Position numbers and translations under genes: made by a program. Positions 1-64,000 of a stretch of DNA of 64,000 nt are shown here, piece by piece (position 1 is the stretch's first letter; the number at the start of each line of letters is the position of its first letter). The stretch spans positions 1 through 64,000 of the forward strand of contig NZ_BAGH01000612.1 of NCBI RefSeq assembly GCF_000308715.1, given 5' to 3'. Under the pieces are notes generated by a model. It ran no database searches. It was not told where the DNA came from and was given only the letters and a program-made list of their open reading frames with translations. Source of the DNA: Nocardia tenerifensis NBRC 101015 (GTDB lineage Bacteria > Actinomycetota > Actinomycetes > Mycobacteriales > Mycobacteriaceae).

Positions 1-1143
1 GTACACGGGCACTTAGACACCGTCGAGCTGGCCGGATTGCCCTCGGCGATCGGGAAACTGGTCGATCTGGCATCGCAGAGGCAGGTCGATCCTGCTGCTC
101 TGTCAACGGCCGCCACTGAAGTCGGTGCCACGCTCGGGCCCTTGGCGGACTGGGTGACGCGGACGGCTGATGCGACGCAGCGACAACCGGAATCCGGAAA
201 CGCACAGGAGATTCCGCAGGATCTGCTGGCCGGCTTGTCGCATTCCGATCTATCGGCCGCGATGGCCGCACTGTCCGACCTGAGTGTCCCTGCCAGTACC
301 GATCCTGCGAGTTCAGCCAAGCAGCTCGCGGATGCGACTGCGCCACTGACGGATTCGCTGACGAACTCCGGGCCGGAGGCTCTCGCGCAGGCGACGCGCA
401 TGCTGGGCCTGGCAAAGCCCTCCGCGTTGGTCGGGCAGGTCACCAACGTGTTGACCAACGGGCTCGCGCTGGCAACCAACCTTCCCACTGTCGTCGACAC
501 CCTCACCAAACTCGCAGCCGCGGTCGTCGATATGAATATGGCGCTGCCGGAGAAGGTCTCGCTGCTGCATCGATTGTTCGGAGAACTCAACAACGGGTTC
601 GCGCCGCTGGTGGCCATGGCCGACGGGGTCGACCTGGGCTTGGTCTCGAAGTTTATTGCGCTCATCCCCGACACCACCGGCGCCGCCCAGATCGCATCGA
701 TGGTCGTGGGTCTGTTGGAGAACCTGGATCTGGTGGCTTTGGCACGGCAAGCCGGCCGGCTGCAGGAAGACCTCTGGGGCATCGCCGAGGCGCTTGCCAA
801 AGCTGCCGATCCTGTCCAGATCGCCGCGCGAGTGGCCGCGCTCGGACCGACGATGCTCGGATTCGCCACCCTGGCACTGAACGCAGTGACCGGTGAGAAA
901 ACGGCACCCTCCACGAACGTCGGCGGTATGGGGTCAACGCAGACCCCAGCCCTATCCGGAGACCGCCAGGCCATGGATGCGCTGGCACTGTTGACCGCCG
1001 AGGGGCTCACCGCTGCCAACTTCCTCGCTTCCGGCGTGCACCAGAACTATCAGAACTACCTGGTCGACGGACAGCGCAACACCGTGCAGTGGTTAACCGA
1101 CTGGTTCGCCGCCCGAATCCGGCACGTCACCGGAGGCGTCTGA
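1..1143 (+). CDS. Hypothetical protein, 5'-truncated by the window edge
   Basis: The reading frame is open from the first base, so the true start probably lies upstream; a TTG at 37 is the first start-like codon inside the window. The visible part is about 380 residues of Ala/Leu-rich, mostly helical sequence. I see no signal peptide, catalytic motif or clear membrane segment. The stop overlaps the ATG of the NlpC/P60 gene (TGATG), so it is translationally coupled to the conjugation operon and is probably one of its structural or accessory proteins. I do not recognise the family. Confidence 0.6.
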   Translation, partial: VHGHLDTVELAGLPSAIGKLVDLASQRQVDPAALSTAATEVGATLGPLADWVTRTADATQRQPESGNAQEIPQDLLAGLSHSDLSAAMAALSDLSVPASTDPASSAKQLADATAPLTDSLTNSGPEALAQATRMLGLAKPSALVGQVTNVLTNGLALATNLPTVVDTLTKLAAAVVDMNMALPEKVSLLHRLFGELNNGFAPLVAMADGVDLGLVSKFIALIPDTTGAAQIASMVVGLLENLDLVALARQAGRLQEDLWGIAEALAKAADPVQIAARVAALGPTMLGFATLALNAVTGEKTAPSTNVGGMGSTQTPALSGDRQAMDALALLTAEGLTAANFLASGVHQNYQNYLVDGQRNTVQWLTDWFAARIRHVTGGV

Positions 1144-2264
1144 TGGCCGCCCCGCTTGTAGCCGCACTGCTGACCGGTGTAGTGGTGGCTGCCGGGATCA
1201 TGCTGTTGGGCTCAGAAGACACGGTCGCGACCAGTCCTGGTTGCCTACCCAACATTCCGCGCACCGCACGACGTGATGCCCCGATCGAGGTGGCGATGCC
1301 GCGGCCAGTCGGTCCGGCATCGGTCGCGGGCTACACCGACAAGCAGATCGCCATTGCACGCATCGCGATCGAAGTCGGCCGCCAGCGCGGAATGCCTGAG
1401 CTAGGGGTAACCGCCGCGCTGCTGGCCGCGGCAGCGGAAAGTGATTTTCAGAACTACGCCAACTCGACCGTGCCGGAGTCGCTGCGTTACGACCACGACA
1501 TTGTCGGTTCCGACTACGACTCGGTAGGGCCCTGGCAGCTACGCGCATCGATCTGGGGTTCGGTCGGGATGGCGCAGCTGATGAACCCGCGCTACCAAGC
1601 GAATTGGTTCTATGACCAGCTCGGCAAGCTTCCCGGCTGGCAGCAGATGCCCGCTGCCGAGATCGCCCAAGCCGTAGAGCGATCGGCGGTTCCCAGCGCC
1701 TACGGACGCCATGCCGAGCGAGTCACGCAGCTGCTGGCGGCGCTGGGAAACGGCACTAGGGCCATGCGCGTTGGCTGCGTCAACTCGGTGACCGATGGAT
1801 TCGGTCAACGAGTTCTGGACGCTGCTCACCGATGGATCGGCTGGCCCTACGTGTGGGGCGGTGGAGACGAAGCCGGGCCCACTGGAGGTGGTTTCGATTG
1901 TTCGGGCCTGACGTTGCATGCGATCTATGTCGCGTCGGAGGGTCGAATCAGGTTGCCGCACTACACCCAATCTCAGCTGGCGCATCCTGACGCACTCGAG
2001 GTTCCCCTTGGGCAGCAACGACCCGGGGACCTGATCTTCTTCACTGCTCCTGAACAAGCGGACTCTCACCACGTCGCGATCTATGCCGGAATCATCGACG
2101 GGGTCGAAAGTGTGCTTCACGCAGCGACATTCGGTGTCCCGGTCGTCTACGCCCCACTGGCGCAATGGTCCAAAGAACGGTGGGACATCAGACGCTACGG
2201 CGCAGGCGATGAGGCCGTGGCTGCTCAAGCCGCCGGGCAGCGAGCACCTGGACCCGGCCACTAG
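1143..2264 (+). CDS. Cell-wall hydrolase with transglycosylase-like and NlpC/P60 domains (VirB1-like)
   Basis: 373 residues from the ATG at 1143, chosen because it overlaps the upstream stop. An N-terminal hydrophobic segment (residues 5-22) should export or anchor it. Residues 60-200 resemble a lytic-transglycosylase-like helical domain. The C-terminal part is an NlpC/P60 papain-fold peptidase, with nucleophile Cys253 in FDCSG and base His310 in SHHVAIYAG. Family members cut peptidoglycan stem peptides. In actinobacterial and Gram-positive type IV secretion systems such two-domain hydrolases (VirB1 role) open the wall for the channel, which fits its place at the head of the T4SS genes. Confidence 0.88.
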   Translation: MAAPLVAALLTGVVVAAGIMLLGSEDTVATSPGCLPNIPRTARRDAPIEVAMPRPVGPASVAGYTDKQIAIARIAIEVGRQRGMPELGVTAALLAAAAESDFQNYANSTVPESLRYDHDIVGSDYDSVGPWQLRASIWGSVGMAQLMNPRYQANWFYDQLGKLPGWQQMPAAEIAQAVERSAVPSAYGRHAERVTQLLAALGNGTRAMRVGCVNSVTDGFGQRVLDAAHRWIGWPYVWGGGDEAGPTGGGFDCSGLTLHAIYVASEGRIRLPHYTQSQLAHPDALEVPLGQQRPGDLIFFTAPEQADSHHVAIYAGIIDGVESVLHAATFGVPVVYAPLAQWSKERWDIRRYGAGDEAVAAQAAGQRAPGPGH

Positions 2265-2313
2265 AGGGCCGCACGCGATCGACCCATCCACCGACTCCGA
2301 GGAGGCCGAGCTC

Positions 2314-3651
2314 ATGGACAACACCAGCGCACCCCACAGCGGCAACGACGACGAAGAGGACTACACGGCGGAGCGGCCGGTCAATCTGCGCCGCCAACGA
2401 CTGCGCCCGCGATACGAAACAACGTCAGCGCCAGAAGCTTCCGGCACCGAGCCGGAAGGAAACGAACGGGGGCCGAGCGGTCCTTACAGAGTGGAAGACT
2501 GGTCCGCGCCGGCCGCCTCGGAGCAGGACCTCGCCGCCGCACGCGAGGTCCGCTTGGCGATGGTGCTCGAACCGGCTCCCGCAGTCGAGAGCGAACCGGC
2601 GCGCTGGGGTTGGCGCGGTGCGCTCAACACAGTCGGGTGTCGCTTCAAGCCGTCAGCGGCCGGGCCGGAGGTTGCCTATCGGCGTGCGGTGCAACGCATC
2701 CGCCAACCGCTGCCCGGCACGTCGGTGGTCGCGGTCGCCAACCCCAAGGGCGGATCGGGGGTGACGCCGACAACGATCGTGCTGTCGGGATTGTTCGGCC
2801 AGTTTCGCGGCGGGCAGGTGGTGGCCTGGGACGCTAACGAAGCCTGTGGCACCCTCGCCGCCCGCGCGGCGGTCTGCGAAGGACCTGAAACCGTGTGGGA
2901 CGTCCTTGAATGTGCTCGCGAACTGTGCTCACCGGACCGCGACGCCTCGGCGCTGGGCAGACTGCTGCAGCGCCAGCCGACGCTGGACGAGGTCTTGGCC
3001 TCCGACCAAACACCGGCCGGCACCGCGACGTTGGGGCGCGAGGAATGCGCAGCGATCATGGCGGTACTGCGGCGGCAACGCACGATGATCCTGATCGACA
3101 CCGGCAGTAACGAACGCGCGCCCGCGTTCGAGTGGGCGATGGAGACCGCCACCCAGCTCGTAGTACCGGTCACCGGCCGCCGCGACAGCGTCGTCGCCGC
3201 CTTGCGACTCCTCGACGGCCTGGCCCAGTCCGGACATATTGCCCTGGCCGCCCGCGCCGTCGTCGTCTACGCCGAAGAACCCGGCACGAGCAGCGGGCGC
3301 GCCCTGGCGGCGTTGGATCGCGCAGGGGTTCAGCGAGTGCTGACGGTGCCATTCGACCGCATGCTCGCCGACGGCGATCGCATAATCCTGTCCCGCCTGG
3401 GCTGCGCGGGCGTACAGGCCTGGGCTGAGGTCGCGGCCGCGGTCGCTGACGGACTAGCCGAAGCGCTCGGTTCGCGCTGGGCGCCCGCGGATACCGACTT
3501 CGTGCCCGACTCACGGCCTGGGCCCGATCCTCGACACACGCGATCACACCGACAGTTGCCAGCCTGCGGGATGGACGAAAAGTCCGACGTCCGAAATGAA
3601 CGAAACATGTTGTGTGGCTGGAAAAGCGGCGCCTACACCGTGGACTGGTGA
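2314..3651 (+). CDS. ParA/MinD-like P-loop protein with atypical Walker A
   Basis: 445 residues; the ATG at 2314 follows an AGGAGG eight bases upstream, so I reject earlier in-frame starts inside the hydrolase gene. Residues 1-110 are acidic, charged and probably disordered. From about residue 138 a MinD/ParA-type fold follows, with a deviant Walker A in NPKGGSGVTPTT (Lys145). The usual KGGxGKTT is changed: the signature Lys145 is kept but the P-loop GK is replaced by GVTP. ILIDTGS near residue 260 resembles the switch II/Walker B region (DxG). It may position the transfer machinery; whether it hydrolyses ATP is doubtful given the altered loop. Confidence 0.7.
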   Translation: MDNTSAPHSGNDDEEDYTAERPVNLRRQRLRPRYETTSAPEASGTEPEGNERGPSGPYRVEDWSAPAASEQDLAAAREVRLAMVLEPAPAVESEPARWGWRGALNTVGCRFKPSAAGPEVAYRRAVQRIRQPLPGTSVVAVANPKGGSGVTPTTIVLSGLFGQFRGGQVVAWDANEACGTLAARAAVCEGPETVWDVLECARELCSPDRDASALGRLLQRQPTLDEVLASDQTPAGTATLGREECAAIMAVLRRQRTMILIDTGSNERAPAFEWAMETATQLVVPVTGRRDSVVAALRLLDGLAQSGHIALAARAVVVYAEEPGTSSGRALAALDRAGVQRVLTVPFDRMLADGDRIILSRLGCAGVQAWAEVAAAVADGLAEALGSRWAPADTDFVPDSRPGPDPRHTRSHRQLPACGMDEKSDVRNERNMLCGWKSGAYTVDW

Positions 3652-3739
3652 GCGACATGCGCTCCCGGCAAAACGAATCGAAGCAATCGGAACTATTCGC
3701 GGCTGCGCAAGCCGGTCGCATCGGAATGGAGGTGAAGCG

Positions 3740-4135
3740 ATGCTCACTCTGATTACGCGACGACGCATCCGTCGAACAGGTTGGGCCACGGTGGTCCTGG
3801 GCGCGGTGGGGTTGGCACTCGCGGCGGCTCCGACCGCGTCAGCCCAAGATATTCAGAATCCGCTCGATGGGGTGAGCCCGGACTTCGGGTTGTTCTCCGG
3901 ATCCCTCGACGCCACCTGGAAACGGATCGTCGCCTTCATCTGGGCGCTGATCATCATCGGCTCCGCGGTACGGGTCATCGTGGGCGCGTTCAAGGTCAAA
4001 CGAGCCAAGTCACGCGGCTATGCCAACGATCTGTCCGAGGGCTCCGAAGAACTACAAGACGCCCTGATCTCGGTGGCGTTGGTGGCCGCGGCATCCCCGC
4101 TGGTCGCAACGATCTTGTTCGTCGTCGGCGGATAG
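3740..4135 (+). CDS. Small membrane protein resembling VirB2/TrbC pilin
   Basis: 131 residues, starting at the ATG behind GGAGGTGAAGCG. It has a signal peptide ending near ASA-QD (about residue 35), then two hydrophobic helices at about 62-82 and 108-129, joined by a short basic-acidic loop. This is the size and topology of VirB2/TrbC-like subunits and of the small membrane proteins in this slot of actinobacterial T4SS operons. There is no diagnostic sequence motif, so the pilin assignment rests on topology and position between the ParA-like and VirB8-like genes. Confidence 0.6.
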   Translation: MLTLITRRRIRRTGWATVVLGAVGLALAAAPTASAQDIQNPLDGVSPDFGLFSGSLDATWKRIVAFIWALIIIGSAVRVIVGAFKVKRAKSRGYANDLSEGSEELQDALISVALVAAASPLVATILFVVGG

Positions 4136-4215
4136 CCGCCATCAGGTCACGCGACCCGCGCCGGCCTGACATCGATGACCGATCCCGCCTGGTGCGGGTA
4201 AGGAGGCATTTCCCC

Positions 4216-4950
4216 ATGAAGTGGAACGCCAAGGGATTCGGCGACCTGACCCCAGACACACCAGGTCAGGCGCCTGGCACCACCCAGTCGACTCGCAATA
4301 GGAAAACTCCACGGCAGATCCTGATCGCGGGCATGGTGCTGGTTTCGATCGCGGTCACCGGAATGCTCGTCCTCAACAGCTGCGAGAAGGACGATCCCGC
4401 CAGCGCCGGCTCCGGCAATTCGGTGCGCGCACCCCACGGGCCCACCGGTGTACGCGACGGCGTCCCAATCGGTTACAGCCGCGACCACGAAGGCGCCGCG
4501 ACAGCCGCGGTAAACACCGTGCAGGCATTGACCCAAGCCGGCCAAGGGCGGATCGCGATGGCAGCGGTCGAAGCGGCGTTAATCGCACGTGATCCGGGTC
4601 TGCGACTGCGGAAGTGGATCGAGAACGGCCGAGATCGTGCCGAGGATTCGAGCGTGCTCAATATCGTTCCCGCTGCGGTGAGCGTCACCGGCCACAGTGA
4701 ATCCTCAGCCCACGTCGGGGTGTGGGTGATGGTGGTGTCGCGCTCCCAAATCAATCCGCAATCGCCGATGTCGGTGAATACCGCGTGGGCGACCGACACC
4801 GTCGACCTGGTGTGGGAGGACGGGGATTGGCAGGTCAAGGAGCTCTCGTCGAAAACAGGGCCGGAACCCGGGGAGCTGACCAACATCACGAAGGATTCGC
4901 CTCTGGGACAACCCCTGGAGGCCGGCCACTACTCGGTCTATATCAACTGA
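4216..4950 (+). CDS. VirB8/TcpC-like conjugal transfer protein
   Basis: 244 residues with an AAGGAGG ribosome binding site about ten bases before the ATG at 4216. The N-terminus is cytoplasmic and charged, one membrane helix spans residues 34-54, and the rest is an extracytoplasmic domain of about 185 residues. The pattern of a helical lead-in followed by beta strands ending in VDLVWEDGDWQVKEL is typical of the NTF2-like fold of VirB8 and TcpC. Such proteins are bitopic scaffold components of T4SS channels. It sits immediately before the polytopic VirB6-like gene. Family membership is inferred from topology and the terminal motif, not from high identity. Confidence 0.68.
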   Translation: MKWNAKGFGDLTPDTPGQAPGTTQSTRNRKTPRQILIAGMVLVSIAVTGMLVLNSCEKDDPASAGSGNSVRAPHGPTGVRDGVPIGYSRDHEGAATAAVNTVQALTQAGQGRIAMAAVEAALIARDPGLRLRKWIENGRDRAEDSSVLNIVPAAVSVTGHSESSAHVGVWVMVVSRSQINPQSPMSVNTAWATDTVDLVWEDGDWQVKELSSKTGPEPGELTNITKDSPLGQPLEAGHYSVYIN

Positions 4951-4965
4951 AAGGGGCTGGGTGAG

Positions 4966-7080
4966 ATGAGAATTCGGGATCGGCTTCGACTAGCGGCGGG
5001 ACTGCTGTGTGTGATGTGGATGTTCGCCACATTGGGCAGCGGGCTCGCATCAGCACATCCCGCACAGCCGGTCCCGGCTGGGGCGCTTCCTCAAGGATTC
5101 CCCTTCGACCTACGCCAATTCGTCGATCGCACAGAGGAATTCCGGTCGGGTCCCTGGTTCTCCGGCGCCTGTTCGGGCCGTGGCGGTGATATCGGTGCCT
5201 ACGTCAATGCTGTGATGGCGGTGGAAGGCCGGCTCATCTACTGGGCCGTGACACCGGAGAAGCGAAAGGAACTGGTAGGTGGCGAGGTAGGGACTGGAAC
5301 CGAGCCGCCGCCGCAATCGCTTCCTCGCGTATTTCCCGCGGGTGATTCCTCCTTCGCGATGCCCTCCGCCTGTGCGGACGATCTGAAACAGTGGGCCCGG
5401 CCTGCCGAGAATGCCTGGGGCTTCAACTGGGCGAAGACCCCAGACCAGAACTCGCTGCAGGCGATGCGCAAATCCGTGGGCGCGGAGGAATTCGCGATCG
5501 TGCCCTTCGAAGCCTGGACCGACCCCTGCTCGGTGAACGGGATGTACTGCAACCATGGCTTTTTCGTCGAATGCGATCGACCGGAGCTGCCGCACATCGA
5601 CCAGGAAACTTGCCTCGATTGGAATCGTGCGGTGGGCCGGTTGTTCGTCGGCACGGCGCATTGGATCGATCGCAATACCAGTTTCGGTGATCGGCTCCGT
5701 GGGTCGGTGTTCGGGGAGGTGATTGCCGCCGGAGCGGCTGTGGTAGAGGCGTTTTCGTGGTTGTGGCACACGGCCGCGGCGGTGGTGCGGTTCATCGATG
5801 ACCCGCAGAGTGTGATCGATGACTGGGCGAATTCCTCAAAGGACAGCGCGGTCGATCTGACGGCGCGAGTGTTGGAAGGCTTGTCACAGACCGGGCGTTT
5901 CGACCCGGAGGCGGAATGGTTTCACCGTTGGTATGCGCTGAGCACCGGTCTCGGTGTGATGGTGATGGGATTGATGACCCTCCTGGCGATCTGGCGGACT
6001 GCGGCCAAGGGTCAGACGATCAAATCGATCACCGCAGACCTGGGGGCATATCTGCCCGCGGGGATCGTGTTGATGCTATTCGCGCCAGCGTTGGCGGCCT
6101 GGGTGATGGCGGCGGCCAACGCCGTGACTGAGTCGGTCGTAGCGGCCTCCGGCCCCGAACAGGGGGCGATGGTCAACAACCTGCAGCAGTTCACCAGCGA
6201 CCTGACCGACAAATCCCTCGCCGGCGGCGTTCTGGTCGGACTGTTGTTGTTTCTGCTTCTGATCGTGGCGGTGCTATCGGTGTTCTTCGGTCTACTCGTG
6301 CACCAGGTCGCGCTGCCCTGCCTCGCGATCGGCGCCGGGATCGGATTCGGGATGTGGGTGCACCCGCAGTGGCGGCGCAAAGCGTTGCGGCCGGTTCTAG
6401 TGTTCCTGGCCGTCGTAGTGTCCAAACCGCTGCTGTTTCTGCTCCTGGGCACGGTCAGCGGGCTGATGAACGCCGCCCTGACCAATACCGGCGGCCCGGA
6501 AAAGTTGTCGACACTGAGCCAATTGTGTTTGGTCATCGTGGCTTTCGCTGTAGTGGGGCTTGCGCCGTGGTCGTTGCTGCGGTACGCGCCGCTGCTGCCG
6601 TCGCGACCAGACGCCACCGGGTTCGGCCAATCGGGTTCGATGATGGCCGGCGCGGCCAGTGGAGCCGGTGCGGCGATGTCGTGGCACGCACGCAGCGGTC
6701 GCGGGCTCGGCCGCAACGCAGCCAGCAGCAGGGGTGGAAGCGGTGGCGAAAGTCAAAGCAAGACAGGTGATCCGGGATGGCGGACCGCGGGAAGTAGCGA
6801 TGGCCGCTCGGCCACCGAAGCCCAATTGGGAAACCGGCTCGCCGCCAACACCAACGCGCAGGGCGCAAACCAGGGGAGCGGGAGCCGCACGGGTCGTGCG
6901 CTGCAATCCATGGCGCAGGTCGGGAAATCCGTCGGCGGTTTGGGCGTCAAGTCGGCTCTGGCCGGGGGCATGATCGCCGCCCCGATCGCCGCTCAAGCCG
7001 CGGGTGGGGCGTTGAACAAAGCTCGGTCGGTCGCCGAATCCGCGCCCGGTGAGGCCGAGTCGGAGCCGGAGGCCAAATGA
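4966..7080 (+). CDS. VirB6/TrbL-like polytopic T4SS membrane protein
   Basis: 704 residues. A signal peptide (about 1-30) is followed by a roughly 250-residue extracytoplasmic domain containing several Cys residues that could form disulphides. A cluster of at least five hydrophobic helices lies between about 325 and 560. The last 140 residues are a Gly/Ser/Ala-rich cytoplasmic tail of low complexity. This matches VirB6/TrbL-class inner-membrane channel proteins in actinobacterial conjugative systems, where the tail is long and variable. Its last four bases overlap the next gene (ATGA), indicating coupled translation. Confidence 0.75.
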   Translation: MRIRDRLRLAAGLLCVMWMFATLGSGLASAHPAQPVPAGALPQGFPFDLRQFVDRTEEFRSGPWFSGACSGRGGDIGAYVNAVMAVEGRLIYWAVTPEKRKELVGGEVGTGTEPPPQSLPRVFPAGDSSFAMPSACADDLKQWARPAENAWGFNWAKTPDQNSLQAMRKSVGAEEFAIVPFEAWTDPCSVNGMYCNHGFFVECDRPELPHIDQETCLDWNRAVGRLFVGTAHWIDRNTSFGDRLRGSVFGEVIAAGAAVVEAFSWLWHTAAAVVRFIDDPQSVIDDWANSSKDSAVDLTARVLEGLSQTGRFDPEAEWFHRWYALSTGLGVMVMGLMTLLAIWRTAAKGQTIKSITADLGAYLPAGIVLMLFAPALAAWVMAAANAVTESVVAASGPEQGAMVNNLQQFTSDLTDKSLAGGVLVGLLLFLLLIVAVLSVFFGLLVHQVALPCLAIGAGIGFGMWVHPQWRRKALRPVLVFLAVVVSKPLLFLLLGTVSGLMNAALTNTGGPEKLSTLSQLCLVIVAFAVVGLAPWSLLRYAPLLPSRPDATGFGQSGSMMAGAASGAGAAMSWHARSGRGLGRNAASSRGGSGGESQSKTGDPGWRTAGSSDGRSATEAQLGNRLAANTNAQGANQGSGSRTGRALQSMAQVGKSVGGLGVKSALAGGMIAAPIAAQAAGGALNKARSVAESAPGEAESEPEAK

Positions 7081-8651
7081 CTACCGAACAGCGCACCTGC
7101 ATCCTCGGCGGTGAAATCGCCCGTCGCTCTTGGCTTGGCCTGTCGCGTCCGGTGCTGATCAGCTGGGGGATCGGGCTGGGTGTGGCGGTCGCGCTATATC
7201 TGCTGGCGGGCGGGGCCTCCTGGTCATTGGTGGTGGACCTAGTCATGTTGGCCGCGATGTTCGCCGCCACGATGGAATGGCACGACAAACCCTCCTGGGC
7301 AGCGTGCCGACTCCACACACTGCGCAACTGGCTGCGGCGTCGCCGCGGGGAACACGTGTACCGCAACTGCGAGGACCCGAGTTTCGGTGACCCGAACAAG
7401 GATCCGGGGTGGGAGTTCCCACCGCCCCTGGGCAATACCACTCCGCTGCCGGTGGCCGGGACCGGTCTGGACGACATGTTCATTCTGCGCACCGCCAATC
7501 CTGGTGAACGCTCGAGCTACTGCACGATCCTCGCGGTCGAAGGCGTCGCGGACGGGCTACGCGGCGATGCCGCCTACGCCGCGTCCTCGGCCGCATTCGG
7601 AACGTTCCTGGCGCAGCTGGCGCGATCGAGCTCCCACATCCGCGGGATACAGCTGCTGCACCGCAGCGTCCCGCATGACATGACCCAGCACACCCGTTGG
7701 GCCGAAGCCCGCGTCGCCGAACTCACCGACCCCCGCTTGGCGCCCGCGGTGGAATCGTATGGGGCACTGATCGATCTGGCTGCTCCGCTGGCCGAAGAAC
7801 ACCGGTCGGTGATTGTGCTGCGGATCCCGCAGACCGAGGCGTTCATGTCCGAGACCGCGCGCATCGCCCGCACCAAATCTGCGAGCCCCGCAGCCGCTAT
7901 CGCACAGCTTGTCCGCGACGAAACCGAACGCGCCACAAGACTTCTCGCGCTCGCGGGCATGGGACGCATCGACGTCCTCGGTGAGCGGCGCGCGTGTGCG
8001 CTGATCCGGGCGTTCATCGACCCCAGCTTCAAAATCGATCGCCACCGCGACGCTGCGTGGGCAACCTGCTGGCCGAGCTATGTCGGCGGCCGCGACAACG
8101 TCGCCATCGGCGCCGATGGTGCGTGGCGCACCCGGGTCGGCTACCTGCCTCCCCGCGCGATCGAACCCGTCGCGCTGGGACCCTTGTGGCTGACGCCGCT
8201 GCTGACCGGCGTGGAAGCCGATCCCGGCGACGACGACACCGCCCCGATGCCGACCATTCGCACTGTAGCCGTGCGCATTGATTTCGTGCCCGCCCACCGA
8301 GCGCGCGCCGCCGCCCGTGGCGACTTCACCGCCGACCAGGCCCGGCGCACCAAGGAAGCCCGCAAAGGCAAACTCGACGACGGATCCACCGAAGTTCTGG
8401 CCAGCGCGTCCGATCGCCGCCGCAATGATCTCGTTCCCGGCTCTGGACATCACGGCGCGATCTACTCCGCCGCGATCGCAGTCACCGGCCGCGACTCCGA
8501 TGACGTCGAACGGGCCTGCCTGCGCGTCACCGAAGCCGCCCACGAATCCGCGATCGCCGAAATCGACTGGGCCACCGGCAATCACGACACCGCACTGTTC
8601 CTCACCCTGCCCCTCGGGCGAGGCCTGGCCGCCACCCGCTACAGCCGATAG
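7077..8651 (+). CDS. SCO6880-family / PrgI-like T4SS protein
   Basis: 524 residues; the start overlaps the VirB6-like stop by four bases. Two closely spaced membrane helices occupy about residues 27-65, followed by a basic loop and a large soluble domain. The arrangement matches the SCO6880 family found in actinobacterial conjugation loci, which combines a PrgI/VirB3-like membrane anchor with a domain related to the N-terminal part of VirB4. I see no Walker motif, as expected, because the ATPase half is in the next gene. It probably docks the VirB4 ATPase to the membrane. Confidence 0.72.
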   Translation: MTTEQRTCILGGEIARRSWLGLSRPVLISWGIGLGVAVALYLLAGGASWSLVVDLVMLAAMFAATMEWHDKPSWAACRLHTLRNWLRRRRGEHVYRNCEDPSFGDPNKDPGWEFPPPLGNTTPLPVAGTGLDDMFILRTANPGERSSYCTILAVEGVADGLRGDAAYAASSAAFGTFLAQLARSSSHIRGIQLLHRSVPHDMTQHTRWAEARVAELTDPRLAPAVESYGALIDLAAPLAEEHRSVIVLRIPQTEAFMSETARIARTKSASPAAAIAQLVRDETERATRLLALAGMGRIDVLGERRACALIRAFIDPSFKIDRHRDAAWATCWPSYVGGRDNVAIGADGAWRTRVGYLPPRAIEPVALGPLWLTPLLTGVEADPGDDDTAPMPTIRTVAVRIDFVPAHRARAAARGDFTADQARRTKEARKGKLDDGSTEVLASASDRRRNDLVPGSGHHGAIYSAAIAVTGRDSDDVERACLRVTEAAHESAIAEIDWATGNHDTALFLTLPLGRGLAATRYSR

Positions 8652-8663
8652 GAGGAAGCCGCG

Positions 8664-10331
8664 ATGCCGAAACGACTACGCAACAACACCATTCGTGCCC
8701 GACGCGCCAAACGCCACGCCCGCGCCCTGGGGCTACCGGACTCGACCTTCGGTGCCGCCAGTACCGCATCCTCGGCGGCCGCTCTGTCTCCGGCGACCGA
8801 CTCGTCCCCGGACACCGACCCGTCTCCCGTGAGCACCCCCTCCGCGGCGAGCGCCTCATCGTTGGTGACTGTGCCGCGGCGACGTGTACCGCGGCGGCGA
8901 CGGTGGCTGGATCGCTACGGTTGGTACGAACCTCGCCCGGAAGGCGCATGGACCACCACCCGCCAAGCTGAGGCGTGGAATGTCGCTACTAGTCGGCGTC
9001 GCTCCCGTCATGACGGTGTGCTGGCGGGATTGAACACGCTCTCGCAGGAGCTCGAGATCGTCGATAGCTTCGCCGCCTATGGCAGCGAAACCAGCGGCAT
9101 CAACGTCGTGGTCATCGGCGATATCGGCCGCGGCAAAAGCTCCTGGATCAAAACCGTCTGCGTGCTGCGCCAATTGGTTGCCAACCGACAGGTGGTGATC
9201 TTGGACAAGAAGCCGCAGGCCGGGGTGGGGGAGTACACGCCATTGGCGAAAGCCCTTGGCGCGGAAAGCATCCGCTTCCGCGTCGGTGGCAGCGGCGCCT
9301 GTCTCAACCTGCTCGACCACGCCATCAGCGTCCGCGGCGACCACACCGGTGGCATCGACGGTGTCGTGCCGGCCGGCCAGGAAGCCCTCGTGGTCGCGGT
9401 GCTGACCGATGCTATGGGCAGAGAGCTCGACGAACGCGAGAAAGCCGCTGTCGGTGCTGGGCTGTTCGCGGTCACCTCCGAGGCACATCGGACCGGCCGT
9501 GACCCGGTGATCCGCGATCTGGCCCACCGACTGCTCAACCCCGAGCACCACGACGGCGCCGGATTCGGACCGCGCTGGTGCGAGCGAGCCCTGGAGTGGG
9601 GTGTCGAACCTGGCCTGGCACTGCTGCGGCTGGCCGAACGAGACCTGTGCGGATTGGTGGACGCGCCCACCAGCCCCGCCGTACGGGTTGCACTCGACAA
9701 CCACCCGCTCGTGCATTTCGACCTCAGCGCGTTGCCGACCGAGGGCCCGGCCTTGCGGGTGGTGATGACCACGGCCAACACGTGGTTGGCCAACAAACTC
9801 GCCGCCCGCTCCTCGAACTACCAGCAGACCATTCTGGTGGTCGAGGAAGGCTGGCACGTCGCCGCCGGCTCCACCGGCGAGGTATTTCGCGGCAACGCCA
9901 AACTCTCTCGGGGTCTGGGCCTTTCGACCGTTGCCGCGTTCCATCATCCCGCCGACCAACCCCCGGACTCGCCCGCGCAGGCGTTGATGGGCGAAGCCAG
10001 CATCGTGGTGCTGTTCGGGCAGGCCCGCTACGACGACGCCGCGGAAACCGTGCGCCTGTACCGACTCCCACCTGGCACCGAAGAGACCCTTATGCGCCTC
10101 GGACGTGGCCAAGCTCTGGTCAAGATCGGCAGCCGGGACCCCTTCCTGATCAACCACATTCGCTCCCCGCAAGAAGTGCTGCTCACCGACACCGACGCTG
10201 CGATCACCGGCCGCCAGAGTGACAGCGCAGAAACAACGCCCACCACGAGCGAGCCGGCGGCCGAGCGGAATGGCCCCGGCTCGGGTGGCCCTCAATCGCA
10301 CGGGCCCGGACTGCAGGGGGGTGCGGAGTGA
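8664..10331 (+). CDS. VirB4-type conjugation ATPase
   Basis: 555 residues with an AGGAGG site eight bases before the ATG at 8664. After a basic, Ala/Ser-rich N-terminus of about 90 residues comes a RecA-like ATPase: Walker A GDIGRGKSS (Lys158) and Walker B ILVVEEGW with the acidic pair near Glu394-Glu395. A downstream TVAAFHHPAD segment resembles the motif after Walker B in VirB4/TraC proteins. VirB4 hexamers power channel assembly and substrate transfer. The usual N-terminal VirB4 domain appears to be supplied by the preceding SCO6880-family gene. The last four bases overlap the next gene. Confidence 0.85.
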   Translation: MPKRLRNNTIRARRAKRHARALGLPDSTFGAASTASSAAALSPATDSSPDTDPSPVSTPSAASASSLVTVPRRRVPRRRRWLDRYGWYEPRPEGAWTTTRQAEAWNVATSRRRSRHDGVLAGLNTLSQELEIVDSFAAYGSETSGINVVVIGDIGRGKSSWIKTVCVLRQLVANRQVVILDKKPQAGVGEYTPLAKALGAESIRFRVGGSGACLNLLDHAISVRGDHTGGIDGVVPAGQEALVVAVLTDAMGRELDEREKAAVGAGLFAVTSEAHRTGRDPVIRDLAHRLLNPEHHDGAGFGPRWCERALEWGVEPGLALLRLAERDLCGLVDAPTSPAVRVALDNHPLVHFDLSALPTEGPALRVVMTTANTWLANKLAARSSNYQQTILVVEEGWHVAAGSTGEVFRGNAKLSRGLGLSTVAAFHHPADQPPDSPAQALMGEASIVVLFGQARYDDAAETVRLYRLPPGTEETLMRLGRGQALVKIGSRDPFLINHIRSPQEVLLTDTDAAITGRQSDSAETTPTTSEPAAERNGPGSGGPQSHGPGLQGGAE

Positions 10332-10804
10332 GCGGGCGGCGGGGGTTGCCCAATCCCGTGCGTAGCGAACCTGTTCTGCCTGCTGGCGTTTCTCTGGCAG
10401 CCTATGCGGCGACGACCGCGGCTGTCGGGCTCTGTGGTGGCGGGGCGCTCTCGGGTGTGCTGGCCGGGCACGGGCCGTCGGTTTTGTGGCCTGCGGACGT
10501 GATCCCAACACTGGCACGGTTGATGTCCGACCCCGGCGCCCCGGCCGCCGCGTGGCCTGGCGACCCGCGGCCCGGACCTGCCTGGTTGACCTGGCTGTGC
10601 ATCGGAGTTGTCGCCGTTGCGTGGTGTTCGTCAGCCGTGATCGTCACTGACCTTCTCGACAGCCGGTTGCGTAAGCGCCACCGCCCCGGCTTGGCCACCA
10701 CCGCCGATCTACGACGAGTCGGGTTGGATCGACGACGAGCTCAGTCAAAGGCCCGGCACGAATATCCCAACCTGAGCCGGCGGGGAAGAAGGCGACAACG
10801 ATGA
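10328..10804 (+). CDS. Membrane-anchor subunit of a split coupling protein
   Basis: 158 residues from a GTG that overlaps the VirB4 stop (GTGA). Two hydrophobic helices (about 24-44 and 86-108) flank a short external loop. A very basic cytoplasmic tail follows, with the sequence LATTADLRRVGL, which resembles the linker that precedes the ATPase domain in VirD4/TraG coupling proteins. It overlaps the ATPase gene by four bases (ATGA). I infer that this is the transmembrane part of the coupling protein encoded separately from its motor domain. Confidence 0.62.
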   Translation: MSGRRGLPNPVRSEPVLPAGVSLAAYAATTAAVGLCGGGALSGVLAGHGPSVLWPADVIPTLARLMSDPGAPAAAWPGDPRPGPAWLTWLCIGVVAVAWCSSAVIVTDLLDSRLRKRHRPGLATTADLRRVGLDRRRAQSKARHEYPNLSRRGRRRQR

Positions 10805-12192
10805 CCCCGCGCCTATCCTTCGGATCCCGTCGAACCGCCCACGCCCACTCCGCAGCGATCGATATCGGCGGGTTGGCAGAGCGGCCCGCCCGCCATGTCT
10901 ACCTCCAGCACCGCGACGGCGTGATCGTCCATGGCCCGACAGGCGCGGGCAAAACATGGCGAGTGGCCTACCAAAGAGTCTGTGACGCACCAGGCTTCGC
11001 GCTAGTCACCACAACAAAAGCCGATCTGGTCGCGGCGACCTTGGTCCAGCGCGCCCAGTGTGGGCGGGTCGCAGTATTCGATCCGGAAGGGTTGACAGGC
11101 TGGCCAGCGTGTCTTCGATGGTCGTTCCTGTCCGGGTGCACCGATCCCGACACCGCCATCCGACGAGCCGACGCCGCAGCCCGCGCCATGCCCCTGGAAG
11201 GCACCCGCAACGGCGCCTACTTCGAGCAAAAGGCCTCGACCATGCTGCGCTGCTGCCTGCACGCCGCCGCCCTGAGCGGGCACGGCATCCGCGAGGTGCG
11301 GGTGTGGATCTCCTCGCGCAGCAACCGCACCCCCGTCGACATCCTCTCGAGTAGCGTGCCGGACTGGGCCAGCGAGCTCGACCAGATCCTGTCCTCGCCA
11401 AGCGAATCCACCGACGACGTCCTGGCCGCTGCGGCTCGATTGCTCGAACCGCTGGCATCGCCGAAACTGCTGGCCGCCATCGACATCGACCCGGCACGCT
11501 CGTTCGACGTCGAGGAATTCGTGCTCTCCGGCGCGAACACGCTGTATCTGGTCTCGCGCGGCAGCACCCGCTCGATGGCGCCGTTCGTCGCTGCGCTGGC
11601 CGCCGAAGTCCACTACATCGCCGACCGTGCCTCTCAGCACAAACCGGGAAAACGTCTCGACCCGCCGGTGCGGCTGGTACTCGACGAGGTCAACAACGTC
11701 GCTCCGATCCCGGATTTGCCGCAGATCATGACCGACTCCGGTGGCAAAGGCATCACCGTGTGGGCCTTCGCCCACAACCAAGACCAAAACGAATTACGTT
11801 GGGGCACAGAGGGTGGCCGCGTACTGGCTCAATCCGCTCCGGCGATGCTGATCCTGCCCGGCCTACGTGGCGCCGACGAACTCGCCGCGCTCTCGCGACT
11901 CATCGGCGAGCGTCGCAGCTGGGAAGCCAGCCTGCACCAGGGCGGCCGAAGCTACCAACTCCACGACGCAACCGTGCTGCGCGCCGACGAAATCCGCGAA
12001 CTACCCAGCGAACACGCACTTCTGCTCTATCGAAACGCTCCAGCCGCGCTGCTTCGACTGCCCAGTGTCTGGGAAGTCCCCCGATGGCGCCAAGAGGTCC
12101 AGGCCTCGACCGCGCGGTTCGATCACATCGTCGCCACCGGCGAGGTGCCGGACCAGCTTCTGCCGCAGTCGAGTTCCGGAGCCGCGTCATGA
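10801..12192 (+). CDS. VirD4/TraG-type coupling ATPase (soluble part)
   Basis: 463 residues. Walker A is GPTGAGKT with Lys51; Walker B is RLVLDEVNN with Asp295-Glu296; VWAFAHNQDQ just after it is the sensor segment conserved in TraG/VirD4 proteins. These hexameric ATPases bring the relaxase-DNA complex to the T4SS channel. Most family members carry two membrane helices at the N-terminus. Here the P-loop begins only 45 residues in and no membrane helix is present, so the upstream 158-residue protein probably supplies the anchor. Confidence 0.85.
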   Translation: MTPRLSFGSRRTAHAHSAAIDIGGLAERPARHVYLQHRDGVIVHGPTGAGKTWRVAYQRVCDAPGFALVTTTKADLVAATLVQRAQCGRVAVFDPEGLTGWPACLRWSFLSGCTDPDTAIRRADAAARAMPLEGTRNGAYFEQKASTMLRCCLHAAALSGHGIREVRVWISSRSNRTPVDILSSSVPDWASELDQILSSPSESTDDVLAAAARLLEPLASPKLLAAIDIDPARSFDVEEFVLSGANTLYLVSRGSTRSMAPFVAALAAEVHYIADRASQHKPGKRLDPPVRLVLDEVNNVAPIPDLPQIMTDSGGKGITVWAFAHNQDQNELRWGTEGGRVLAQSAPAMLILPGLRGADELAALSRLIGERRSWEASLHQGGRSYQLHDATVLRADEIRELPSEHALLLYRNAPAALLRLPSVWEVPRWRQEVQASTARFDHIVATGEVPDQLLPQSSSGAAS

Positions 12193-12641
12193 ACGCCGAA
12201 CGCCCGCGGCTACCCGGGCTGCATCCCGGCCGCTACGCCTGGCGCCACCTCGACCGGGTGGGCGCGGCACAACTCTGGGAGGAGCTGACCGACTGGGTCG
12301 ACTGGCTACGTACGACCTACCAGCTCGGCTCCCGCATCCCCGGCTGCTGGTACCGCCACCCCAGCGTGCGAGAAGAACTCACCGCCCTGATGGCCGCCCA
12401 CTACGCCGCCTACTACTGCGACTGCGAAAGTCCTGATCTGCCAACCGAAGAGCCGATCGCCTGGCACACCCAATGGCTGTGGCCAACCGTGGAACGACTG
12501 ACCCGCAACTCCGACTTCTCCGGTTGCCGACCCGAGAACTGCCGCTTCACCACTCAGCCGCAACCCACCCTCGGGGGTCTGGCCGACTACATCGCCGCCG
12601 ACCTCAACAGCCGCGACGGCCGCGATCCGCAAACCCGGTAA
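12189..12641 (+). CDS. DUF4913-like protein
   Basis: 150 residues, overlapping the coupling-ATPase stop by four bases (ATGA). The sequence around GCWYRHPSVREELTAL, followed by W-x-H and W-P segments, is the pattern I associate with DUF4913, a small family common on actinobacterial conjugative elements. Four Cys residues at about 79, 81, 121 and 126 could bind a metal. The function is unknown. Its place directly after the coupling protein suggests a role in substrate recruitment or a link to the cytoplasmic machinery. Confidence 0.6.
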   Translation: MNAERPRLPGLHPGRYAWRHLDRVGAAQLWEELTDWVDWLRTTYQLGSRIPGCWYRHPSVREELTALMAAHYAAYYCDCESPDLPTEEPIAWHTQWLWPTVERLTRNSDFSGCRPENCRFTTQPQPTLGGLADYIAADLNSRDGRDPQTR

Positions 12642-12693
12642 GTCACCGCTGGATTCGACTCGAAGGAGTGATCACCGACAAAGGAGGTCGACC

Positions 12694-14079
12694 ATGAACA
12701 ACGCCAACGATTCCCACTCGCGCACAACCGAATCGGCTATGCGCAATGCCTACGACACCGTCTATCGACTACGCCAAGAGAGCCTCGACGCCACCAGCTC
12801 GAAGGAATACCGCGCCTTGCGGGCCAAAGCCGAACGCGTAGACCGCCGGTGGCGGTCGCGATCGGATCGGTGGAGTGCCGAATGGGCCTTCTTGGACCAA
12901 GCCGTCCAAGGATGGGCAGAACGGCCCGCCGAGATGCGACGAACTCGCTACAACACTCTGCGGAAGGTGGTTTCCGGAGCCAGTGCACTCGACGAGGTGC
13001 GAGTCGAGGTCGCCAGCCTGCTCCAAGCCGATCGCCTCACCGGCCGCGGACAGCGCTCCCTCAACAACCGCCGAGCCACCGTCGCTGCGCTGGCCTATCT
13101 GGTGTCGTATCGAGAGCTTCGCTGCCCCAACGAGAGTCGAGCTACGGTGACGAGCTGGTGGCAGGCCCGGGAATGGCTATTCGCCTGGGCGGCCGAGGCG
13201 GCCGACGGTGAGCAGGACACCGAGGCCGAAATCATCGCGGTCGACTACGTCAGCGGCCACGATTACCCCTTGCTGACCGCGGACGGGCTCACCCACGACG
13301 AGCTCCGCACCGAGCTGGTCCGTCTAGGCGAGCTGTTCGGCGACATCCACCGCGACGGCCAGCGATTCAGCACCGAGCCCCGCTACGACCACCTCACCGC
13401 CGCCTACGTCGAAGCCTTCGCCGCCGCCAACCATCCCGACGCCGGCGAGCACCGGCTCGAATACCGACTGCGCGCCGATGACCTGCGCGACCAAGCCCTC
13501 GCCGTCGCAACATATCTGGGCACACCGTCAGCCGATCACCTGGCTGCCCTCGATTGCGAGTACACCCAACGCACCAAACCCCTGCCCAGTCCCTCGTGGA
13601 GCTGGCTCGATCGCTGCGTCAAACAGGCCGAACATGCACGGGAAACCCTTTACAGCGAAGCGTTCACCATCCGCTACGGGCTGACCGCAGGCCGCGGACT
13701 TCAACTCGGCTGGAGCCCTGTCCAGCGCGAATCGCGGTGGCAGGCCTACGAGATCCATCTGTCCCGTGGCAACGATCTGCAGACGGTGATCGGCTGCTAT
13801 CGCAGCCTCGGCGATCTGTTGTATGCGGTCCACGAATGGGGCAATGAGCAAGGGCTGCCCCATGAGGTCCGGGTCCATCCCTATGCGCTCGAGCGACTGC
13901 GTGCCTGGGACGACTACGTCACCAGTTTCGAATATCGCGTCGCCGCCGGTGCGTTGCTGCGGGAGGCGATCAGAACCGGCAAACCCTACGAATTGCTGCC
14001 CGCCGAAACCCTGGCATCACCCTGGGCAATGGAAGAACGCGCCGAGTTCCTGCGCTCATTTCACGAAGACGCAGCGTGA
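12694..14079 (+). CDS. Conserved hypothetical protein, paralogue of the next gene
   Basis: 461 residues with AAGGAGG before the ATG at 12694. It is soluble, rich in Arg, Trp, Glu and Tyr, and predicted mostly helical, with no membrane segment or P-loop. Its whole length can be aligned by eye with the product of the following gene: an N-terminal AM-R-x-x-YD...RLRQ-S-x-AT block, a central AANHP block, then D-L/V-RDQ, and a C-terminal WSP/WTP block with YRS. The pair therefore arose by tandem duplication. I do not recognise the family; it belongs to the transfer operon by position and strand. Confidence 0.72.
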   Translation: MNNANDSHSRTTESAMRNAYDTVYRLRQESLDATSSKEYRALRAKAERVDRRWRSRSDRWSAEWAFLDQAVQGWAERPAEMRRTRYNTLRKVVSGASALDEVRVEVASLLQADRLTGRGQRSLNNRRATVAALAYLVSYRELRCPNESRATVTSWWQAREWLFAWAAEAADGEQDTEAEIIAVDYVSGHDYPLLTADGLTHDELRTELVRLGELFGDIHRDGQRFSTEPRYDHLTAAYVEAFAAANHPDAGEHRLEYRLRADDLRDQALAVATYLGTPSADHLAALDCEYTQRTKPLPSPSWSWLDRCVKQAEHARETLYSEAFTIRYGLTAGRGLQLGWSPVQRESRWQAYEIHLSRGNDLQTVIGCYRSLGDLLYAVHEWGNEQGLPHEVRVHPYALERLRAWDDYVTSFEYRVAAGALLREAIRTGKPYELLPAETLASPWAMEERAEFLRSFHEDAA

Positions 14080-14151
14080 GAACAGAACCAAACACTGTCC
14101 GCCCCAATCCCTTCGAAGGAGTCGCCAGACAGCTCGAGGAGGTCCCCGACT

Positions 14152-15651
14152 TTGGATATCAACGACGATCCGCATCTAGCCGGCGACGAAGCCGCGATGC
14201 GCGAAACCTACGACCGCTGCTTTCGACTACGACAAGCCAGCCTCCATGCCACCACGTACGAGCGGTACCACGCCCTCCGCGCCGAAGCCCTCCGTATCGA
14301 GCAGGACTGGCTGGCCAGCGCACCCGGGCACCTGTGGGACGAATGGCGAAACCTGCAGCGGATCGTTCAAGACTCCGCCGACCAGCCAGGAGAGGTCCGC
14401 GATCGACGTGCTGAATTGCTTTACCGCGCGGCCTTCGGCGACCCCACTCTCGACACGACAGCGCTGAGCCTCAACAGCTACTTCCACGCCGAGCGCCTCA
14501 CCGAACCCGCCACAAGCCCGCATCGCGTGCACACCAGCGGCCTGGCCTACTTCGCGACCTACCAGCGTTCGGACTCCGACGACCCAGCGTTCGCCCATCT
14601 CACCAGCTGCTGGAAGGCCCGCGAGTGGCTCTACCAGCAGTCGGTCAACCACCCCGACGAAGAACGGCTCACCGTCGACATCCGAGCAGTGGACTACGTG
14701 AGCGGCGCAGAAACCATGCTCATGACGGGGGCGGGCATCTCCTCGGAGGAGCTACGCGACGAGCTGGACCGGTTAACCGACATCCTCGGCGGAGAACGCG
14801 AACTCGACGGCAAACCGTTCGTCGACGAGCTGCACTATGACATCCTCGTCGACGATTACACCGACGCGGTGACCGCCGCCAATCACCCACATGCCAGCGT
14901 CCTGCGGTTCGAACACAAACTCCACGCTGACGACGTACGTGACCAAACCCTCGACTTCGCCTTCCATCTCGGCCTCAACGCCAGCGACCGGCTCACCGAC
15001 GCCGACAACACCGCACTAGTCCGGCACCGAACCACACCAGCGCCGCCGACCAGCTGGCTCGACAACGCGGCTGATTACACCGCGTGGTCCCGAGAAAGAT
15101 TGCAAGAGAACGCCTTCGGCATCCGCTACCTCGCCAGTAAGGGATCCCGGTGCGAGATCCGATTCCGGTGGACACCACTCGATCCGGAACGTCCCTGGTA
15201 CGCGGAAGAGTTCCGCTTCACTGAGCAGGACGCCAACACTGGCGTCGTCACATCCATAGGCCGATACCGCAGCCCGGGCGAACTCGCCTTCGCGGTCAAA
15301 ACCTGGTCCGCGGCACGCTACTCCGACAACGACGCCGCACAACTGCACTACGCCACCCGCCGCGCGTACGACTGGCAGCACCGCCTCGACCGGGCAGACG
15401 ATAACACCAACACCGCGCAGCGCATTCGCGAATCGGTACGCCATCGCGAGCCCTTCGAAATCTCGAAAAACGAACCGCCGCAAGCGTTCACACGGCCGAG
15501 CAACGCTGCCAACGCTGAATCCGAGATGCGAAACCGTGGTCCGCAGCAGGACTGCTCGACAACCGCTGCCAATCGGCGAGCCGCACACACGCGACGGCAA
15601 CGCGCCAACCGCCAGCCCGGCAGAAATCGACCCGGCCGACGCCGGATGTAG
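14152..15651 (+). CDS. Conserved hypothetical protein, tandem paralogue
   Basis: 499 residues. I choose the TTG at 14152 because GAGGAGG lies at the right distance and because the resulting N-terminus aligns with that of the preceding paralogue. The shared blocks are EAAMRETYD...FRLRQASL, AANHPHAS and DDVRDQTL. A C-terminal extension of about 60 Arg-rich residues is unique to this copy and is probably disordered. Divergence between the copies is high, so the duplication is old and both have been kept, which suggests distinct or complementary roles. Function unknown. Confidence 0.72.
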   Translation: MDINDDPHLAGDEAAMRETYDRCFRLRQASLHATTYERYHALRAEALRIEQDWLASAPGHLWDEWRNLQRIVQDSADQPGEVRDRRAELLYRAAFGDPTLDTTALSLNSYFHAERLTEPATSPHRVHTSGLAYFATYQRSDSDDPAFAHLTSCWKAREWLYQQSVNHPDEERLTVDIRAVDYVSGAETMLMTGAGISSEELRDELDRLTDILGGERELDGKPFVDELHYDILVDDYTDAVTAANHPHASVLRFEHKLHADDVRDQTLDFAFHLGLNASDRLTDADNTALVRHRTTPAPPTSWLDNAADYTAWSRERLQENAFGIRYLASKGSRCEIRFRWTPLDPERPWYAEEFRFTEQDANTGVVTSIGRYRSPGELAFAVKTWSAARYSDNDAAQLHYATRRAYDWQHRLDRADDNTNTAQRIRESVRHREPFEISKNEPPQAFTRPSNAANAESEMRNRGPQQDCSTTAANRRAAHTRRQRANRQPGRNRPGRRRM

Positions 15652-15699
15652 CCAGCACTATGTCAACCGCCCACTGGCCGGCATAAGGAGGTCGATCCC

Positions 15700-16905
15700 A
15701 TGACCCAACCCAACACCGGCGCAGACAGCGCCGACGATATCGGCGCCGCAGCGATCCGAACTGTCCGGGCACTCGTAGAAGCCGGGAACCTACGGGCGGC
15801 CAAACGGCAAATGCGACAGGCCGCCACCCAGATCGACGACCAAACCTGGGAAATGATCGAGCAAATCGCCAACACTCTGCGCTTCAAAACCCATGAAGAC
15901 GCGCTGGCGAAGCTGCGGAAACTATGGCTGAGCAACGAACAACACCGACCGCTGATCGAAGCCTGCGTACCCAAAACCGATGACCACCAACATATCCCGG
16001 ACATCCACCCCGCAAGCCAGACCCAACCCGGCACCGCCTACAAACTGCCGAAACCGGTCAACAGCACCGAAGCCTACGAAGACGCACTCGGCAAGGACGA
16101 ACGATCCGACCCGGGCAAGGAACGCGACGAAGTCGTCGTCGACCGCCGCGACTACGACCGCGACGCCGCCGCTGACATCCGCTTCGGCCTATGCGTGTCC
16201 TGTCGACTCGAACGTGCCGGCATCGATCACCTAACCGACCGCTTCCGCGAAGGCCGCGGCGACGACGGACTATGCCACGATTGTCGCGACGAAAACCGCC
16301 CTGGCGTCCCCGAACTCCCAACCGGCCACTCGATCGCTGACGCGGTAGATGCACGGCTCACTTATCTCTCCGAACACCACGCCAGTCCAGGACTCGGTGT
16401 ATACCGCCAAGAATGGCGCACCGCCCAACCTCGTGAGCGCCAAGCCATCACCGAATGGGTAAAAGCCCAGGGGCACAAGGCAACCCCTACAAGACACGCA
16501 CAGCCGATCCCACCCGAGATCAACGACTATTGCGACCGTTGCACCGAATACGGCCAACTCCGCTGGGCAGCGAGCGGCCACAAGGTATGTTCCGATTGCG
16601 ATCCCGGACTTGGCGGCGAACTGACCCCCGCCGGCAGCATCGGACCCTCCGACCGCCGGACAAGCGACGCTCGTAAGGTCACCGGACAGACCCGGCGCGT
16701 CAAGGCTCCAGCGAGCGGCGAAACTGCCCGGAGCTCAGTCGATCCTAGGGTGAAACCGGAACAGGTACCGCCGATCGTGGCGAGCGGAGACAATCAAGCA
16801 CCGAAGCCGGCAGAGAAAACGACCCCGAGGCGTGTCAGCCCAGAGGTGCGACGCCGCGTATTGCGCCGCCAGCCGAAGGTCGCGAGACGGTCCATGGGCC
16901 GTTAG
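15700..16905 (+). CDS. Hypothetical protein with two CxxC zinc-ribbon-like pairs
   Basis: 401 residues with AAGGAGG ten bases before the ATG at 15700. Residues 1-90 look like a helical domain. A central CVSCRLERAG...CHDC pair and a second CDRC...CSDC pair are each spaced like zinc ribbons. The final 100 residues are basic and Pro-rich. The design suggests a nucleic-acid or protein-binding accessory factor. It is the last plus-strand gene of the transfer operon before the cargo segment. No family recognised. Confidence 0.65.
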   Translation: MTQPNTGADSADDIGAAAIRTVRALVEAGNLRAAKRQMRQAATQIDDQTWEMIEQIANTLRFKTHEDALAKLRKLWLSNEQHRPLIEACVPKTDDHQHIPDIHPASQTQPGTAYKLPKPVNSTEAYEDALGKDERSDPGKERDEVVVDRRDYDRDAAADIRFGLCVSCRLERAGIDHLTDRFREGRGDDGLCHDCRDENRPGVPELPTGHSIADAVDARLTYLSEHHASPGLGVYRQEWRTAQPRERQAITEWVKAQGHKATPTRHAQPIPPEINDYCDRCTEYGQLRWAASGHKVCSDCDPGLGGELTPAGSIGPSDRRTSDARKVTGQTRRVKAPASGETARSSVDPRVKPEQVPPIVASGDNQAPKPAEKTTPRRVSPEVRRRVLRRQPKVARRSMGR

Positions 16906-17072
16906 CCGCCGTCTTCGCCAACCGAACACGAATATCCTGTGCCAGTTCACATTAGGCTCGGTGCGTTGACCAAAGGTCGGGAAACAGCCCAGCTCGAACC
17001 CTCTGCGAATTCGAAATGGAGTTGGCTTGGAGCTCCGCACTGACCCTTGACCTCAGCGGTGGCAAGCTTGGA

Positions 17073-17555
17073 TCAGGCGCGCTCAGCGCCTTCGGGCCAC
17101 AAAATGACAACGGGGATACCTTTCGTAGACGCCAGGTCAACGACTGTGCCCGTTCCGCCCTTCTCGCTGGGTTGTGAATCCCATACCGCAATCAGCTGGT
17201 CGCACGTGCTGACCAGGGCCTCGTTCGCGGCCTCATAGGCTTCCCTGCCCGCGTCCTCGAAGTCCATCACTCGCACGGTGTCTGCGCGGGCCAGGAGGTC
17301 GTCGAACTGTGGGGCGTGGTCCGGTTTGACCTTGCGCTCACGGTAATTCCGCGAGGGCAGTACGACTTCAAGGCGTCCGCCGGCGTCGAGTACGGCTTGG
17401 GCAAATACGGAGTCAGCTCCCCGCGCGATGCAACTCACTCCGGCCAGCTCGGCCGGATCGCCGACGGTGGCCAATAGCTTCCTGATCTCCTCATAGACCA
17501 GAGGCATCGTGGACTCGGTGATGTTCATGTGGCCGGTAACTCCGAGCCGCACCAT
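17073..17555 (-). CDS. SLOG/LOG-like Rossmann protein
   Basis: 160 residues from the ATG whose minus-strand leader carries TAGGAGC at good spacing; a 30-residue N-terminal extension in the same frame lacks such a site. The order of motifs is GVTGHMN near the N-terminus, then SCIARGADSVFAQ, DQLIAVWDS and GGTGTVVDLA. This is the layout of SLOG-type Rossmann proteins, which bind nucleotides or nucleoside derivatives and often serve as sensors or effectors in conflict systems. It lies last in a three-gene minus-strand set with an acetyltransferase and an XRE regulator. The substrate is unknown. Confidence 0.62.
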   Translation of the reverse strand: MVRLGVTGHMNITESTMPLVYEEIRKLLATVGDPAELAGVSCIARGADSVFAQAVLDAGGRLEVVLPSRNYRERKVKPDHAPQFDDLLARADTVRVMDFEDAGREAYEAANEALVSTCDQLIAVWDSQPSEKGGTGTVVDLASTKGIPVVILWPEGAERA

Positions 17556-17646
17556 ACAAAATGCTCCTATGCTGTTGCCGCGACGAGAGGCCGCATCCGC
17601 TCCCGCAGATCGGCCACCGCGCCGACTCTCAAGTTGCACCAGCACG

Positions 17647-18225
17647 CTACTGCCAACGATTTACCAGGACCAGGACATCGAACTGCGGTGTCGGTCCCGG
17701 TCGGAGGTTGCCGACGCGCTGAGCTCCCCAATGCCGGTAGATCGCATAGGCATTCGTGTTAGCTGGATTGACCATCCACGTCACCCTCGGTTCGCGGCGA
17801 CCTGCGAGCAGCGCGCGAAAAAGAATGCCGCCGATTCCTTGTCCGTGACGCTTCTTGTCGACCATTAGCTCGCTCAGGGCGAACGTTCTTGTTCCATCCT
17901 CAGCGGTGAACTCCTCGTGCGGCGGCTGCCCCGGTGCGAGTACGAGCCTGGTCCACCAGGGGGTGCCAGCAGCCAACGGCCAGCCAAACGCCTGTCCGAC
18001 AGCCTCGTCGTCGATTGTGCCCAGAATCATCGAAAAGCCAGGGTTCAGGGAATACTTCTCGAAGCGCTGCATGAAGGCTTCGGTGGACTCGAATGGATCT
18101 CCGGTCGCGATCGCATCCGCGTACCCGCGGGCGTGTACGTCTGCGATCGTGTCCCGAATTTCTTTGGCCTGTTCTCCGGTGAATCGCTGCAGCACAACAT
18201 CGTTCGGCACGTCAGCCTCGCTCAC
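17647..18225 (-). CDS. GNAT-family N-acetyltransferase
   Basis: 192 residues starting at a GTG that overlaps the regulator stop by four bases (GTGA). Motif A of the GNAT fold is clear: LSELMVDKKRHGQGIGGILF, with the RHGQGIG acetyl-CoA pyrophosphate loop. The following WMVNPANTNAYAIYRHWG segment is motif B with its typical N-x-x-A-x-x-x-Y pattern. The acceptor cannot be told from sequence. Coupling to the XRE regulator suggests the two are made in fixed ratio; a self-resistance or modification role within the cargo module is possible. Confidence 0.85.
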   Translation of the reverse strand: MSEADVPNDVVLQRFTGEQAKEIRDTIADVHARGYADAIATGDPFESTEAFMQRFEKYSLNPGFSMILGTIDDEAVGQAFGWPLAAGTPWWTRLVLAPGQPPHEEFTAEDGTRTFALSELMVDKKRHGQGIGGILFRALLAGRREPRVTWMVNPANTNAYAIYRHWGAQRVGNLRPGPTPQFDVLVLVNRWQ

Positions 18226-19685
18226 ACTAGGGACGACAGTCGATCGTATCGTTGCTGAAACTCCAAGTGGTGGGGTTTGGAGGCGGCGGCCCGGACCGGT
18301 TCCAGGACGCGAAGCGTTCGACTCGAAGAGATCTTGGCGGTGGCGATGCGTGCCAGGACGTCGTCTGCTTCCTTAACAGCGGTATCGACATCGCCGAGGG
18401 CCGCCAGGGAAGTCGCGAACCAGGCTCGATAGGTGGCAGCGTTGCGTTGAGCAGCATGTTCGGCCGCGACCTGTTCGAACAGCTGCGCCGATCTTGTCGA
18501 GTCGCCGAGGTGCATGGCTCCGCTCGCCTCGTGGTACCGAACCTCGTTGTGGCACATGAACTTCAGCCAATCGGGGCAACGGTCGATCGGCTCGTGGGCA
18601 TAGGCACGATCCATCTCGCGCCACGCGGTGGCAATCGCGCGCTCAAACCCCGATCGATCACCAAGGCAGGCGTACGAAAGGGCCTCGCGTGCAGCGATCA
18701 GAGCATGGACTCGACCCGCGGGCTGGCGCCGGGTCAGGTCTGCGGCTCGCTGCGTCAACCGGAGCGCGACCTGGGGGTGTGCGCTGCCGCGCCGAGCCAG
18801 GATGATGGTCTGGAGGGCGCTATTCAGGCAGGTGTGGGCCGCCAACTCGTCGTCACCGACGAAGTTCGCCAGTGCCATCGCATCCCGGTAGCCGGCGGTG
18901 GCTTCGTCTTGGTTGTTCGCATCGTAGAACAGCCACCCTGCGGTGACTGCCATGTTGCCGACCGCAGATGTAAACGTAGAGACGGCCGCACTTTCGATGT
19001 CGCAGGTCTCCAGTATCTGCATGGCCATTTTGAGCTCGTCCCGCGCCGCCTTGGCCAGCTCGCCCCCGCCGACTGTCTGTTCGGTCGTGACGTATCCCTC
19101 GACTCTGTCCGCTAGGCGCTGGGCATCGAAAAGGCTGACGCGGGCTGGGAGCGGCAGGGTTAGGGCGGTCAGGCCCACGGCGGTTCCCCCGACGAGCAGC
19201 TGTCGCCTCTTCATGTCGTCCTCCTCGTCTGGGTAGTCCCAAGCAACGGAGTGCGCGTTCTTTACCTCCCGCGGCCGCGCCTCAGCGACTTCGGCTATCG
19301 AACTCGAGGTCAGGCTACCCGGGGAATCCGAGTAGAAGCCCAGAAGTCGAGCAGGAATGCCGAACGATTGCGAGATCTTTGCGATGAGGGTCGCACTGAT
19401 CAGTTGGCGTTCTCCGCGGATGACGGCGGACACGCGAGACTGTGAAAGGTCGACCAGGGCACCTAGATCGGTTTGTGACAGTCCGGTGTGGTCTCGGATT
19501 GCGATAAAGACGGTACGGAAGTCGTGAGCTGCCAGCGCATTTCTGATCGCGGGGGCATCGAAGAAGGCAATCGGCAGCAATTGCTTGAAGCCTGCCACAC
19601 GCGAACATGTCGCGCAGCGGGGTCCGGCGATGCCCGCCGGAACTGTTGCGCGACAAATATGGCAGGAACGTCCCCCTGCTCCCAT
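18222..19685 (-). CDS. Cys4-HTH-TPR transcriptional regulator (XRE type)
   Basis: 487 residues. It begins with a four-Cys site (Cys8, 11, 24, 27), followed by an XRE helix-turn-helix at about 55-112 containing GLSQTDLGALVDLSQSRVS. A short twin-Arg-like hydrophobic stretch (KRRQLLVGGTAVGLTALTL) lies near residue 160, and the remaining 300 residues are TPR-like helices. Regulators of this build are common in Streptomyces and Nocardia, usually next to the operon they control, with the TPR part sensing a ligand or peptide. It is divergent from the ThiC-like operon and probably regulates it from the shared upstream region. Confidence 0.8.
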   Translation of the reverse strand: MGAGGRSCHICRATVPAGIAGPRCATCSRVAGFKQLLPIAFFDAPAIRNALAAHDFRTVFIAIRDHTGLSQTDLGALVDLSQSRVSAVIRGERQLISATLIAKISQSFGIPARLLGFYSDSPGSLTSSSIAEVAEARPREVKNAHSVAWDYPDEEDDMKRRQLLVGGTAVGLTALTLPLPARVSLFDAQRLADRVEGYVTTEQTVGGGELAKAARDELKMAMQILETCDIESAAVSTFTSAVGNMAVTAGWLFYDANNQDEATAGYRDAMALANFVGDDELAAHTCLNSALQTIILARRGSAHPQVALRLTQRAADLTRRQPAGRVHALIAAREALSYACLGDRSGFERAIATAWREMDRAYAHEPIDRCPDWLKFMCHNEVRYHEASGAMHLGDSTRSAQLFEQVAAEHAAQRNAATYRAWFATSLAALGDVDTAVKEADDVLARIATAKISSSRTLRVLEPVRAAASKPHHLEFQQRYDRLSSLV

Positions 19686-19952
19686 GGTCCACCCTTAGTC
19701 GGTCGACTTCGCGGTGTCCCAAGCCTAAGCGCAGATTTCGCACCCAGGAAGCGAATCAGTGATCTCAGCCGGCCCCGCTGGGGCTAGCCCCGTTGGGCGT
19801 TGGAACCAACCGACCAACTCGCGACGCTAGTAGCGGCACCCCGACGCCGGGCGCTGGCGATTTCCTCATCTCGGATACGCGAAATCGGCTGGCGGAGAGA
19901 GGTTCTGCACGGCCGATCCGGCGTCGGAGTGCCCCTATCGAGAGGCACCGAC
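19686..19952. promoter_or_regulatory. Divergent intergenic region, regulator versus ThiC-like operon
   Basis: These 267 bases separate the start of the XRE regulator (minus) from the small membrane protein that heads the plus-strand operon. Both promoters and the operators of the Cys4-HTH-TPR regulator should lie here. I see no perfect palindrome long enough to name as an operator and no convincing -35/-10 pair, so this is a positional inference. Confidence 0.4.
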
Positions 19953-20102
19953 ATGGCCGCGATTCTGTGGATCGGTTCAGCTGCCACGGCAGCGGGGTTG
20001 ATCTTAGCTGCGGCGGTTGTTCTCTGGCCTGAGCGGCCGAGAGGCCCCCGCGTATGGGAAATCCAGCAGAGACTCGACAAAGAGAAGCGGGGCTGGAGAT
20101 GA
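19953..20102 (+). CDS. Small single-helix membrane protein
   Basis: 49 residues: MAAILWIGSAATAAGLILA begins a single hydrophobic helix (about residues 3-26), followed by a charged cytoplasmic tail ending in QQRLDKEKRGW. The ATG at 19953 has a GAGAGG eight bases upstream; a longer in-frame form from 19800 has no such site. The stop overlaps the next start (ATGA). It may anchor the products of the operon at the membrane. No family recognised. Confidence 0.5.
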   Translation: MAAILWIGSAATAAGLILAAAVVLWPERPRGPRVWEIQQRLDKEKRGWR

Positions 20103-20587
20103 GGCCCCTACTGTTCGAGGGCGCCAGCGCTCGGCTGATGTTGCCAGGCGTTCAGGAGCTGATCGACGCCTTCCGCGGTACGCGGGGCGTGCTGCCGGGC
20201 GATCACCTGGTCTTACGGTGGGCCGGCGTGCTGGCACACCTGCACCGGGTCCGCCACATCGATGACACCAGAGACCGCGTCGACCGTCGCAGGGCTGAAG
20301 TTGTTGCGCTGATCGATGATTGGGTCACCACCCACATCTGCCCAGAAGAAGCTGCCGTGGGCCAATTCGCCGACGAGTTCGCCGAGGCATACGTCAGCGC
20401 CGAAATCGGACTCATCTCGCGGGATGCAACCGCAAGCGCAATCCGCGAAGCCTGGGACACCGCCCTTGCGCGCGCCATCGCCTGGGAGCGCCAACGCGCA
20501 CAGGTAGTCGCCGGGCTCTCCCCGATCCCATGGCCCGTCGAAACATCCCAAACGAAAAAACTCCGATTGGAAGGACGCTCGAAATGA
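20099..20587 (+). CDS. DUF4254-like protein
   Basis: 162 residues, coupled to the genes on both sides by ATGA overlaps. It is all-helical. The W-A-x-x-LAHLHRVRH and VVALIDDWV segments resemble DUF4254 proteins of actinobacteria, which have no established function and often accompany nucleotide-sugar genes. I see no catalytic motif. Its fixed coupling to the ThiC-like enzyme suggests it is a partner in the same pathway. The family assignment is tentative. Confidence 0.55.
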   Translation: MRPLLFEGASARLMLPGVQELIDAFRGTRGVLPGDHLVLRWAGVLAHLHRVRHIDDTRDRVDRRRAEVVALIDDWVTTHICPEEAAVGQFADEFAEAYVSAEIGLISRDATASAIREAWDTALARAIAWERQRAQVVAGLSPIPWPVETSQTKKLRLEGRSK

Positions 20588-21954
20588 TCGATCTCGCAAC
20601 GGATTCCCAGTTCAGGGCTCTCTGCCACGACGAAGGTTTGGACCCTGTCGCTGCAGCTGGGCGCGTCAAGGACGGAACAATGGTCTTTCTTCGATCGGTA
20701 GCGAGCCGACACATGGAGTCGTTCAGTCCGCTGCTCGTCGGTGCCGACACACGCCGCAAAGTCGCTGCGCTCATCGGGTTGGGCCCGCGTGACAACAATC
20801 GCCAAGCCATCCTCGACAGCATGTCGGTCATTTTGGCGGCAGGCCCAGACGCCGTCATGGACCTCACCACAAACCCTGAAGGCGTGGCGCTGCGCGCCGA
20901 ACTGAAGGAAGTCGTGGGCGTTCCGTTGGGTGCATGCCTGACCTACGACCTGTTCGCTGATCCGCGAAAGAAGCTGGGCCGTACAGAATTCCTGGATCGC
21001 TTCGAACTCGGCCTGACCCCCGGCGTCGACTTCGTGCTGATCCACGCGGGCATCACCCCAGCCCTGGCGGAGGCCAGCGCGAAGTCCGGCCGAATCATGC
21101 CCACCACCTCTCGCGGTGGCGGACTCATCGCCCGCTACATGCGCATGCACCACTGCGAGAACCCACTGATCGAATACTTCGACGGCATCCTCGATATCTG
21201 TCGCAGCATGGAGGTCGTACTCGATCTCGGAGACATCTTCCGGCCCGGCGCGACTGCCGATGCGGGCGACGAACTGAAATGGCAGGAGATCGAGTTGCTC
21301 TCCCTCCTTCGTGGGGAAGCGCTCCGCGCCGAGGTTCAGGTGCTGTGCGAGGCCGGTGGACATATTCCGCTGCAACGGATCCCGGAGCTGATCCCCAACT
21401 ACAAACTCGCACTCGGTGGTGCGCCGCTGTGGTTGGCCGGCCCCATGGTGATCGACAACGGCGTCACTCTCGACGACACCGTCAACGTTCTCGGCGTCGC
21501 TACCGCAGGCCAGCACGGCGGCGACATGTTTGCCTCGATCACCCACAACGAGCACTACGCCATGCCCACCGCACCCGACACTGCAACATCGGTGCGGATG
21601 ATCCGGGTAGCGATCACAGCCCTGGACGTGGCACGTGGGTGGGCACCTGAAATCGCAAGGCAGCGGGCGATCAGTGTGGCGCGCCGCGCCAACGACTGGG
21701 AGATCCAAACAGGGCACGCTCTCTACCCCGGTCTGGCAGGCAACGTCTTTCTCCAGCACGGCTTGCGCAAGGGAGCACCCTGCACCATCTGCGGGCCGCT
21801 GTGCCCCCACATCACCGCGAAGAAGACACTCGAAGAGGTGCCGGTGGCAGCGGTGCAGTCCGGACCGATTCCACTGCCCAACCCCTCTGTTGGCGCTGAG
21901 CGCGATCCCGAAATGGATGAGGCGGACACAGCGATGACCAGGGCGGGAGAGTGA
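20584..21954 (+). CDS. Divergent ThiC-family radical SAM enzyme
   Basis: 456 residues. ThiC converts aminoimidazole ribotide to the thiamine pyrimidine using S-adenosylmethionine and a 4Fe-4S cluster held by a C-terminal Cys motif. Here the core blocks are present but changed: GVDFVLIHAG (ThiC TIHAG), SRGGG, DLGDIFRPG (ThiC LGDGLRPG), EAGGHIP (ThiC EGPGHVP) and THNEHYAMP. The C-terminal Cys motif is CTICGPLCP (Cys400, 403, 407), spaced CX2CX3C rather than the ThiC CX2CX4C. The protein is also shorter than a housekeeping ThiC. It is coupled to a nucleotidyltransferase and an epimerase, so a product other than thiamine is likely. Confidence 0.8.
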   Translation: MIDLATDSQFRALCHDEGLDPVAAAGRVKDGTMVFLRSVASRHMESFSPLLVGADTRRKVAALIGLGPRDNNRQAILDSMSVILAAGPDAVMDLTTNPEGVALRAELKEVVGVPLGACLTYDLFADPRKKLGRTEFLDRFELGLTPGVDFVLIHAGITPALAEASAKSGRIMPTTSRGGGLIARYMRMHHCENPLIEYFDGILDICRSMEVVLDLGDIFRPGATADAGDELKWQEIELLSLLRGEALRAEVQVLCEAGGHIPLQRIPELIPNYKLALGGAPLWLAGPMVIDNGVTLDDTVNVLGVATAGQHGGDMFASITHNEHYAMPTAPDTATSVRMIRVAITALDVARGWAPEIARQRAISVARRANDWEIQTGHALYPGLAGNVFLQHGLRKGAPCTICGPLCPHITAKKTLEEVPVAAVQSGPIPLPNPSVGAERDPEMDEADTAMTRAGE

Positions 21955-21955
21955 G

Positions 21956-22990
21956 ATGGATGTCATTGAGTTGGCTGGACGGCTGACCGCTCGACTGTGC
22001 GACGCGGCGAAGCTGGAGCAGGCCGCCACCCAGATCGCGAATGATCTGCTCGCTCTAGGGGAGTGCGTCCCCGCGGACGACTGGCTGATCGTCGGTGGGA
22101 GTCTCGCGCGGGGCGAGCCCACATTCATCGACAGCCCTTTGAGCGGCGAGAGTCTACTGATCAGCGACGTCGACTTCCTGTACGTCCACTACGGCGACGA
22201 ACCCTCCACGCCGATCGCTCAGCTGAGGGCCAGTGGTGAAAAGATGTTCGCCACTGTCGATCTGATGACGCTGTCGCTGACCGACTACCGAGCACTGCAG
22301 ACATCGCTCGGGTTCGACTTCAAGGACATCGGCCTCTCGGTAACCGACCGCGGGCTGCCTCACCACGACCCGGTAAAGCTCGATGCCCGCGACGCCTACG
22401 AGATCTTGCTGTACTACATCCAGGCCTATTTCTGGCTCGGTGTCCACGACCAATGGTGCGCTGGAACCGACACCATCGGTTTCCACCTGCTGGTCAGCCG
22501 ACTCTGCATGAAGGTTCTGCGTGCCACAGCGATGCTCGACGGAGCCTATGCGGCACACGATTTCGACTGGATGACACCAGAGCTCGCCACCTCGATGCGC
22601 TCCGAACTAGCCTGGCGCCGCGACCCCACACAGCCACCAATGGATCCTGGTCGCTTCTGGACGTACGTACACGAGGCGTTCCAGCGGTTCGACCTCGAGT
22701 TCGGCCAACCACGTTCGGACGCGGTCAACTACAGCCGATACGCGACTACCAGCAGTGGCCGAGTAGTGGCACGCCACCATCAACACGCTCACGATCTCGC
22801 CCGCGCTATGGCAGCAGCATGGGTCCGTACGCTCGAACCGGTGGATCTGGCTACGGTCAAGCACCGCGCCTTGGCACCAGATCACCCGCTGGACGGGCAC
22901 CGGCAAGCAGCCGACACCCGAGGACTACTTTCGGGGGCACAAGCAGGAAATCTACGACCACCTACTCGCCATGAAAGTGCAGGTCAGATA
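21956..22990 (+). CDS. Pol-beta-type nucleotidyltransferase with apparent frameshift
   Basis: It starts one base after the ThiC-like stop. Residues 45-80 contain the nucleotidyltransferase signature, GGSLARGE followed by SDVDF (Gly48-Ser49; Asp71, Asp73), so it should transfer a nucleotidyl group to a sugar, small molecule or protein. The frame used from 21956 stays open far into the epimerase gene, but its third-position GC drops after about 22,900. Another frame then reads GKQPTPEDYFRGHKQEIYDH and stops at 22990, one base before the epimerase GTG. A one-base frameshift near 22,868-22,880 restores a normal C-terminus. It may be a sequencing error or real inactivation. Confidence 0.65.
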
Positions 22991-22991
22991 A

Positions 22992-23972
22992 GTGAAACTG
23001 CTGGTAACCGGGGGTGCGGGTTTCGTCGGCGCCACCGTCACGAGGCTGCTGCTGGACGCCGGGCACGAGGTGATCGTGGTGGACGACCTCTCTCGCAACG
23101 ACGCCAGCCAGATACCCGCCGGCGCCGACCTCATCGAGTTGCGCGTCCAGGACATCGCGCAGGTTCTCACCCCCGGAGCCGGAATCGATGCCGTGCTGCA
23201 CTTCGCCGGCCTCATCGCCGCCGGCGAATCGATGGTTCACCCAGAGTGGCACTGGGACAACAACACTCGGGCATCGCTGGCCTTGCTCGACGCGATGCGT
23301 GTCGCCGAGGTCGACAAACTCGTGTTCTCCTCCACGGCCGCCGTCTACGGCGAACCCACCGAACTTCCATTGGTGGAAACATCCCCGACCGACCCAGTCA
23401 ATACCTACGGCGACACCAAGCTCGCAATCGACCGAGCGATCACTACTTTCTGCCGCGCGTTCCCATTCGGCGCTACCTCGTTGCGCTACTTCAACGTTGC
23501 GGGCGCACACGACTGCGGCGACGGAAGGATGATCGGCGAGCGCCACGATCCGGAAACACACCTGATTCCGCTCGCTCTCGATGCCGCCCTCGGCCGCCGC
23601 GACAAGTTCAGCTTGTTCGGAGACGACTACCCAACCCCCGACGGGACCTGCGTACGCGACTACATCCACATCACCGACCTCGCACGCGCCCACCTGCTCG
23701 CCCTCGACGCGATCCAGCCCGGCGAGCACAAGATCTACAACCTCGGCAACGGCATCGGTTTCTCGAATCTGCAAGTGGTCCAAGCAATTCGGGAAGTAAC
23801 CGGCCTGCCGTTCGAGGTCGAGCACGCTCCGCGGCGACCAGGCGACCCAGCCACGCTGTTCGCCTCGTCCGAACTCGCCCAACGGGAACTCGGATGGACG
23901 GCGGAAAAGCCCGACATCGTCGACATCGTCCGCGACGCGTGGCGCTTCCATCAGCTGCAAGACCCAACATAA
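22992..23972 (+). CDS. galE: GalE-type NAD-dependent sugar epimerase
   Basis: 326 residues from a GTG one base after the proposed nucleotidyltransferase stop. It is an extended short-chain dehydrogenase: NAD-binding TGGAGFVG (residues 6-13), a catalytic SST (113-115), and Tyr139-xxx-Lys143. The block TCVRDYIHITDLA and the D-D-Y-x-T-x-DG segment are typical of UDP-glucose 4-epimerases. It should interconvert a nucleotide-activated sugar at C4. As the last gene of the ThiC-like operon it probably works on a specialised sugar nucleotide rather than as the housekeeping enzyme. It converges on traA. Confidence 0.85.
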   Translation: MKLLVTGGAGFVGATVTRLLLDAGHEVIVVDDLSRNDASQIPAGADLIELRVQDIAQVLTPGAGIDAVLHFAGLIAAGESMVHPEWHWDNNTRASLALLDAMRVAEVDKLVFSSTAAVYGEPTELPLVETSPTDPVNTYGDTKLAIDRAITTFCRAFPFGATSLRYFNVAGAHDCGDGRMIGERHDPETHLIPLALDAALGRRDKFSLFGDDYPTPDGTCVRDYIHITDLARAHLLALDAIQPGEHKIYNLGNGIGFSNLQVVQAIREVTGLPFEVEHAPRRPGDPATLFASSELAQRELGWTAEKPDIVDIVRDAWRFHQLQDPT

Positions 23973-24110
23973 GCGCGTGGCCGCGTCAACACACACGCTC
24001 TTAGATCCCTAACCTGCTGGCCGAACACAGTGGATTCGGCGGTCAACTCGCGGAGGGCCGTCTCGGTCGTGATGCGTCCAGGCGGTCGGAACCGGTCGCG
24101 GGTGCATCCA

Positions 24111-27100
24111 CTATCGGTGACGTCTCGGCTTCCGTCCCGATGTGGGCGGTCGCCGGCGTCGCCGTCGAGCGTTTGTGTCACGGTCCGGTTTTGGACTACG
24201 ACGGGCACCAGGTTGGCTGGGTTCGGGTGTGGTTCCAGCGGTGCCGTGCGACTGTGCGGTGAATCGCACCGCGTGGTCCGCGAGGTGCACTTTTTCTGCT
24301 TCTATACGGCGGTGAAGTTCTGCAGCGAAGTCCACGAGGGAGTTGTCTCGGCCTGGATAGTTCGGAATAGGACGCAGCGGCCCCTCGTAGGGGTAATCGG
24401 TCAGTGCCCGGAACTGGTGCGGAGTCTCGTGGTGCATGCCCTGAATGTTGTGGCTGATCCAGTTGTCGGCGCGGTCGCGGAGTTCGCCGGCTGGGTCACG
24501 GAGTTGGAGGAGTGATTCGCCGTCGTCGGTGTAATTGTTGGTGGCAATGGTCGCGACCAGCACCGTGGTGTCGAGATGGTGGGCGTCGGCGAGGGCAATG
24601 GTGTCGAGAAGCGTCTGGTAGCGCCACAGCTTTCGGATGTGGTGGTAGATCACGACGGGTAGGGCGCGGTAGAGCAGCTGTTCGGATCGTTGATCGGCCA
24701 GTTCCTTGATGTAGCGGTTGTAGTCGTCGGTCATGCGATCGATGCGGTCGCGTCGGATGGCATCGGGGTAGGCGGTGGCATCTTCGGCCGAGTGAGTTTC
24801 TTCGGCATCTGCGTTGTCGTCGAGGTCGAGGATGCCGATGCTGTCTGGGTTTTCGGGTGGGAGGAGTTCCTCGGCCGTGGGGGTGGTGAGGCGGCGTCGG
24901 ATTTCGGTGGCGTAGTTGGCGAGTTCGCTGTCCATGCCCGGATGCGGCGGAGGTAAGGGCTGGATTGAGGTGGCTGCAGAGGCATCCTCGAGCGCATGGA
25001 AGGTGAGGTTGAGGTGTGCGTGAACCTCGGTGGCGTTGAGCTGGGCTGAAATTTTGGCCGCGGCGGAATGGTCGAGGTCGGTGAGGATTTCGACCGGTTC
25101 GATGGTGTTGGCGGGTGGTGTGATCGGGAGGTGGTCTCGGATCCATCTGTCGGCGCGGGATCGAAGAAGTGCCGCGGTATCACTGGCGGTGGCGAGGGAT
25201 TCGCCGAGGTCTTCGCCGTCGTTGGTGGCGACGGCCGCGACGAGTTGTCGGCTGTCGAGGCGGTGGGTGTTGGCGAGATCGATCGTGTCCAAGAGTTTCT
25301 GGAATTGCTCGGATTTCGTCGTGGCGTGGAAAAGCGCGACTGGCAGTGCGCGTTCAAGCAGGTAGCGTCCGTGCCCGTCGGCGAGGAGCTGGCGGGCGCG
25401 GTGATAGGTGATGCGGATACGGTGGTCAGCGGCTTTCTGTTCCTCGCGCATGACATCGGTGGCGGACAGGTTGTCGTCGTCGCGGGCCAAGACGCGGCCG
25501 AAGGCTTCTCGGGGTTTGATCGGTTCGTCGGGTTGTTGGTCGCGGGTCGGGTCGACGAGGGTGTCGGTGGCGACGGCGAGGATATTGAATTGCCAGGCAC
25601 GGGTGAGTCCGACGTAGGCAAGGGCGCGTCCGAGTGTTTCGTTGAGGAGTAGGTAGGCGCGGCGGACGGTGATGCCTTGGGCGCGGTGGATGGTGCTGGC
25701 ATAGCCGAGTTCGACGTGTTCGCGGATGTAGTGGGCGGATAGCCGCAGCGAGCCGCGGTGGTTTGTGCCAAGGACGGTGATCGAGTTGTCGGAGTGGATC
25801 TTTCGAATGAGCCAGAGGTCGCCGTTGTCGACTTGGGTGCCGTGCCGGATCCCTCCGTGGACGCGCAGCAGGCGGTTGTTGCGGCGGGTGAGCACGATGT
25901 CGCCGACGTATCCGGTGTGTCCGTCCGAGAGCAGGATTCGGCCGGCGGCGGGTTTGACTCGGCCGGTGAGAACGTGGGCGGCTTGTGCGCCGGCGTTGAG
26001 TGCGCCGACATCGGCGATGGTGGCGGCGAGCATCACCGAATCGACGCCGGCCGTGGTGTCGGTGAGGTATCGGGTGAGGATCGTTTCGCGGAGTTCGTCG
26101 CTCATCCCGCTGATGACCCGGCCGTGATTGGCGTAGAAATCCCAGGCGTCGTCGATGTTTCCGGCGCGGACGGCGAGAGTTGCCTCGGCTTCGGCCGGGT
26201 CGTGGAACCGTACGACCTGGGTCAGTTCGGGGGCGCGAGCATCGTGAGCAATGGTGCGGAAGATCCCGCCGGATTCGACCGCCGAGAGCTGTTCGGGGTC
26301 GCCGATGCAGCGGATGATCGCGCCGTTTTTGTGCGCGATTTCCAGGACGGCGTCGAGTGCGGCGGTGGCTGCCATGGCCGCCTCATCGATCAACAGCATC
26401 GACCCGGGGGAGAGGCCGGTGGGTAGGCCGAGCGCGGTTTGGGTGATCAGGGTGTGGATGGTGCGGGCTCGGATCCCGAGATCGTTTCCGAGAACGCGTG
26501 CCGCGGAAGCCGAAGGCGCCAGCGGGATTACGGTACGACCCGCGGCCCGCCACGCGGCGGCCACAGCCTTCATCGCGGTTGTCTTTCCGGCGCCGGCTGG
26601 ACCGACCGCTGCAGCCAGTTTCAGGCCGCATCCGCACAGATGCTCGGCTATCACGCGTTGTCCGGAGTTGAGTGTCAGCCCTTCAGACTTCGTGAGCGAG
26701 GCGATCGCTTTGTCGACCAGTTCGGAGGGAATGACGTCGGCAGTGGGGGTTTTGGCGGCGTCCAGGAGCCGAGTCTCGGCGTCCAGGACGGCTTGGGAGG
26801 TGTACCGGGTCGCGCCGGTGACGGTGAGCTCGCTTTCCCCGCTACGACGGGCCAGCGAGGCCGGTAGTTCGTCGGGTTCGATGGTGAGCTGGATGCTGCG
26901 ACGATCCCGGACGACTGCCACGATCTGCTCCACCGCCGCCCGATGGGCGGAATGGGACGGGAAAGCGATGTTGGCGAGACGGTCATCAACTGCGGAATAG
27001 ATGTTGGATTCGGTCCAGGTGGCGCGCCGGCGGGCGATGGTGTCCACCACGTCATCGACGATGCGTTCCGGTTCCCAAATGGTCCGCTGCTGCGCGGCGG

Positions 27101-28595
27101 AGGCGTCATCGATGCGTTCGAGCAGGGCCAGATCCGGACCCGAGATGAGAAGGTTCCGCACGGCCTTGCCCGCCCGCGTTGCCGCTGCGGGAGTATCGAA
27201 GGTGTAGGTGTCCAGGTGACCGCGAATCCGCAACGCGATCTCGTCCGGAGGTGTTCTGAGCAGGGCAGCCGCGCCACCCAACTCGACTCCGATCGCGATC
27301 GCCGAGCTTGTCGAGTCGAACGCAGGCGGGCTGTTCGGGTGAAGGACGTCGCGGATGAACTGCACGGAGGCGCGGCCGTCGTGCAGTAATCGGCGGCTGC
27401 GGCCGTCCCACTCGGTGATCATGTCCCGCAACCTTTTCGGCAGCGGTTTGGCGTTGCGAGTCTGCAGGGTCGCTTGGGCTGCGAGCCGGTATTGGGTGAT
27501 GGTGCCGGGATTACGGCCGTGCGCGGCGCGGTACCCGGCGACGAGTTGTTCGGTGCGGGCGATGATGTCGGGAGTGCGGGAGAACTCTTTGATCATCCGG
27601 TCGCTGATACCGACCACTTCGAGGACGGGCTGTTTGCCTCGACCGCGAGAACGTTCTTCGAATCGAGCGCCGAGCTCGCGGCGGATCATGGCGATGATGG
27701 TGGCGTTATAGCGCGACGAGCACGCCACCGCGGACGCGAAAAGCGGTCTCGCGTCGAGGGATGTCCACTTGCCGTCCGAACCTAAGACCCGGTTGGACAC
27801 GACGGGATGGGTGTGGAGATTCATGTCCCCGGAGCGATTGTCGAAATGGGTGAACGCCGCGATCGTGAACCCTTCGGCATCGATCTGCCGGACCCCGTTG
27901 TGCCCACGGCGGGTTACCGCGCACCGCGATTCCGCCCACTGCAAAGCATCGAGCACGGCCGCGTTGTGGCAGCGCCAGACAGTGGCACGGACCTCGTCAT
28001 CGCCCAAACCCCACAGGATCGAGATCGACTTAGGGGGAGTGAACACAAGATCGAACCCGGCAACGGCCCTGCGGGAGTTGGCCCTTTCCGCGGCGAGCGC
28101 GGATTCGATCTCGCACTGCACCGGTGGACGGCCGAGCGTGGTGGTGAGATGTGCACGGGCGGCTTCGCAGCGGAGGACGGTGCGTTCATCCCAGCTCGGG
28201 CGCCGCTTCTCCTCGCTGGTGAACTGGTCGAGCATGCGGTCGAAGATCGTGTTGATCGGCGACGACTTTGTCGAGAATTCGTAATACGCGGAGCCGAGCT
28301 TCGCCGCGTCGATGGCTTGCTTCGCTGTCTTTCCAGCAACGATCTCTCGGGCAATGATCGCATCGGCTTCCGGATGTAAACCCTCACCGAACAACGCAGC
28401 CATTTGTGACTCGGTGACTTCACCGGAGACACCTAATAGTGCTGCGCCTTTGCCGAGCCAAATGCCGGGCGGGGTGCCGGTTTCGAGGTAATAGTCGGTG
28501 AGATCCCTTGTCCGATCCCGCATGCGATCGCCGCTGGCCACCTGCTGCGTTAGGTACAGGTAGCCCTCGCCGGCATGCAAGGGATGGATGGTCAT
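24111..28595 (-). CDS. traA: MobF relaxase-helicase (TraA/TrwC type)
   Basis: About 1494 residues from MTIHPLHAGE, the usual MobF start context, although no strong ribosome binding site is visible. The TrwC relaxase domain covers residues 1-300: a tyrosine pair Tyr35-Tyr36 and the metal site His250, His261 and His263 in LHTHPVVSNRV. A RecD2-like helicase follows, with Walker A GPAGAGKTT (665-673) and Walker B LLIDEAAMA (734-742). The C-terminal 450 residues contain a duplicated helical module (ALPVALFH...LLDTIDLA and ALPVVIYH...LLDTIALA). It nicks at oriT, stays covalently bound and unwinds the transferred strand. In-frame sequence upstream to 28847 is probably untranslated. Confidence 0.92.
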   Translation of the reverse strand: MTIHPLHAGEGYLYLTQQVASGDRMRDRTRDLTDYYLETGTPPGIWLGKGAALLGVSGEVTESQMAALFGEGLHPEADAIIAREIVAGKTAKQAIDAAKLGSAYYEFSTKSSPINTIFDRMLDQFTSEEKRRPSWDERTVLRCEAARAHLTTTLGRPPVQCEIESALAAERANSRRAVAGFDLVFTPPKSISILWGLGDDEVRATVWRCHNAAVLDALQWAESRCAVTRRGHNGVRQIDAEGFTIAAFTHFDNRSGDMNLHTHPVVSNRVLGSDGKWTSLDARPLFASAVACSSRYNATIIAMIRRELGARFEERSRGRGKQPVLEVVGISDRMIKEFSRTPDIIARTEQLVAGYRAAHGRNPGTITQYRLAAQATLQTRNAKPLPKRLRDMITEWDGRSRRLLHDGRASVQFIRDVLHPNSPPAFDSTSSAIAIGVELGGAAALLRTPPDEIALRIRGHLDTYTFDTPAAATRAGKAVRNLLISGPDLALLERIDDASAAQQRTIWEPERIVDDVVDTIARRRATWTESNIYSAVDDRLANIAFPSHSAHRAAVEQIVAVVRDRRSIQLTIEPDELPASLARRSGESELTVTGATRYTSQAVLDAETRLLDAAKTPTADVIPSELVDKAIASLTKSEGLTLNSGQRVIAEHLCGCGLKLAAAVGPAGAGKTTAMKAVAAAWRAAGRTVIPLAPSASAARVLGNDLGIRARTIHTLITQTALGLPTGLSPGSMLLIDEAAMAATAALDAVLEIAHKNGAIIRCIGDPEQLSAVESGGIFRTIAHDARAPELTQVVRFHDPAEAEATLAVRAGNIDDAWDFYANHGRVISGMSDELRETILTRYLTDTTAGVDSVMLAATIADVGALNAGAQAAHVLTGRVKPAAGRILLSDGHTGYVGDIVLTRRNNRLLRVHGGIRHGTQVDNGDLWLIRKIHSDNSITVLGTNHRGSLRLSAHYIREHVELGYASTIHRAQGITVRRAYLLLNETLGRALAYVGLTRAWQFNILAVATDTLVDPTRDQQPDEPIKPREAFGRVLARDDDNLSATDVMREEQKAADHRIRITYHRARQLLADGHGRYLLERALPVALFHATTKSEQFQKLLDTIDLANTHRLDSRQLVAAVATNDGEDLGESLATASDTAALLRSRADRWIRDHLPITPPANTIEPVEILTDLDHSAAAKISAQLNATEVHAHLNLTFHALEDASAATSIQPLPPPHPGMDSELANYATEIRRRLTTPTAEELLPPENPDSIGILDLDDNADAEETHSAEDATAYPDAIRRDRIDRMTDDYNRYIKELADQRSEQLLYRALPVVIYHHIRKLWRYQTLLDTIALADAHHLDTTVLVATIATNNYTDDGESLLQLRDPAGELRDRADNWISHNIQGMHHETPHQFRALTDYPYEGPLRPIPNYPGRDNSLVDFAAELHRRIEAEKVHLADHAVRFTAQSHGTAGTTPEPSQPGARRSPKPDRDTNARRRRRRPPTSGRKPRRHR

Positions 28596-28598
28596 CAT

Positions 28599-28847
28599 CC
28601 AATTAACGATAGCGCGAAAAAGGCTGTCTCCGAAAACATTACCGGCCGGTAGCATCACGATGCAAGAGGTGTGTCCTTTTCGTTGAACAGGACCCATATG
28701 GGGAATGGAAACAAACCTGCAGACTCTGATTGCGGGCAGGGACGTGTGAATGGGAATCTGGAATGAACAAGGAATTTGATTGGAATTTAACGAATCCACG
28801 TCGCCGACGCGACGGGCGCGGCGACGGATGGAGGAAAGGAGGCGCAC
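28599..28847. other. Candidate origin of transfer (oriT)
   Basis: This non-coding gap lies just upstream of the relaxase gene, the usual oriT position in MobF elements. It contains two perfect palindromes, TACCGGCCGGTA (28640-28651) and CCCATATGGG (28693-28702). A run of five GGAAT-containing repeats lies between about 28,701 and 28,790, in a stretch more AT-rich than its surroundings. Such short repeats and inverted repeats are what relaxases and accessory proteins bind. The nick site cannot be read from sequence, so this is an inference from position and structure. Confidence 0.45.
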
Positions 28848-29496
28848 ATGAGCGCAGAGACAGTGTCAGCGCGGAAGTGGGCACGTGCGGCGATGGCCAG
28901 CATGCTCGAGGAACAGACGCGCGGCCAAGGCCAATGAGGCCGACCTGGTGGAGTTCTGCAAACAGCGGGAGCGACTCCGGCGCGCGGCGGCACAACGGGA
29001 CGCGACTGTCACCGCTGCAACCAGCAGGTTCGACAAGGCCGCCGAGCAGGCGACGCTCACGCAGGCAAACGCGTTGCGGCGCATTGCTGGACGAGGGGTT
29101 GGCGAAGCGCACTTGTGCGAGCTGACCGGTATCAAAATCAACGAGTTGCGGCAGCTGCTGCACGCTGCCGAGCCCGGCGGACGCGCCGAGCCACGGCGTC
29201 GACGCTCACCCGCTGGAGTCCGCGCCTCCAGTGTCGACGAGGGTGGAGCGGGGAATCAGGAAACGCAAGCCCGGCAGAGCGAAGATGCGCAAGGCGATCC
29301 GGGATGCCCAGCATCCGTTCTTGAACGCCCACATCCAATGCCCAGCCAGCCAGAGCGCGAAACCCAGCCCGAGCCAGCGGAGTTGGCCCGGAAGAACCGT
29401 CTCGGAGTGCTGGGCAATTTGCATCAGCGAGAAGATGGTGAGGATGAAACCGGTAATGCGGGCGAGCGTCGGGAACGCCCACCATCCGATGAGTAG
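28848..29496 (+). CDS. Small helical protein, apparently frameshifted
   Basis: An ATG at 28848 has a strong AAAGGAGG site and begins MSAETVSARKWARAAMAS, but that frame stops at 28937. From about 28,918 the +1 frame continues the same kind of sequence (AKANEADLVEFCKQRERLRR, then LTQANALRRIAGRGVGEAHL). Joined, they give a basic, coiled-coil-like protein with an ELTGIKINELRQLL segment that could be a helix-turn-helix. The second frame stays open to 29496, but beyond about 29,205 it lies opposite a convincing membrane-protein gene and is low complexity, so the true C-terminus is uncertain. Possibly a relaxosome accessory protein. Confidence 0.4.
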
Positions 29497-29529
29497 CAGG
29501 AGCGCAACGGTGGCTAAGACTGCGATCAT
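29206..29529 (-). CDS. Small membrane protein
   Basis: 107 residues; GGAGG lies ten bases before the ATG at 29529. It begins with a hydrophobic helix containing VALLLLIGWWAF, has a second at about 20-35 (ITGFILTIFSLMQ) and a third near 50-66 (LRWLGLGFALWLAGHWMWAF), then a basic C-terminus. It overlaps the preceding small gene by four bases (ATGA). The plus-strand frame opposite is low complexity, so I favour this strand. Similar small polytopic proteins occur in conjugative elements as entry-exclusion or channel accessories; this one is unassigned. Confidence 0.58.
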   Translation of the reverse strand: MIAVLATVALLLLIGWWAFPTLARITGFILTIFSLMQIAQHSETVLPGQLRWLGLGFALWLAGHWMWAFKNGCWASRIALRIFALPGLRFLIPRSTLVDTGGADSSG

Positions 29530-29801
29530 GATGGGTGAACCTCCGATTCGCACGGGAAGAGCGGAGCGGGGCAGGTGTTCCAAGTGGAACCCCCGTAGGT
29601 AGCTGGAACGCTCAGGCGTGAGGCTGGAGCGGCCATTGAGGTGAGCAGCAACTCGTTGTGCTGGCACAGTGCGTGCCCGGCCTCGCGGTCAAGGCTGTTG
29701 TCGAGTGCGATCGTGAGCTCGCGGACATGCGCACGCAGCCAACGGTTCTCGGCTGCCAGATGCAGGCACGCGGTTGTCGTGAACATGTAGGGCGACAGCA
29801 T
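29526..29801 (-). CDS. Hypothetical small protein
   Basis: 91 residues from the ATG at 29801, which has GAGGAGGTG eight bases upstream. The central segment LAAENRWLRAHVRELTIALD is amphipathic helix, the rest Ser/Pro-rich. The stop overlaps the next gene (ATGA), so the two are co-translated. No family recognised. Confidence 0.5.
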   Translation of the reverse strand: MLSPYMFTTTACLHLAAENRWLRAHVRELTIALDNSLDREAGHALCQHNELLLTSMAAPASRLSVPATYGGSTWNTCPAPLFPCESEVHPS

Positions 29802-29886
29802 CGGACTCACCTCCTCGAGGTGCGCGGAAATTGGGAAGCCCTGCCGGCGTCGACCGGCGATGCTGGGCGGGGCTTGGAGGAAACAC

Positions 29887-29929
29887 GTTCGGGGAGCCGG
29901 GCACGCGAGCCGTGCCCGGCTCCCCGAAC
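29887..29929 (-). terminator. Strong hairpin downstream of ssb
   Basis: Perfect 19-bp stem (29887-29905 pairing with 29911-29929) with a 5-base loop, seven bases beyond the ssb stop on the minus strand. It is GC-rich, and only a short T-poor tail follows, so it could be a terminator or a transcript-stabilising hairpin. Confidence 0.75.
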
Positions 29930-29936
29930 TGGTGGA

Positions 29937-30401
29937 TCAGAACGGCACGTGCTGGGACCCTGCGCCGACGAGCTCACCGGGTGCCTCGGCCTGTACCGCG
30001 TCGTCGGCGGCCGGCTCCTCACCCTCGGCATCCGCTGCGACGTAGCCGACGGCTGCGGTGGTGTACTTCAACGAGGTGGCAATGTCGTCCACCAGCACCT
30101 CCTCGATCCACTTGGTCTCCTTGGTACGAGGGTCCTGGTAGCTGCGCTGGCGCAGCCGCCCGGAGACGATGACCCGAGTGCCCTTGGACAGGCTGTCCCT
30201 GACGTGCTCGGCCATGTCGCCGAACACGACGCAGCGCTTGAAGACGGCATCACCATCACGCCACTGACCGGACTGACGATCGAAAACGCGGGCGCTCTGC
30301 GCGACGGTCAGATTGGTGACAGCGGCCTTGCCCTCGTTGTGCGTGAACTTGGGGTCGGCGGTGAGGTTTCCCATGACGGTCAAAACGAGCTCTCCGGCCA
30401 T
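29937..30401 (-). CDS. ssb: Single-stranded DNA-binding protein
   Basis: 154 residues from the ATG with AGGAG eight bases upstream. Residues 1-110 are an OB fold with the typical SSB blocks ELVLTVMGNLTADPKF, FKRCVVFGDMAEH and GTRVIVSGRLRQRSY. An acidic tail ends in HVPF, close to the usual xxPF tip that recruits replication and repair proteins. Element-borne SSBs coat the transferred strand on entry. It sits upstream of the small genes leading to traA and diverges from the STAND-Rel locus. Confidence 0.93.
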   Translation of the reverse strand: MAGELVLTVMGNLTADPKFTHNEGKAAVTNLTVAQSARVFDRQSGQWRDGDAVFKRCVVFGDMAEHVRDSLSKGTRVIVSGRLRQRSYQDPRTKETKWIEEVLVDDIATSLKYTTAAVGYVAADAEGEEPAADDAVQAEAPGELVGAGSQHVPF

Positions 30402-31043
30402 GACGATCACTCCTGACGAATGAAGGGATGAATGGGACGCGACCGACACCCGGAAACCGAAGCGGAAAACGCGTCGGCTGGTCCGGGAGGACTGTCGATC
30501 TGGCCTCGGCCATCAGGGGTGCGCCCGGGCCGGCGGGGGTTCTGCAGGCCGGGCGGGACACCTGAGCGCAGCGAAGGTGCATCCCGCCTGGACCGCAGGT
30601 TCATCGGTGGCCCTAGCGTGCCCCTGATTCGCTGGGAACAGATCGATGGGCTCCGGAACAGACCACGCCCACCAACAAGCTCAATGTCCCAGACGACTTG
30701 GCGTGCGCGGAATTCCGCCGAGTTAACAGTTCCGCTCTCGGTGGGACGGAGTCACGGGTGAAGGTCATGTCCTCGGGGAATGGCTATCCACGGATGCCGT
30801 GAGCGGCGCTGGCGGCGCGCCAGAGTGTGCGTCGTCGGCGTCGGTTTGCAGCCGTCGGATTGGCGAAGCTCTGGGGGCGACCCCTCGGTTGGGCCTGACC
30901 AGGACGGGAAAGCGGCTGTGTCCGTTTCCGTTTGCAACAGTTCGTCGCTGCTTGACGACATTCTGGATGTAGTTTGATTTCGCACTGTGGTGCTGCGCGG
31001 ATCGGTGGATGGCGTAGTTTGGATTGTTCTCGAATAGGGGGTC
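30402..31043. other. Non-coding region between ssb and the STAND-Rel operon
   Basis: These 642 bases hold no gene I can support; short frames in either direction lack ribosome binding sites and have poor codon bias. Divergent promoters for ssb and the STAND-Rel operon must lie here. An imperfect inverted repeat around 30,550-30,592 (GCGGGACACCT pairing loosely with AGGTGCATCCCGC) is the only structure I noticed. Confidence 0.45.
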
Positions 31044-31421
31044 GTGGTGGCTTCAGAGCAATCGGTATGGCGAGTGGTGGTTCCCACGACGGTGACCGCG
31101 GCCTTGTCAACGGGGTTGGCCGTGGCGGTGAACTACGCGACCGGCGGGGACCATTCGGCTTGGATGTGGCTCGCTGTCGTGGTGTTGACGGTGGGTGTTC
31201 TTGCGGCGTCGATTTGGGTCCAGCACACTCAGTCCTCATCACCGGCCGCCGCAGAACCTGCGCCCGGTGTCGATCTGCGGAATGTGCGAGCTGGACGAAC
31301 GATGAGGTTCAAGGGGATCCGCGCTCCAGGTGTCGGTGTCAGGGCGCGCAAAGTCCGTTCTGGTGGAGACATGTCGTTCGAGGACGTCGAAGCCGGCCAT
31401 GGTGATGCCTCACACCCATGA
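31044..31421 (+). CDS. Small two-TM protein preceding the STAND-Rel gene
   Basis: 125 residues from a GTG preceded by an AGGGGG tract (31047 is an alternative GTG). Two hydrophobic helices (about 12-30 and 40-60) are followed by a soluble tail of short repeated strands, [25 protein letters not shown] and [11 protein letters not shown]. These look like rungs of a small beta-solenoid seen beside other actinobacterial STAND proteins. It overlaps the next gene by 23 bases, so expression is coupled. It may tether the large protein to the membrane or act as its partner. No named family. Confidence 0.6.
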
Positions 31422-34400
31422 GCAGAATTACCGGGGGCGTGGCTTCCCCCGGCCGGGCGCCGCTCCGCCTGATACCCGACCTGCGGTCTCCGTCGCCGGC
31501 GTGCATGTCGAGGGTGACCAATCGATCCAGGTGGTCACGACACAAGCACCCCCACCGCGGGAGCCTGTCACATCGAGTCTTCCCGCCCTTCCGCGTGATT
31601 TCTTAGGTCGTGACCGGGAATTGCAGCAGATCCTGGATGCCGCCAGCGGGGGTCGGGTTGTGGCGATCCACGCGATCAACGGTATGGCAGGCATTGGTAA
31701 AACGACCCTCGCTGTTCATGCCGCCCACAAACTGGCGCCGAGATTTCCCGATGGTCAGTACTTCGTCCAGTTGCATGCCCATACTCCCGGAGAATCCGCA
31801 GCAGGTCCGGCGGAGATACTTGCCTGGCTATTGATAGCGATCGGTATCGACCCCGGCCACCTGCCCGCGACTGTGACCGAACGTCGCGACCTGTGGCGTC
31901 ATTTGCTCGCCGGCAGAAAGATGCTGCTGGTGCTCGACGACGCCGTCGACCGCGAACAGATCGAGCCACTACTGCCGAGCGGATCGGGATGCCTGACCCT
32001 AATCACCAGTCGGCGCCGGCTCACTCTGCCGGACACCAACCCCTTGGAGCTGGAGCTCCTCGACCGGCCCGCGGCAGTGGATCTGGTCTTCACCGTTACC
32101 GGCCGCGACTCCACCGACCTGACCGAACGTCACGCTGCGGGCCGCATTGCCGACGTATGCGGGTGCCTGCCGCTAGCGATCGTGCTGGTCGCAGGGCAGC
32201 TCGCGCACCATAAGACATGGACGGCAGCCGACATCGGCGACTACGCAGGCGAGGTCGAAGCGGCGGCGAATCTGCTGGCAGCGCTCGACGACGACGCCCC
32301 GGCCGTGCGCGCAGCGTTCGACCTGTCGTACCGTGCTCTACCGCCGCAGCGACAACAGGTGTTTCGGCGCCTTGGCTTGCATCCCGGCCGCGAGCTGGAT
32401 GCGTACGCAGCGGCGGCGCTGATCGAGGTGGATATCACGACCGCCCGCCGGGAGCTGCTGGCTCTCTACGATGACCATCTACTCAACGAAACCCGCAGGG
32501 GCCGGTACCGACTGCACGATCTACTGCACTCCTATGCCAACAGCCTCACCACCACCGACTCAGAGGCCGACACTGACGCCGCGGTGCAGCGGCTGCTGGA
32601 CTACTACCAACACGCTGCCGCCCAAGCGGATCGATGGCCAGCATCGGTCACCCACATCGGCACCAACCACACCGCGCCTGCCAGGGCGCGCGATGCCGCG
32701 GTGCCTGAGTTCGGCGATCAACTGCAGGCACTCACCTGGCTCCGCACCGAGCGGGACAACCTGCTGGCCTGCCTGGACCACACAGTCAGCCACGACCTCG
32801 CACAGATGGTCGCCTTGACCAAATCGGTAGCGAGGTTGCTGGAGTTCGACGGGCAGTGGCCGCGGGCCGCGGCACTGCATCAGCGTGCCGCGGAGACCAC
32901 AAGCCACCTCGGCGACCGTCTCGGGGAAGCTGACGCGCTCGACGCGCTCGGCCGCGTGCACCGATTCACCGGGCACTACGAGCAGGCTATCGACCTGCAC
33001 CAGCAGGCACTCACCATCTACCGCGACCTCGGCCACCAGATCGGCGAAGCCGATTCGCTCCAAAACCTCGGTCGAATGCGCTTCCTGACCGACGAGTACG
33101 AACGCGCTGCCGAGTTGTTCCAACAAGCTGTCGCCATCTACAACGCTCTTGGCGAGAGCCTCGGAAAAGCCGATACCCTCGTCGTCCTCGGGCGTGTACG
33201 CGAGACGACGAGCGACTACGAGAAGGCTGCCGACCTGCACCAGCAGGCACTCACCATTTACCGCGACCTCGGCTACCTGCTGGGTGAAGCCGACGCCCTA
33301 TGTGCCCTCGGCCGCATACGCGAGACCACGGGCGACTACGAGCAGGCAGCTGACCTGCACCAGCAGGCACTCACCATTTACCGCGACCTCGGCTACCTGC
33401 TGGGTGAAGCCGACGCCCTATGTGCCCTCGGCCGCGTGTGCCGACTAAGCGAGGACTACGAACAAGCCGCCGGTTTGTACGTGCAGGCGTTGACTCATTA
33501 TCGCGCCCTCGGCCATCGTCACGGCGAAGCTGATGCCCTCGATGCCCTTGGCGACCTACTTCGTCTTACCAGGGATTACGGGCAGGCGACCGCCGTGCAT
33601 CAGCAGGCGCTCACGCTCTATCGCACCCTCGGCAGTCGCCTCGGCGAGGCCAGCGCACTGAAAAACCTCGGCCACGTATGCGAGACCACCGAGGATCATG
33701 GTAAGGCCGCCCAGCTGTATACGCAGGCTCTGACTCTCTACCGCGCCGTGGGCCATCCTCACGGCGAAGCCGATGCCCTCCGCCGGCTCACCCAGCATGA
33801 CGGGGAGGCTGCCGCCCTGCAGCAGCAAGCATCGATGTGGCTGCGGGCGAGCGCGTCGGTCGCGGTGCTGATTTCCGCCTTCCAGCGCGTGCGCGCTCAA
33901 GGGGGACGTTTGATCAATGGGTGGCGCGCCGTCGCCGACGTCAAACCTGCGCTGGCGCCGCTCGCCTCGGTACACCGCGAGCTGTATCCGAAGGCCGACC
34001 TGCAGCTGCTGGAGCGCGCGTTTGATGTTGCCGACGAGAAGCACGCCGACCAGCGCCGCAAATCCGGCGATCCATATATAACCCACCCACTGGCGGTGGC
34101 GAATATCCTTGCCGAACTCGGGATGGACACCACAACCCTGGTGGCCGCGCTGCTGCACGACACCGTCTCCTACACCGACTATTCATTGGAGCAGCTGACC
34201 GGCGACTTCGGTCAAGAGGTCGCGCACCTGGTCGACGGCGTCACCAAGCTCGACAAGGCCAACCTCGGCGCGGCCGCCGAAGCAGAAACGATCCGGAAAC
34301 TGATCATCGCGATGGCCCGCGATCCGCGCGTGCTCGTCATCAAGGTCGCCGACCGCCTGCACAACATGCGCACCATGCGCTTCCTTCCGGCGGAGCAGCA

Positions 34401-36123
34401 GGCCAAGAAGGCCAAGGAAACCCTGGAAGTCATTGCGCCGCTCGCACACAGACTCGGTATGGCCACGGTCAAGTGGGAGCTCGAGGACCTCGCGTTCGGG
34501 ATCCTGCACCCGAAGAAGTACGACGAGATCGTCCGCTTGGTCGCCGATCGCGCTCCCGCTCGCGCCGAATATCTGAATCGGGTGCGCGCTGGGATCATCG
34601 CAACGCTGGATGCGAGCCGCATCACCGCGGTGGTCGAGGGCCGCCCGCAACATTACTGGTCGATTTATCAGAAGATGATCGTGAAAGGTCGGGATTTCGA
34701 CGACATCCACGACCTGGTCGGTGTCCGTATCCTCTGCGACTACATTCGCGACTGCTATGCCGCGGTCGGCGTGGTGCATTCGCTGTGGCAGCCGATGGCG
34801 GGCCGGATTAAGGATTACATCGCTCAGCCACGTTATGGCGTGTATCAGTCACTTCACACAACTGTGGTCGGTCCGGACGGCAAGCCGCTGGAGGTGCAGA
34901 TCCGCACCCAGGACATGCACCGCGCCGCCGAATTCGGAGTCACGGCGCACTGGCGCTATAAGGAAACCAAGGGCCACAGCTCCGGCGATATCGCAGAGGT
35001 CGACGACATGGCCTGGATGCGTCAGCTGCTGGACTGGCAGCGGGAATCTGCGGACCCGGCGGAGTTCCTGGAGATGCTGCGCTTCGATTTGAAGTCGCCG
35101 GAGATCTTCGTGTTCACCGCGAAGGGTGATGTGATCACGTTGCCGCAAGGGTCGACGCCGGTCGACTTCGCCTACGCGGTGCACACCGAGGTCGGCCACC
35201 GCTGCATCGGCGCGCGCGTCAACGGCCGCCTGGTCGCGTTGGAGCGGCAGCTCGAAAACGGTGAAGTGATCGAGGTTTTCACCTCCAAGGCGCAGAACGC
35301 CGGCCCCAATAGAGACTGGCAGAATTTCGTAAAGTCTCCGCGCGCCAAGGCCAAGATCCGGCAGTGGTTCGCCAAGGAGCGCCGCGAAGAGGCCCTGGAA
35401 TCCGGCAAGGATCAGATCGCCAAGGAGGTCCGCCGCGTCGGACTTCCGTTGCAGCGCTTGATGAGTGTGGACGCGATGACCGCCGTCGCACACGAACTTC
35501 ACTACACCAACATATCGGAATTGTATGCCGCCGTCGGCGAGCGCGAGGAGGCCGCGCAGCACGTGGTGCAGCGCCTGATGGCCCAGCTCGGCGGCATCGG
35601 TGACGTGGAAAACGAACTCGCCGACCGCTCTACGCCCTCGACCACGCCGAACCGTCCGCGTGCCACCGGTGACGCGGGCGTGCTCGTCCCCGGCGCCACG
35701 GGCACCAGCACCAACTTGGCCAAGTGCTGCACCCCGGTGCCCGGCGACGAGATCATGGGCTTCGTGACCCGCGGCGGCGCGGTCAGCGTGCACCGCACCG
35801 ACTGCACCAACGCGGGCTCACTGCGCGAGCAGCCCGAACGCATCATCGAGGTGGAATGGGCGCCGTCCCCGTCGTCGGTGTTCCTGGTGGCCATCCAGAT
35901 CGAAGCGCTCGATCGCACCCGCCTGCTCTCCGATGTCACCAAGGTGCTGGCCGACGAGAAGGTCAACATCCTGTCCGCCTCGGCGACCACGCACGGCGAC
36001 CGAGTCGCGATCAGCAAGTTCACCTTCGAGATGGGCGATCCGAAACACTTGGGGCACTTGCTCAATGTGGTGCGCAATGTGCAGGGTGTCTACGACGTCT
36101 ATCGGGTGACTTCGTCGACCTGA
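31399..36123 (+). CDS. NB-ARC/TPR STAND ATPase fused to a RelA/SpoT homologue
   Basis: 1574 residues. Residues 1-65 are a short Pro/Gly-rich leader. The NB-ARC module has Walker [10 protein letters not shown] (95-103), Walker B LLVLDD (176-181), a TSRRR sensor, a CGCLPLAI motif and [10 protein letters not shown] in place of MHD. Eight 40-residue TPRs follow at about 490-810. From about residue 830 to the end it matches a full bifunctional Rel: HD domain, synthetase ([27 protein letters not shown]), TGS ([16 protein letters not shown]), zinc/CC domain ([10 protein letters not shown]) and ACT. In the HD domain the HDxxED signature is His920-Asp-Thr-Val-Ser924-Tyr925, so hydrolysis is probably lost while synthesis is kept. 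The ATG at 31399 is chosen for its position and overlap. Confidence 0.9.
33232..33435 (+). repeat. 120-bp tandem repeat inside the TPR region
   Basis: Bases 33232-33315 and 33352-33435 are identical over 84 positions at a period of 120 bp, exactly one 40-residue TPR unit. The neighbouring units are clearly diverged. This shows a recent in-frame duplication or conversion of one sensor repeat. Confidence 0.95.
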
Positions 36124-36298
36124 CCCGCGTCCTTCGATTTAGTATCGCGGGGGGGCGGCCACAGCTCCAGTTGGGATTTGAATCCGCTCTCCTGAGATCT
36201 GTCTGTCGGCGCCCGAATGTGGCGGCACATCGCCTGTACGTGTGCGGCCTACTGCCCGACATCCGCGCATATCGCGCGTTTTGGTCGATGGCGCGACA

Positions 36299-37171
36299 TC
36301 ATTGAGGCCAAGTATTCCTCCTGATTCGGCGGGGCCGCTGCGCTCCGGCAGCGAAGCCATTGGCGATCGTCCGGGTTACTTCTTCCGCAGTGAATGCATG
36401 GCTTCCCACGTGGACCGATGCGGCCACGGCGAGCGCGCTGTCGGTGTCGTGCCTGTCGAGCTCGCCACCGGCTACGAGGCGCCCGAGGGTGAGAGCGGCG
36501 CGGAACAGAGTGTCGTTGCGGGTGCCGACCCGCGCCGAGACTATCCGCTGGATCTCGCTGTCGAGAATGGCTGCCAGGTATCTGTCACGGTCGTGAGGCG
36601 GTGATGGCGGGCGGTCAAGTGTCGGGTGTGGTGCGGGCTGGTACAGGTCGTAGAGCCACTGCGGAAGGTGTGTGGGTGGGCGCGCGTCGAGTCTCCGGTA
36701 CGTACCTCGGGAGGTGAGTGACCCTGCTGCCACGATGTAGCCGCCTTCGCCGCGTGAATCTATCCCGGGACCGAGGCGCCCCACGGTGCAAGAGAGTGCC
36801 TTTCGCGGGGGTGTTCGGTAGTAGAGATGATGGCCGCCCGAGGGGGTGGCCACGGTGTAGGTCGCGAGGGTGCCGGACGCGTCCGCTGCTGTGGCGAGAT
36901 CGTTGAACAGTTCCCAGCCCGAACGGTCGCCAGCGTTCGGGCAGGCGGCAGTGTCGAGATCGATGACGTAAAGCCTGCTGGGGCCGGTGGCGATCGCGAT
37001 ATTCCGATACGGGTCCTCGCGCCACCAGCTGTGGATTTGGCTCGGATCGACAGTAGCTCGTTGTTGCCACTGGCAAATCGCGGGTCGCTTGGAACCGGGA
37101 CAGAGCGGGAAGACCGACCAGCCGCGGGCAGCTGCTGAGATGGCTGCCTGCCGAAAGTCGACGGTGCCCAA
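36299..37171 (-). CDS. PrimPol-family primase/polymerase
   Basis: About 290 residues. I favour the TTG at 37171 because AAGGAG sits six bases upstream; an ATG at 37195 is in frame but has no such site. The bifunctional primase/polymerase N-terminal domain is recognisable from ARGWSVFPLCPGSKRP, the catalytic acidic triplet DLD (71-73), and SGGHHLYYRTP (111-121) with its conserved His. Such proteins prime replication of plasmids and integrative elements. No helicase domain is attached, so it may act with host helicase or in priming the transferred strand. Confidence 0.8.
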   Translation of the reverse strand: MGTVDFRQAAISAAARGWSVFPLCPGSKRPAICQWQQRATVDPSQIHSWWREDPYRNIAIATGPSRLYVIDLDTAACPNAGDRSGWELFNDLATAADASGTLATYTVATPSGGHHLYYRTPPRKALSCTVGRLGPGIDSRGEGGYIVAAGSLTSRGTYRRLDARPPTHLPQWLYDLYQPAPHPTLDRPPSPPHDRDRYLAAILDSEIQRIVSARVGTRNDTLFRAALTLGRLVAGGELDRHDTDSALAVAASVHVGSHAFTAEEVTRTIANGFAAGAQRPRRIRRNTWPQ

Positions 37172-37215
37172 TTCGAACTCCTTCCGTGTCGGCATCACAA
37201 AGGGCGAAACGAATT

Positions 37216-37245
37216 GCGGGCGGACCGATTTGCCGATCCGCCCGC
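37216..37245 (-). terminator. Hairpin downstream of the parB-like gene
   Basis: A 9-bp stem GCGGGCGGA / TCCGCCCGC with a 12-base loop, 15 bases past the stop of the minus-strand parB-like gene. It has no long T tract, so it may attenuate rather than end transcription before the primase gene. Confidence 0.55.
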
Positions 37246-37259
37246 TTCCGTTTGCTGTG

Positions 37260-38972
37260 TCAGGAGTTGATGTCGATGGTTTCCGGGTCGAGGTCGCCCG
37301 TAGCGGCCTGTTCGACCGGAGTGAGGTGGTGTCCGTGCTCGGCGAGGAACTGCAGATACCGGCGGACCCCGCGGGCGTTGTGTTTCCAGCAGGAGCGGTC
37401 GGTGCGCTTCTCGTAGGCGCCGAGCACCAGTCCGAGAGTGACCACCTGGCAGCGCGCGGGCTTGGCGGATCCGACCGCCTGGAGCAGACCGTTGCGCCAG
37501 CCGGTGATGCCGAGCAGTTCCCAGGCGGTGCGGTCGGCGTTGTACTCGCCGAGAAGACCGGGTTCGTCGGCGAGCGACTCCGCGACGAAGACCGCGGCTT
37601 GGGTGGGTGGCGTCTTGCGAGTCAGGAACTCCTTCAAGAACTTCCTGCGCGCGGCCAACGCGGCGTCCCCCTGCTTGTTGAGCATCTCCGCCCGCTTCCT
37701 GGCCAGCTGATTTTGCCGCCGCTCAGCCACGACTCGTTCGGCCTCCTGCTGGGCCGCGGGCTGGGCGTCGGCCGACCTGCCGCCGCGTTGGTCGTCCACA
37801 TGTGGATCGGCATCGTCGGGGACGGCATCATCGGAGACTGCGAAAGCGGTGGCTGGTTGGACGCCAGCGTCGGGCAAGCGGTCGGCGCGCAGATAGTAGG
37901 TGGGAGCCCATACGGCCCGTACCTCGACACTGTCAGCGTGCCGAAGCCCGTCTGCCGCTTCGATATCGGGTCGGCCCTGGGTGTTCCAATCGACGGTGTC
38001 GGAAGCGACGACAGCGCCGGTGTCACGGTCGAGTACGGCCTTCGCACCGCTCGGGCGGCAGTACACAACCCAGCAGCTCGGGTGGGCGTGGATCGTCTCC
38101 GCGAGGACGGTCGATCCGGCGTCGGTACGAAGGTCGTCGATATCGACGAACCGCTGGTCGGCGGCGTCGGGTTCGCTAGTGAGAACACCGAACCCGAGCG
38201 CGGCATACGGCAGTGATTCGAGGAACCGATCGCGGGATTCGGCGCGGTTGGCGGCGATTCGTTTGGCTTCGTAGTTGAACATCGACCGGCTGACCGTCGA
38301 CAGTCGCTGCACCGCATCGGTGTCACCGACCGCCTCGTAATCTGCGATCACCGCCGCTTGCTCGAAATCGAGCTGTCCGGTGTCGACCGCCTGGCGGGCT
38401 GTGGCACTGGCGCCCACGGTGACAGCGAGTTTCACCTGGTCGCGTTTGTGACCGACGTCCTTGCTGATGCGGGTGATGGAGGCACCGAACGCGAACATCT
38501 CCGCGATGCCGGCGGCCCGGTCGCCTTCGGTCAAGGGGATCCGCTGATCAGTCACGCTGATCTGTTGCGCGATACGGCTGATCGCGCGTTCCGCGGTGTC
38601 CAGAGCGGGTGCCGGGGTAATCCACACCGGCACCTCAGGCACGTCGAAGGCGAGCGCGGTGAGCGTGCGTACTTGTCCGTCGAGCACGGTGATGGTGCCG
38701 TCGGACTCACGGTGGGCTTTGATCGGGTTGATGACGCCGTGGTGGCGGATCGAATCGGTCAGATCCGGGTAGTCGCCGATGTCGAAGGACTTGCGCACGT
38801 TCTCGTCGATCACCAGTTGGGAGGGCGGCAGGAAGACCGCTTCCGCCTGGACGCTAGGGGTGGGGTCCGAGTCGGTGGATTCGGCGATGGGTTGATGTTC
38901 GGCCGCCGAGTCGTCGGACTCGGTTGCGGAGGTTTGGGTTTCGGGGTTGGCGGAGGTGAGGGAAATCGTCAT
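37260..38972 (-). CDS. ParB/RepB-like nuclease-fold protein
   Basis: 570 residues with AAGGAG six bases before the ATG. Residues 1-45 are acidic and disordered. About 47-135 forms a ParB/Srx-like domain: LVIDENVRKSFDIGD, LTDSIRHHGVINPI and VLDGQVRTLTA, where the family's GHRR is GQVR. A helical HTH-type middle follows (ASITRISKDVGHKRDQVKLA), and a long C-terminal region contains a charged coiled coil at about 400-440. Plasmid ParB proteins bind centromere sites or help in partition; the changed signature makes CTP-gated clamp activity uncertain. No parA lies next to it, though a ParA-like gene lies in the T4SS operon. Confidence 0.75.
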   Translation of the reverse strand: MTISLTSANPETQTSATESDDSAAEHQPIAESTDSDPTPSVQAEAVFLPPSQLVIDENVRKSFDIGDYPDLTDSIRHHGVINPIKAHRESDGTITVLDGQVRTLTALAFDVPEVPVWITPAPALDTAERAISRIAQQISVTDQRIPLTEGDRAAGIAEMFAFGASITRISKDVGHKRDQVKLAVTVGASATARQAVDTGQLDFEQAAVIADYEAVGDTDAVQRLSTVSRSMFNYEAKRIAANRAESRDRFLESLPYAALGFGVLTSEPDAADQRFVDIDDLRTDAGSTVLAETIHAHPSCWVVYCRPSGAKAVLDRDTGAVVASDTVDWNTQGRPDIEAADGLRHADSVEVRAVWAPTYYLRADRLPDAGVQPATAFAVSDDAVPDDADPHVDDQRGGRSADAQPAAQQEAERVVAERRQNQLARKRAEMLNKQGDAALAARRKFLKEFLTRKTPPTQAAVFVAESLADEPGLLGEYNADRTAWELLGITGWRNGLLQAVGSAKPARCQVVTLGLVLGAYEKRTDRSCWKHNARGVRRYLQFLAEHGHHLTPVEQAATGDLDPETIDINS

Positions 38973-38994
38973 CGGGTACTCCTTCGGGAACGAA

Positions 38995-39032
38995 GAGGGC
39001 GGGCACGACGTGGAGCTGTCGTGCCCGCCCTC
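38995..39032 (-). terminator. Hairpin upstream of the parB-like gene
   Basis: Perfect 15-bp stem (38995-39009 with 39018-39032) and an 8-base loop between the 69-residue gene and the parB-like gene. It is probably a terminator or a processing site that sets the ratio of the two products. Confidence 0.7.
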
Positions 39033-39128
39033 GATGGATGGGTTCAGCGGAGGATCAAATGCGGAGGATGCGGTGTGTTGCAGCGACTCGAACCGGAGCG
39101 GATTCAGCTCCGCAGCATGGCGGGCTGG

Positions 39129-39338
39129 TCAGGGCCGGTTCTTCCGTGTCGACACATTGACCGCTCGGAGTGTCCAGACACCGTCGTCGCTGGCGACGAA
39201 CGTCCAGTACTTGCCACTCCATCCGGTCGATTCCTTGCGCCAGCCGGAAACGACTTGCTCACCGATCAGCGACGCAGGTCCGGCGGTGCCGAAATGGCGG
39301 GCGTTCTCGTAGTCCTCGCGCGAGAGAGTGTCGGTCAT
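39129..39338 (-). CDS. Small hypothetical protein
   Basis: 69 residues starting at the ATG preceded by GGGAGG with eight-base spacing. It is soluble, with a Trp-rich middle (SGWRKESTGWSGKYWTFVAS) and a basic end. It lies in a run of short, separately bounded minus-strand genes typical of plasmid and ICE accessory regions. No family recognised. Confidence 0.55.
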   Translation of the reverse strand: MTDTLSREDYENARHFGTAGPASLIGEQVVSGWRKESTGWSGKYWTFVASDDGVWTLRAVNVSTRKNRP

Positions 39339-39361
39339 GATCAGGCCTCCCAAATGACGAA

Positions 39362-39386
39362 AGGCGAGTCCTGGATGGACTCGCCT
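39362..39386 (-). terminator. Hairpin between small accessory genes
   Basis: Perfect 10-bp stem AGGCGAGTCC / GGACTCGCCT with a 5-base loop, downstream of the 130-residue gene on the minus strand. It repeats the pattern of a hairpin after each short gene here. Confidence 0.6.
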
Positions 39387-39413
39387 CGGATCGGGTAAAG
39401 ATGTTGTGGTGGT

Positions 39414-39806
39414 TCAGGATTGAGGTGCGACGAGCACCTCGTCCTCAGATGAATAGCGGCGCGGTTCGGCGTCCGCGGTCAGTACGAAATACACCAGGAC
39501 CTCCCCGGTGTCGGGATCGCGTCGGATGGCCATGACCGGATGCTGCTCGGTGAGCGAGTCGAGCACCACCATCGCCAGCGACAGATCCTGGGCGGCGACG
39601 CTGCGCGGCAACATCCCGTTGGCGTGCAGATAGCGTGCCGCGACCTCGGCCTCGGCCGCGCCTGCCGCGGTGACCAACTGCCACCATGGACGCGCATCGG
39701 ATTGGGCGCCGGTGAGCGTATCGATCGGAACAGCGCCACGAACCACTCCGGCCAGGGTCAGCTTGTTCGCCTTGGTCAGCGTGCCGATCACGGTGAAAAC
39801 CGCCAT
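39414..39806 (-). CDS. Hypothetical protein, accessory region
   Basis: 130 residues, ATG at 39806 with GGAGG five bases upstream. The N-terminus MAVFTVIGTLTKANKLTLAG and later IRRDPDTGEVLVYFVLTAD suggest a small mixed alpha/beta protein. I see no catalytic residues or membrane segment and do not recognise the family. It lies downstream of the DUF932 gene on the same strand. Confidence 0.6.
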   Translation of the reverse strand: MAVFTVIGTLTKANKLTLAGVVRGAVPIDTLTGAQSDARPWWQLVTAAGAAEAEVAARYLHANGMLPRSVAAQDLSLAMVVLDSLTEQHPVMAIRRDPDTGEVLVYFVLTADAEPRRYSSEDEVLVAPQS

Positions 39807-39876
39807 CGCCACCTCCTTCGGTGAGTGCTCCTAGTGATTCTCATGGGTGAACCTCCTTGTCGTGGAACGAAAGTGG

Positions 39877-41106
39877 TCAGACCAGGCTCATCGCCTGCAC
39901 GGCCAAATCGTCGAGGGAGTCGGCGCGTACCGGGTTGGGGACGGTTTGGCTGTAGCTGGTGACGGCGTTGGCGATCCCGGCCGCGGTGAGCTGACCGCCG
40001 GCGATGAAGTGCGAAAGGATCCCTGCACGTTCGGTTTCGGTGAATCCGAGACGCTTGGTCAGCACCTCCATCGTCCGTTCGGGCTGGTGTACCGGTGTGG
40101 CAGCTTGGTGTTCGAGTTCTTCGACGCGGGCGGTGAAGAACTCCGCCGACAGCCACTCGGCGACCTTGTCGCGGGTCTCGGCGGTGATGACCGCGAGTTT
40201 CTTGCGGTAGGTGTCCTGGGACCAGGCTTGTCCGATCTCGAGTTGGTCGCCGATATGACGGCGGGTAGAGGAGAACATCGGCATGGTCAGGCCGTTTCCG
40301 CAGATCTGGATCACTACCTCGGGGGTCAATGTGACTGCGCGGTGGCCGGTTTCGTCGTTGCTGAACCGGAAGCCGGCGAACACCACCGGCTCGCAGCCCG
40401 GTTCGTAGCCGAGCCCTTCGGCGGAGGCGATGGGGCGCACGCGCTCCAGGTGCCCGGCGACACGTTGGCGTTCGGCCTCGAGTTCGGGGTTGGCGAACGG
40501 GGTGCGGTAGTGGGCGAGGAAGGTCGGTGCCAATGCCGACATCTGCGGTGCGTACACCTTGCAGTGCATGGAGGATTCGGTGAGATCGCAGGACCTGATC
40601 TCGGCGTCGACGTCTACGGCGTGGATGCCGTCGAGGACGGCGGCGAGAACATCGAGGTTGTCGATGATGCCGTAGCGATCCGACAGCAGTGCCCGCAATA
40701 CACCGGGTTGATCGGGTGTAGGAGCGGTGAACAGCCTCAGCAGGAACGACCGATCGTCGGGTTCCGGATCGGCAACGTCAGCGCGGCCGTGGAGCAGCCC
40801 GTTGACGTTGCTGTCATAGAGATCCAAGCGGGCGTCGTCGCGCAGGCGGCGCAGATAGCGGACGGGAATGTCGAGCTTGGCCGCGATCTGGCCGTCGGCG
40901 GATCCGGTGGGCCGGTAGCGGCCATCGACCGCGGTGACGCCACGATCGTCGACAACCGGTGTGACACCGAACAATTCGATCGTGCCGTCGACCGATCGCA
41001 GTGCCGAGGCAGGCGCGACGACATCGACCTTGGCGGCTTGCTGATGGTTGAGCAGCGGCACCATGTCTTGCAACGACATGTGGCGAGCGCTGGTGATTAC
41101 GGGCAT
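39877..41106 (-). CDS. DUF932 / phage-plasmid-like protein
   Basis: 409 residues from the ATG with GGAAGGAA upstream. The block LLSDRYGIIDNLDVLAAVLDGI, the central CKVYAPQMSAL and the VTLTPEVVIQICGNGLT segment fit DUF932 (phage/plasmid-like protein), a widespread family on mobile DNA with unknown biochemistry. It lies in the accessory block between the PrimPol and DprA genes, consistent with a maintenance or establishment role after transfer. It has no membrane segment. Confidence 0.75.
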   Translation of the reverse strand: MPVITSARHMSLQDMVPLLNHQQAAKVDVVAPASALRSVDGTIELFGVTPVVDDRGVTAVDGRYRPTGSADGQIAAKLDIPVRYLRRLRDDARLDLYDSNVNGLLHGRADVADPEPDDRSFLLRLFTAPTPDQPGVLRALLSDRYGIIDNLDVLAAVLDGIHAVDVDAEIRSCDLTESSMHCKVYAPQMSALAPTFLAHYRTPFANPELEAERQRVAGHLERVRPIASAEGLGYEPGCEPVVFAGFRFSNDETGHRAVTLTPEVVIQICGNGLTMPMFSSTRRHIGDQLEIGQAWSQDTYRKKLAVITAETRDKVAEWLSAEFFTARVEELEHQAATPVHQPERTMEVLTKRLGFTETERAGILSHFIAGGQLTAAGIANAVTSYSQTVPNPVRADSLDDLAVQAMSLV

Positions 41107-41195
41107 CTGAATTTCCTTCCAGCTCTGACACACTCAGGGGAGTGCAGTTCAGGGGGCAATGGGGCGCGATGAGAACGGTTGTGGCGCTACCGATC

Positions 41196-41789
41196 TCATT
41201 GCTCGCGGTCGGCTTTGGCCTTATCGCGGACCGATGTCACGAGCGCGTAGGCGGCCGCCGTGGCGGCACGGGCATCACAGAGGCGCCGATAGGTCATTTC
41301 CTGCTGCATGGACAGCACATCGGCTCTGCGGGAAAGTTGCTGGCGGCGCTGCTCGGCATGTTCCCACCGGTATTCCGCCACCCGGCTATCGGTGAGGAAG
41401 TCCACCGAAATCGCCTGCACCAGATCCGAAACCGTCTCCCGCAGGACCTGAGGTTTGCGACTGAGCTGGCGGCCGTAGTCGGTGATGAGATGGCCTGACT
41501 CCCCGAGAATTTGGACCGATTCGCCGAACCGCAGCCCCATCCAGTCGGGATAGAACGCGACTGAGCACTTCAGTGTGCCGAGCCATTCTTGGTCGACGGT
41601 GAGTCCGAAGAACCGGAAGCCGGCTGCCGGCCGCGGCTCACGGTGCCCGTCGACCACGATGTAGTGCTCGCGCAGGTTGACGAACACCTGGCCCGACACC
41701 GGTGCGTCGTCGGTGCGGAAGATCGTGTACGCCGAACCGTGATCGGCGCAGTTGTCGCTCGGATATTCAGTGAAAGCAAAGAGGGACAT
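41196..41789 (-). CDS. Hypothetical protein with coiled-coil C-terminus
   Basis: 197 residues starting at MSLFAFTEYPSDNCADHGS, with a weak AAAGGG site. The N-terminal half is mixed strands (FFGLTVDQEWLGTLK, FGESVQILGESGH). The C-terminal 75 residues are Arg/Gln/Ala-rich and likely a coiled coil (RWEHAEQRRQQLSRRADVLS). It is upstream of the DUF932 gene and probably co-transcribed with it. No family recognised. Confidence 0.6.
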   Translation of the reverse strand: MSLFAFTEYPSDNCADHGSAYTIFRTDDAPVSGQVFVNLREHYIVVDGHREPRPAAGFRFFGLTVDQEWLGTLKCSVAFYPDWMGLRFGESVQILGESGHLITDYGRQLSRKPQVLRETVSDLVQAISVDFLTDSRVAEYRWEHAEQRRQQLSRRADVLSMQQEMTYRRLCDARAATAAAYALVTSVRDKAKADREQ

Positions 41790-41870
41790 GGCGATGGAAC
41801 CCTTTCTGACAGTGGCGATTTCGGACAGAACTGATCAGCGATCCGGCGACGGAGCGGTGATCCTGAGGAT

Positions 41871-41909
41871 CGGCTGGCGTGGACCACGACGACATGTCCA
41901 CGCCAGCCG
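41871..41909. repeat. Perfect 14-bp inverted repeat
   Basis: CGGCTGGCGTGGAC (41871-41884) pairs with GTCCACGCCAGCCG (41896-41909) across an 11-base loop. It lies 81 bases upstream of the 197-residue minus-strand gene and beyond the long palindromes that follow dprA, so it may terminate readthrough from dprA or act as an operator. Confidence 0.7.
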
Positions 41910-41967
41910 AGAACAGCATCCGCAGGTGCGCGGCGAACCGAAGACGGCGGCCCGCCGCTACGGGATG

Positions 41968-42128
41968 GGTCGGTGGGGCGCCACGCGCTGACACCGGCGG
42001 CACGTGGGCGGTCAAGCCGCAGCCAGCGGCCCCGGCCAGCGGGCCGGACGCGCAACATCGAACGCGAGTGGCACGATGCGGCTTGACCGCCCACACCGCC
42101 GGTGTAGCGTGCGCCCGTCCCACCGACC
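41968..42128. repeat. Long palindromic element, copy A
   Basis: A 161-base imperfect inverted repeat. The outer arms start GGTCGGTGGGG and end CCCACCGACC; the inner arms are GTCAAGCCGCA and TGCGGCTTGAC, with ACACCGGCGG and CCGCCGGTGT between. The centre (about 42,021-42,075) does not pair well. It shares its inner core and layout with copies B and C nearby. Confidence 0.75.
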
Positions 42129-42183
42129 AGCCCGCCCGCGGCGGTGATTCGGCGGACTGCGTCAGCAGGTGAAGTCTTCGGAC

Positions 42184-42290
42184 GGTGGGCGCATCGCGGT
42201 CACACCGGTGGCGCGAAGAGGGGCCAGCCGTACGCTTTTCGCGGCTTGACCCCTCGCTCTGCCGGGTGTAGCAGGCGTCTGCCTACCACC
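42184..42290. repeat. Long palindromic element, copy B
   Basis: A 107-base imperfect inverted repeat with the same order of blocks: GGTGGGCGC, CACACCGGTGGC, a degenerate GGCCAGCCG, a short TACGCTTTTCG loop, CGGCTTGACCCC, CGGGTGTAGC and GCCTACC. It is the most diverged copy and lies just downstream of dprA. Confidence 0.7.
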
Positions 42291-42332
42291 CAAATACGTT
42301 GTCGCACTGAGGAATACGGCCCGGACGAACCA

Positions 42333-43298
42333 TTAGCAGATCACGCCATCGGGCCCTAGCAACCCGATCCCGGTCGACGCCGCGGCTGCCGTCGGATCCT
42401 GGGTGGTGAGGGCCTGAATAACCTCGTGTGCGCTGGTTGCCAGCTGGGCCTCGCCGCCGGCGATGAAGTGGTGACATCCCCTCGACGTCGCCGAGGTGAT
42501 CGGGCCTGGCACCGCGAAGACGGGACGACCCATCCGCCGCGCCCAGGTCACCGTGGGCGCGCTCCCGGACCGCATGCCGGCCTCGATGACGATCACGGCG
42601 CGGGACAGCGCGGCGATTAGCCGGTTTCGCTCGAGCAAGCTCTGTCTACCTACCCTCGCCCCGGGCGGGTACTCGCTGACGATCAGCCCTCGCTCAGCAA
42701 TCTGCTCGAGCAGCCGCTGATGGTCAGGCGGAAACACACGATCCACGCCGCACGCCATGACCGCCACGGTGAGGCCGCGTCCTGCCATCGCGGCCCGGTG
42801 CGCGGCGGCGTCGATCCCGAACGCCGCACCCGAAGTGGCCGACCATCCTTGGCGGACAAGGTCATTCACGAACTCGCCAGTCACGTGCTCGCCGTAGCTG
42901 GAGCAAGCGCGCGCCCCGACCACCGCGATGGCGTGGGCAGTCGCCTCACGCAACGAGCACGACCCTCGCACCCACAGCGCGAGCGGTCTGACGAGGGCGG
43001 GCTCATCGGAATCCATGAACAGACATGCCAGCGACTCCACCGGCCACTCCGCGTCATCCGGAGTGACCAGCCGTCCACCGAGTCGCTCTACCTCTTCGAG
43101 ATCGCTTACCGCCCGATCAAAGGCGGCCGTACTCTGCGAGCCTCGACGCGTGCCGGCCAGCATCGGATCCTCGGCCATCGCAGCCGCGGTCTCCTCGACG
43201 CCCACCTTGTCCACCAGTGCCAGCAGCGGTGCGCACGGGCCCGACGCCATCCGCGACAGCATCGCCCACGCCACCTTGCGCTTGTTGGAATCGCTCAC
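42333..43298 (-). CDS. dprA: DNA processing protein A
   Basis: 321 residues from a GTG with GGAGG seven bases upstream. The Rossmann core of DprA is clear: VVGARACSSYGEHV, SGAAFGIDAAAHRAA, GCGVDRVFPPDHQRLL and ERNRLIAALSRAVIVIEA. DprA binds incoming single-stranded DNA and loads RecA; element-borne copies may protect or process the strand entering during conjugation. The start overlaps the DUF4192 stop (GTGA), so both are translated together. The pair is bracketed by palindromic elements B and C, which suggests a discrete acquired unit. Confidence 0.9.
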   Translation of the reverse strand: MSDSNKRKVAWAMLSRMASGPCAPLLALVDKVGVEETAAAMAEDPMLAGTRRGSQSTAAFDRAVSDLEEVERLGGRLVTPDDAEWPVESLACLFMDSDEPALVRPLALWVRGSCSLREATAHAIAVVGARACSSYGEHVTGEFVNDLVRQGWSATSGAAFGIDAAAHRAAMAGRGLTVAVMACGVDRVFPPDHQRLLEQIAERGLIVSEYPPGARVGRQSLLERNRLIAALSRAVIVIEAGMRSGSAPTVTWARRMGRPVFAVPGPITSATSRGCHHFIAGGEAQLATSAHEVIQALTTQDPTAAAASTGIGLLGPDGVIC

Positions 43299-44422
43299 CG
43301 CGACACCTCCGCGGATTCGACCAGCGGTCCGAGATCGACACCCAGGTCGGCGGCCATCGCGTGACCGCTGCGCCCCACACGGCGCAGCGGCCCGGGCCGC
43401 ATCCCTGAACGCAGGCCGCACTCCAGTAGCCCGGCCATTTCGTAACCCGGGTCGGATTCCAGCGCCACATCTAGGGCCATCCCGGCGAAAGCGCCGTCGC
43501 CACGGACGTAGGCGCTATACCCCAGGAGCGTCGCGGCGTCGGCCCGGTAGTGGAGCGGCAGTGCCTGCACCAGCCGTAGCCACAGCTTTTCCACGGCGGT
43601 GGCCTGTTCGGTGTAGGCGAGCGCGAACAGTGTGCTGCGAACCTTCGGATCCTGGAGTGCGGGAAGCAGTCCGGCGATCTCGGGGGCGTCCGGGAGTACG
43701 TGGGATTCGGCGTGCGCGACCTGCCACAGCACCCTCTCCAGTAAGGCGCGCCGGTAGCTGTCCTCCTCGCCGTGGCGCGCGGCTCGGACCCGCCGTTCCC
43801 GCGCGTTCTCGAGAGCGGCCTCCACCTGCGCCGAAACCTGCTCGCACAGCTCGGTATCCGGTGCGAGTACCGCTGTCAGCTCCGATCGCGAGGCGTGAAT
43901 CGGCCGCCCGTCGAGCACCGAGGACATAGCCACTGAGGACTGAGCCGGGTCGGGCAGCACACCACCGCAGGGTGCACCCAGCAGCGGCCACCAGTGTTCG
44001 CCGGCATGGATCGCCGACACTGCCCAGGCACCGGCCAGCATGACTTCGTAAGCGGCGAGGCATTGATCGAGCGCGACGATCAGCGCGGTGTGCATCGCGG
44101 CCTGCTCCATCCGGCGCGGATTGGCCTGGCGCGGTCCGGGTTCGTTAGCGCGGTCGTCGATGATGACAGCCAGCACTTCATCGGCCTGTTCGGCGGCGCA
44201 GATCCGGGACAGGCATTCGGCGATCCGGGCGGCCATACCGCGCCGCCCGCCAGGTGGTTCCAGCTCGAAGCGCGCGACTGCATCGATCACCGGAGTGACG
44301 CAGGGCGGCTTCCCGGCACGCAGAACCGCGATTACCAGCGACCGCTCCGGAACGAATCCGAGCATCGCCGGCATCGCGACGATCAACTCGCCAGGGTCAT
44401 CAACGCGAATCCAATCGGCCAT
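43295..44422 (-). CDS. DUF4192 protein
   Basis: 375 residues, ATG at 44422 with GAGGAG upstream. The opening block DPGELIVAMPAMLGFVPERSLVI and the closing ALDVALESDPGYEMAGLLECGL are hallmarks of DUF4192, an actinobacterial family of unknown function that is frequent on plasmids and conjugative elements. It is soluble, with long helices. Translationally coupled to dprA, it may assist in handling the incoming DNA. Confidence 0.85.
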   Translation of the reverse strand: MADWIRVDDPGELIVAMPAMLGFVPERSLVIAVLRAGKPPCVTPVIDAVARFELEPPGGRRGMAARIAECLSRICAAEQADEVLAVIIDDRANEPGPRQANPRRMEQAAMHTALIVALDQCLAAYEVMLAGAWAVSAIHAGEHWWPLLGAPCGGVLPDPAQSSVAMSSVLDGRPIHASRSELTAVLAPDTELCEQVSAQVEAALENARERRVRAARHGEEDSYRRALLERVLWQVAHAESHVLPDAPEIAGLLPALQDPKVRSTLFALAYTEQATAVEKLWLRLVQALPLHYRADAATLLGYSAYVRGDGAFAGMALDVALESDPGYEMAGLLECGLRSGMRPGPLRRVGRSGHAMAADLGVDLGPLVESAEVSR

Positions 44423-44489
44423 GACAACTACTCCTCAGGGAGAAGGAACCCCAGAAGCACGGCGGGAACGAAACACCGAAGAGACCGTG

Positions 44490-44618
44490 CCCCTTGGGGT
44501 GGTGGGCGTATCACGCCGACACCGGTGGCGCACAGCGGGCGTCAAGCCGCACGCTCTTCGCGGCTTGACCCCGCGCGCCGCCGGTGTAGCGTGCGCCCGC
44601 CCCACCGCCCCAAGGGCT
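44490..44618. repeat. Long palindromic element, copy C
   Basis: A 129-base inverted repeat, the best-paired copy. The arms begin GCCCCTTGGGG and end CCCCAAGGGC; the inner core GTCAAGCCGC and GCGGCTTGAC flanks a 9-base ACGCTCTTC loop. It lies between the DUF4192 gene and the excisionase gene. Confidence 0.8.
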
Positions 44619-44849
44619 GCCGGTCGACCTCACGCAACGTCTAGGCCGCAAACGCGAAACGAGCTACGTCGTGCCCAGCAACGCGTCAGCCCCCTCTGTG
44701 ATATTTCGCCATATGGAATGTAGTGGGTGATGTGTTTGAGGTGTGGAAAACGACTGGAAACTGACTACCGTTGATTTCGAAAGGCGAGTGGGTATCGGTC
44801 GGCAATTGTGTGGCGCACGGCAATGTTTGGAATGAGAGGGGGTGCGTGA
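44619..44849. promoter_or_regulatory. AT-richer region upstream of the excisionase gene
   Basis: About 230 bases more AT-rich than the flanks. It carries a near-repeat GGAAAACGACT / GGAAACTGACT (about 44,744-44,766) that could be a binding site for the excisionase or a repressor. It should contain the xis promoter. No firm -10/-35 pair is claimed. Confidence 0.35.
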
Positions 44850-45113
44850 ATGGACGACGATCAATCTGGCGCGGAAAACGAAGATTCAAAGGCGAGGTTT
44901 GGAACCGCGGATAAACCGACGACGCGGGCGGACGTGTGCGAGTTGGCAACTCCCGCAGAGACTGCCAAATATCTGCGGACCACCGTCGGCAAGCTTGCCA
45001 ACGACCGGCACCTCGGCGTCGGGCCGCGCTATATGAAGTATGGCCGCAGTGTTCGCTATCCGTGGCGTTGCTTACGGGACTTCGTGGAAGAGAACATGTC
45101 CGGCGATCGGTAG
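44850..45113 (+). CDS. xis: Excisionase-type winged HTH protein
   Basis: 87 residues. ELATPAETAKYLRTTVGKLA is the recognition part of an HTH_17/MerR-like excisionase fold, followed by the wing GPRYMKYGRSVRYPW and a C-terminal helix. Such proteins bind and bend attachment-site DNA and shift the integrase toward excision. It lies directly upstream of the integrase, the usual order in actinobacterial integrative elements. A GAGGGGG tract precedes the start. Confidence 0.8.
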   Translation: MDDDQSGAENEDSKARFGTADKPTTRADVCELATPAETAKYLRTTVGKLANDRHLGVGPRYMKYGRSVRYPWRCLRDFVEENMSGDR

Positions 45114-45240
45114 TGCTGCGTGCGCAGAGGCCCTATGGCAATCATGCAGTTACTGCCGATGGTCTTTTGTGCATGTTCTGGATTTCCTACGCTCTCGCTG
45201 CACGGCACAGCTGAATGTTGGTGCCTGGCAGCCAAGGTGA

Positions 45241-45450
45241 ATGAGTGAGTGGGAAGGGGCAGGAAAATGCCTAGACAGGCGCCGCAGCCGGGGGATCCGA
45301 GCGAGGCAGGAGCCCGACCTTTGTCTCAGCGCCGCTGCGATCGAGGATGCCCATCGGCCGACCCTGAAGACACTGCACAGTACTCGTGCCACCCAGTGGG
45401 CGGAGGCTTGCGGTGTTCCGGCTCCGCAGTTGAGAACAGGGCGGTGGAGT
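45241..45450 (+). pseudogene. C-terminal remnant of a second tyrosine integrase
   Basis: In frame with the integrase and running into it without a stop, 45355-45435 encodes PTLKTLHSTRATQWAEACGV and then PAPQLRTGRW. This closely mirrors the catalytic C-terminus of the adjacent integrase (TPRTLRSTRATRVAEKYKLP, AARLILGH). It lacks the rest of the protein and the catalytic Tyr. I read it as a fragment of an earlier or duplicated integrase, not as the N-terminus of the present one. Confidence 0.55.
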
Positions 45451-46791
45451 ATGTCGCAGATTGACCTGGAGCCGGGGGTCCCAGGGAAGTTCAGCGAACC
45501 GAAGTGGAGTGAGTCGCGTCAGACGTACCAGATCCATTGCCTCGTCGGTGAGCCGTTCGGTGACCCGACGAAGGTCCACGCCTCCGGGAAGTCGAAGCCG
45601 AAGGCCGTCGCGAATCTGAAGAAGAGAGTCGCTACGTGGAAACCGAAGGCCGAGTCTCTTGGCGTGTACAGCTCGAACGTGACGGTCGAGGAGTTGTGCC
45701 TGGCGTGGCTCAAGCTGTACGAGCACGACGACAAGAAGCGCCCGCAGAACGCCAAACACTATCGGAGGGAGATCAATCCGGCGACGAAAGGTCGTGGGAA
45801 ACATGACAAGATTACGATCTCAGGTTCTGTGCTGGGGAAAATGAAGGCGTTGGAGGCCAGGCCGTTCCACATCCGCATCCACCTGGAGCAGATGAACGGA
45901 ACCGCGTACAAGAAGGCCCGCCAGAAGTCGATCCTGCGCAACGCGTTTCAGATGCTTGTAGACGACGGTCTCCGCGACGACAACCCGGTAAACAGTGTGC
46001 CGGGGAACAAGGGCACTCGGACGAAGACCGTCGTCAACCGGAGCCGCGTGCGCACTGGCGTCAACCCGTACTTCTCTGACGAACCTCAGCCGTTTACGGC
46101 GAACGAGATGAACTGGTATCGGGAGGCGGAGCGCGATTACTTCCCGCGCCCGTTGGCGTGCCGTTGGTTTGAGCAGCGCTATCTGGACTTCACAACCTTG
46201 GCGTACGAGCTTGCTGCGCGCCCCAGCGAGGCGCTCGCCGTCCGGTTCGACGACATCGACTTCGATCTGGGCGAGGTCGCTGTCACCGGAACAATCGTCG
46301 ATACCGAGCTCCGCGTGCATCAGGTGAAAAGTATCGTCGAGCAGTACGGACTCCCAGACGACGAGATCGTGTACCCACGCGGCTGGCCAGATTTCGACAA
46401 CGAGGACGTGGTCTGTTTGGCGTATCGGCAGCCGTTCACGAAGACAGCGAAATCGATGCGGACGATCAAGGTTGGCGGCGATTGTATGGCGATGCTGCGG
46501 CGACGGAAGATCGCGGCTAAGCCGCGGCATCGCCTTGTGCTCCCTTCGCGAACAGGGAAGGTGGTGCGGTCGGAGCAGATGTCGCTGACTTGGGCCAAGA
46601 TCGTTCGCGGAACCGGTCTGGAGTGGTCGACACCGAGAACGCTGCGCTCGACCCGTGCGACCCGTGTCGCCGAGAAGTACAAGCTCCCGGCCGCTCGCCT
46701 CATCCTCGGGCATGAGGAGAACTCGCCTGTGACAGCCCGGCACTACGTCCCTGACGAGCGGATGGTTGTCGACTTGGCCGATGCACGGTGA
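45451..46791 (+). CDS. int: Tyrosine-recombinase integrase
   Basis: 446 residues from the ATG at 45451; in-frame upstream sequence looks like a remnant. An N-terminal arm-binding domain and a SAM-like core-binding domain precede the catalytic domain, with Arg257 in AARPSEALAVR, Arg396-TL-Arg399 in place of the usual His-xx-Arg, LGHEENSPVT, and nucleophile Tyr432 in ARHYVPDE. It integrates and excises the element at its attachment site. The attachment site should be just downstream, but no tRNA gene is visible there. The His-to-Arg change at the first box position occurs in some active actinobacterial integrases. Confidence 0.85.
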   Translation: MSQIDLEPGVPGKFSEPKWSESRQTYQIHCLVGEPFGDPTKVHASGKSKPKAVANLKKRVATWKPKAESLGVYSSNVTVEELCLAWLKLYEHDDKKRPQNAKHYRREINPATKGRGKHDKITISGSVLGKMKALEARPFHIRIHLEQMNGTAYKKARQKSILRNAFQMLVDDGLRDDNPVNSVPGNKGTRTKTVVNRSRVRTGVNPYFSDEPQPFTANEMNWYREAERDYFPRPLACRWFEQRYLDFTTLAYELAARPSEALAVRFDDIDFDLGEVAVTGTIVDTELRVHQVKSIVEQYGLPDDEIVYPRGWPDFDNEDVVCLAYRQPFTKTAKSMRTIKVGGDCMAMLRRRKIAAKPRHRLVLPSRTGKVVRSEQMSLTWAKIVRGTGLEWSTPRTLRSTRATRVAEKYKLPAARLILGHEENSPVTARHYVPDERMVVDLADAR

Positions 46792-47097
46792 CTCCCAGGG
46801 ATGCCGGCTGAGCCGCTCAAAACGGCCACAAAACAGCCACATGCCAGCTGATTCCACCGCTTTATGCAGGTCAGGATGGGTGGACGGATCCAATGGGCTA
46901 CACCGAGCCGATCCTGCACCGGCGTCGGCGGGAGGCCAAGGCGCTCAACTGCCTGTAGGTTGCTGTTCGAAAAGTAGGGTCTGACAGCGCTTTTCGGCTC
47001 GAGGCCCCGCACCGGAGAAATCCGGCGCGGGGCCTCTTTCGTCACTGGAGATCAGCTCGACATGTGATGCGGCGGGCGCGACGTCGAATCCGCCTCC
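46792..47097. other. Integrase downstream region, probable right border
   Basis: About 306 bases without a supported gene. It contains the hairpin at 47002-47035 and no tRNA or tmRNA 3' end that I can recognise. If the integrase follows the usual layout, the right attachment site is here; the matching left copy lies outside the window, so the core sequence cannot be read. Confidence 0.4.
47002..47035 (+). terminator. Hairpin terminator
   Basis: AGGCCCCGCACCGGA (47002-47016) pairs with TCCGGCGCGGGGCCT (47021-47035) with one mismatch and a 4-base loop, followed by CTTTC. A GC-rich stem plus T-rich tail is a plausible intrinsic terminator for the integrase transcript. Confidence 0.7.
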
Positions 47098-50000
47098 GTG
47101 TACGGTGCGATGGGGGAGGACGAGGACGGAACATTGGGTGAGCAGAATCGCAGGTTGCGGACGGTTCTGGATGAGATCGTGGCGTCCGAGGTCACCAGCA
47201 ATGCCTTGACTTTGCACGGCAGCGTTGAGCGGTTCCGCGCAGCGGGTTGGAGCGAACGTGCGGGCATGCTCCGCGCCGACCCGCAGCTAGTCGATCCGGT
47301 CGTCGTGAGGAGCCTGTACGGCCGAGATCTCGCCGCCGCACTGTATGTGGAACGGGCGGTCGAAGTCGGTGTAGAGCGGGCGGTAGAGGACAGTGCGATG
47401 CTGGCCGATTTTGATTCGGCCCTGCGGTCGAAATCGACGCCCCGACTTGTCGATACGGTTGTGCGAACTGTCTCCGAGATGCGCAATGGTCAAGTGAACT
47501 GGGTGCTGCCGCTGCTCGTGCAGGGGGTCACGGAAACGGCAGCGAGATGCAGCGATCCCGAACTTCGCCGAGCGTTCGTATTCGTCATTGCGCGCGCCGC
47601 AGGCGTGGACGAGGCATGGGTCTATGCAGTCTTGGAACTGGCGGACGACCCTTCCGGAGTTACCGGAGCCGACCTCGCGCGCTTCGAAGGCCATTTCGGT
47701 GAGGTGGCGGCAGCGGCCGAGGTCGCCGAAAACTACGTGACGACATTCGGCCTCGGCCGCGACCGTGAGCGCGCGGTCGGCGAGATGACTGGGTTGCTCT
47801 GTGCCGCACGCGATCGGGGGACTGCGGCGGCACTAGACGAGTATCGCCTAGTCGTCCGCGCCCGATCGCTAGCCTCCTCGGAGCGGATAGGTCCGGAGTT
47901 GTACAGCGAGCTCGAGGATCTGCTCGGTGAATTGATCAGCGGCTACGAAGCCGACGGGGCAGTGTGGCTGCTCGGCGCTGCGCTACCGCTCGGACGTAGG
48001 GCGATGCGCGAGGTACCCGCCGATGATTCGCGGTATGCGGAGGTGATCTCGGCGGTGAGCTCGGTCATCTCGGACCAGGTGGACCGTGGCGACCGGCCTG
48101 CGGATCACATGGTTGAGGCATTGACTCTGGCGCGGGAGTCGGTGCGGTTGTGCGACGAGAAATCCCCTGCCCGAGCGCGTTTCGAGTCCAACCTCGGCTA
48201 TCGGATCGGTGTGGCGGTTGAGACGGGTGTTTTGGCGGCCGACTCCCTACGAGAGGCGGTGGATTGGCTGGAGAAGGCGTTGTCTCGAACCGAACCCGGT
48301 GATCCGAATTTGCCGTGGCGCTTGTCGAGATTGAGTTCTCATCTGTGCCAAGCAGTCTGGGCGATGGTCATGCCGGTGGAGGAACTGACGACTGCCGTCC
48401 GGTACGCTCGGGCGGCCACTATGTTGGTCGAGCCCGATGATCCGGATAGACCGGCGTTTGTGATGCTCGAGTGCAACGCGATCTCGCGTGCGATCGACGC
48501 CGGTTTACACGACGCCGACGAGCTGGTCGATGCGATCCGTGCGGCAGAAGCCGCAGTCATGGCGACTTCAGACCATCATCCGGACAAGATTTCCCAGATG
48601 GCCAACCTCGGTAGTCTGATCGCGGAAGGCTGGGCTGCGGGACGGTGCGATCAGGAACAGTTGCGCACCGCACTGTCGCTACAAGAGGCCGCGCTGGCCG
48701 GCACCGAGGTCGACAGCCCCTACCGGGCCTCACGCATGGACAACCTCTCCGTGCGCATCTCGGCAGCAGTGTCGAGCGGAATCGTCCCGGCTGCGGAGAT
48801 GATTCGAGCGATGGAACTCGGTTACGGTGCGGTTGCCGCTACCGAGGAGGGACATCCGGATCGGGTGGGATTCCTCGCCAACCTGTCGGCCACGCTGTTC
48901 ACCGCTGCCCAGGTGGGGATCGTAGAGCAAGACGATCTGTGGATCGGCGCCGAGCTCGCGCGGCACGCACTCGACGGCACGCCGGAAACCTATGCAGCAC
49001 TTCGCGCGTCGCGAGCCGGTACCCTTGCGAGCCTGCTGGCCGAGCTCGATGAAGGGTATCTGCCCGAGGCAGTGGAACGGGCCGAGGACGCGGTGCGCCT
49101 TTGTGGTGCCGAGGATCCTGACCGGGTGCTGTACATCTCCACACTGAGCAGCATTTTGGTCGACGCCGTACGCGCTGGACTCGTGGCGAGCGACAGGCTG
49201 GTCGAGGCCCTGCGACTGGCTCGCGAAGCGGAGGCCGTTACCCCTCGCGGCCATCCGGAGCACCATATCAACAGATCCAACTTGGCTGCGGTGATCGCGG
49301 AATGTGTACGGGCCGGCATCGTTGACGATGTCGATTTCGGTGAAGCGGTAGACCTTTCGCTCGACGTCCTCACGATGCTTCCAGTTTCCGATCCTGACCG
49401 CGCTCGTTGTGTCACGAACTTGGGCCTCATCCTCAACGATGCAGTGCTGCACCGAACGCTGTCCGAGCAAGATGCTGCGCAGACGATGATCGAGCTGATC
49501 GATGAGTTCTGGAACTGGGCCAGGCACGGTGCGCCGAGTCCGGACCAACGCGCCCATGCGCTGACGGTCAGCGAGGGTCTGATTGCTACCGCTGTTCCTC
49601 TCGTGCTGGCGGGCGCGGGGGCACGTGAGGCGATACGCGCCGCAGAAAGTGTCCGCCACTGCCTCGTCGACGCGCGGAACGCGCCATTCCTACCCGACCT
49701 TCCCGGTCACGAATTGGAGGTAGCACGGTATCGGGTCGCATCCGCTGAATATTCTCGCGCGCAGCGACACTTCGAGGAAGACTTCGGCGACGCGCGCGAC
49801 ACGACCAGAGCGGCCACGCTGCTCGCCGAAGCTGTCGAGACGATCCGCGACATCCCGGGGATGAGCGAATTCGGCAGGCGGCCCCAAATCCAAGACCTGA
49901 TCAGAGATCTGAACCCAGACACGCGGGCGATCTATCTGGTGACCCACTCCAGTGGCGGCACAGCTTTGATCCTGGAACCGAGTGGCGAGGCTTTCTCGAT

Positions 50001-50970
50001 CGAATTGCCAGACCTAGACGAAGCGACTGTGATCACACAAATCGGGCATCTCCTCGACAGCCCGGACAATGCGATCGATACCGCTGCCTGGCTGTGGATC
50101 GCCGTGGCAGCGCCGCTGATCGAAAAACTCGGCATCGACAGCGCATGGGTGATCGTCCCCACCGCGCACACCGCAATGTTGCCGTTGCACTCGGCAGGCC
50201 TGGTGAACGGACCATGGCTCGACCATCTCGTCGAGGTCCGGACGCTTCCGACATTGCGGCACCTTTCCGCAGTCACCGCGCCCCGGGCCGATGGAGTGCC
50301 GACGATCGCGATGAGTAGCGCGCCCGACCTCGCCTTCCTGAAGGGAGACTGTGAGGTGACCCGTGGCTTCTTCCCGGATGCCGTGAGCCCCATCGGCAAA
50401 GAGCCGACCACGGTGGATTGGGCTCTCAACAACCTCGCCGAAACAAGCTGTGCCGTACTAGGTGGGCACGCACGTTACGACTTCGAAGACGGAGTGTGCC
50501 TGGATCTCGACGACGGAGCACTCACCGCGGCGTTGCTGGACCGCCTACCACGGCGTCGACGTGCGATTGCGATCGTGACGGCATGCTCGTCGGCGCAAGT
50601 CTCCACCACATTCATCAACGAAACTATCGGTCTGCCTTCGGCATTGCTCCAAGCCGGCTTCCGCGGGGTTTGCGCGAGCATGTGGCCAGTGGATGACCCG
50701 GTCGCTTTCGTCACCATTGGACGATTCCTGCAATTGCACACAAGCGACCCGCAACGCGCGGCCGCTACTGTGCTCCGCGACGTTCGACACTGGCTGCACG
50801 CGGTCACGACCCGCGATCTGCGTCGATGGTTCGCCGAACTCGATGACCAGATCGGATTCTCAGAAGCCCTCAGCACCGAATTCGACGATTGGCTGGCCGT
50901 GCACGGTCCCCGCGCCCGGCCGTTGCGAGATCCGGTGCACTGGGCTGCATTCGCCTACATCGGCCGATAA
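47098..50970 (+). CDS. TPR-rich CHAT (caspase-like) protease
   Basis: Up to 1290 residues; the start is uncertain (GTG 47098, ATG 47110 or a later TTG at 47134), as no clear ribosome binding site is seen. About residues 200-950 are degenerate TPR-like repeats, each with a (L/A)xxAVxxxxxxGxxPDRxxxLxNL pattern. The C-terminal CHAT domain has the His of LGGHARYDF (His1124) and the Cys of IVTACSSAQVS (Cys1163), an intact caspase-type dyad. CHAT proteases with TPR sensors act as effectors in conflict systems. Here it is followed by SLATT and nucleotidyltransferase-like genes. Confidence 0.85.
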   Translation: MYGAMGEDEDGTLGEQNRRLRTVLDEIVASEVTSNALTLHGSVERFRAAGWSERAGMLRADPQLVDPVVVRSLYGRDLAAALYVERAVEVGVERAVEDSAMLADFDSALRSKSTPRLVDTVVRTVSEMRNGQVNWVLPLLVQGVTETAARCSDPELRRAFVFVIARAAGVDEAWVYAVLELADDPSGVTGADLARFEGHFGEVAAAAEVAENYVTTFGLGRDRERAVGEMTGLLCAARDRGTAAALDEYRLVVRARSLASSERIGPELYSELEDLLGELISGYEADGAVWLLGAALPLGRRAMREVPADDSRYAEVISAVSSVISDQVDRGDRPADHMVEALTLARESVRLCDEKSPARARFESNLGYRIGVAVETGVLAADSLREAVDWLEKALSRTEPGDPNLPWRLSRLSSHLCQAVWAMVMPVEELTTAVRYARAATMLVEPDDPDRPAFVMLECNAISRAIDAGLHDADELVDAIRAAEAAVMATSDHHPDKISQMANLGSLIAEGWAAGRCDQEQLRTALSLQEAALAGTEVDSPYRASRMDNLSVRISAAVSSGIVPAAEMIRAMELGYGAVAATEEGHPDRVGFLANLSATLFTAAQVGIVEQDDLWIGAELARHALDGTPETYAALRASRAGTLASLLAELDEGYLPEAVERAEDAVRLCGAEDPDRVLYISTLSSILVDAVRAGLVASDRLVEALRLAREAEAVTPRGHPEHHINRSNLAAVIAECVRAGIVDDVDFGEAVDLSLDVLTMLPVSDPDRARCVTNLGLILNDAVLHRTLSEQDAAQTMIELIDEFWNWARHGAPSPDQRAHALTVSEGLIATAVPLVLAGAGAREAIRAAESVRHCLVDARNAPFLPDLPGHELEVARYRVASAEYSRAQRHFEEDFGDARDTTRAATLLAEAVETIRDIPGMSEFGRRPQIQDLIRDLNPDTRAIYLVTHSSGGTALILEPSGEAFSIELPDLDEATVITQIGHLLDSPDNAIDTAAWLWIAVAAPLIEKLGIDSAWVIVPTAHTAMLPLHSAGLVNGPWLDHLVEVRTLPTLRHLSAVTAPRADGVPTIAMSSAPDLAFLKGDCEVTRGFFPDAVSPIGKEPTTVDWALNNLAETSCAVLGGHARYDFEDGVCLDLDDGALTAALLDRLPRRRRAIAIVTACSSAQVSTTFINETIGLPSALLQAGFRGVCASMWPVDDPVAFVTIGRFLQLHTSDPQRAAATVLRDVRHWLHAVTTRDLRRWFAELDDQIGFSEALSTEFDDWLAVHGPRARPLRDPVHWAAFAYIGR

Positions 50971-51078
50971 GGCGCTGGCGCCGCATAAAAGAAATCGTTT
51001 GCGCTGCAATCGATCTCGGTGCCATCAGCGCTCTATGGCAAGTGACGAGCTAGGATACTTGCGCAGGTAGGGGTGACA

Positions 51079-51573
51079 ATGGGCGATATGCGGAGTCGTT
51101 TCGAGGTCGAGGCCGAGCAGTTGATCAGCGATCTGTTGTACACCGAGAAGGCACACTTCGCGTCGGCCGAGTCCGCTCAACGGTTCCACCGCAGTCTGGG
51201 GGGAGCGGCTGCGGTAGCAGGCGCGGTCGCGGCGGCCGCAGTTGTTTCCGAATGGTCGCCCTCGCTCGCGGCTATCGCGGCACTTGCGGCCAGCGCCTCC
51301 TCCGCGGTGCTCACCCTGGTGAACCCTCAGGAGTCTGCGCAACAACATCTGGACACCGGCCGTTCCCTGGCCGCTTTGCGAGCCGAGGTGCGCCAAACCC
51401 GGGATTTGGATCTGGACCCGGAGTCCTCGGTGCCGCTGCCCGAGGTGCGAGAAGCGTTGCGGCGGTTCGCCGATCGGAAATCGGAGATAGATCGTGGCGC
51501 ACCGGGCTTGCAGGAGCGGCCGTTCCGTCGAGCTCAGGCCAAGGTGGCCAGGGGTGACTTCAAGGTCGGCTAG
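51079..51573 (+). CDS. SLATT-type two-TM effector protein
   Basis: 164 residues, ATG at 51079 after AGGGGTGACA. A helical N-terminus (ISDLLYTEKAHFASAESAQR) leads into two adjacent membrane helices (about 40-58 and 62-80). A long helix containing NPQESAQQHLDTGRSLAALR comes next. This is the layout of SLATT proteins (SMODS and SLOG-associating two-TM effector), predicted to form pores or disturb the membrane when activated by a nucleotide signal. It stands between a CHAT protease and a nucleotidyltransferase-like gene, which fits that role. Confidence 0.75.
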   Translation: MGDMRSRFEVEAEQLISDLLYTEKAHFASAESAQRFHRSLGGAAAVAGAVAAAAVVSEWSPSLAAIAALAASASSAVLTLVNPQESAQQHLDTGRSLAALRAEVRQTRDLDLDPESSVPLPEVREALRRFADRKSEIDRGAPGLQERPFRRAQAKVARGDFKVG

Positions 51574-51634
51574 GTGGACCCTGTATCGACGGAGTGTTCA
51601 CCCACAGTATCGGGAGAAGACAGGAGGGGGCGCA

Positions 51635-52393
51635 TTGTCCTCGACCGACTCGGATTTGACGTACCCGCACGACAGCAAAGGGTACCGGCCGACCGCCGCA
51701 GACCTGCGGTTCCTCGGCGTCTCAGTCGAGGAACTCCGAGAGATGTCCGCACAGACAGTTCCGCTCGGCATGACATCGGACGACTACCAGAAGTTTGTCG
51801 ACGAACTCGTCAAGGCCGCCGCTCTTGACGGCATCACTCAGATCGACGTGCGACTGAAAGGAAGTTCCGGTCGGTTCTTCTCCGGCAGGCACAAGCAGAT
51901 GACCTACGACCGAAATCTGATTGGCCAGTACATCCGGCAGGTAAGGGGGGACTTTGCGTTGTCTTTCGAGTTGGACGGCATCATGGAGCAGTTGGCCAGC
52001 GTGTGGGCCGACCCAGAGAATCGCCCCCACGAACGACCGTTCGACTCCTATTGGCGGCTGGGCATATCCGGACAACCCAGCGACTACGACATCCAGGTAT
52101 GCAGCAACACGATCGCCGAACGCGCACGTGGACGACTCGCCGAGTTCGGCCTCACCTCGGAGTACGACGAGAAGGACCCAACCTACGGGTACATCGATCA
52201 CAAGCTTGTCGAACGGGCAGCACCACGGCTGCTCTTCTGGTCACGACGCGAGACCGAACGGCTGCGCCGCCCTGTCACAATCGCGGCATTCCCGTCGGAG
52301 GGTCCACAGCGGCTGACCGGAGAGCAAGCTGCATTATCGAATCACCTGTGCTCTGCGGACTGGATCGTCTGGAGAAGCGGACATGATGAGTGA
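51635..52393 (+). CDS. Nucleotidyltransferase-like protein next to SLATT
   Basis: 252 residues from a TTG with AGGAGG seven bases upstream. VRLKGSSGRFFSGRHK and, later, LGISGQPSDYDIQVCS contain the pieces of a nucleotidyltransferase active site: a Gly-Ser turn followed by Ser-Asp-x-Asp. Two Gly-Ser turns precede the DxD, the second only a few residues away, so the exact fold is not certain. Next to SLATT, the expected partner is a SMODS-type enzyme that makes an oligonucleotide second messenger; this may be a divergent or related family. The catalytic state is unknown. Confidence 0.5.
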   Translation: MSSTDSDLTYPHDSKGYRPTAADLRFLGVSVEELREMSAQTVPLGMTSDDYQKFVDELVKAAALDGITQIDVRLKGSSGRFFSGRHKQMTYDRNLIGQYIRQVRGDFALSFELDGIMEQLASVWADPENRPHERPFDSYWRLGISGQPSDYDIQVCSNTIAERARGRLAEFGLTSEYDEKDPTYGYIDHKLVERAAPRLLFWSRRETERLRRPVTIAAFPSEGPQRLTGEQAALSNHLCSADWIVWRSGHDE

Positions 52394-52667
52394 CCCTGCA
52401 GCGCCGGTGAGCACAGTATGGGCCCATCACCTCGGTCATTGGCCTGACCGCACCGAAGTCGAGCATCTACAGCGACTCGGATTCGCGTTCCCAACCATCG
52501 AAGACCAGAACGAATGGATCGTCGGGTTCCTGATCCTCGACGACAGGCTCGAATCCATGGCCGTTGTCTACGCCACGCGCAGCATGACCGATGCGGGTAT
52601 CGACTTCGAGCTTCGTGCGCCGGCCGCCCCCAGATCGGGCAACCGAAATACGTTCGGAGATTATTAG
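52383..52667 (+). CDS. Small hypothetical protein coupled to the nucleotidyltransferase-like gene
   Basis: 94 residues; the start overlaps the upstream stop by 11 bases. The sequence EHLQRLGFAFPTIEDQNEWI and the following ILDDRLESMAVVYATRS suggest a small alpha/beta fold. The same frame continues after two closely spaced stops (TAG 52665, TGA 52674) as the next gene, so this may be the front part of a disrupted longer gene. No family recognised. Confidence 0.45.
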   Translation: MMSDPAAPVSTVWAHHLGHWPDRTEVEHLQRLGFAFPTIEDQNEWIVGFLILDDRLESMAVVYATRSMTDAGIDFELRAPAAPRSGNRNTFGDY

Positions 52668-52745
52668 ATTCGTTGAGTCCGGCGCGGCTTCGACTCGTTC
52701 GATGACGAAATTGCCCGACTCTGGCAACTGTCGGACGAACAACTT

Positions 52746-53045
52746 TTGCAAGAGTTCGGAGCGCATCTCGTTCGCGGCACACGCGATGATCAGGACAGCG
52801 AACAGGACTTACGTCGACGCGCGCAGAATTGGTTCGCTACCAACCGAGCGGACCTTCAGGATCTGATCTGCGGCAACCCCGACGTACAGGACCTTGCGAA
52901 AAGTCCCGAAGGCGTCGCACGACTGGCCGACCTGCTGACCGAACTGCTGTCGAGGACAACCGTGCGCGGTGTCGCCGTCTACCTCGTCAAGCAAGGGCTC
53001 GATAAGCTCTGCAGCCCTACCGGTATCGTCGACCCGGACAACTAG
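52746..53045 (+). CDS. Small helical protein, possibly a fragment
   Basis: 100 residues from a TTG at 52746. The frame is open back to 52677 with coding-like sequence (FDSFDDEIARLWQLSDEQLL) but has no good start there. The product is helical and charged and contains NPDVQDLAKSPEGVARLADL. It shares the frame of the preceding 94-residue gene across two stops, and another frame nearby reads KYVRRLLDSLSPARLRL. A frameshift or decay of a single gene is likely. No family recognised. Confidence 0.35.
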   Translation: MQEFGAHLVRGTRDDQDSEQDLRRRAQNWFATNRADLQDLICGNPDVQDLAKSPEGVARLADLLTELLSRTTVRGVAVYLVKQGLDKLCSPTGIVDPDN

Positions 53046-53157
53046 ACTCCACCCGTGCCATTGGTGTCCAGGGGTGGGCTGACCGCGCTCGACAACCTGC
53101 AGACCTTGTGCTGGCGGTGCAACCGCACCAAGTCGAACAAGGTCCGTCCCGGCTGAT
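53046..53157 (+). pseudogene. HNH endonuclease C-terminal fragment
   Basis: The frame reads RGGLTALDNLQTLCWRCN followed by RTKSNKVRPG and a stop. This is the second half of an HNH nuclease motif (S-RGG-x-x-x-x-x-NLQ-x-LC-x-x-CN). The first catalytic His and everything upstream are missing and no start exists, so it is a gene remnant. Confidence 0.75.
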
Positions 53158-53323
53158 CGTCGGCCGACCTGGCGGCTGAAGGTTCTCTGCTGCTTCACTC
53201 TCGGCGGCCCTGCGGGGGCAGAGACGTGCGGGCGTTGTCGACCGCACGATGCTTGGATCGGTGCTGGCGCCTCCTGCCGCCAGAGTTGGTTGTCGTGTGG
53301 CAGGTCGACGTCGGTCCGGCAAG
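53158..53323. other. Non-coding debris between remnants
   Basis: Together with the flanking HNH and UspA fragments this makes more than 600 bases without an intact gene. Overlapping frames here have no ribosome binding sites. I see nothing structured in it. Confidence 0.4.
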
Positions 53324-53597
53324 TTACGGCCGGCGCGTTTTGTCGGGGTGCACGACCATGACCGGGCAATCGGCATGCTGCACAAGCCAATTGCTGGTCG
53401 AGCCGAGCAGAAGGCTGCGGAAGCCGCCTCGACCTCGACTGGCGACCATGATGAGCTGGGCCGACTCGGACCATATGCCGAGATGTTCGCGGGGCCCGGA
53501 GGGGTGCACGAGGCGGGTGACGTCGACGTCGGGTACTTGTCATCGGCGTCGAAGTCTGGCGGGATACACAGCACTCGAAATCGATGGGGTGCGACAT
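53324..53597 (-). pseudogene. Universal stress protein (UspA) remnant
   Basis: The minus strand encodes PDVDVTRLVHPSGPREHLGI and ends SAQLIMVASRGRGGFRSLLL, GSTSNWLVQHADCPVMVV, the C-terminal half of a UspA fold with its ATP-binding G-x-x-G and GS motifs. Upstream the reading shifts frame at about 53,533 (DADDKYP in another frame), and no N-terminal half exists. A decayed fragment. Confidence 0.7.
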
Positions 53598-53661
53598 CTA
53601 ATGTGCTCGAACGGAAGTCGAGCATTACTTCCGAAATAAGCCGACGCGCTCGCACTGTATC

Positions 53662-53913
53662 CTACGCAACGTAGACGCAGATTTCAGCTTCTGAGTTGAG
53701 CAGAATTGTGCGAATATCTTTGTCTACACCTTCTATATGGCTCCAGAGCGTTTGCCCGACAAGAGGTCTAGACCAATCGCGGTCGAGTTCACACGCGAAG
53801 TCGCATTTTCTGCGTTCCGCCTCGACATAGGCGTAGAGGCGGGTCTTGGCCATCTCGCTCAGGGCCTGTGCGACGCATTCGGACAGAAACTTGTGCTCGA
53901 CAGATTCAGTCAC
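53662..53913 (-). CDS. Hypothetical small protein in a lower-GC patch
   Basis: 83 residues if it starts at the GTG at 53913, which has GGGAG seven bases upstream; the frame extends to 54000 without a better site. The product contains ALSEMAKTRLYAYVEAERRK and VDKDIRTILLNSEAEICVYV. Base composition is less GC-rich than the neighbours, suggesting separate acquisition. No family recognised. Confidence 0.45.
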   Translation of the reverse strand: MTESVEHKFLSECVAQALSEMAKTRLYAYVEAERRKCDFACELDRDWSRPLVGQTLWSHIEGVDKDIRTILLNSEAEICVYVA

Positions 53914-53996
53914 CAAAGAACTCCCGTTCCGGGCTAAAATAGTCGATTTGAGAGTAACGCACGGATACTCCCCCGCGCAGCCAACTGGCAGGAGCT

Positions 53997-56285
53997 TCAC
54001 TGGTCGGAGTCAGTCAGGTCGATCTGCCATTGTCCAGACCGATGCCTGCGATAGGTCAGGGTCAGGATCGGCTGTCGCTGGTTCGGCACGATGGTCAAGA
54101 GAGCGGTGTTGCCGAGGATGGCCACCGCGCCGCGCTGGTCCTCGGTAGCGGGGCTGTCCTCGGCGTACGCCGCTCTCGACTGTTCGATCCAGTGCGAGCG
54201 GGATATCGCGGAACGGCTTTCTCGCGTGAGGTATTGGTCGTATACCGCGCCGTATTCACCATTGCGTACGTGGTCGCGGACTCGCGCTCGCGTGTGATCG
54301 AGCATTTCGAGGTCGTTGTCTCGGTTGCGGCCCGCCCAGCGCAGCTGGGTGAGAGCGTGCCACGCCGCACGTTTGATGTTCATCGGTCTGACGGTTCGAG
54401 GCATGCTTCCGGAGACGAGCCATCGGCGGAGATCGGTGTCTTGCGAGCGACGAGATTCCGAAGCTGGTGTGTGTAGCCGGCCCTTCGCCCGGCCGACGAG
54501 TTCAGCGCCGACCTGGGCGACCATCGCGCGGTAGGTGTGATCGTCGCGTCGATCCGCGGCGACCAGGACTGGACGGCCATCGGGTCCGAAGTACACGCCG
54601 AGCACGGCGCGGGTGTGCGCCGCCGCGGCACGTAGCAGCTCGGCCGCGGTACCGGTCGCGGAAGCCAAGAGCACCAGCCGGTCCCAAACTTCGTCCTCGG
54701 GTATCGGGGGAATGACGAGAAGGCACTGGCCTAGTTGTCCGAGCGTGGCCATTGTGCGGAGTTCGTCGTCGGATCCCGGGCTGCGGCCCACTATGACGAC
54801 CGTGAGCACTGGTGCGGGATCAATCGACCTCACCGCCGCCCGCCAGTCGTCGCGGCTGTGAAACTCGCGGGCGATGTCGGCCTCGGGCGGGTGATTATCC
54901 GGGTCGACTCCGGCGTGCACCGGCCCGAATTGCCACAGGGCCCATGTGAGTACCGATTCGAAGCGCTCGAACGGGAGTGTAGCTGCGGCTTCGGCGGGAT
55001 CGGCGATGGCGCAGCGGTGGGTGCGTATTTGCCGCGCTGCGTCGAGGGATGACCGGAATAGCAGTACCGGCGGTCGGTCGTCGGCCTCCATCCGGACGGC
55101 CGCCTGCAGCACCGCCACTGCTTTCGTCCAGCGCAACGGGCGATCGATATACCGAATTGCGCGTTGTAGAAGGAACAGCAAAACCGGTGCGGCGATGAGG
55201 TACAAGGGCCGTCCGAGGACGAGCAACCACAGCGAGACAGCGAGCAGGACGGTGCACACCGCAACGACAACCATCGCACCGGCCGTTCCCGCCATCGCCA
55301 TCAGGAACGCGCCCTTGCTCGGCCGCCGGCGGGCACGGTAACCCCGCAGTGCGATGTCAGCCAGCAGCACCACCGTCACGATCACGGGAGTCGTGACGTA
55401 GAGGAGCACGATCGAACGGAACAGTGCGAGTTGCCCGATGATCGCCAGGGTTCCGAGCACGGCGGTGACCCCGGCAAGTGCCGCGCAGCGTATCCGTGCG
55501 TGTCGGCGCAGTCGGGCGGCTTCTTCGGATATGTCTCGGATCGGTACCGATGGCACTGGCTCGGCAAAGACTCTCCTGTTCGAAATCCGTTCCAGGAGTG
55601 CGGTATCGCGGAGGTTGACGTACCCGAGCAGGAGCAATGCCAGCAGTGGCATGCTGATTGCGTAGGTGACGGCGCTCGTCAACCACGTACCGACCGCCGA
55701 CCTGTTGTCCGAGAGATCTGCGGAATCCGGTAGCTTGCCCAGCTGCGCCGAGATTGCCCGCTGCAGTATGGAATCCGGGTGTTCCGGCTCGCCGGCGGCG
55801 GAGGGCAGGGTGGTGGTCAGGAAGACGATGACCTCGACTCGGCCTCGTACCGCGTTCGCGAAGAGGGTGTGTCTTCCGTTCTCGTCGCGCATGCGCACCC
55901 GGGTACCGGGTGAGTAGCCCGGTGTCGGTTCGCCTGAGCCACGGAGTGTCTCTGCCCAACGGTTGCTGGTGAATTCGATCATCCGGATGTGCAGTTCGGT
56001 GGTGCCCGCGGTGAAGTAGCGATCCCAGCCTTGCCGGGTGTTGTCCTGGACGTAGAGCGACAGAGGGTCGTCCGATGGCAGCGCAGCGGCGGCGTCGAAG
56101 CGGCGTTCCGACGAAGGCTGGAACCGGAACTCGTCGGTCGACACCTCGGTGCTGTCGACGGTCAGTGCGCGTAGATCGAGAAGCGGTTCCGCCGCGGCCG
56201 CGGCCGACGCGGAGAGGCTGAGAAAGCCGGTAACGATGACTGCGATCCTGACGACCAGACGCGCTGCCGGGCTGAACACGGTCAT
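53997..56285 (-). CDS. Multi-TM protein of the CHAT operon
   Basis: 762 residues; ATG overlaps the Clp N-domain gene stop (ATGA). A signal peptide or anchor (10-32) is followed by an extracytoplasmic domain of about 165 residues. Five membrane helices come next (about 200-222, 267-286, 290-312, 328-352, 358-374), then a 380-residue cytoplasmic domain. That part contains VLTVVIVGRSPG and LGQCLLVIPPIPEDEVWD and looks alpha/beta, but no catalytic motif is evident. It is the last gene of the operon and could be the membrane target, substrate or executor of the CHAT proteases. No family recognised. Confidence 0.65.
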   Translation of the reverse strand: MTVFSPAARLVVRIAVIVTGFLSLSASAAAAAEPLLDLRALTVDSTEVSTDEFRFQPSSERRFDAAAALPSDDPLSLYVQDNTRQGWDRYFTAGTTELHIRMIEFTSNRWAETLRGSGEPTPGYSPGTRVRMRDENGRHTLFANAVRGRVEVIVFLTTTLPSAAGEPEHPDSILQRAISAQLGKLPDSADLSDNRSAVGTWLTSAVTYAISMPLLALLLLGYVNLRDTALLERISNRRVFAEPVPSVPIRDISEEAARLRRHARIRCAALAGVTAVLGTLAIIGQLALFRSIVLLYVTTPVIVTVVLLADIALRGYRARRRPSKGAFLMAMAGTAGAMVVVAVCTVLLAVSLWLLVLGRPLYLIAAPVLLFLLQRAIRYIDRPLRWTKAVAVLQAAVRMEADDRPPVLLFRSSLDAARQIRTHRCAIADPAEAAATLPFERFESVLTWALWQFGPVHAGVDPDNHPPEADIAREFHSRDDWRAAVRSIDPAPVLTVVIVGRSPGSDDELRTMATLGQLGQCLLVIPPIPEDEVWDRLVLLASATGTAAELLRAAAAHTRAVLGVYFGPDGRPVLVAADRRDDHTYRAMVAQVGAELVGRAKGRLHTPASESRRSQDTDLRRWLVSGSMPRTVRPMNIKRAAWHALTQLRWAGRNRDNDLEMLDHTRARVRDHVRNGEYGAVYDQYLTRESRSAISRSHWIEQSRAAYAEDSPATEDQRGAVAILGNTALLTIVPNQRQPILTLTYRRHRSGQWQIDLTDSDQ

Positions 56286-57784
56286 TGGTGGATTCCCGCC
56301 AAGGTCAAGGCGGCGGCGGTGAGTTTCTGTTTCGCGCCGTCGGGATCGACCTCGGCAAGCTGACCCCAGAGCCGCACTGCCTCTTCGGCTGCCACCCTGA
56401 CGATGTCGGCGTCGAGTCCGTTGCGAGCGTGGACAATGGCTAGTCCGTGCACGGCATTCGCGAGTTCCGGCAGCCACCTCCCCGGGGTCGCCGACTCCAG
56501 CAGGCGGAACTCCGCCACCGACTCGGACACCAGGGCCGCTGCCTGCTCGGCCGCGCGCCCTGGAGGCATACAGCGGCCGAATGTTCCCGCGCACCGGGCG
56601 TGCAGTCCCCGCAACTCAGGAGTCGAGCCCGCACCGAACTCACGAGTGATGTGGTACGCCGTCCGGGCGGTGGTGAGCGCCTCCACGCCGCGGCCGGTGA
56701 TGTTGGCGCACTCGGCCAAGGTGCACAGGGCGCGGGCACGGAGTGTGGGCCCGGTGCTGTCCTGGAGTGCGCGGACAGCCGCCGAGGCGGTGTCGTAGGC
56801 AGTCGCCGTCGCACCCGAGTCGCGCAGATAAATGGCAGTGTCACAAAACATTTCGGTCAGTGGCGGTGTGCTGCCGTCCGCGTGGCGGCGATAGTGTCGG
56901 ACGAGCTGGCCCGCGATCTCGACGGCGTCGTCGTGGCGTCCGCAGCGGTGGTTTCGGGCGGCCAAGACGCGTCTGGATTCGATCCAGACGCTGGTGAATC
57001 GATCGGAGTCCGCCTTCGCGAGACGTTCGTGGATCGCGGTGGCTTCAGCCGCCATTTCGAGAGCGTCGATGGCTCGTCCTGTTCGAGACATCAGGTCACT
57101 CGCGGTGCACAGGGCGCGGGCTAGTGCTGGAAGGCCTCGGCTCGGATCGGCTGAGGCCCGTTGCCGCAATGTTGGGATGGCCTCCTGGACGATCCGTGCC
57201 CACGGCTGTCTCGGGTCGCGTACCCGGGGCACGTCGGCCCGCCGGGTGCGGCGATCCCGCATCGCTACGAGGAACGTCTCCGGCGACTGTCCGGGTGCCA
57301 CGGGCGCCGCGATCGCACCTCTCGTCCGAACGATGTCGATTGCCGCCCGGCGATTCAACTGAGTGCGAGCGCTTTCCGGCACGACTCCGCGCTGCAGCAG
57401 CGCATCCGCCGCAACGGACCGGCCGTCCCGCAGCAGCCCGAGCAACAGGTGCTCGGCCCCGAGCGCGGGGGCTCCGGCGTCCTGGAAATCCCCGTGCGCG
57501 AGCCGGAGGATCCGCTTCAACCGGCCCGCCATCGGGATCTGGGCGCCGTCGTCTTGGGCAGGGATTGAGCCAGGCCCGCGCGAACCGAGGAGCGCGCCGC
57601 GCAACTCGGTCGGATCTACTCCGCTCGCGGCGAGAAAGGTGGTGACGCCGAACGCCTCAGCGCGAGGGTCGAGCAGGGCCAGCATGAGGTGCTCGCCTTC
57701 GATGGCGTCATGGCCGAGTTCGCCGGCGTACTGCTGGGCGAGGACGATGGCGCGCCGTGCCCAGGGGTCGAAATCATCGAACAA
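56282..57784 (-). CDS. Clp N-domain protein with TPR-like C-terminus, no AAA+ module
   Basis: 500 residues from a TTG preceded by AAAGGCAGG and overlapping the CHAT-gene stop by 11 bases. Residues 1-145 form a double Clp_N repeat: ARRAIVLAQQYAGELGHDAI with EGEHLMLALLD, then LKRILRLAHGDFQDAGAPAL with GAEHLLLGLLRDG. ClpA/ClpC use this domain to bind substrates and adaptors. Instead of ATPase domains the rest is helical and TPR-like. It may recognise substrates for, or regulate, the neighbouring CHAT proteases. Confidence 0.8.
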   Translation of the reverse strand: MFDDFDPWARRAIVLAQQYAGELGHDAIEGEHLMLALLDPRAEAFGVTTFLAASGVDPTELRGALLGSRGPGSIPAQDDGAQIPMAGRLKRILRLAHGDFQDAGAPALGAEHLLLGLLRDGRSVAADALLQRGVVPESARTQLNRRAAIDIVRTRGAIAAPVAPGQSPETFLVAMRDRRTRRADVPRVRDPRQPWARIVQEAIPTLRQRASADPSRGLPALARALCTASDLMSRTGRAIDALEMAAEATAIHERLAKADSDRFTSVWIESRRVLAARNHRCGRHDDAVEIAGQLVRHYRRHADGSTPPLTEMFCDTAIYLRDSGATATAYDTASAAVRALQDSTGPTLRARALCTLAECANITGRGVEALTTARTAYHITREFGAGSTPELRGLHARCAGTFGRCMPPGRAAEQAAALVSESVAEFRLLESATPGRWLPELANAVHGLAIVHARNGLDADIVRVAAEEAVRLWGQLAEVDPDGAKQKLTAAALTLAGIHQ

Positions 57785-60782
57785 GGTCGGCCTGCCTTTC
57801 CGCTGCGCACGGAACACCCTCGCGGGTGAGCGTTCCGACGCCGAATCCGTAATAGCAGTAGCTCTGCCAAATGAGCGGGCGCACCGGTTGCCCGCACCGC
57901 GTGGCGTGCAATGCCGCGCGCTGCCGGTCGCCGACGACGGTCCACGGACTACCACTCGCGGCCATCGCCTCGACCAGTTCGTGGTCGAAGTCGGTGGTCT
58001 CAGCGGAGTCGGGGACGCAGTACCGGGTGGCGACGATGTGCCGCGCGCCCGCCATCGAGCAACCGATCGGGAACCCGATCCACTCGGGGTTGGTGCGCAA
58101 TCCGAGGCGCCCGTCCGGACTGGCGCCCGAGCGCAGTGTCCCGATGTCCGCGCCGAGACTCTCGCATGCCGAGACGACCAGCCGATCGGGCATGGGGTAC
58201 CGGAATCCGATTTCTCGCGAACTCAACAGATCACCCGCGGCGAGCGGACCATCAGCGAGTTGAATGCCTGCCGTCGCAGGCCTGCCCGTGGCGCCCGGGT
58301 CGCCGTGGCAGACAAAATAGGCGACTCCCGGTGCACCGCAGCCGATTTCACGCAGAGCCCGGCCGAGTGCCGCGCTGCCCACGTCGTCCGCCAAGACTTG
58401 CTCGGCGGCGTGGGGCGGTCGGGCGTGCTTGATCCGGCCGGTCGGTCGCGGATCCGGTGCGACGACCGCGAGCAGGACCGGTACCTGCGCGACGCGGGGT
58501 GCGGAATCTGTGGTCAGGCAGGCTGATTGCGCCACCACCGGCCACGGCGGCGGGGTGATCAAGTCGGCTCGTTCGATCACCCGGAGAGGGTCCATGGAGC
58601 GCGGATCGGTGGTTTGATCTTGGACCGGAAGCGCGGCGAAGGGGACCGCTGTCAGCAGTCCGGTGAAGCCGATCACGAGCGTGAGGTGCCCGGAGGCTTC
58701 GAGCAGTCCCAGCCGGAGTGGGGGTGGCAGCAACAGCCGTGAGACCGGTTCCAGCACCTCGATTCGGCCGATCGCGTCATAGTCCCGGGGCGTGGCGAGG
58801 GTCCGGATATCGGGAACCGCGTCGAGCAACTGCTTCAGTGCATGTTCGGTGGCGCCATGCAGTGGAGTGCGCTGGAAACTCCAGGTTCCGGATGGATCAC
58901 GTAGCGATGTCCACAGCTCACCTGCGACGATAGCGCCCGCTAAATACCACGTTGGAGCTGGGGAGAACGTCTCCAGACAGGTCTCGATATCGATGGCAGC
59001 GAACTCCGCAGGGCCGATCCAGGAGGAACCGTCGATCCGCAGCCGGGCAGGTGGCTCGATGAGGTCGGCGCCGAGTGCGGCCGCGCCGATACCGGACCCG
59101 TCGGCCGGGTCGGTTTCGCCACCTGCGCCGGACGAACCGAGCGCGATGGTAAGCAGGGACGAGCGGTTGTCCGAGTCGTCCTCGCGGCGGTGTTCCGGAA
59201 CCGGCTGCGAGCGGATCAGTTCGAGTACCTCCGCCACCGCCACCACGTCACCGGCGCGGGCGGCGGTGTCGAGCGCCAACGCGTAAACCAATTCGATACT
59301 CCCGGCCCAGTCGTTTCGCCAGCGGCTGGCGGGGAGCCGAAAGCGCAGCCGCTCCGATTCCCGTATCGCCGTGAGAACCCGGGCGAGCACCTCGTCCAGC
59401 GGTGTGCCCATACGGTGTCCCGCTCTTGCCCATTCGTAGTACGCGGAGACCGTCAGAGCGGTGTTCGGGTGATCGGCCAGCCGGATCAGCGCCTGCTGGA
59501 CTTGATATTCGGCCTCCGCAGGGTCGCCGTCCGGCCGCTCCAGTTCTGCGTGGGCGCGGAACAGGTGACCGGAGACATGGTCATCGGATGTCCAGCTGAG
59601 CGACAGGCGGCCGTTGTCGGCATCCAGCGGGTAGAGCAGGCTGCGCCGGAATCCGTCGAGATTGCCGTGCTCCAGCATCATTCCCAGCAGAATGAGTTCG
59701 GTCCAGTTCAGTTCGGCGGTATCGGCTCGCCGGATCGCGCGTGCCCGAATGGCCATCAGTTCGTCCATCGCGGCGTCGAAATCACCGCGCGCGGTCCGCA
59801 CGGCGACGATCTGGTGCCGGGCGTGGGTGGCTACCGCATCGGCCGCGCGGCCGCGTGCATGGCGCAGCGCCGCAGTGAAGGCCTGCAGTGCCTCCTCCTG
59901 TCGGTGGGTGGCCAAATAGATCTCGCCGCGCGCCAAGTGGACCACGGCGGTGGTGCGCGAGGTATTGCCGGTCAGCGTTTCGGCCTGCCGCAATGCCAGC
60001 AGCGCGCGTTCTGGACGACCCACCCGAACATTGGCGACCGCTTCCGCGGCGAACATCGCGGCTTGCACCGAATTATGTTGCGGGCCCGCGAATTCGATGA
60101 ACTCCAGCGACTTGGCGGGATCGCGGGAAAATGCCGATTCGACAGCGATCGAGACATCGGACCACTGGCGCGGGCGGACCAGCCGACGCCACCGCGGCAT
60201 TACGCTGCCCGCGTGAGGCGCGGGAGTCACCAGCCCGGTCGGCAGTGCCGATTTGTGCAGAAACATCCAGTAGTGCTGCAAATACAGCATCGGCACCAGC
60301 AGCCACCAGGTTTTCCAGTCGATCACCATCGCGACGGCGACGATGAGCGCCGGCAGCAATTTGGCTGCGAGCATCGCCCGGAGGAAAGCGCGTTCGGCCG
60401 ACAGGAAGAGCCCGGCGACCGCGACCAGCCCGATCTGCACCATGGGAATGTCGAGCAGGTAACCCACGCCGAAAAGAAGCGCTGTCGTGAACACGCGGGC
60501 GGCGACATCACGCATGGAGTCGCGCAGCAGAACCCGATGCACATCGACGAGATGATCGCCGAGTCGCTGCGCGGTGCCTCCGGTTCCCGTCCTTGTCCGA
60601 TGGTCGGCGAAGAGCCGCCGCGTGGACCACCAGGATGGCAGTACTCGGGGCAGGTGCCATGGCTGGGTGGTGAGTGTGTACCAGAGTTCGTAGGTCGAGA
60701 AGTGGTCTTCGAACGGCACGATGTTGCGATGGGCGAGCGTATCCGCCAGTTCCTGCGACACGCCCCGCTGCTCACCCGTCAT
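57774..60782 (-). CDS. Membrane-anchored TPR-CHAT protease
   Basis: 1002 residues. An N-terminal cytoplasmic stretch is followed by three to four membrane helices (about 94-110, 114-128, 138-172). A TPR region at about 200-480 comes next, and the CHAT domain occupies the last 400 residues. The catalytic pair is visible as His826 in YFVCHGDPGATG and Cys873 in VVSACESLGADIG. CHAT proteins cut specific partners after activation; with a membrane anchor, the cleavage should occur at the inner face of the membrane. It overlaps both neighbours by 11 bases. Confidence 0.85.
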   Translation of the reverse strand: MTGEQRGVSQELADTLAHRNIVPFEDHFSTYELWYTLTTQPWHLPRVLPSWWSTRRLFADHRTRTGTGGTAQRLGDHLVDVHRVLLRDSMRDVAARVFTTALLFGVGYLLDIPMVQIGLVAVAGLFLSAERAFLRAMLAAKLLPALIVAVAMVIDWKTWWLLVPMLYLQHYWMFLHKSALPTGLVTPAPHAGSVMPRWRRLVRPRQWSDVSIAVESAFSRDPAKSLEFIEFAGPQHNSVQAAMFAAEAVANVRVGRPERALLALRQAETLTGNTSRTTAVVHLARGEIYLATHRQEEALQAFTAALRHARGRAADAVATHARHQIVAVRTARGDFDAAMDELMAIRARAIRRADTAELNWTELILLGMMLEHGNLDGFRRSLLYPLDADNGRLSLSWTSDDHVSGHLFRAHAELERPDGDPAEAEYQVQQALIRLADHPNTALTVSAYYEWARAGHRMGTPLDEVLARVLTAIRESERLRFRLPASRWRNDWAGSIELVYALALDTAARAGDVVAVAEVLELIRSQPVPEHRREDDSDNRSSLLTIALGSSGAGGETDPADGSGIGAAALGADLIEPPARLRIDGSSWIGPAEFAAIDIETCLETFSPAPTWYLAGAIVAGELWTSLRDPSGTWSFQRTPLHGATEHALKQLLDAVPDIRTLATPRDYDAIGRIEVLEPVSRLLLPPPLRLGLLEASGHLTLVIGFTGLLTAVPFAALPVQDQTTDPRSMDPLRVIERADLITPPPWPVVAQSACLTTDSAPRVAQVPVLLAVVAPDPRPTGRIKHARPPHAAEQVLADDVGSAALGRALREIGCGAPGVAYFVCHGDPGATGRPATAGIQLADGPLAAGDLLSSREIGFRYPMPDRLVVSACESLGADIGTLRSGASPDGRLGLRTNPEWIGFPIGCSMAGARHIVATRYCVPDSAETTDFDHELVEAMAASGSPWTVVGDRQRAALHATRCGQPVRPLIWQSYCYYGFGVGTLTREGVPCAAERQADLVR

Positions 60783-62207
60783 TTCTATTCCTGTTCTCGG
60801 ACCGGAAGGATTCGAACAGCACCGGCCGAATCCACCGTCCGAACAGGGTTCGGGTCATGTCCGAGGAAAGGTCCTTGGTTCGAACATCCGGATAGCCTGA
60901 ATCGGCCCGGCGCAGCCGGACCTCGAACACAAGCGCACAAAGCTGCAACAGCGCGTTCACCGCCACGACGGCTTTGAGCGGTGCCGGGGCCTGGAAGCAG
61001 ACGCCAAGCATCAAGAACGTCCAGGGTTTCCAACCCAGGAGACTGGGCCTGGTGGCCATGGCGACCGGAATAAACAGCGTCAACCACGATGCGCCGTGCA
61101 AGATCTCGTATCCCGCGAATAGCCATCCCACCACGTAGCAGCAGAGCTGGAGGTAAAGCAGTTGCATCTCGCGCGCGCCGAGCGCGTAGGACAAGCGGGT
61201 GACATCGGAGGTGAAGGCCAGGGCCCTCGCCATGCCGCCCTTGTGCCGGGTGATCGGGCGCACAGCCTCCGGAATTACAGGCACCTCGATGCCGACGGTC
61301 GGTCGCGGGCCCGGGTCGGTGAGCCGGTGGACTCGGTCGAACTCGGCGATGGCGCCGCGGCGGACGTTGTAGTACGCGCTGGCGAGAGCGGTTCTGCTGC
61401 CTGCCGCGGCACGGAAGACGTCGGAAAACCGGTCCTGCGGTGAGATCGTCATGGCGGCGGCTCGAAACAGGTCCGCGGTATCGACCGGTCGTCCGGTGCG
61501 CTCGAACTGTTTGCGCGCGACGACGAGGTAGTCGCGCAACTCCGGACTCCACGAAGTGCTGTTACCCGCCTCGGCCGGCTCGGTCATCTCGTCGAGGAGT
61601 TCGCGCAGCGGTTCGATCTCGACCCACAGATCGGCCAGCATGGCGTGCGCGGCCGACCCCGCCAGTCCAGGGCTGAGCAGAGCCGCCAGTAGATGCATTG
61701 CGCCTGCTTCGTGTCCGCCGAGGCGGGCGATCCGGTATGCGGCGGGAGTGCCTCGGTCACGGCGCAGGTGCTCGCCGCGCCGGGGAGCGCCGCCTCCGCG
61801 GCGACCAGGCATTCGCCCGAAAGCGGATCGAAGCCGTGGTCGGTCAGGACTCGCGCGACCCGATGGTCGGCGAAGTAGGCCGCCCAGAGATAGTCCGCGG
61901 TGATTCGACTGGTGTATCCGAAACGGATACTGAGCCAAGCCATTCTGAGCTCCGGATCGACCGGGAGAAGTTGAGGACTCGCCGTAACCAGCTCCGCGCG
62001 TAGCGATTCCGGCGGGACGTCGATGGCGCCGAGCAACGCCGCGGCGGTCTCATCCCAGGCTGTCGCGGTGGTCGCGGCGAACGCGACGTGCAGCCAGTCG
62101 ACAGGCTGGGCGAGTTCGCCCGCGATTGTCGTCGCCTCGAGTGCGACCCGCGATTCCACGGAGGCCGGACCGAGCCGCGTGTCGGCCAACCGGGGGAGCG
62201 TGATCAT
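60772..62207 (-). CDS. Clp N-domain membrane protein, apparent frameshift
   Basis: The gene should start at the ATG 62207, which overlaps the upstream small membrane gene (ATGA). The frame from there encodes MITLPRLADTRLGPAS and a Clp_N-like repeat (RVALEATTIAGELAQPVDWL), but turns non-coding after ALPP near 61,735. Another frame continues with AYRIARLGGHEAGAMHLLAA, the second Clp_N repeat. It then has a helical region and about four membrane segments (LLYLQLCCYVVGWLFAGYEI and later), ending at 60772. A one-base shift joins them into about 478 residues. Either a sequencing error or a true frameshift. Confidence 0.65.
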
Positions 62208-62539
62208 TCGCGTGGCCCCCCGCCGCTCCGCACCGGCGGCGATGTGGAGGCGGCGACTATGTGGTTGCCGCTCATCACGTTCGCTGTCTCTGTCTTCCCG
62301 TTCATCGCCAGGAAGACCAGGAAGAATGCAGTCATTCCGAGCGCAAGACCGATCGAGTACCACGCGAACGCGCGGCCGGCCGAGTCATAAAGGGTGGTAG
62401 CGGTGCCGCCGCCGATAGCTCCGATGACGGCGGTCAGATCTGTGATCGCAGCCTTATCGGCCGTCCTGACGAGGGTGCGGTAGGTGATGCAGCCGACCAC
62501 CGTACCGAACACCAATGCCCCGAATGCGATGAGTGTCAA
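62204..62539 (-). CDS. Small membrane protein of the CHAT operon
   Basis: 111 residues from a TTG that overlaps the CHAT-gene stop (TTGA). It has an N-terminal helix (LTLIAFGALVFGTVVGCITY) and a central hydrophobic, Gly-rich stretch (ITDLTAVIGAIGGGTATTLY). A third helix follows (AWYSIGLALGMTAFFLVFLA), then a polar tail. Coupled by overlaps on both sides, so it is an integral part of the operon. No family recognised. Confidence 0.65.
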   Translation of the reverse strand: MTLIAFGALVFGTVVGCITYRTLVRTADKAAITDLTAVIGAIGGGTATTLYDSAGRAFAWYSIGLALGMTAFFLVFLAMNGKTETANVMSGNHIVAASTSPPVRSGGGPRE

Positions 62540-64000
62540 TGAATTTCCTTCTTGGTGAGGGAATCGGTGGTGGCGCGCAACCGGAGGTCGGCAAGGCCGT
62601 GCAGGGTGTAAGCGAGGCCCATGACATTGCCGCGTTGTAGGCCTGCCCAGCGCGCGCCGCGCAGCGCCACTCCCGCTGTGGCGCCGCGGGTGAGTTCGGT
62701 GAGCAGGAGAGCGCCGAACCAGCCCGCCATGCCCTGCTCGAGCGTGACCTCGGTGCCGATGAGTGCAGCGCCTTCGGCGCGCACGACGAACGACTCGACG
62801 AAATTCGACAGGGTCTCCGAGGTCAGCGCCGCGGTGTGACAGCCGTTCAGCATGATCAGAGGTTTTCTGTTGGGCCAGTGCGGGATCGGCCAGTGCTCTC
62901 GTCGCCAATTGCCGATGTCGAGGGGGTGCAGATACCTGCGGCCGAACTGCAACACGGTGCCGGGCCGAGCGAGCGGATGCGCCGAGGCGGACGAGTAGCC
63001 GCCATGGCAGTACAGGTAGACGATGTCCATCGACTCTTCGGCCAGCGCCTTTCCGAGGATGTCCAGATCGGACACCCGAAGGGTTTGCATAGTGCGTGCG
63101 CCCAGGCTGCCGACGAGGGTGACTATGTGCTGGTCGGTCGAGTTCGAGTCGAGGTCCGGGTCATAGGCCATGAAGACCGACATCGGTTCCGGTCGTCGGA
63201 GCACGGTGTCCACCGGGCTACTGGTGCTCGGCGGCTGTTCGATAACACAGGAAAGTCCCCAGAATCCGAACGGGCACAACACGGGTCCCCGATGATCCGG
63301 TTCCGGGCAGTGCGCGGGGATCGGCTCGCCATTGCCGCCTGGGCCGAATCGTCGTACCGACGGGCACACCGAGAACGGCACTTGCGGATCGCCCGGCATC
63401 GGGAGGTCGTACACCAGGGACCAGGGCACGCTCGGGGTGGCGGGATCGGTCGACAGCGCCGCGTCGGCAACACTCAGCACGACCGAGCGCGCTCGAGCAC
63501 GGCTCTCGTGCCGGATCAGGTCAGGAAGCGTGTCGAACAGTATGTTGTCCCGGAACAGCGCGGTGTAGATCTCGGCGCCGTGCCGGGCGAGGATCGCGAG
63601 ATCGGTACAGAAGTCCTTGTCCGTCTTGCCGTGCCGGGCGTCGAGCACGCAGAGCGGGCCGTCTTTCGAATCGAGCAGGTGGCGTTCGTAGAGCAGTTGA
63701 CGCGCCGAGCGTACGGCGTTGTTCGCCGCGGCCGGTGTTATCGAGACCGGGTTGTCCAGGAAGCTGAGCCCGTTGACGATCGCGCGTGCTCCTACTGCCG
63801 GGACGAAGAAACTCGCGAGCCTGCTGCGCAGCGGGCCGAGATCGGCGAAGGACTCGGTAAGCCGATAGAGCAGCCGTGCGTGCAGCCCGTCGTGTGTGTC
63901 GGTCGCCACTGGCAAGTGCAGCCGCTGGGCATGCACCGCGACCACCTCGTAGTAGATGACCAACTCCCCACCCCAGCCTGCATCCGGCTGTTCCGGGGTA
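62536..64000 (-). CDS. CHAT protease, N-terminus outside the window
   Basis: At least 488 residues are visible; the frame is open to the window end, so the start lies beyond 64000. The C-terminal CHAT domain carries the catalytic pair in IVYLYCHGGYSS (His) and LIMLNGCHTAALTSE (Cys). A stretch containing SLVYDLPMPGDPQVPFSVCP precedes it. This is the first visible gene of the operon and the second CHAT protease in it; unlike the other one it shows no membrane helix in the visible part. The stop overlaps the small membrane gene. Confidence 0.82.
   Translation of the reverse strand, partial: TPEQPDAGWGGELVIYYEVVAVHAQRLHLPVATDTHDGLHARLLYRLTESFADLGPLRSRLASFFVPAVGARAIVNGLSFLDNPVSITPAAANNAVRSARQLLYERHLLDSKDGPLCVLDARHGKTDKDFCTDLAILARHGAEIYTALFRDNILFDTLPDLIRHESRARARSVVLSVADAALSTDPATPSVPWSLVYDLPMPGDPQVPFSVCPSVRRFGPGGNGEPIPAHCPEPDHRGPVLCPFGFWGLSCVIEQPPSTSSPVDTVLRRPEPMSVFMAYDPDLDSNSTDQHIVTLVGSLGARTMQTLRVSDLDILGKALAEESMDIVYLYCHGGYSSASAHPLARPGTVLQFGRRYLHPLDIGNWRREHWPIPHWPNRKPLIMLNGCHTAALTSETLSNFVESFVVRAEGAALIGTEVTLEQGMAGWFGALLLTELTRGATAGVALRGARWAGLQRGNVMGLAYTLHGLADLRLRATTDSLTKKEIH

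Follow-up and report, generated by a model that had tools for sequence, protein, structure and literature searches.

Clp_N domains form the front end of ATP-driven unfoldases, and in ClpC and ClpA they bind a peptide or a marked protein. Three published accounts describe systems with which a protease working beside such domains can be compared. Craspase, the protease of type III-E CRISPR, cleaves Csx30, which inhibits a sigma factor to which it binds (PMC10028731). In the MoxR-vWA and FtsH ternary conflict systems, Clp_N repeats and caspase-like effectors occur together, actinobacteria included (Kaur et al. 2020, PMC7159879), and Clp_N is an accessory domain in two cyanobacterial orthocaspases (PMC8283722).

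In the window analyzed here, a 64,000-nucleotide stretch of Nocardia tenerifensis NBRC 101015 DNA, a single minus-strand gene chain running from 64638 to 53997 places a divergent CHAT protease (CHAT-A) and a small 2-TM gene before a Clp_N-TM gene, a TM-TPR-CHAT protease (CHAT-B), a Clp_N-TPR gene, and a polytopic membrane protein (Table 1). Neighboring genes overlap by 4 to 11 nt, lengths that depend on the starts chosen, which bears out the overlapping chain given in a preliminary description of this DNA and adds a 111-aa gene (62539-62204) that it had missed; followed past 64000, the operon begins at contig position 64638. At least four membrane products had been counted, and hydropathy predicts five (CHAT-A, the small TM protein, Clp_N-TM, CHAT-B, and the last gene). 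With a probability of about one half, we read this locus as a Clp_N-controlled, membrane-anchored, Craspase-like protease switch of a conflict or stress system on a mobile-type island.

Table 1. Features of the operon and the surrounding island, in window coordinates unless a contig position is given
Feature	Position	Strand	Description
CHAT-A	62536..64000, on to contig 64638	-	700 aa; 2 TM, middle region of no known family, divergent CHAT; stop 62536 overlaps next start (62539) by 4 nt
Small 2-TM protein	62204..62539	-	111 aa; TTG start; TM by hydropathy; constant CHAT-A neighbor; 4-nt overlap with next gene (62204/62207)
Clp_N-TM gene, first reading frame	61584..62207	-	Clp_N-like region a, weak (single-sequence hhalign against Clp_N 6%, E 0.0061); codon-position GC
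Clp_N-TM gene, second reading frame	60772..61755	-	Double Clp_N and TM helices; counterpart of conserved partner; 5' limit arbitrary; 11-nt overlap with next gene (60772/60782)
CHAT-B	57774..60782	-	1002 aa; N-terminal TM helices, TPR, C-terminal CHAT; core of system; 11-nt overlap with next gene (57774/57784)
Clp_N-TPR	56282..57784	-	500 aa; Clp_N pair followed by TPR-like repeats; lacks AAA+; 4-nt overlap with next gene (56282/56285)
Last gene	53997..56285	-	762 aa; hydrophobic segment at N-terminus, followed by an extracytoplasmic stretch and five TM; C-terminal ~390 aa without recognized family
Phage-type integrase, intact	45241..46791	+	One island edge; Pfam Phage_integrase 3e-10
~164-bp direct repeat, left copy	46896..47059	.	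Right copy contig 65586-65747; 86% identity, E 1.8e-44
Decayed integrase pieces	contig 65100-65438		Beside right copy of ~164-bp repeat
Third CHAT gene	47098..50970	+	1290 aa; Pfam CHAT 4.5e-13; same island, convergent to operon
2TM (SLATT-type) effector	51073..51573	+	After third CHAT gene; PADLOC 2TM effector 1.1e-26

CHAT-B matches the Pfam CHAT family (PF12770) at E 1.4e-11 (44.9 bits against a cut-off of 24), and its predicted catalytic pair, His826 and Cys873, is invariant in 8/8 family members. CHAT-A itself has no match to Pfam CHAT, which five of seven scanned homologues (a set that excludes L092) exceed at cut-off, and its predicted pair, His545 and Cys600, is invariant in all nine rows of an alignment that leaves out the short second reading frame of G894 (L092_7483_8742). 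At the level of residues, then, the two CHAT proteases with intact active sites of the preliminary description stand. The best Foldseek match of the CHAT-B model, which is of low-to-medium confidence, was the Craspase TPR-CHAT protein (7y83_D, E 8.8e-10), and residues 204 to 982 aligned with Craspase 8d9f_A at Z 19.1 (rmsd 11.6 over 452 residues, 13% identity). Because TPR proteins with no relation to it score up to Z 16 among the same fold matches, and TM-scores are low (0.24/0.33), the likeness is one of arrangement. The second Foldseek match was the transmembrane anti-sigma factor DdvA (8rot_A, E 2.8e-9), named as such in its PDB title. A profile of CHAT-B returned one irrelevant match (E 0.17) among the sequences of solved structures, and no record in the plasmid and phage collections matched the protein.

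The partner upstream of CHAT-B reads in two frames, so that the assembly may contain a broken copy. Its frame at 62207-61584 runs into another ending at 60772, codon-position GC changes frame at about 61780-61740, and neither ATG of the second frame, at 61812 or at 61698 (within the first Clp_N helix), makes a convincing start; in six other genomes the gene is a single open frame. Pfam Clp_N (PF02861) found no match in the window's pieces and was absent or below cut-off in the Clp_N-TM proteins of 5/6 relatives. When the family profile was compared with that of Clp_N, the match probability was 94% (E 1.1e-7, 127 columns), against 0.2% for a control TPR-CHAT profile; the second frame taken alone gave a weak signal (11%, E 0.0029). 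The exception among relatives, G1175, joins a clear Clp_N (Pfam 4.8e-12) to the family's TM part (8e-21) in one polypeptide. In the structure model of the window's protein (pLDDT 59), the TM helices were the confident part; the Clp_N half was uninformative (best Foldseek E 2.2). Clp_N-TPR matches Pfam Clp_N directly, in two stretches (E 2.1e-12, 47.4 bits against a cut-off of 20.7), and NCBIfam ClpK/ClpG/ClpB matches cover the same part. The earlier claim of two Clp_N proteins without an ATPase is secure by Pfam for Clp_N-TPR, and for Clp_N-TM is suggested by the family profile, in a gene split between frames.

Gene order in other actinobacteria had been proposed as the test of the locus, and the core pair was kept: at seven of the eight loci with a full-length protease (six genera, four families), Clp_N-TM lies directly upstream of the TM-TPR-CHAT gene and overlaps it, by 4 to 17 nt with the starts chosen. 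Since the pairing recurs at these seven loci while the eight proteases share only 21 to 43% pairwise identity, it is old. As an association, Clp_N proteins predicted to work with a membrane CHAT protease are well supported, and recurrence in several further actinobacteria makes the core look like a genuine, uncharacterized protease switch. A further Clp_N and TPR gene follows the core at 3/8 loci (the window, Micromonospora chokoriensis, and G1495), and the order DUF6338/Clp_N-TM/CHAT/TM-TPR-Clp_N is shared by M. chokoriensis, where a TPR gene comes after these four, and G1495, which belongs to another family. Immediately ahead of the operon in M. chokoriensis lies an NB-ARC STAND-TPR gene (Pfam NB-ARC 6.3e-6). 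Neighbors of the relatives' cores include housekeeping genes, such as those for a thiolase and an Mrp-type ATPase.

At the eighth locus, G1216, no separate Clp_N-TM gene was seen beside the protease, which carries N- and C-terminal extensions. The C-terminal extension is weakly Clp_N-like (Pfam 0.0046, below cut-off; hhalign 21%, E 0.001), and the N-terminal part did not match the Clp_N-TM profile (0.2%). A fusion of Clp_N-TM, protease, and Clp_N was therefore considered and not counted, as the N-terminal part was unmatched and the C-terminal signal suggestive at most. Presence of the protease is patchy: it was carried by the window's own genome and 2/397 genomes in the order draw and, among the 396 of the phylum draw, by the window's genome alone. 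Outside the eight loci, 14 of 16 genomes from one search and G1447 each matched only part of the length of CHAT-B, and no convincing Clp_N gene was found in these stretches (L034-L047 and L083), some of which end at contig edges. A match in G094 (81 residues, E 7.2e-4) was dropped from the protease relatives.

The six genes had been presented as one system, a view that the comparison with other loci does not sustain. The small 2-TM gene adjoins a CHAT-A homologue at 9/9 loci, the two forming an independent pair elsewhere, and the last gene has no relative in 58 other Nocardia genomes. By sequence, the operon consists of two modules, a Clp_N-TM/TM-TPR-CHAT core and the separate CHAT-A pair. The C-terminal region encoded by the last gene matched WD-40 chains of solved structure (to E 7.9e-33), but every match fell on the same 33 query residues, and all were rejected as spurious because their scores were summed over repeats. 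Weak NCBIfam matches to SctY, YheU, and PER among the window proteins were likewise set aside as spurious. PADLOC models gave no match to seven window proteins (a scan that left out the small 2-TM protein) and two relatives, or to five core proteins from other relatives. The operon region held no tandem repeats within the operon and no Rfam match.

The only match near the operon to PADLOC, a set of models for known anti-phage systems, was the 2TM protein at 51073-51573, an effector of anti-phage type, which also resembles Pfam DUF4231 slightly below cut-off (4.1e-5). Together with the integrases and the flanking repeat, it lies in what looks like a mobile-type island, the boundaries of which we infer from the repeats and integrases only; ARAGORN found no tRNA attachment site in the window and contig tail.

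In the mechanism we propose, the constant core would pair a TM-TPR-CHAT protease with a receptor or adaptor, the Clp_N protein that carries TM helices at its C-terminus. The two are probably made by coupled translation and probably act as a single complex on the inner face of the membrane. The Clp_N folds, with no unfoldase present, would bind a peptide or marked protein and then either deliver it to the CHAT site or shift the TPR arm so that the site opens, an opening modeled on the action of target RNA in Craspase. Such gating or feeding of the protease by Clp_N proteins is inferred. The activated protease would then cleave a co-encoded or host protein. Candidates for substrate or effector are the variable membrane genes around the core: the small 2-TM gene, the DUF6338 protein, and the last polytopic gene. 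The likely purpose would be to answer phage or envelope stress in an abortive, conflict-type manner.

Other readings, not mutually exclusive, can be set beside this switch. A role in stress signaling is a serious alternative, if one that we consider rather unlikely. Here Clp_N would relay a signal from the envelope or cytoplasm to the protease, which would cut an anti-sigma factor or other regulator for stress or development rather than defense. The DdvA match to the CHAT-B model points this way, as do the inhibition of a sigma factor by the Craspase substrate, in the account cited above, and the housekeeping neighbors in G925 and G1453. However, Pfam found no sigma or anti-sigma family in any operon product, nor in the core genes of the relatives, and patchy presence with an island context fits a dispensable accessory system. 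The overlapping partner that adjoins the protease upstream, an arrangement typical of many toxin-antitoxin pairs, would also suit an antitoxin-like Clp_N that keeps CHAT inactive, such that release of CHAT or loss of Clp_N kills the cell. We find this improbable, as G1216 shows no separate Clp_N-TM gene beside its protease, and in the window Clp_N-TM is split while the protease frame is open, a state that a strict antitoxin should forbid if the split is real.

That same frame switch, and the decayed integrase on the island, could instead mean that the operon is functionless island debris decaying in this strain. Yet its remaining frames are open and closely overlapping, Clp_N-TM is intact in the six other genomes, and a 614-contig draft may contain sequence errors, so that decay too seems improbable. 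Poorest in our estimate is the idea that the Clp_N proteins are adaptors for housekeeping ClpC/ClpB, sending CHAT or membrane clients to ClpP, with CHAT a client and not a partner. Clp_N matches do occur elsewhere in the window's genome and in 17/17 other genomes scanned, both as long frames of ClpC/ClpB size and as short Clp_N-only frames, but adaptor function leaves the invariant catalytic residues, the fixed gene order, and the weakly Clp_N-like G1216 extension unexplained.

More broadly, and more tentatively than for the switch itself, Clp_N may have been recruited without AAA+ as the sensor or substrate presenter of a membrane-tethered caspase-like protease, giving an ATP-independent immune or stress system with a two-gene core, exchangeable membrane effectors, and perhaps a single polypeptide in G1216. 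If so, a fold familiar from unfoldases could select what a motor-free protease cuts or responds to, and an extra type of sensor would be added to the prokaryotic caspase systems, many of which have triggers still to be found. The core is small, comprising two genes, occurs in culturable soil actinobacteria, and is directly testable.

The preliminary description knew of no characterized system of this composition, and none emerged from the open literature searched; Clp_N repeats with caspase effectors, by contrast, are reported in the available part of one account (PMC7159879). Bacterial Clp_N-only proteins and the N domains of ClpC/ClpB share the double Clp_N fold, but in the operon this fold comes with no AAA+ ATPase, is fused to TM helices or TPR, and is coupled to a protease that is not ATP driven. 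DdvA (PDB 8rot, identified by title) is likewise a membrane protein, and the literature matches listed held nothing on it. Orthocaspases with Clp_N are cyanobacterial, and the available description of them includes no membrane operon (PMC8283722). As far as the available text of PMC7159879 extends, the FtsH ternary systems center on an FtsH-type AAA+, vWA, and Ubl conjugation (in the Clp_N-bearing variant), whereas Pfam found no FtsH/MoxR AAA+, vWA, or Ubl gene among the window's operon products. The relatives' core and adjacent genes scanned had none either, apart from MoxR-like AAA_5 and VWA-like DUF2201 genes that lie ~3 to 6 kb away from the core in N. rosealba and are encoded on the other strand. 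The two-gene EACC1-caspase system of the same account is also membrane associated and actinobacterial, with variable partners and a caspase-superfamily protein preceded on its 5' side by a small TM protein, but its caspase domain is N-terminal where the CHAT of the Nocardia operon is C-terminal; Pfam found no EACC1 in the window's small 2-TM protein, and a small gene of G925 matched it at E 1.1, far under cut-off. Type III-E CRISPR differs in that no Cas7-11/gRAMP-like or Csx30-like gene was recognized among the operon products, which include no Cas family in Pfam, and the only CRISPR-like direct repeat at 52000-66000 was one two-copy 22-nt pair inside CHAT-A. Like the Craspase TPR-CHAT protein (Csx29), CHAT-B places TPR before a CHAT domain with His and Cys, which makes Craspase-style control through its TPR part plausible, although CHAT-B adds N-terminal TM helices and Clp_N partners. 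Of the known systems, the operon stands closest to Craspase TPR-CHAT in fold and, among conflict systems, to the caspase ones described by Kaur et al. 2020.

A Clp_N-like gene with transmembrane (TM) helices, Clp_N-TM, lies directly upstream of a TM-TPR-CHAT protease gene, overlapping it by 4 to 17 nt, in seven of the eight loci that encode full-length relatives of CHAT-B, the protease of this type in the window. These seven paired loci (the window, N. rosealba, M. chokoriensis, and the compared genomes G925, G1175, G1453, and G1495) represent six genera in four families. At the eighth locus, in G1216, no separate Clp_N-TM gene was seen; its protease, of 1389 aa, has a C-terminal extension weakly similar to Clp_N and an N-terminal extension with no significant Clp_N similarity. 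The analysis shows the pairing, the overlap, the domains, the conserved catalytic residues, and the membrane anchors of this core.

Searches with CHAT-B recovered, besides itself, two proteins in the order draw (397 genomes), none in the phylum draw (396 genomes), and one short match in the genus draw (98 genomes) that was judged spurious. Profile searches returned CHAT-B, G1175, and G1216 from the class draw (394 genomes), 16 matches from the family of Micromonospora chokoriensis (250 genomes; full-length in G375 and G925), and, from the family of G1216 (180 genomes), full-length proteins in G1216, G1453, and G1495 and a partial one in G1447. The draws overlap, and their counts are not additive. 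A contig search of relatives by short peptide patterns yielded the N. rosealba and M. chokoriensis loci only. Behind a CHAT gene in G1447 comes a small protein with one TM helix, EACC1-like by eye and without a Pfam match (L083:8294-11165).

CHAT-B matches Pfam CHAT at 44.9 bits, and its His826 and Cys873 are aligned in all eight full-length proteins. Its AlphaFold2 model has a mean pLDDT of 58, with the TPR part mostly at 70 to 90, the CHAT part mixed (29 to 85 per ten-residue block), and the TM part poor. Foldseek ranked the TPR-CHAT protease of Craspase, a type III-E CRISPR complex, at the top (7y83_D, E 8.8e-10, TM-scores 0.24/0.33), with DdvA and separases next. VIA-align 2 superposed the model on 8d9f_A over 452 residues (Z 19.1, rmsd 11.6) and placed Craspase entries at ranks 1 to 11, yet pure TPR proteins scored up to Z 16.

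Comparison of the Clp_N-TM family profile with the Clp_N profile gave 94.5% (five rows) or 94.2% (seven rows), against 0.2% for a control; the window pieces taken singly were weak (6% and 11%). The window gene is split, running in one frame from 62207 to 61584 and then in a different frame up to 60772, and codon-position GC places the switch at about 61780-61740. The second frame contains ATGs at 61812 and 61698, the latter inside the first Clp_N helix, and neither looks like a natural start. The G1175 protein occupies a single open frame, with Clp_N repeats in both halves. The split could stem from a programmed frameshift, a mutation, or an error in the sequence, or the two frames could be separate genes. 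The window is positions 1-64000 of a 78,846-base contig in a draft assembly of 9.73 Mb and 614 contigs. Clp_N-TPR, encoded after CHAT-B, has two Clp_N stretches (Pfam, E 2.1e-12).

Features of the operon and its surroundings (contig positions; operon gene starts are predicted, picked from overlap and ribosome-site context)
Feature	Position	Strand	Size	Remarks
CHAT-A	62536-64638	minus	700 aa	first operon gene; 2 TM, then divergent CHAT
Small 2-TM protein		minus	111 aa	second
Clp_N-TM gene		minus		third; two reading frames
CHAT-B	57774-60782	minus	1002 aa	fourth; TM helices, TPR, CHAT
Clp_N-TPR	56282-57784	minus	500 aa	fifth
Polytopic membrane protein		minus	762 aa	last
Intact integrase	45241-46791			preceded by a small gene with a sub-threshold HTH_17 match (0.00077; window 44850-46791)
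Direct repeat	46896-47059 and 65586-65747		~164 bp	86%, E 1.8e-44
Rearranged integrase fragments	65100-65438			decayed; within contig 65100-65747 (L007:3100-3747)

The operon runs from 64638 to 53997, with successive gene overlaps of 4, 4, 11, 11, and 4 nt. CHAT-A, its first product, had no Pfam match and was absent among the five matches of a CHAT search of its own genome. An iterated profile reached its homologue in G034, another Nocardia, at E 3.9e-4 but did not, at that point, reach CHAT-A itself (E 8.1). Of seven homologues scanned, five exceed the Pfam CHAT cut-off, the His/Cys pair is invariant in 9/9, and hhalign related the family to the CHAT-B core at 76% (E 2.2e-5), compared with only 0.6% for an earlier two-row alignment. 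The small 2-TM protein, a possible pore or membrane anchor, adjoins CHAT-A in all nine loci, in two of them 5' of it. G034 carries the two without Clp_N (48% identity over CHAT-A), as do 7 of 145 genomes in the family of M. chokoriensis, and none of the eight CHAT-A stretches outside the window has a Clp_N match. Since this pair occurs without Clp_N elsewhere, the window operon joins two modules, an arrangement found at one of nine CHAT-A loci and one of eight core loci. Together, CHAT-A and the small 2-TM protein thus recur as a pair of genes in Nocardia and in the Micromonospora family (L092-L098, L075).

The gene preceding the core varies but recurs between distant genomes. N. rosealba (L012:12041-12781) and G1453 (L081:6752-7489) share a 245/246-aa protein (45% identity) with no Pfam match above cut-off, M. 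chokoriensis and G1495 a DUF6338 gene (E 1.2e-41 and 1.2e-39); G925 has a small TM protein and G1175 a TM-TPR protein. The last is related (2e-6) to a TM-TPR-Clp_N protein that follows the core in M. chokoriensis and G1495 (mutual match 6e-20). The window Clp_N-TPR has the same make-up as that protein, but beyond Clp_N no clear homology (E 0.011). An NB-ARC STAND-TPR gene precedes the M. chokoriensis operon (L013:2521-4866; NB-ARC 6.3e-6). The N. rosealba core has, some 3-6 kb upstream on the opposite strand (L012:16033-18542), a MoxR-like AAA_5 gene (6.6e-9; below cut-off, at 0.0039, against the ternary-system model bpMoxR) and a gene for a DUF2201 metallopeptidase that includes a VWA-like part. 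The cores of G925 and G1453 have housekeeping neighbors (thiolase, NUBPL/Mrp-type ATPase), so a conflict-type context holds at part of the loci only.

In the window genome, the integrase, direct repeats, and integrase fragments enclose about 18.5 kb, which would be either an integrated element of that size or the remains of two. This interval contains the operon and a third CHAT gene that runs toward it. Behind the third CHAT gene comes the gene for a 166-aa protein that matches the 2TM effectors known from anti-phage systems (PADLOC 1.1e-26); these two (window 47098-51573, plus strand) are a possible separate protease-plus-pore pair, the effector being SLATT-type. In L044 and L047, too, relatives of the third CHAT gene have other CHAT genes nearby. 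Outside are ordinary genes (DUF4192, NAD-binding dehydrogenase, FMN reductase). Farther out, contig 68850-73464 (L007:6850-11464) holds a run of alpha-helical proteins, ESX/WXG100-like by eye; of two tested in Pfam, one gave alpha/beta-hydrolase matches only and the other none.

Clp_N domains of ClpA and ClpC bind adaptors or marked substrates. By analogy, the TPR-CHAT protease would receive a ligand or substrate from Clp_N-TM at the membrane. Context (the island, the nearby 2TM effector, and the patchy distribution) suggests an anti-phage purpose, with less certainty than for the proposed complex. In Craspase, a relative, the TPR-CHAT protease is opened allosterically via its TPR arm and makes a single cut in Csx30 (PMC10028731). 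In searches of one open library of papers, we found no description of the Clp_N-TM/TPR-CHAT pairing. A study of 473 cyanobacterial orthocaspases lists Clp_N with 2 of them (PMC8283722). Clp_N and caspase-like domains meet elsewhere (PMC7159879, PMC8283722, PMC8195603), and the general kind is therefore known in outline; the new part is a constant core of its own.
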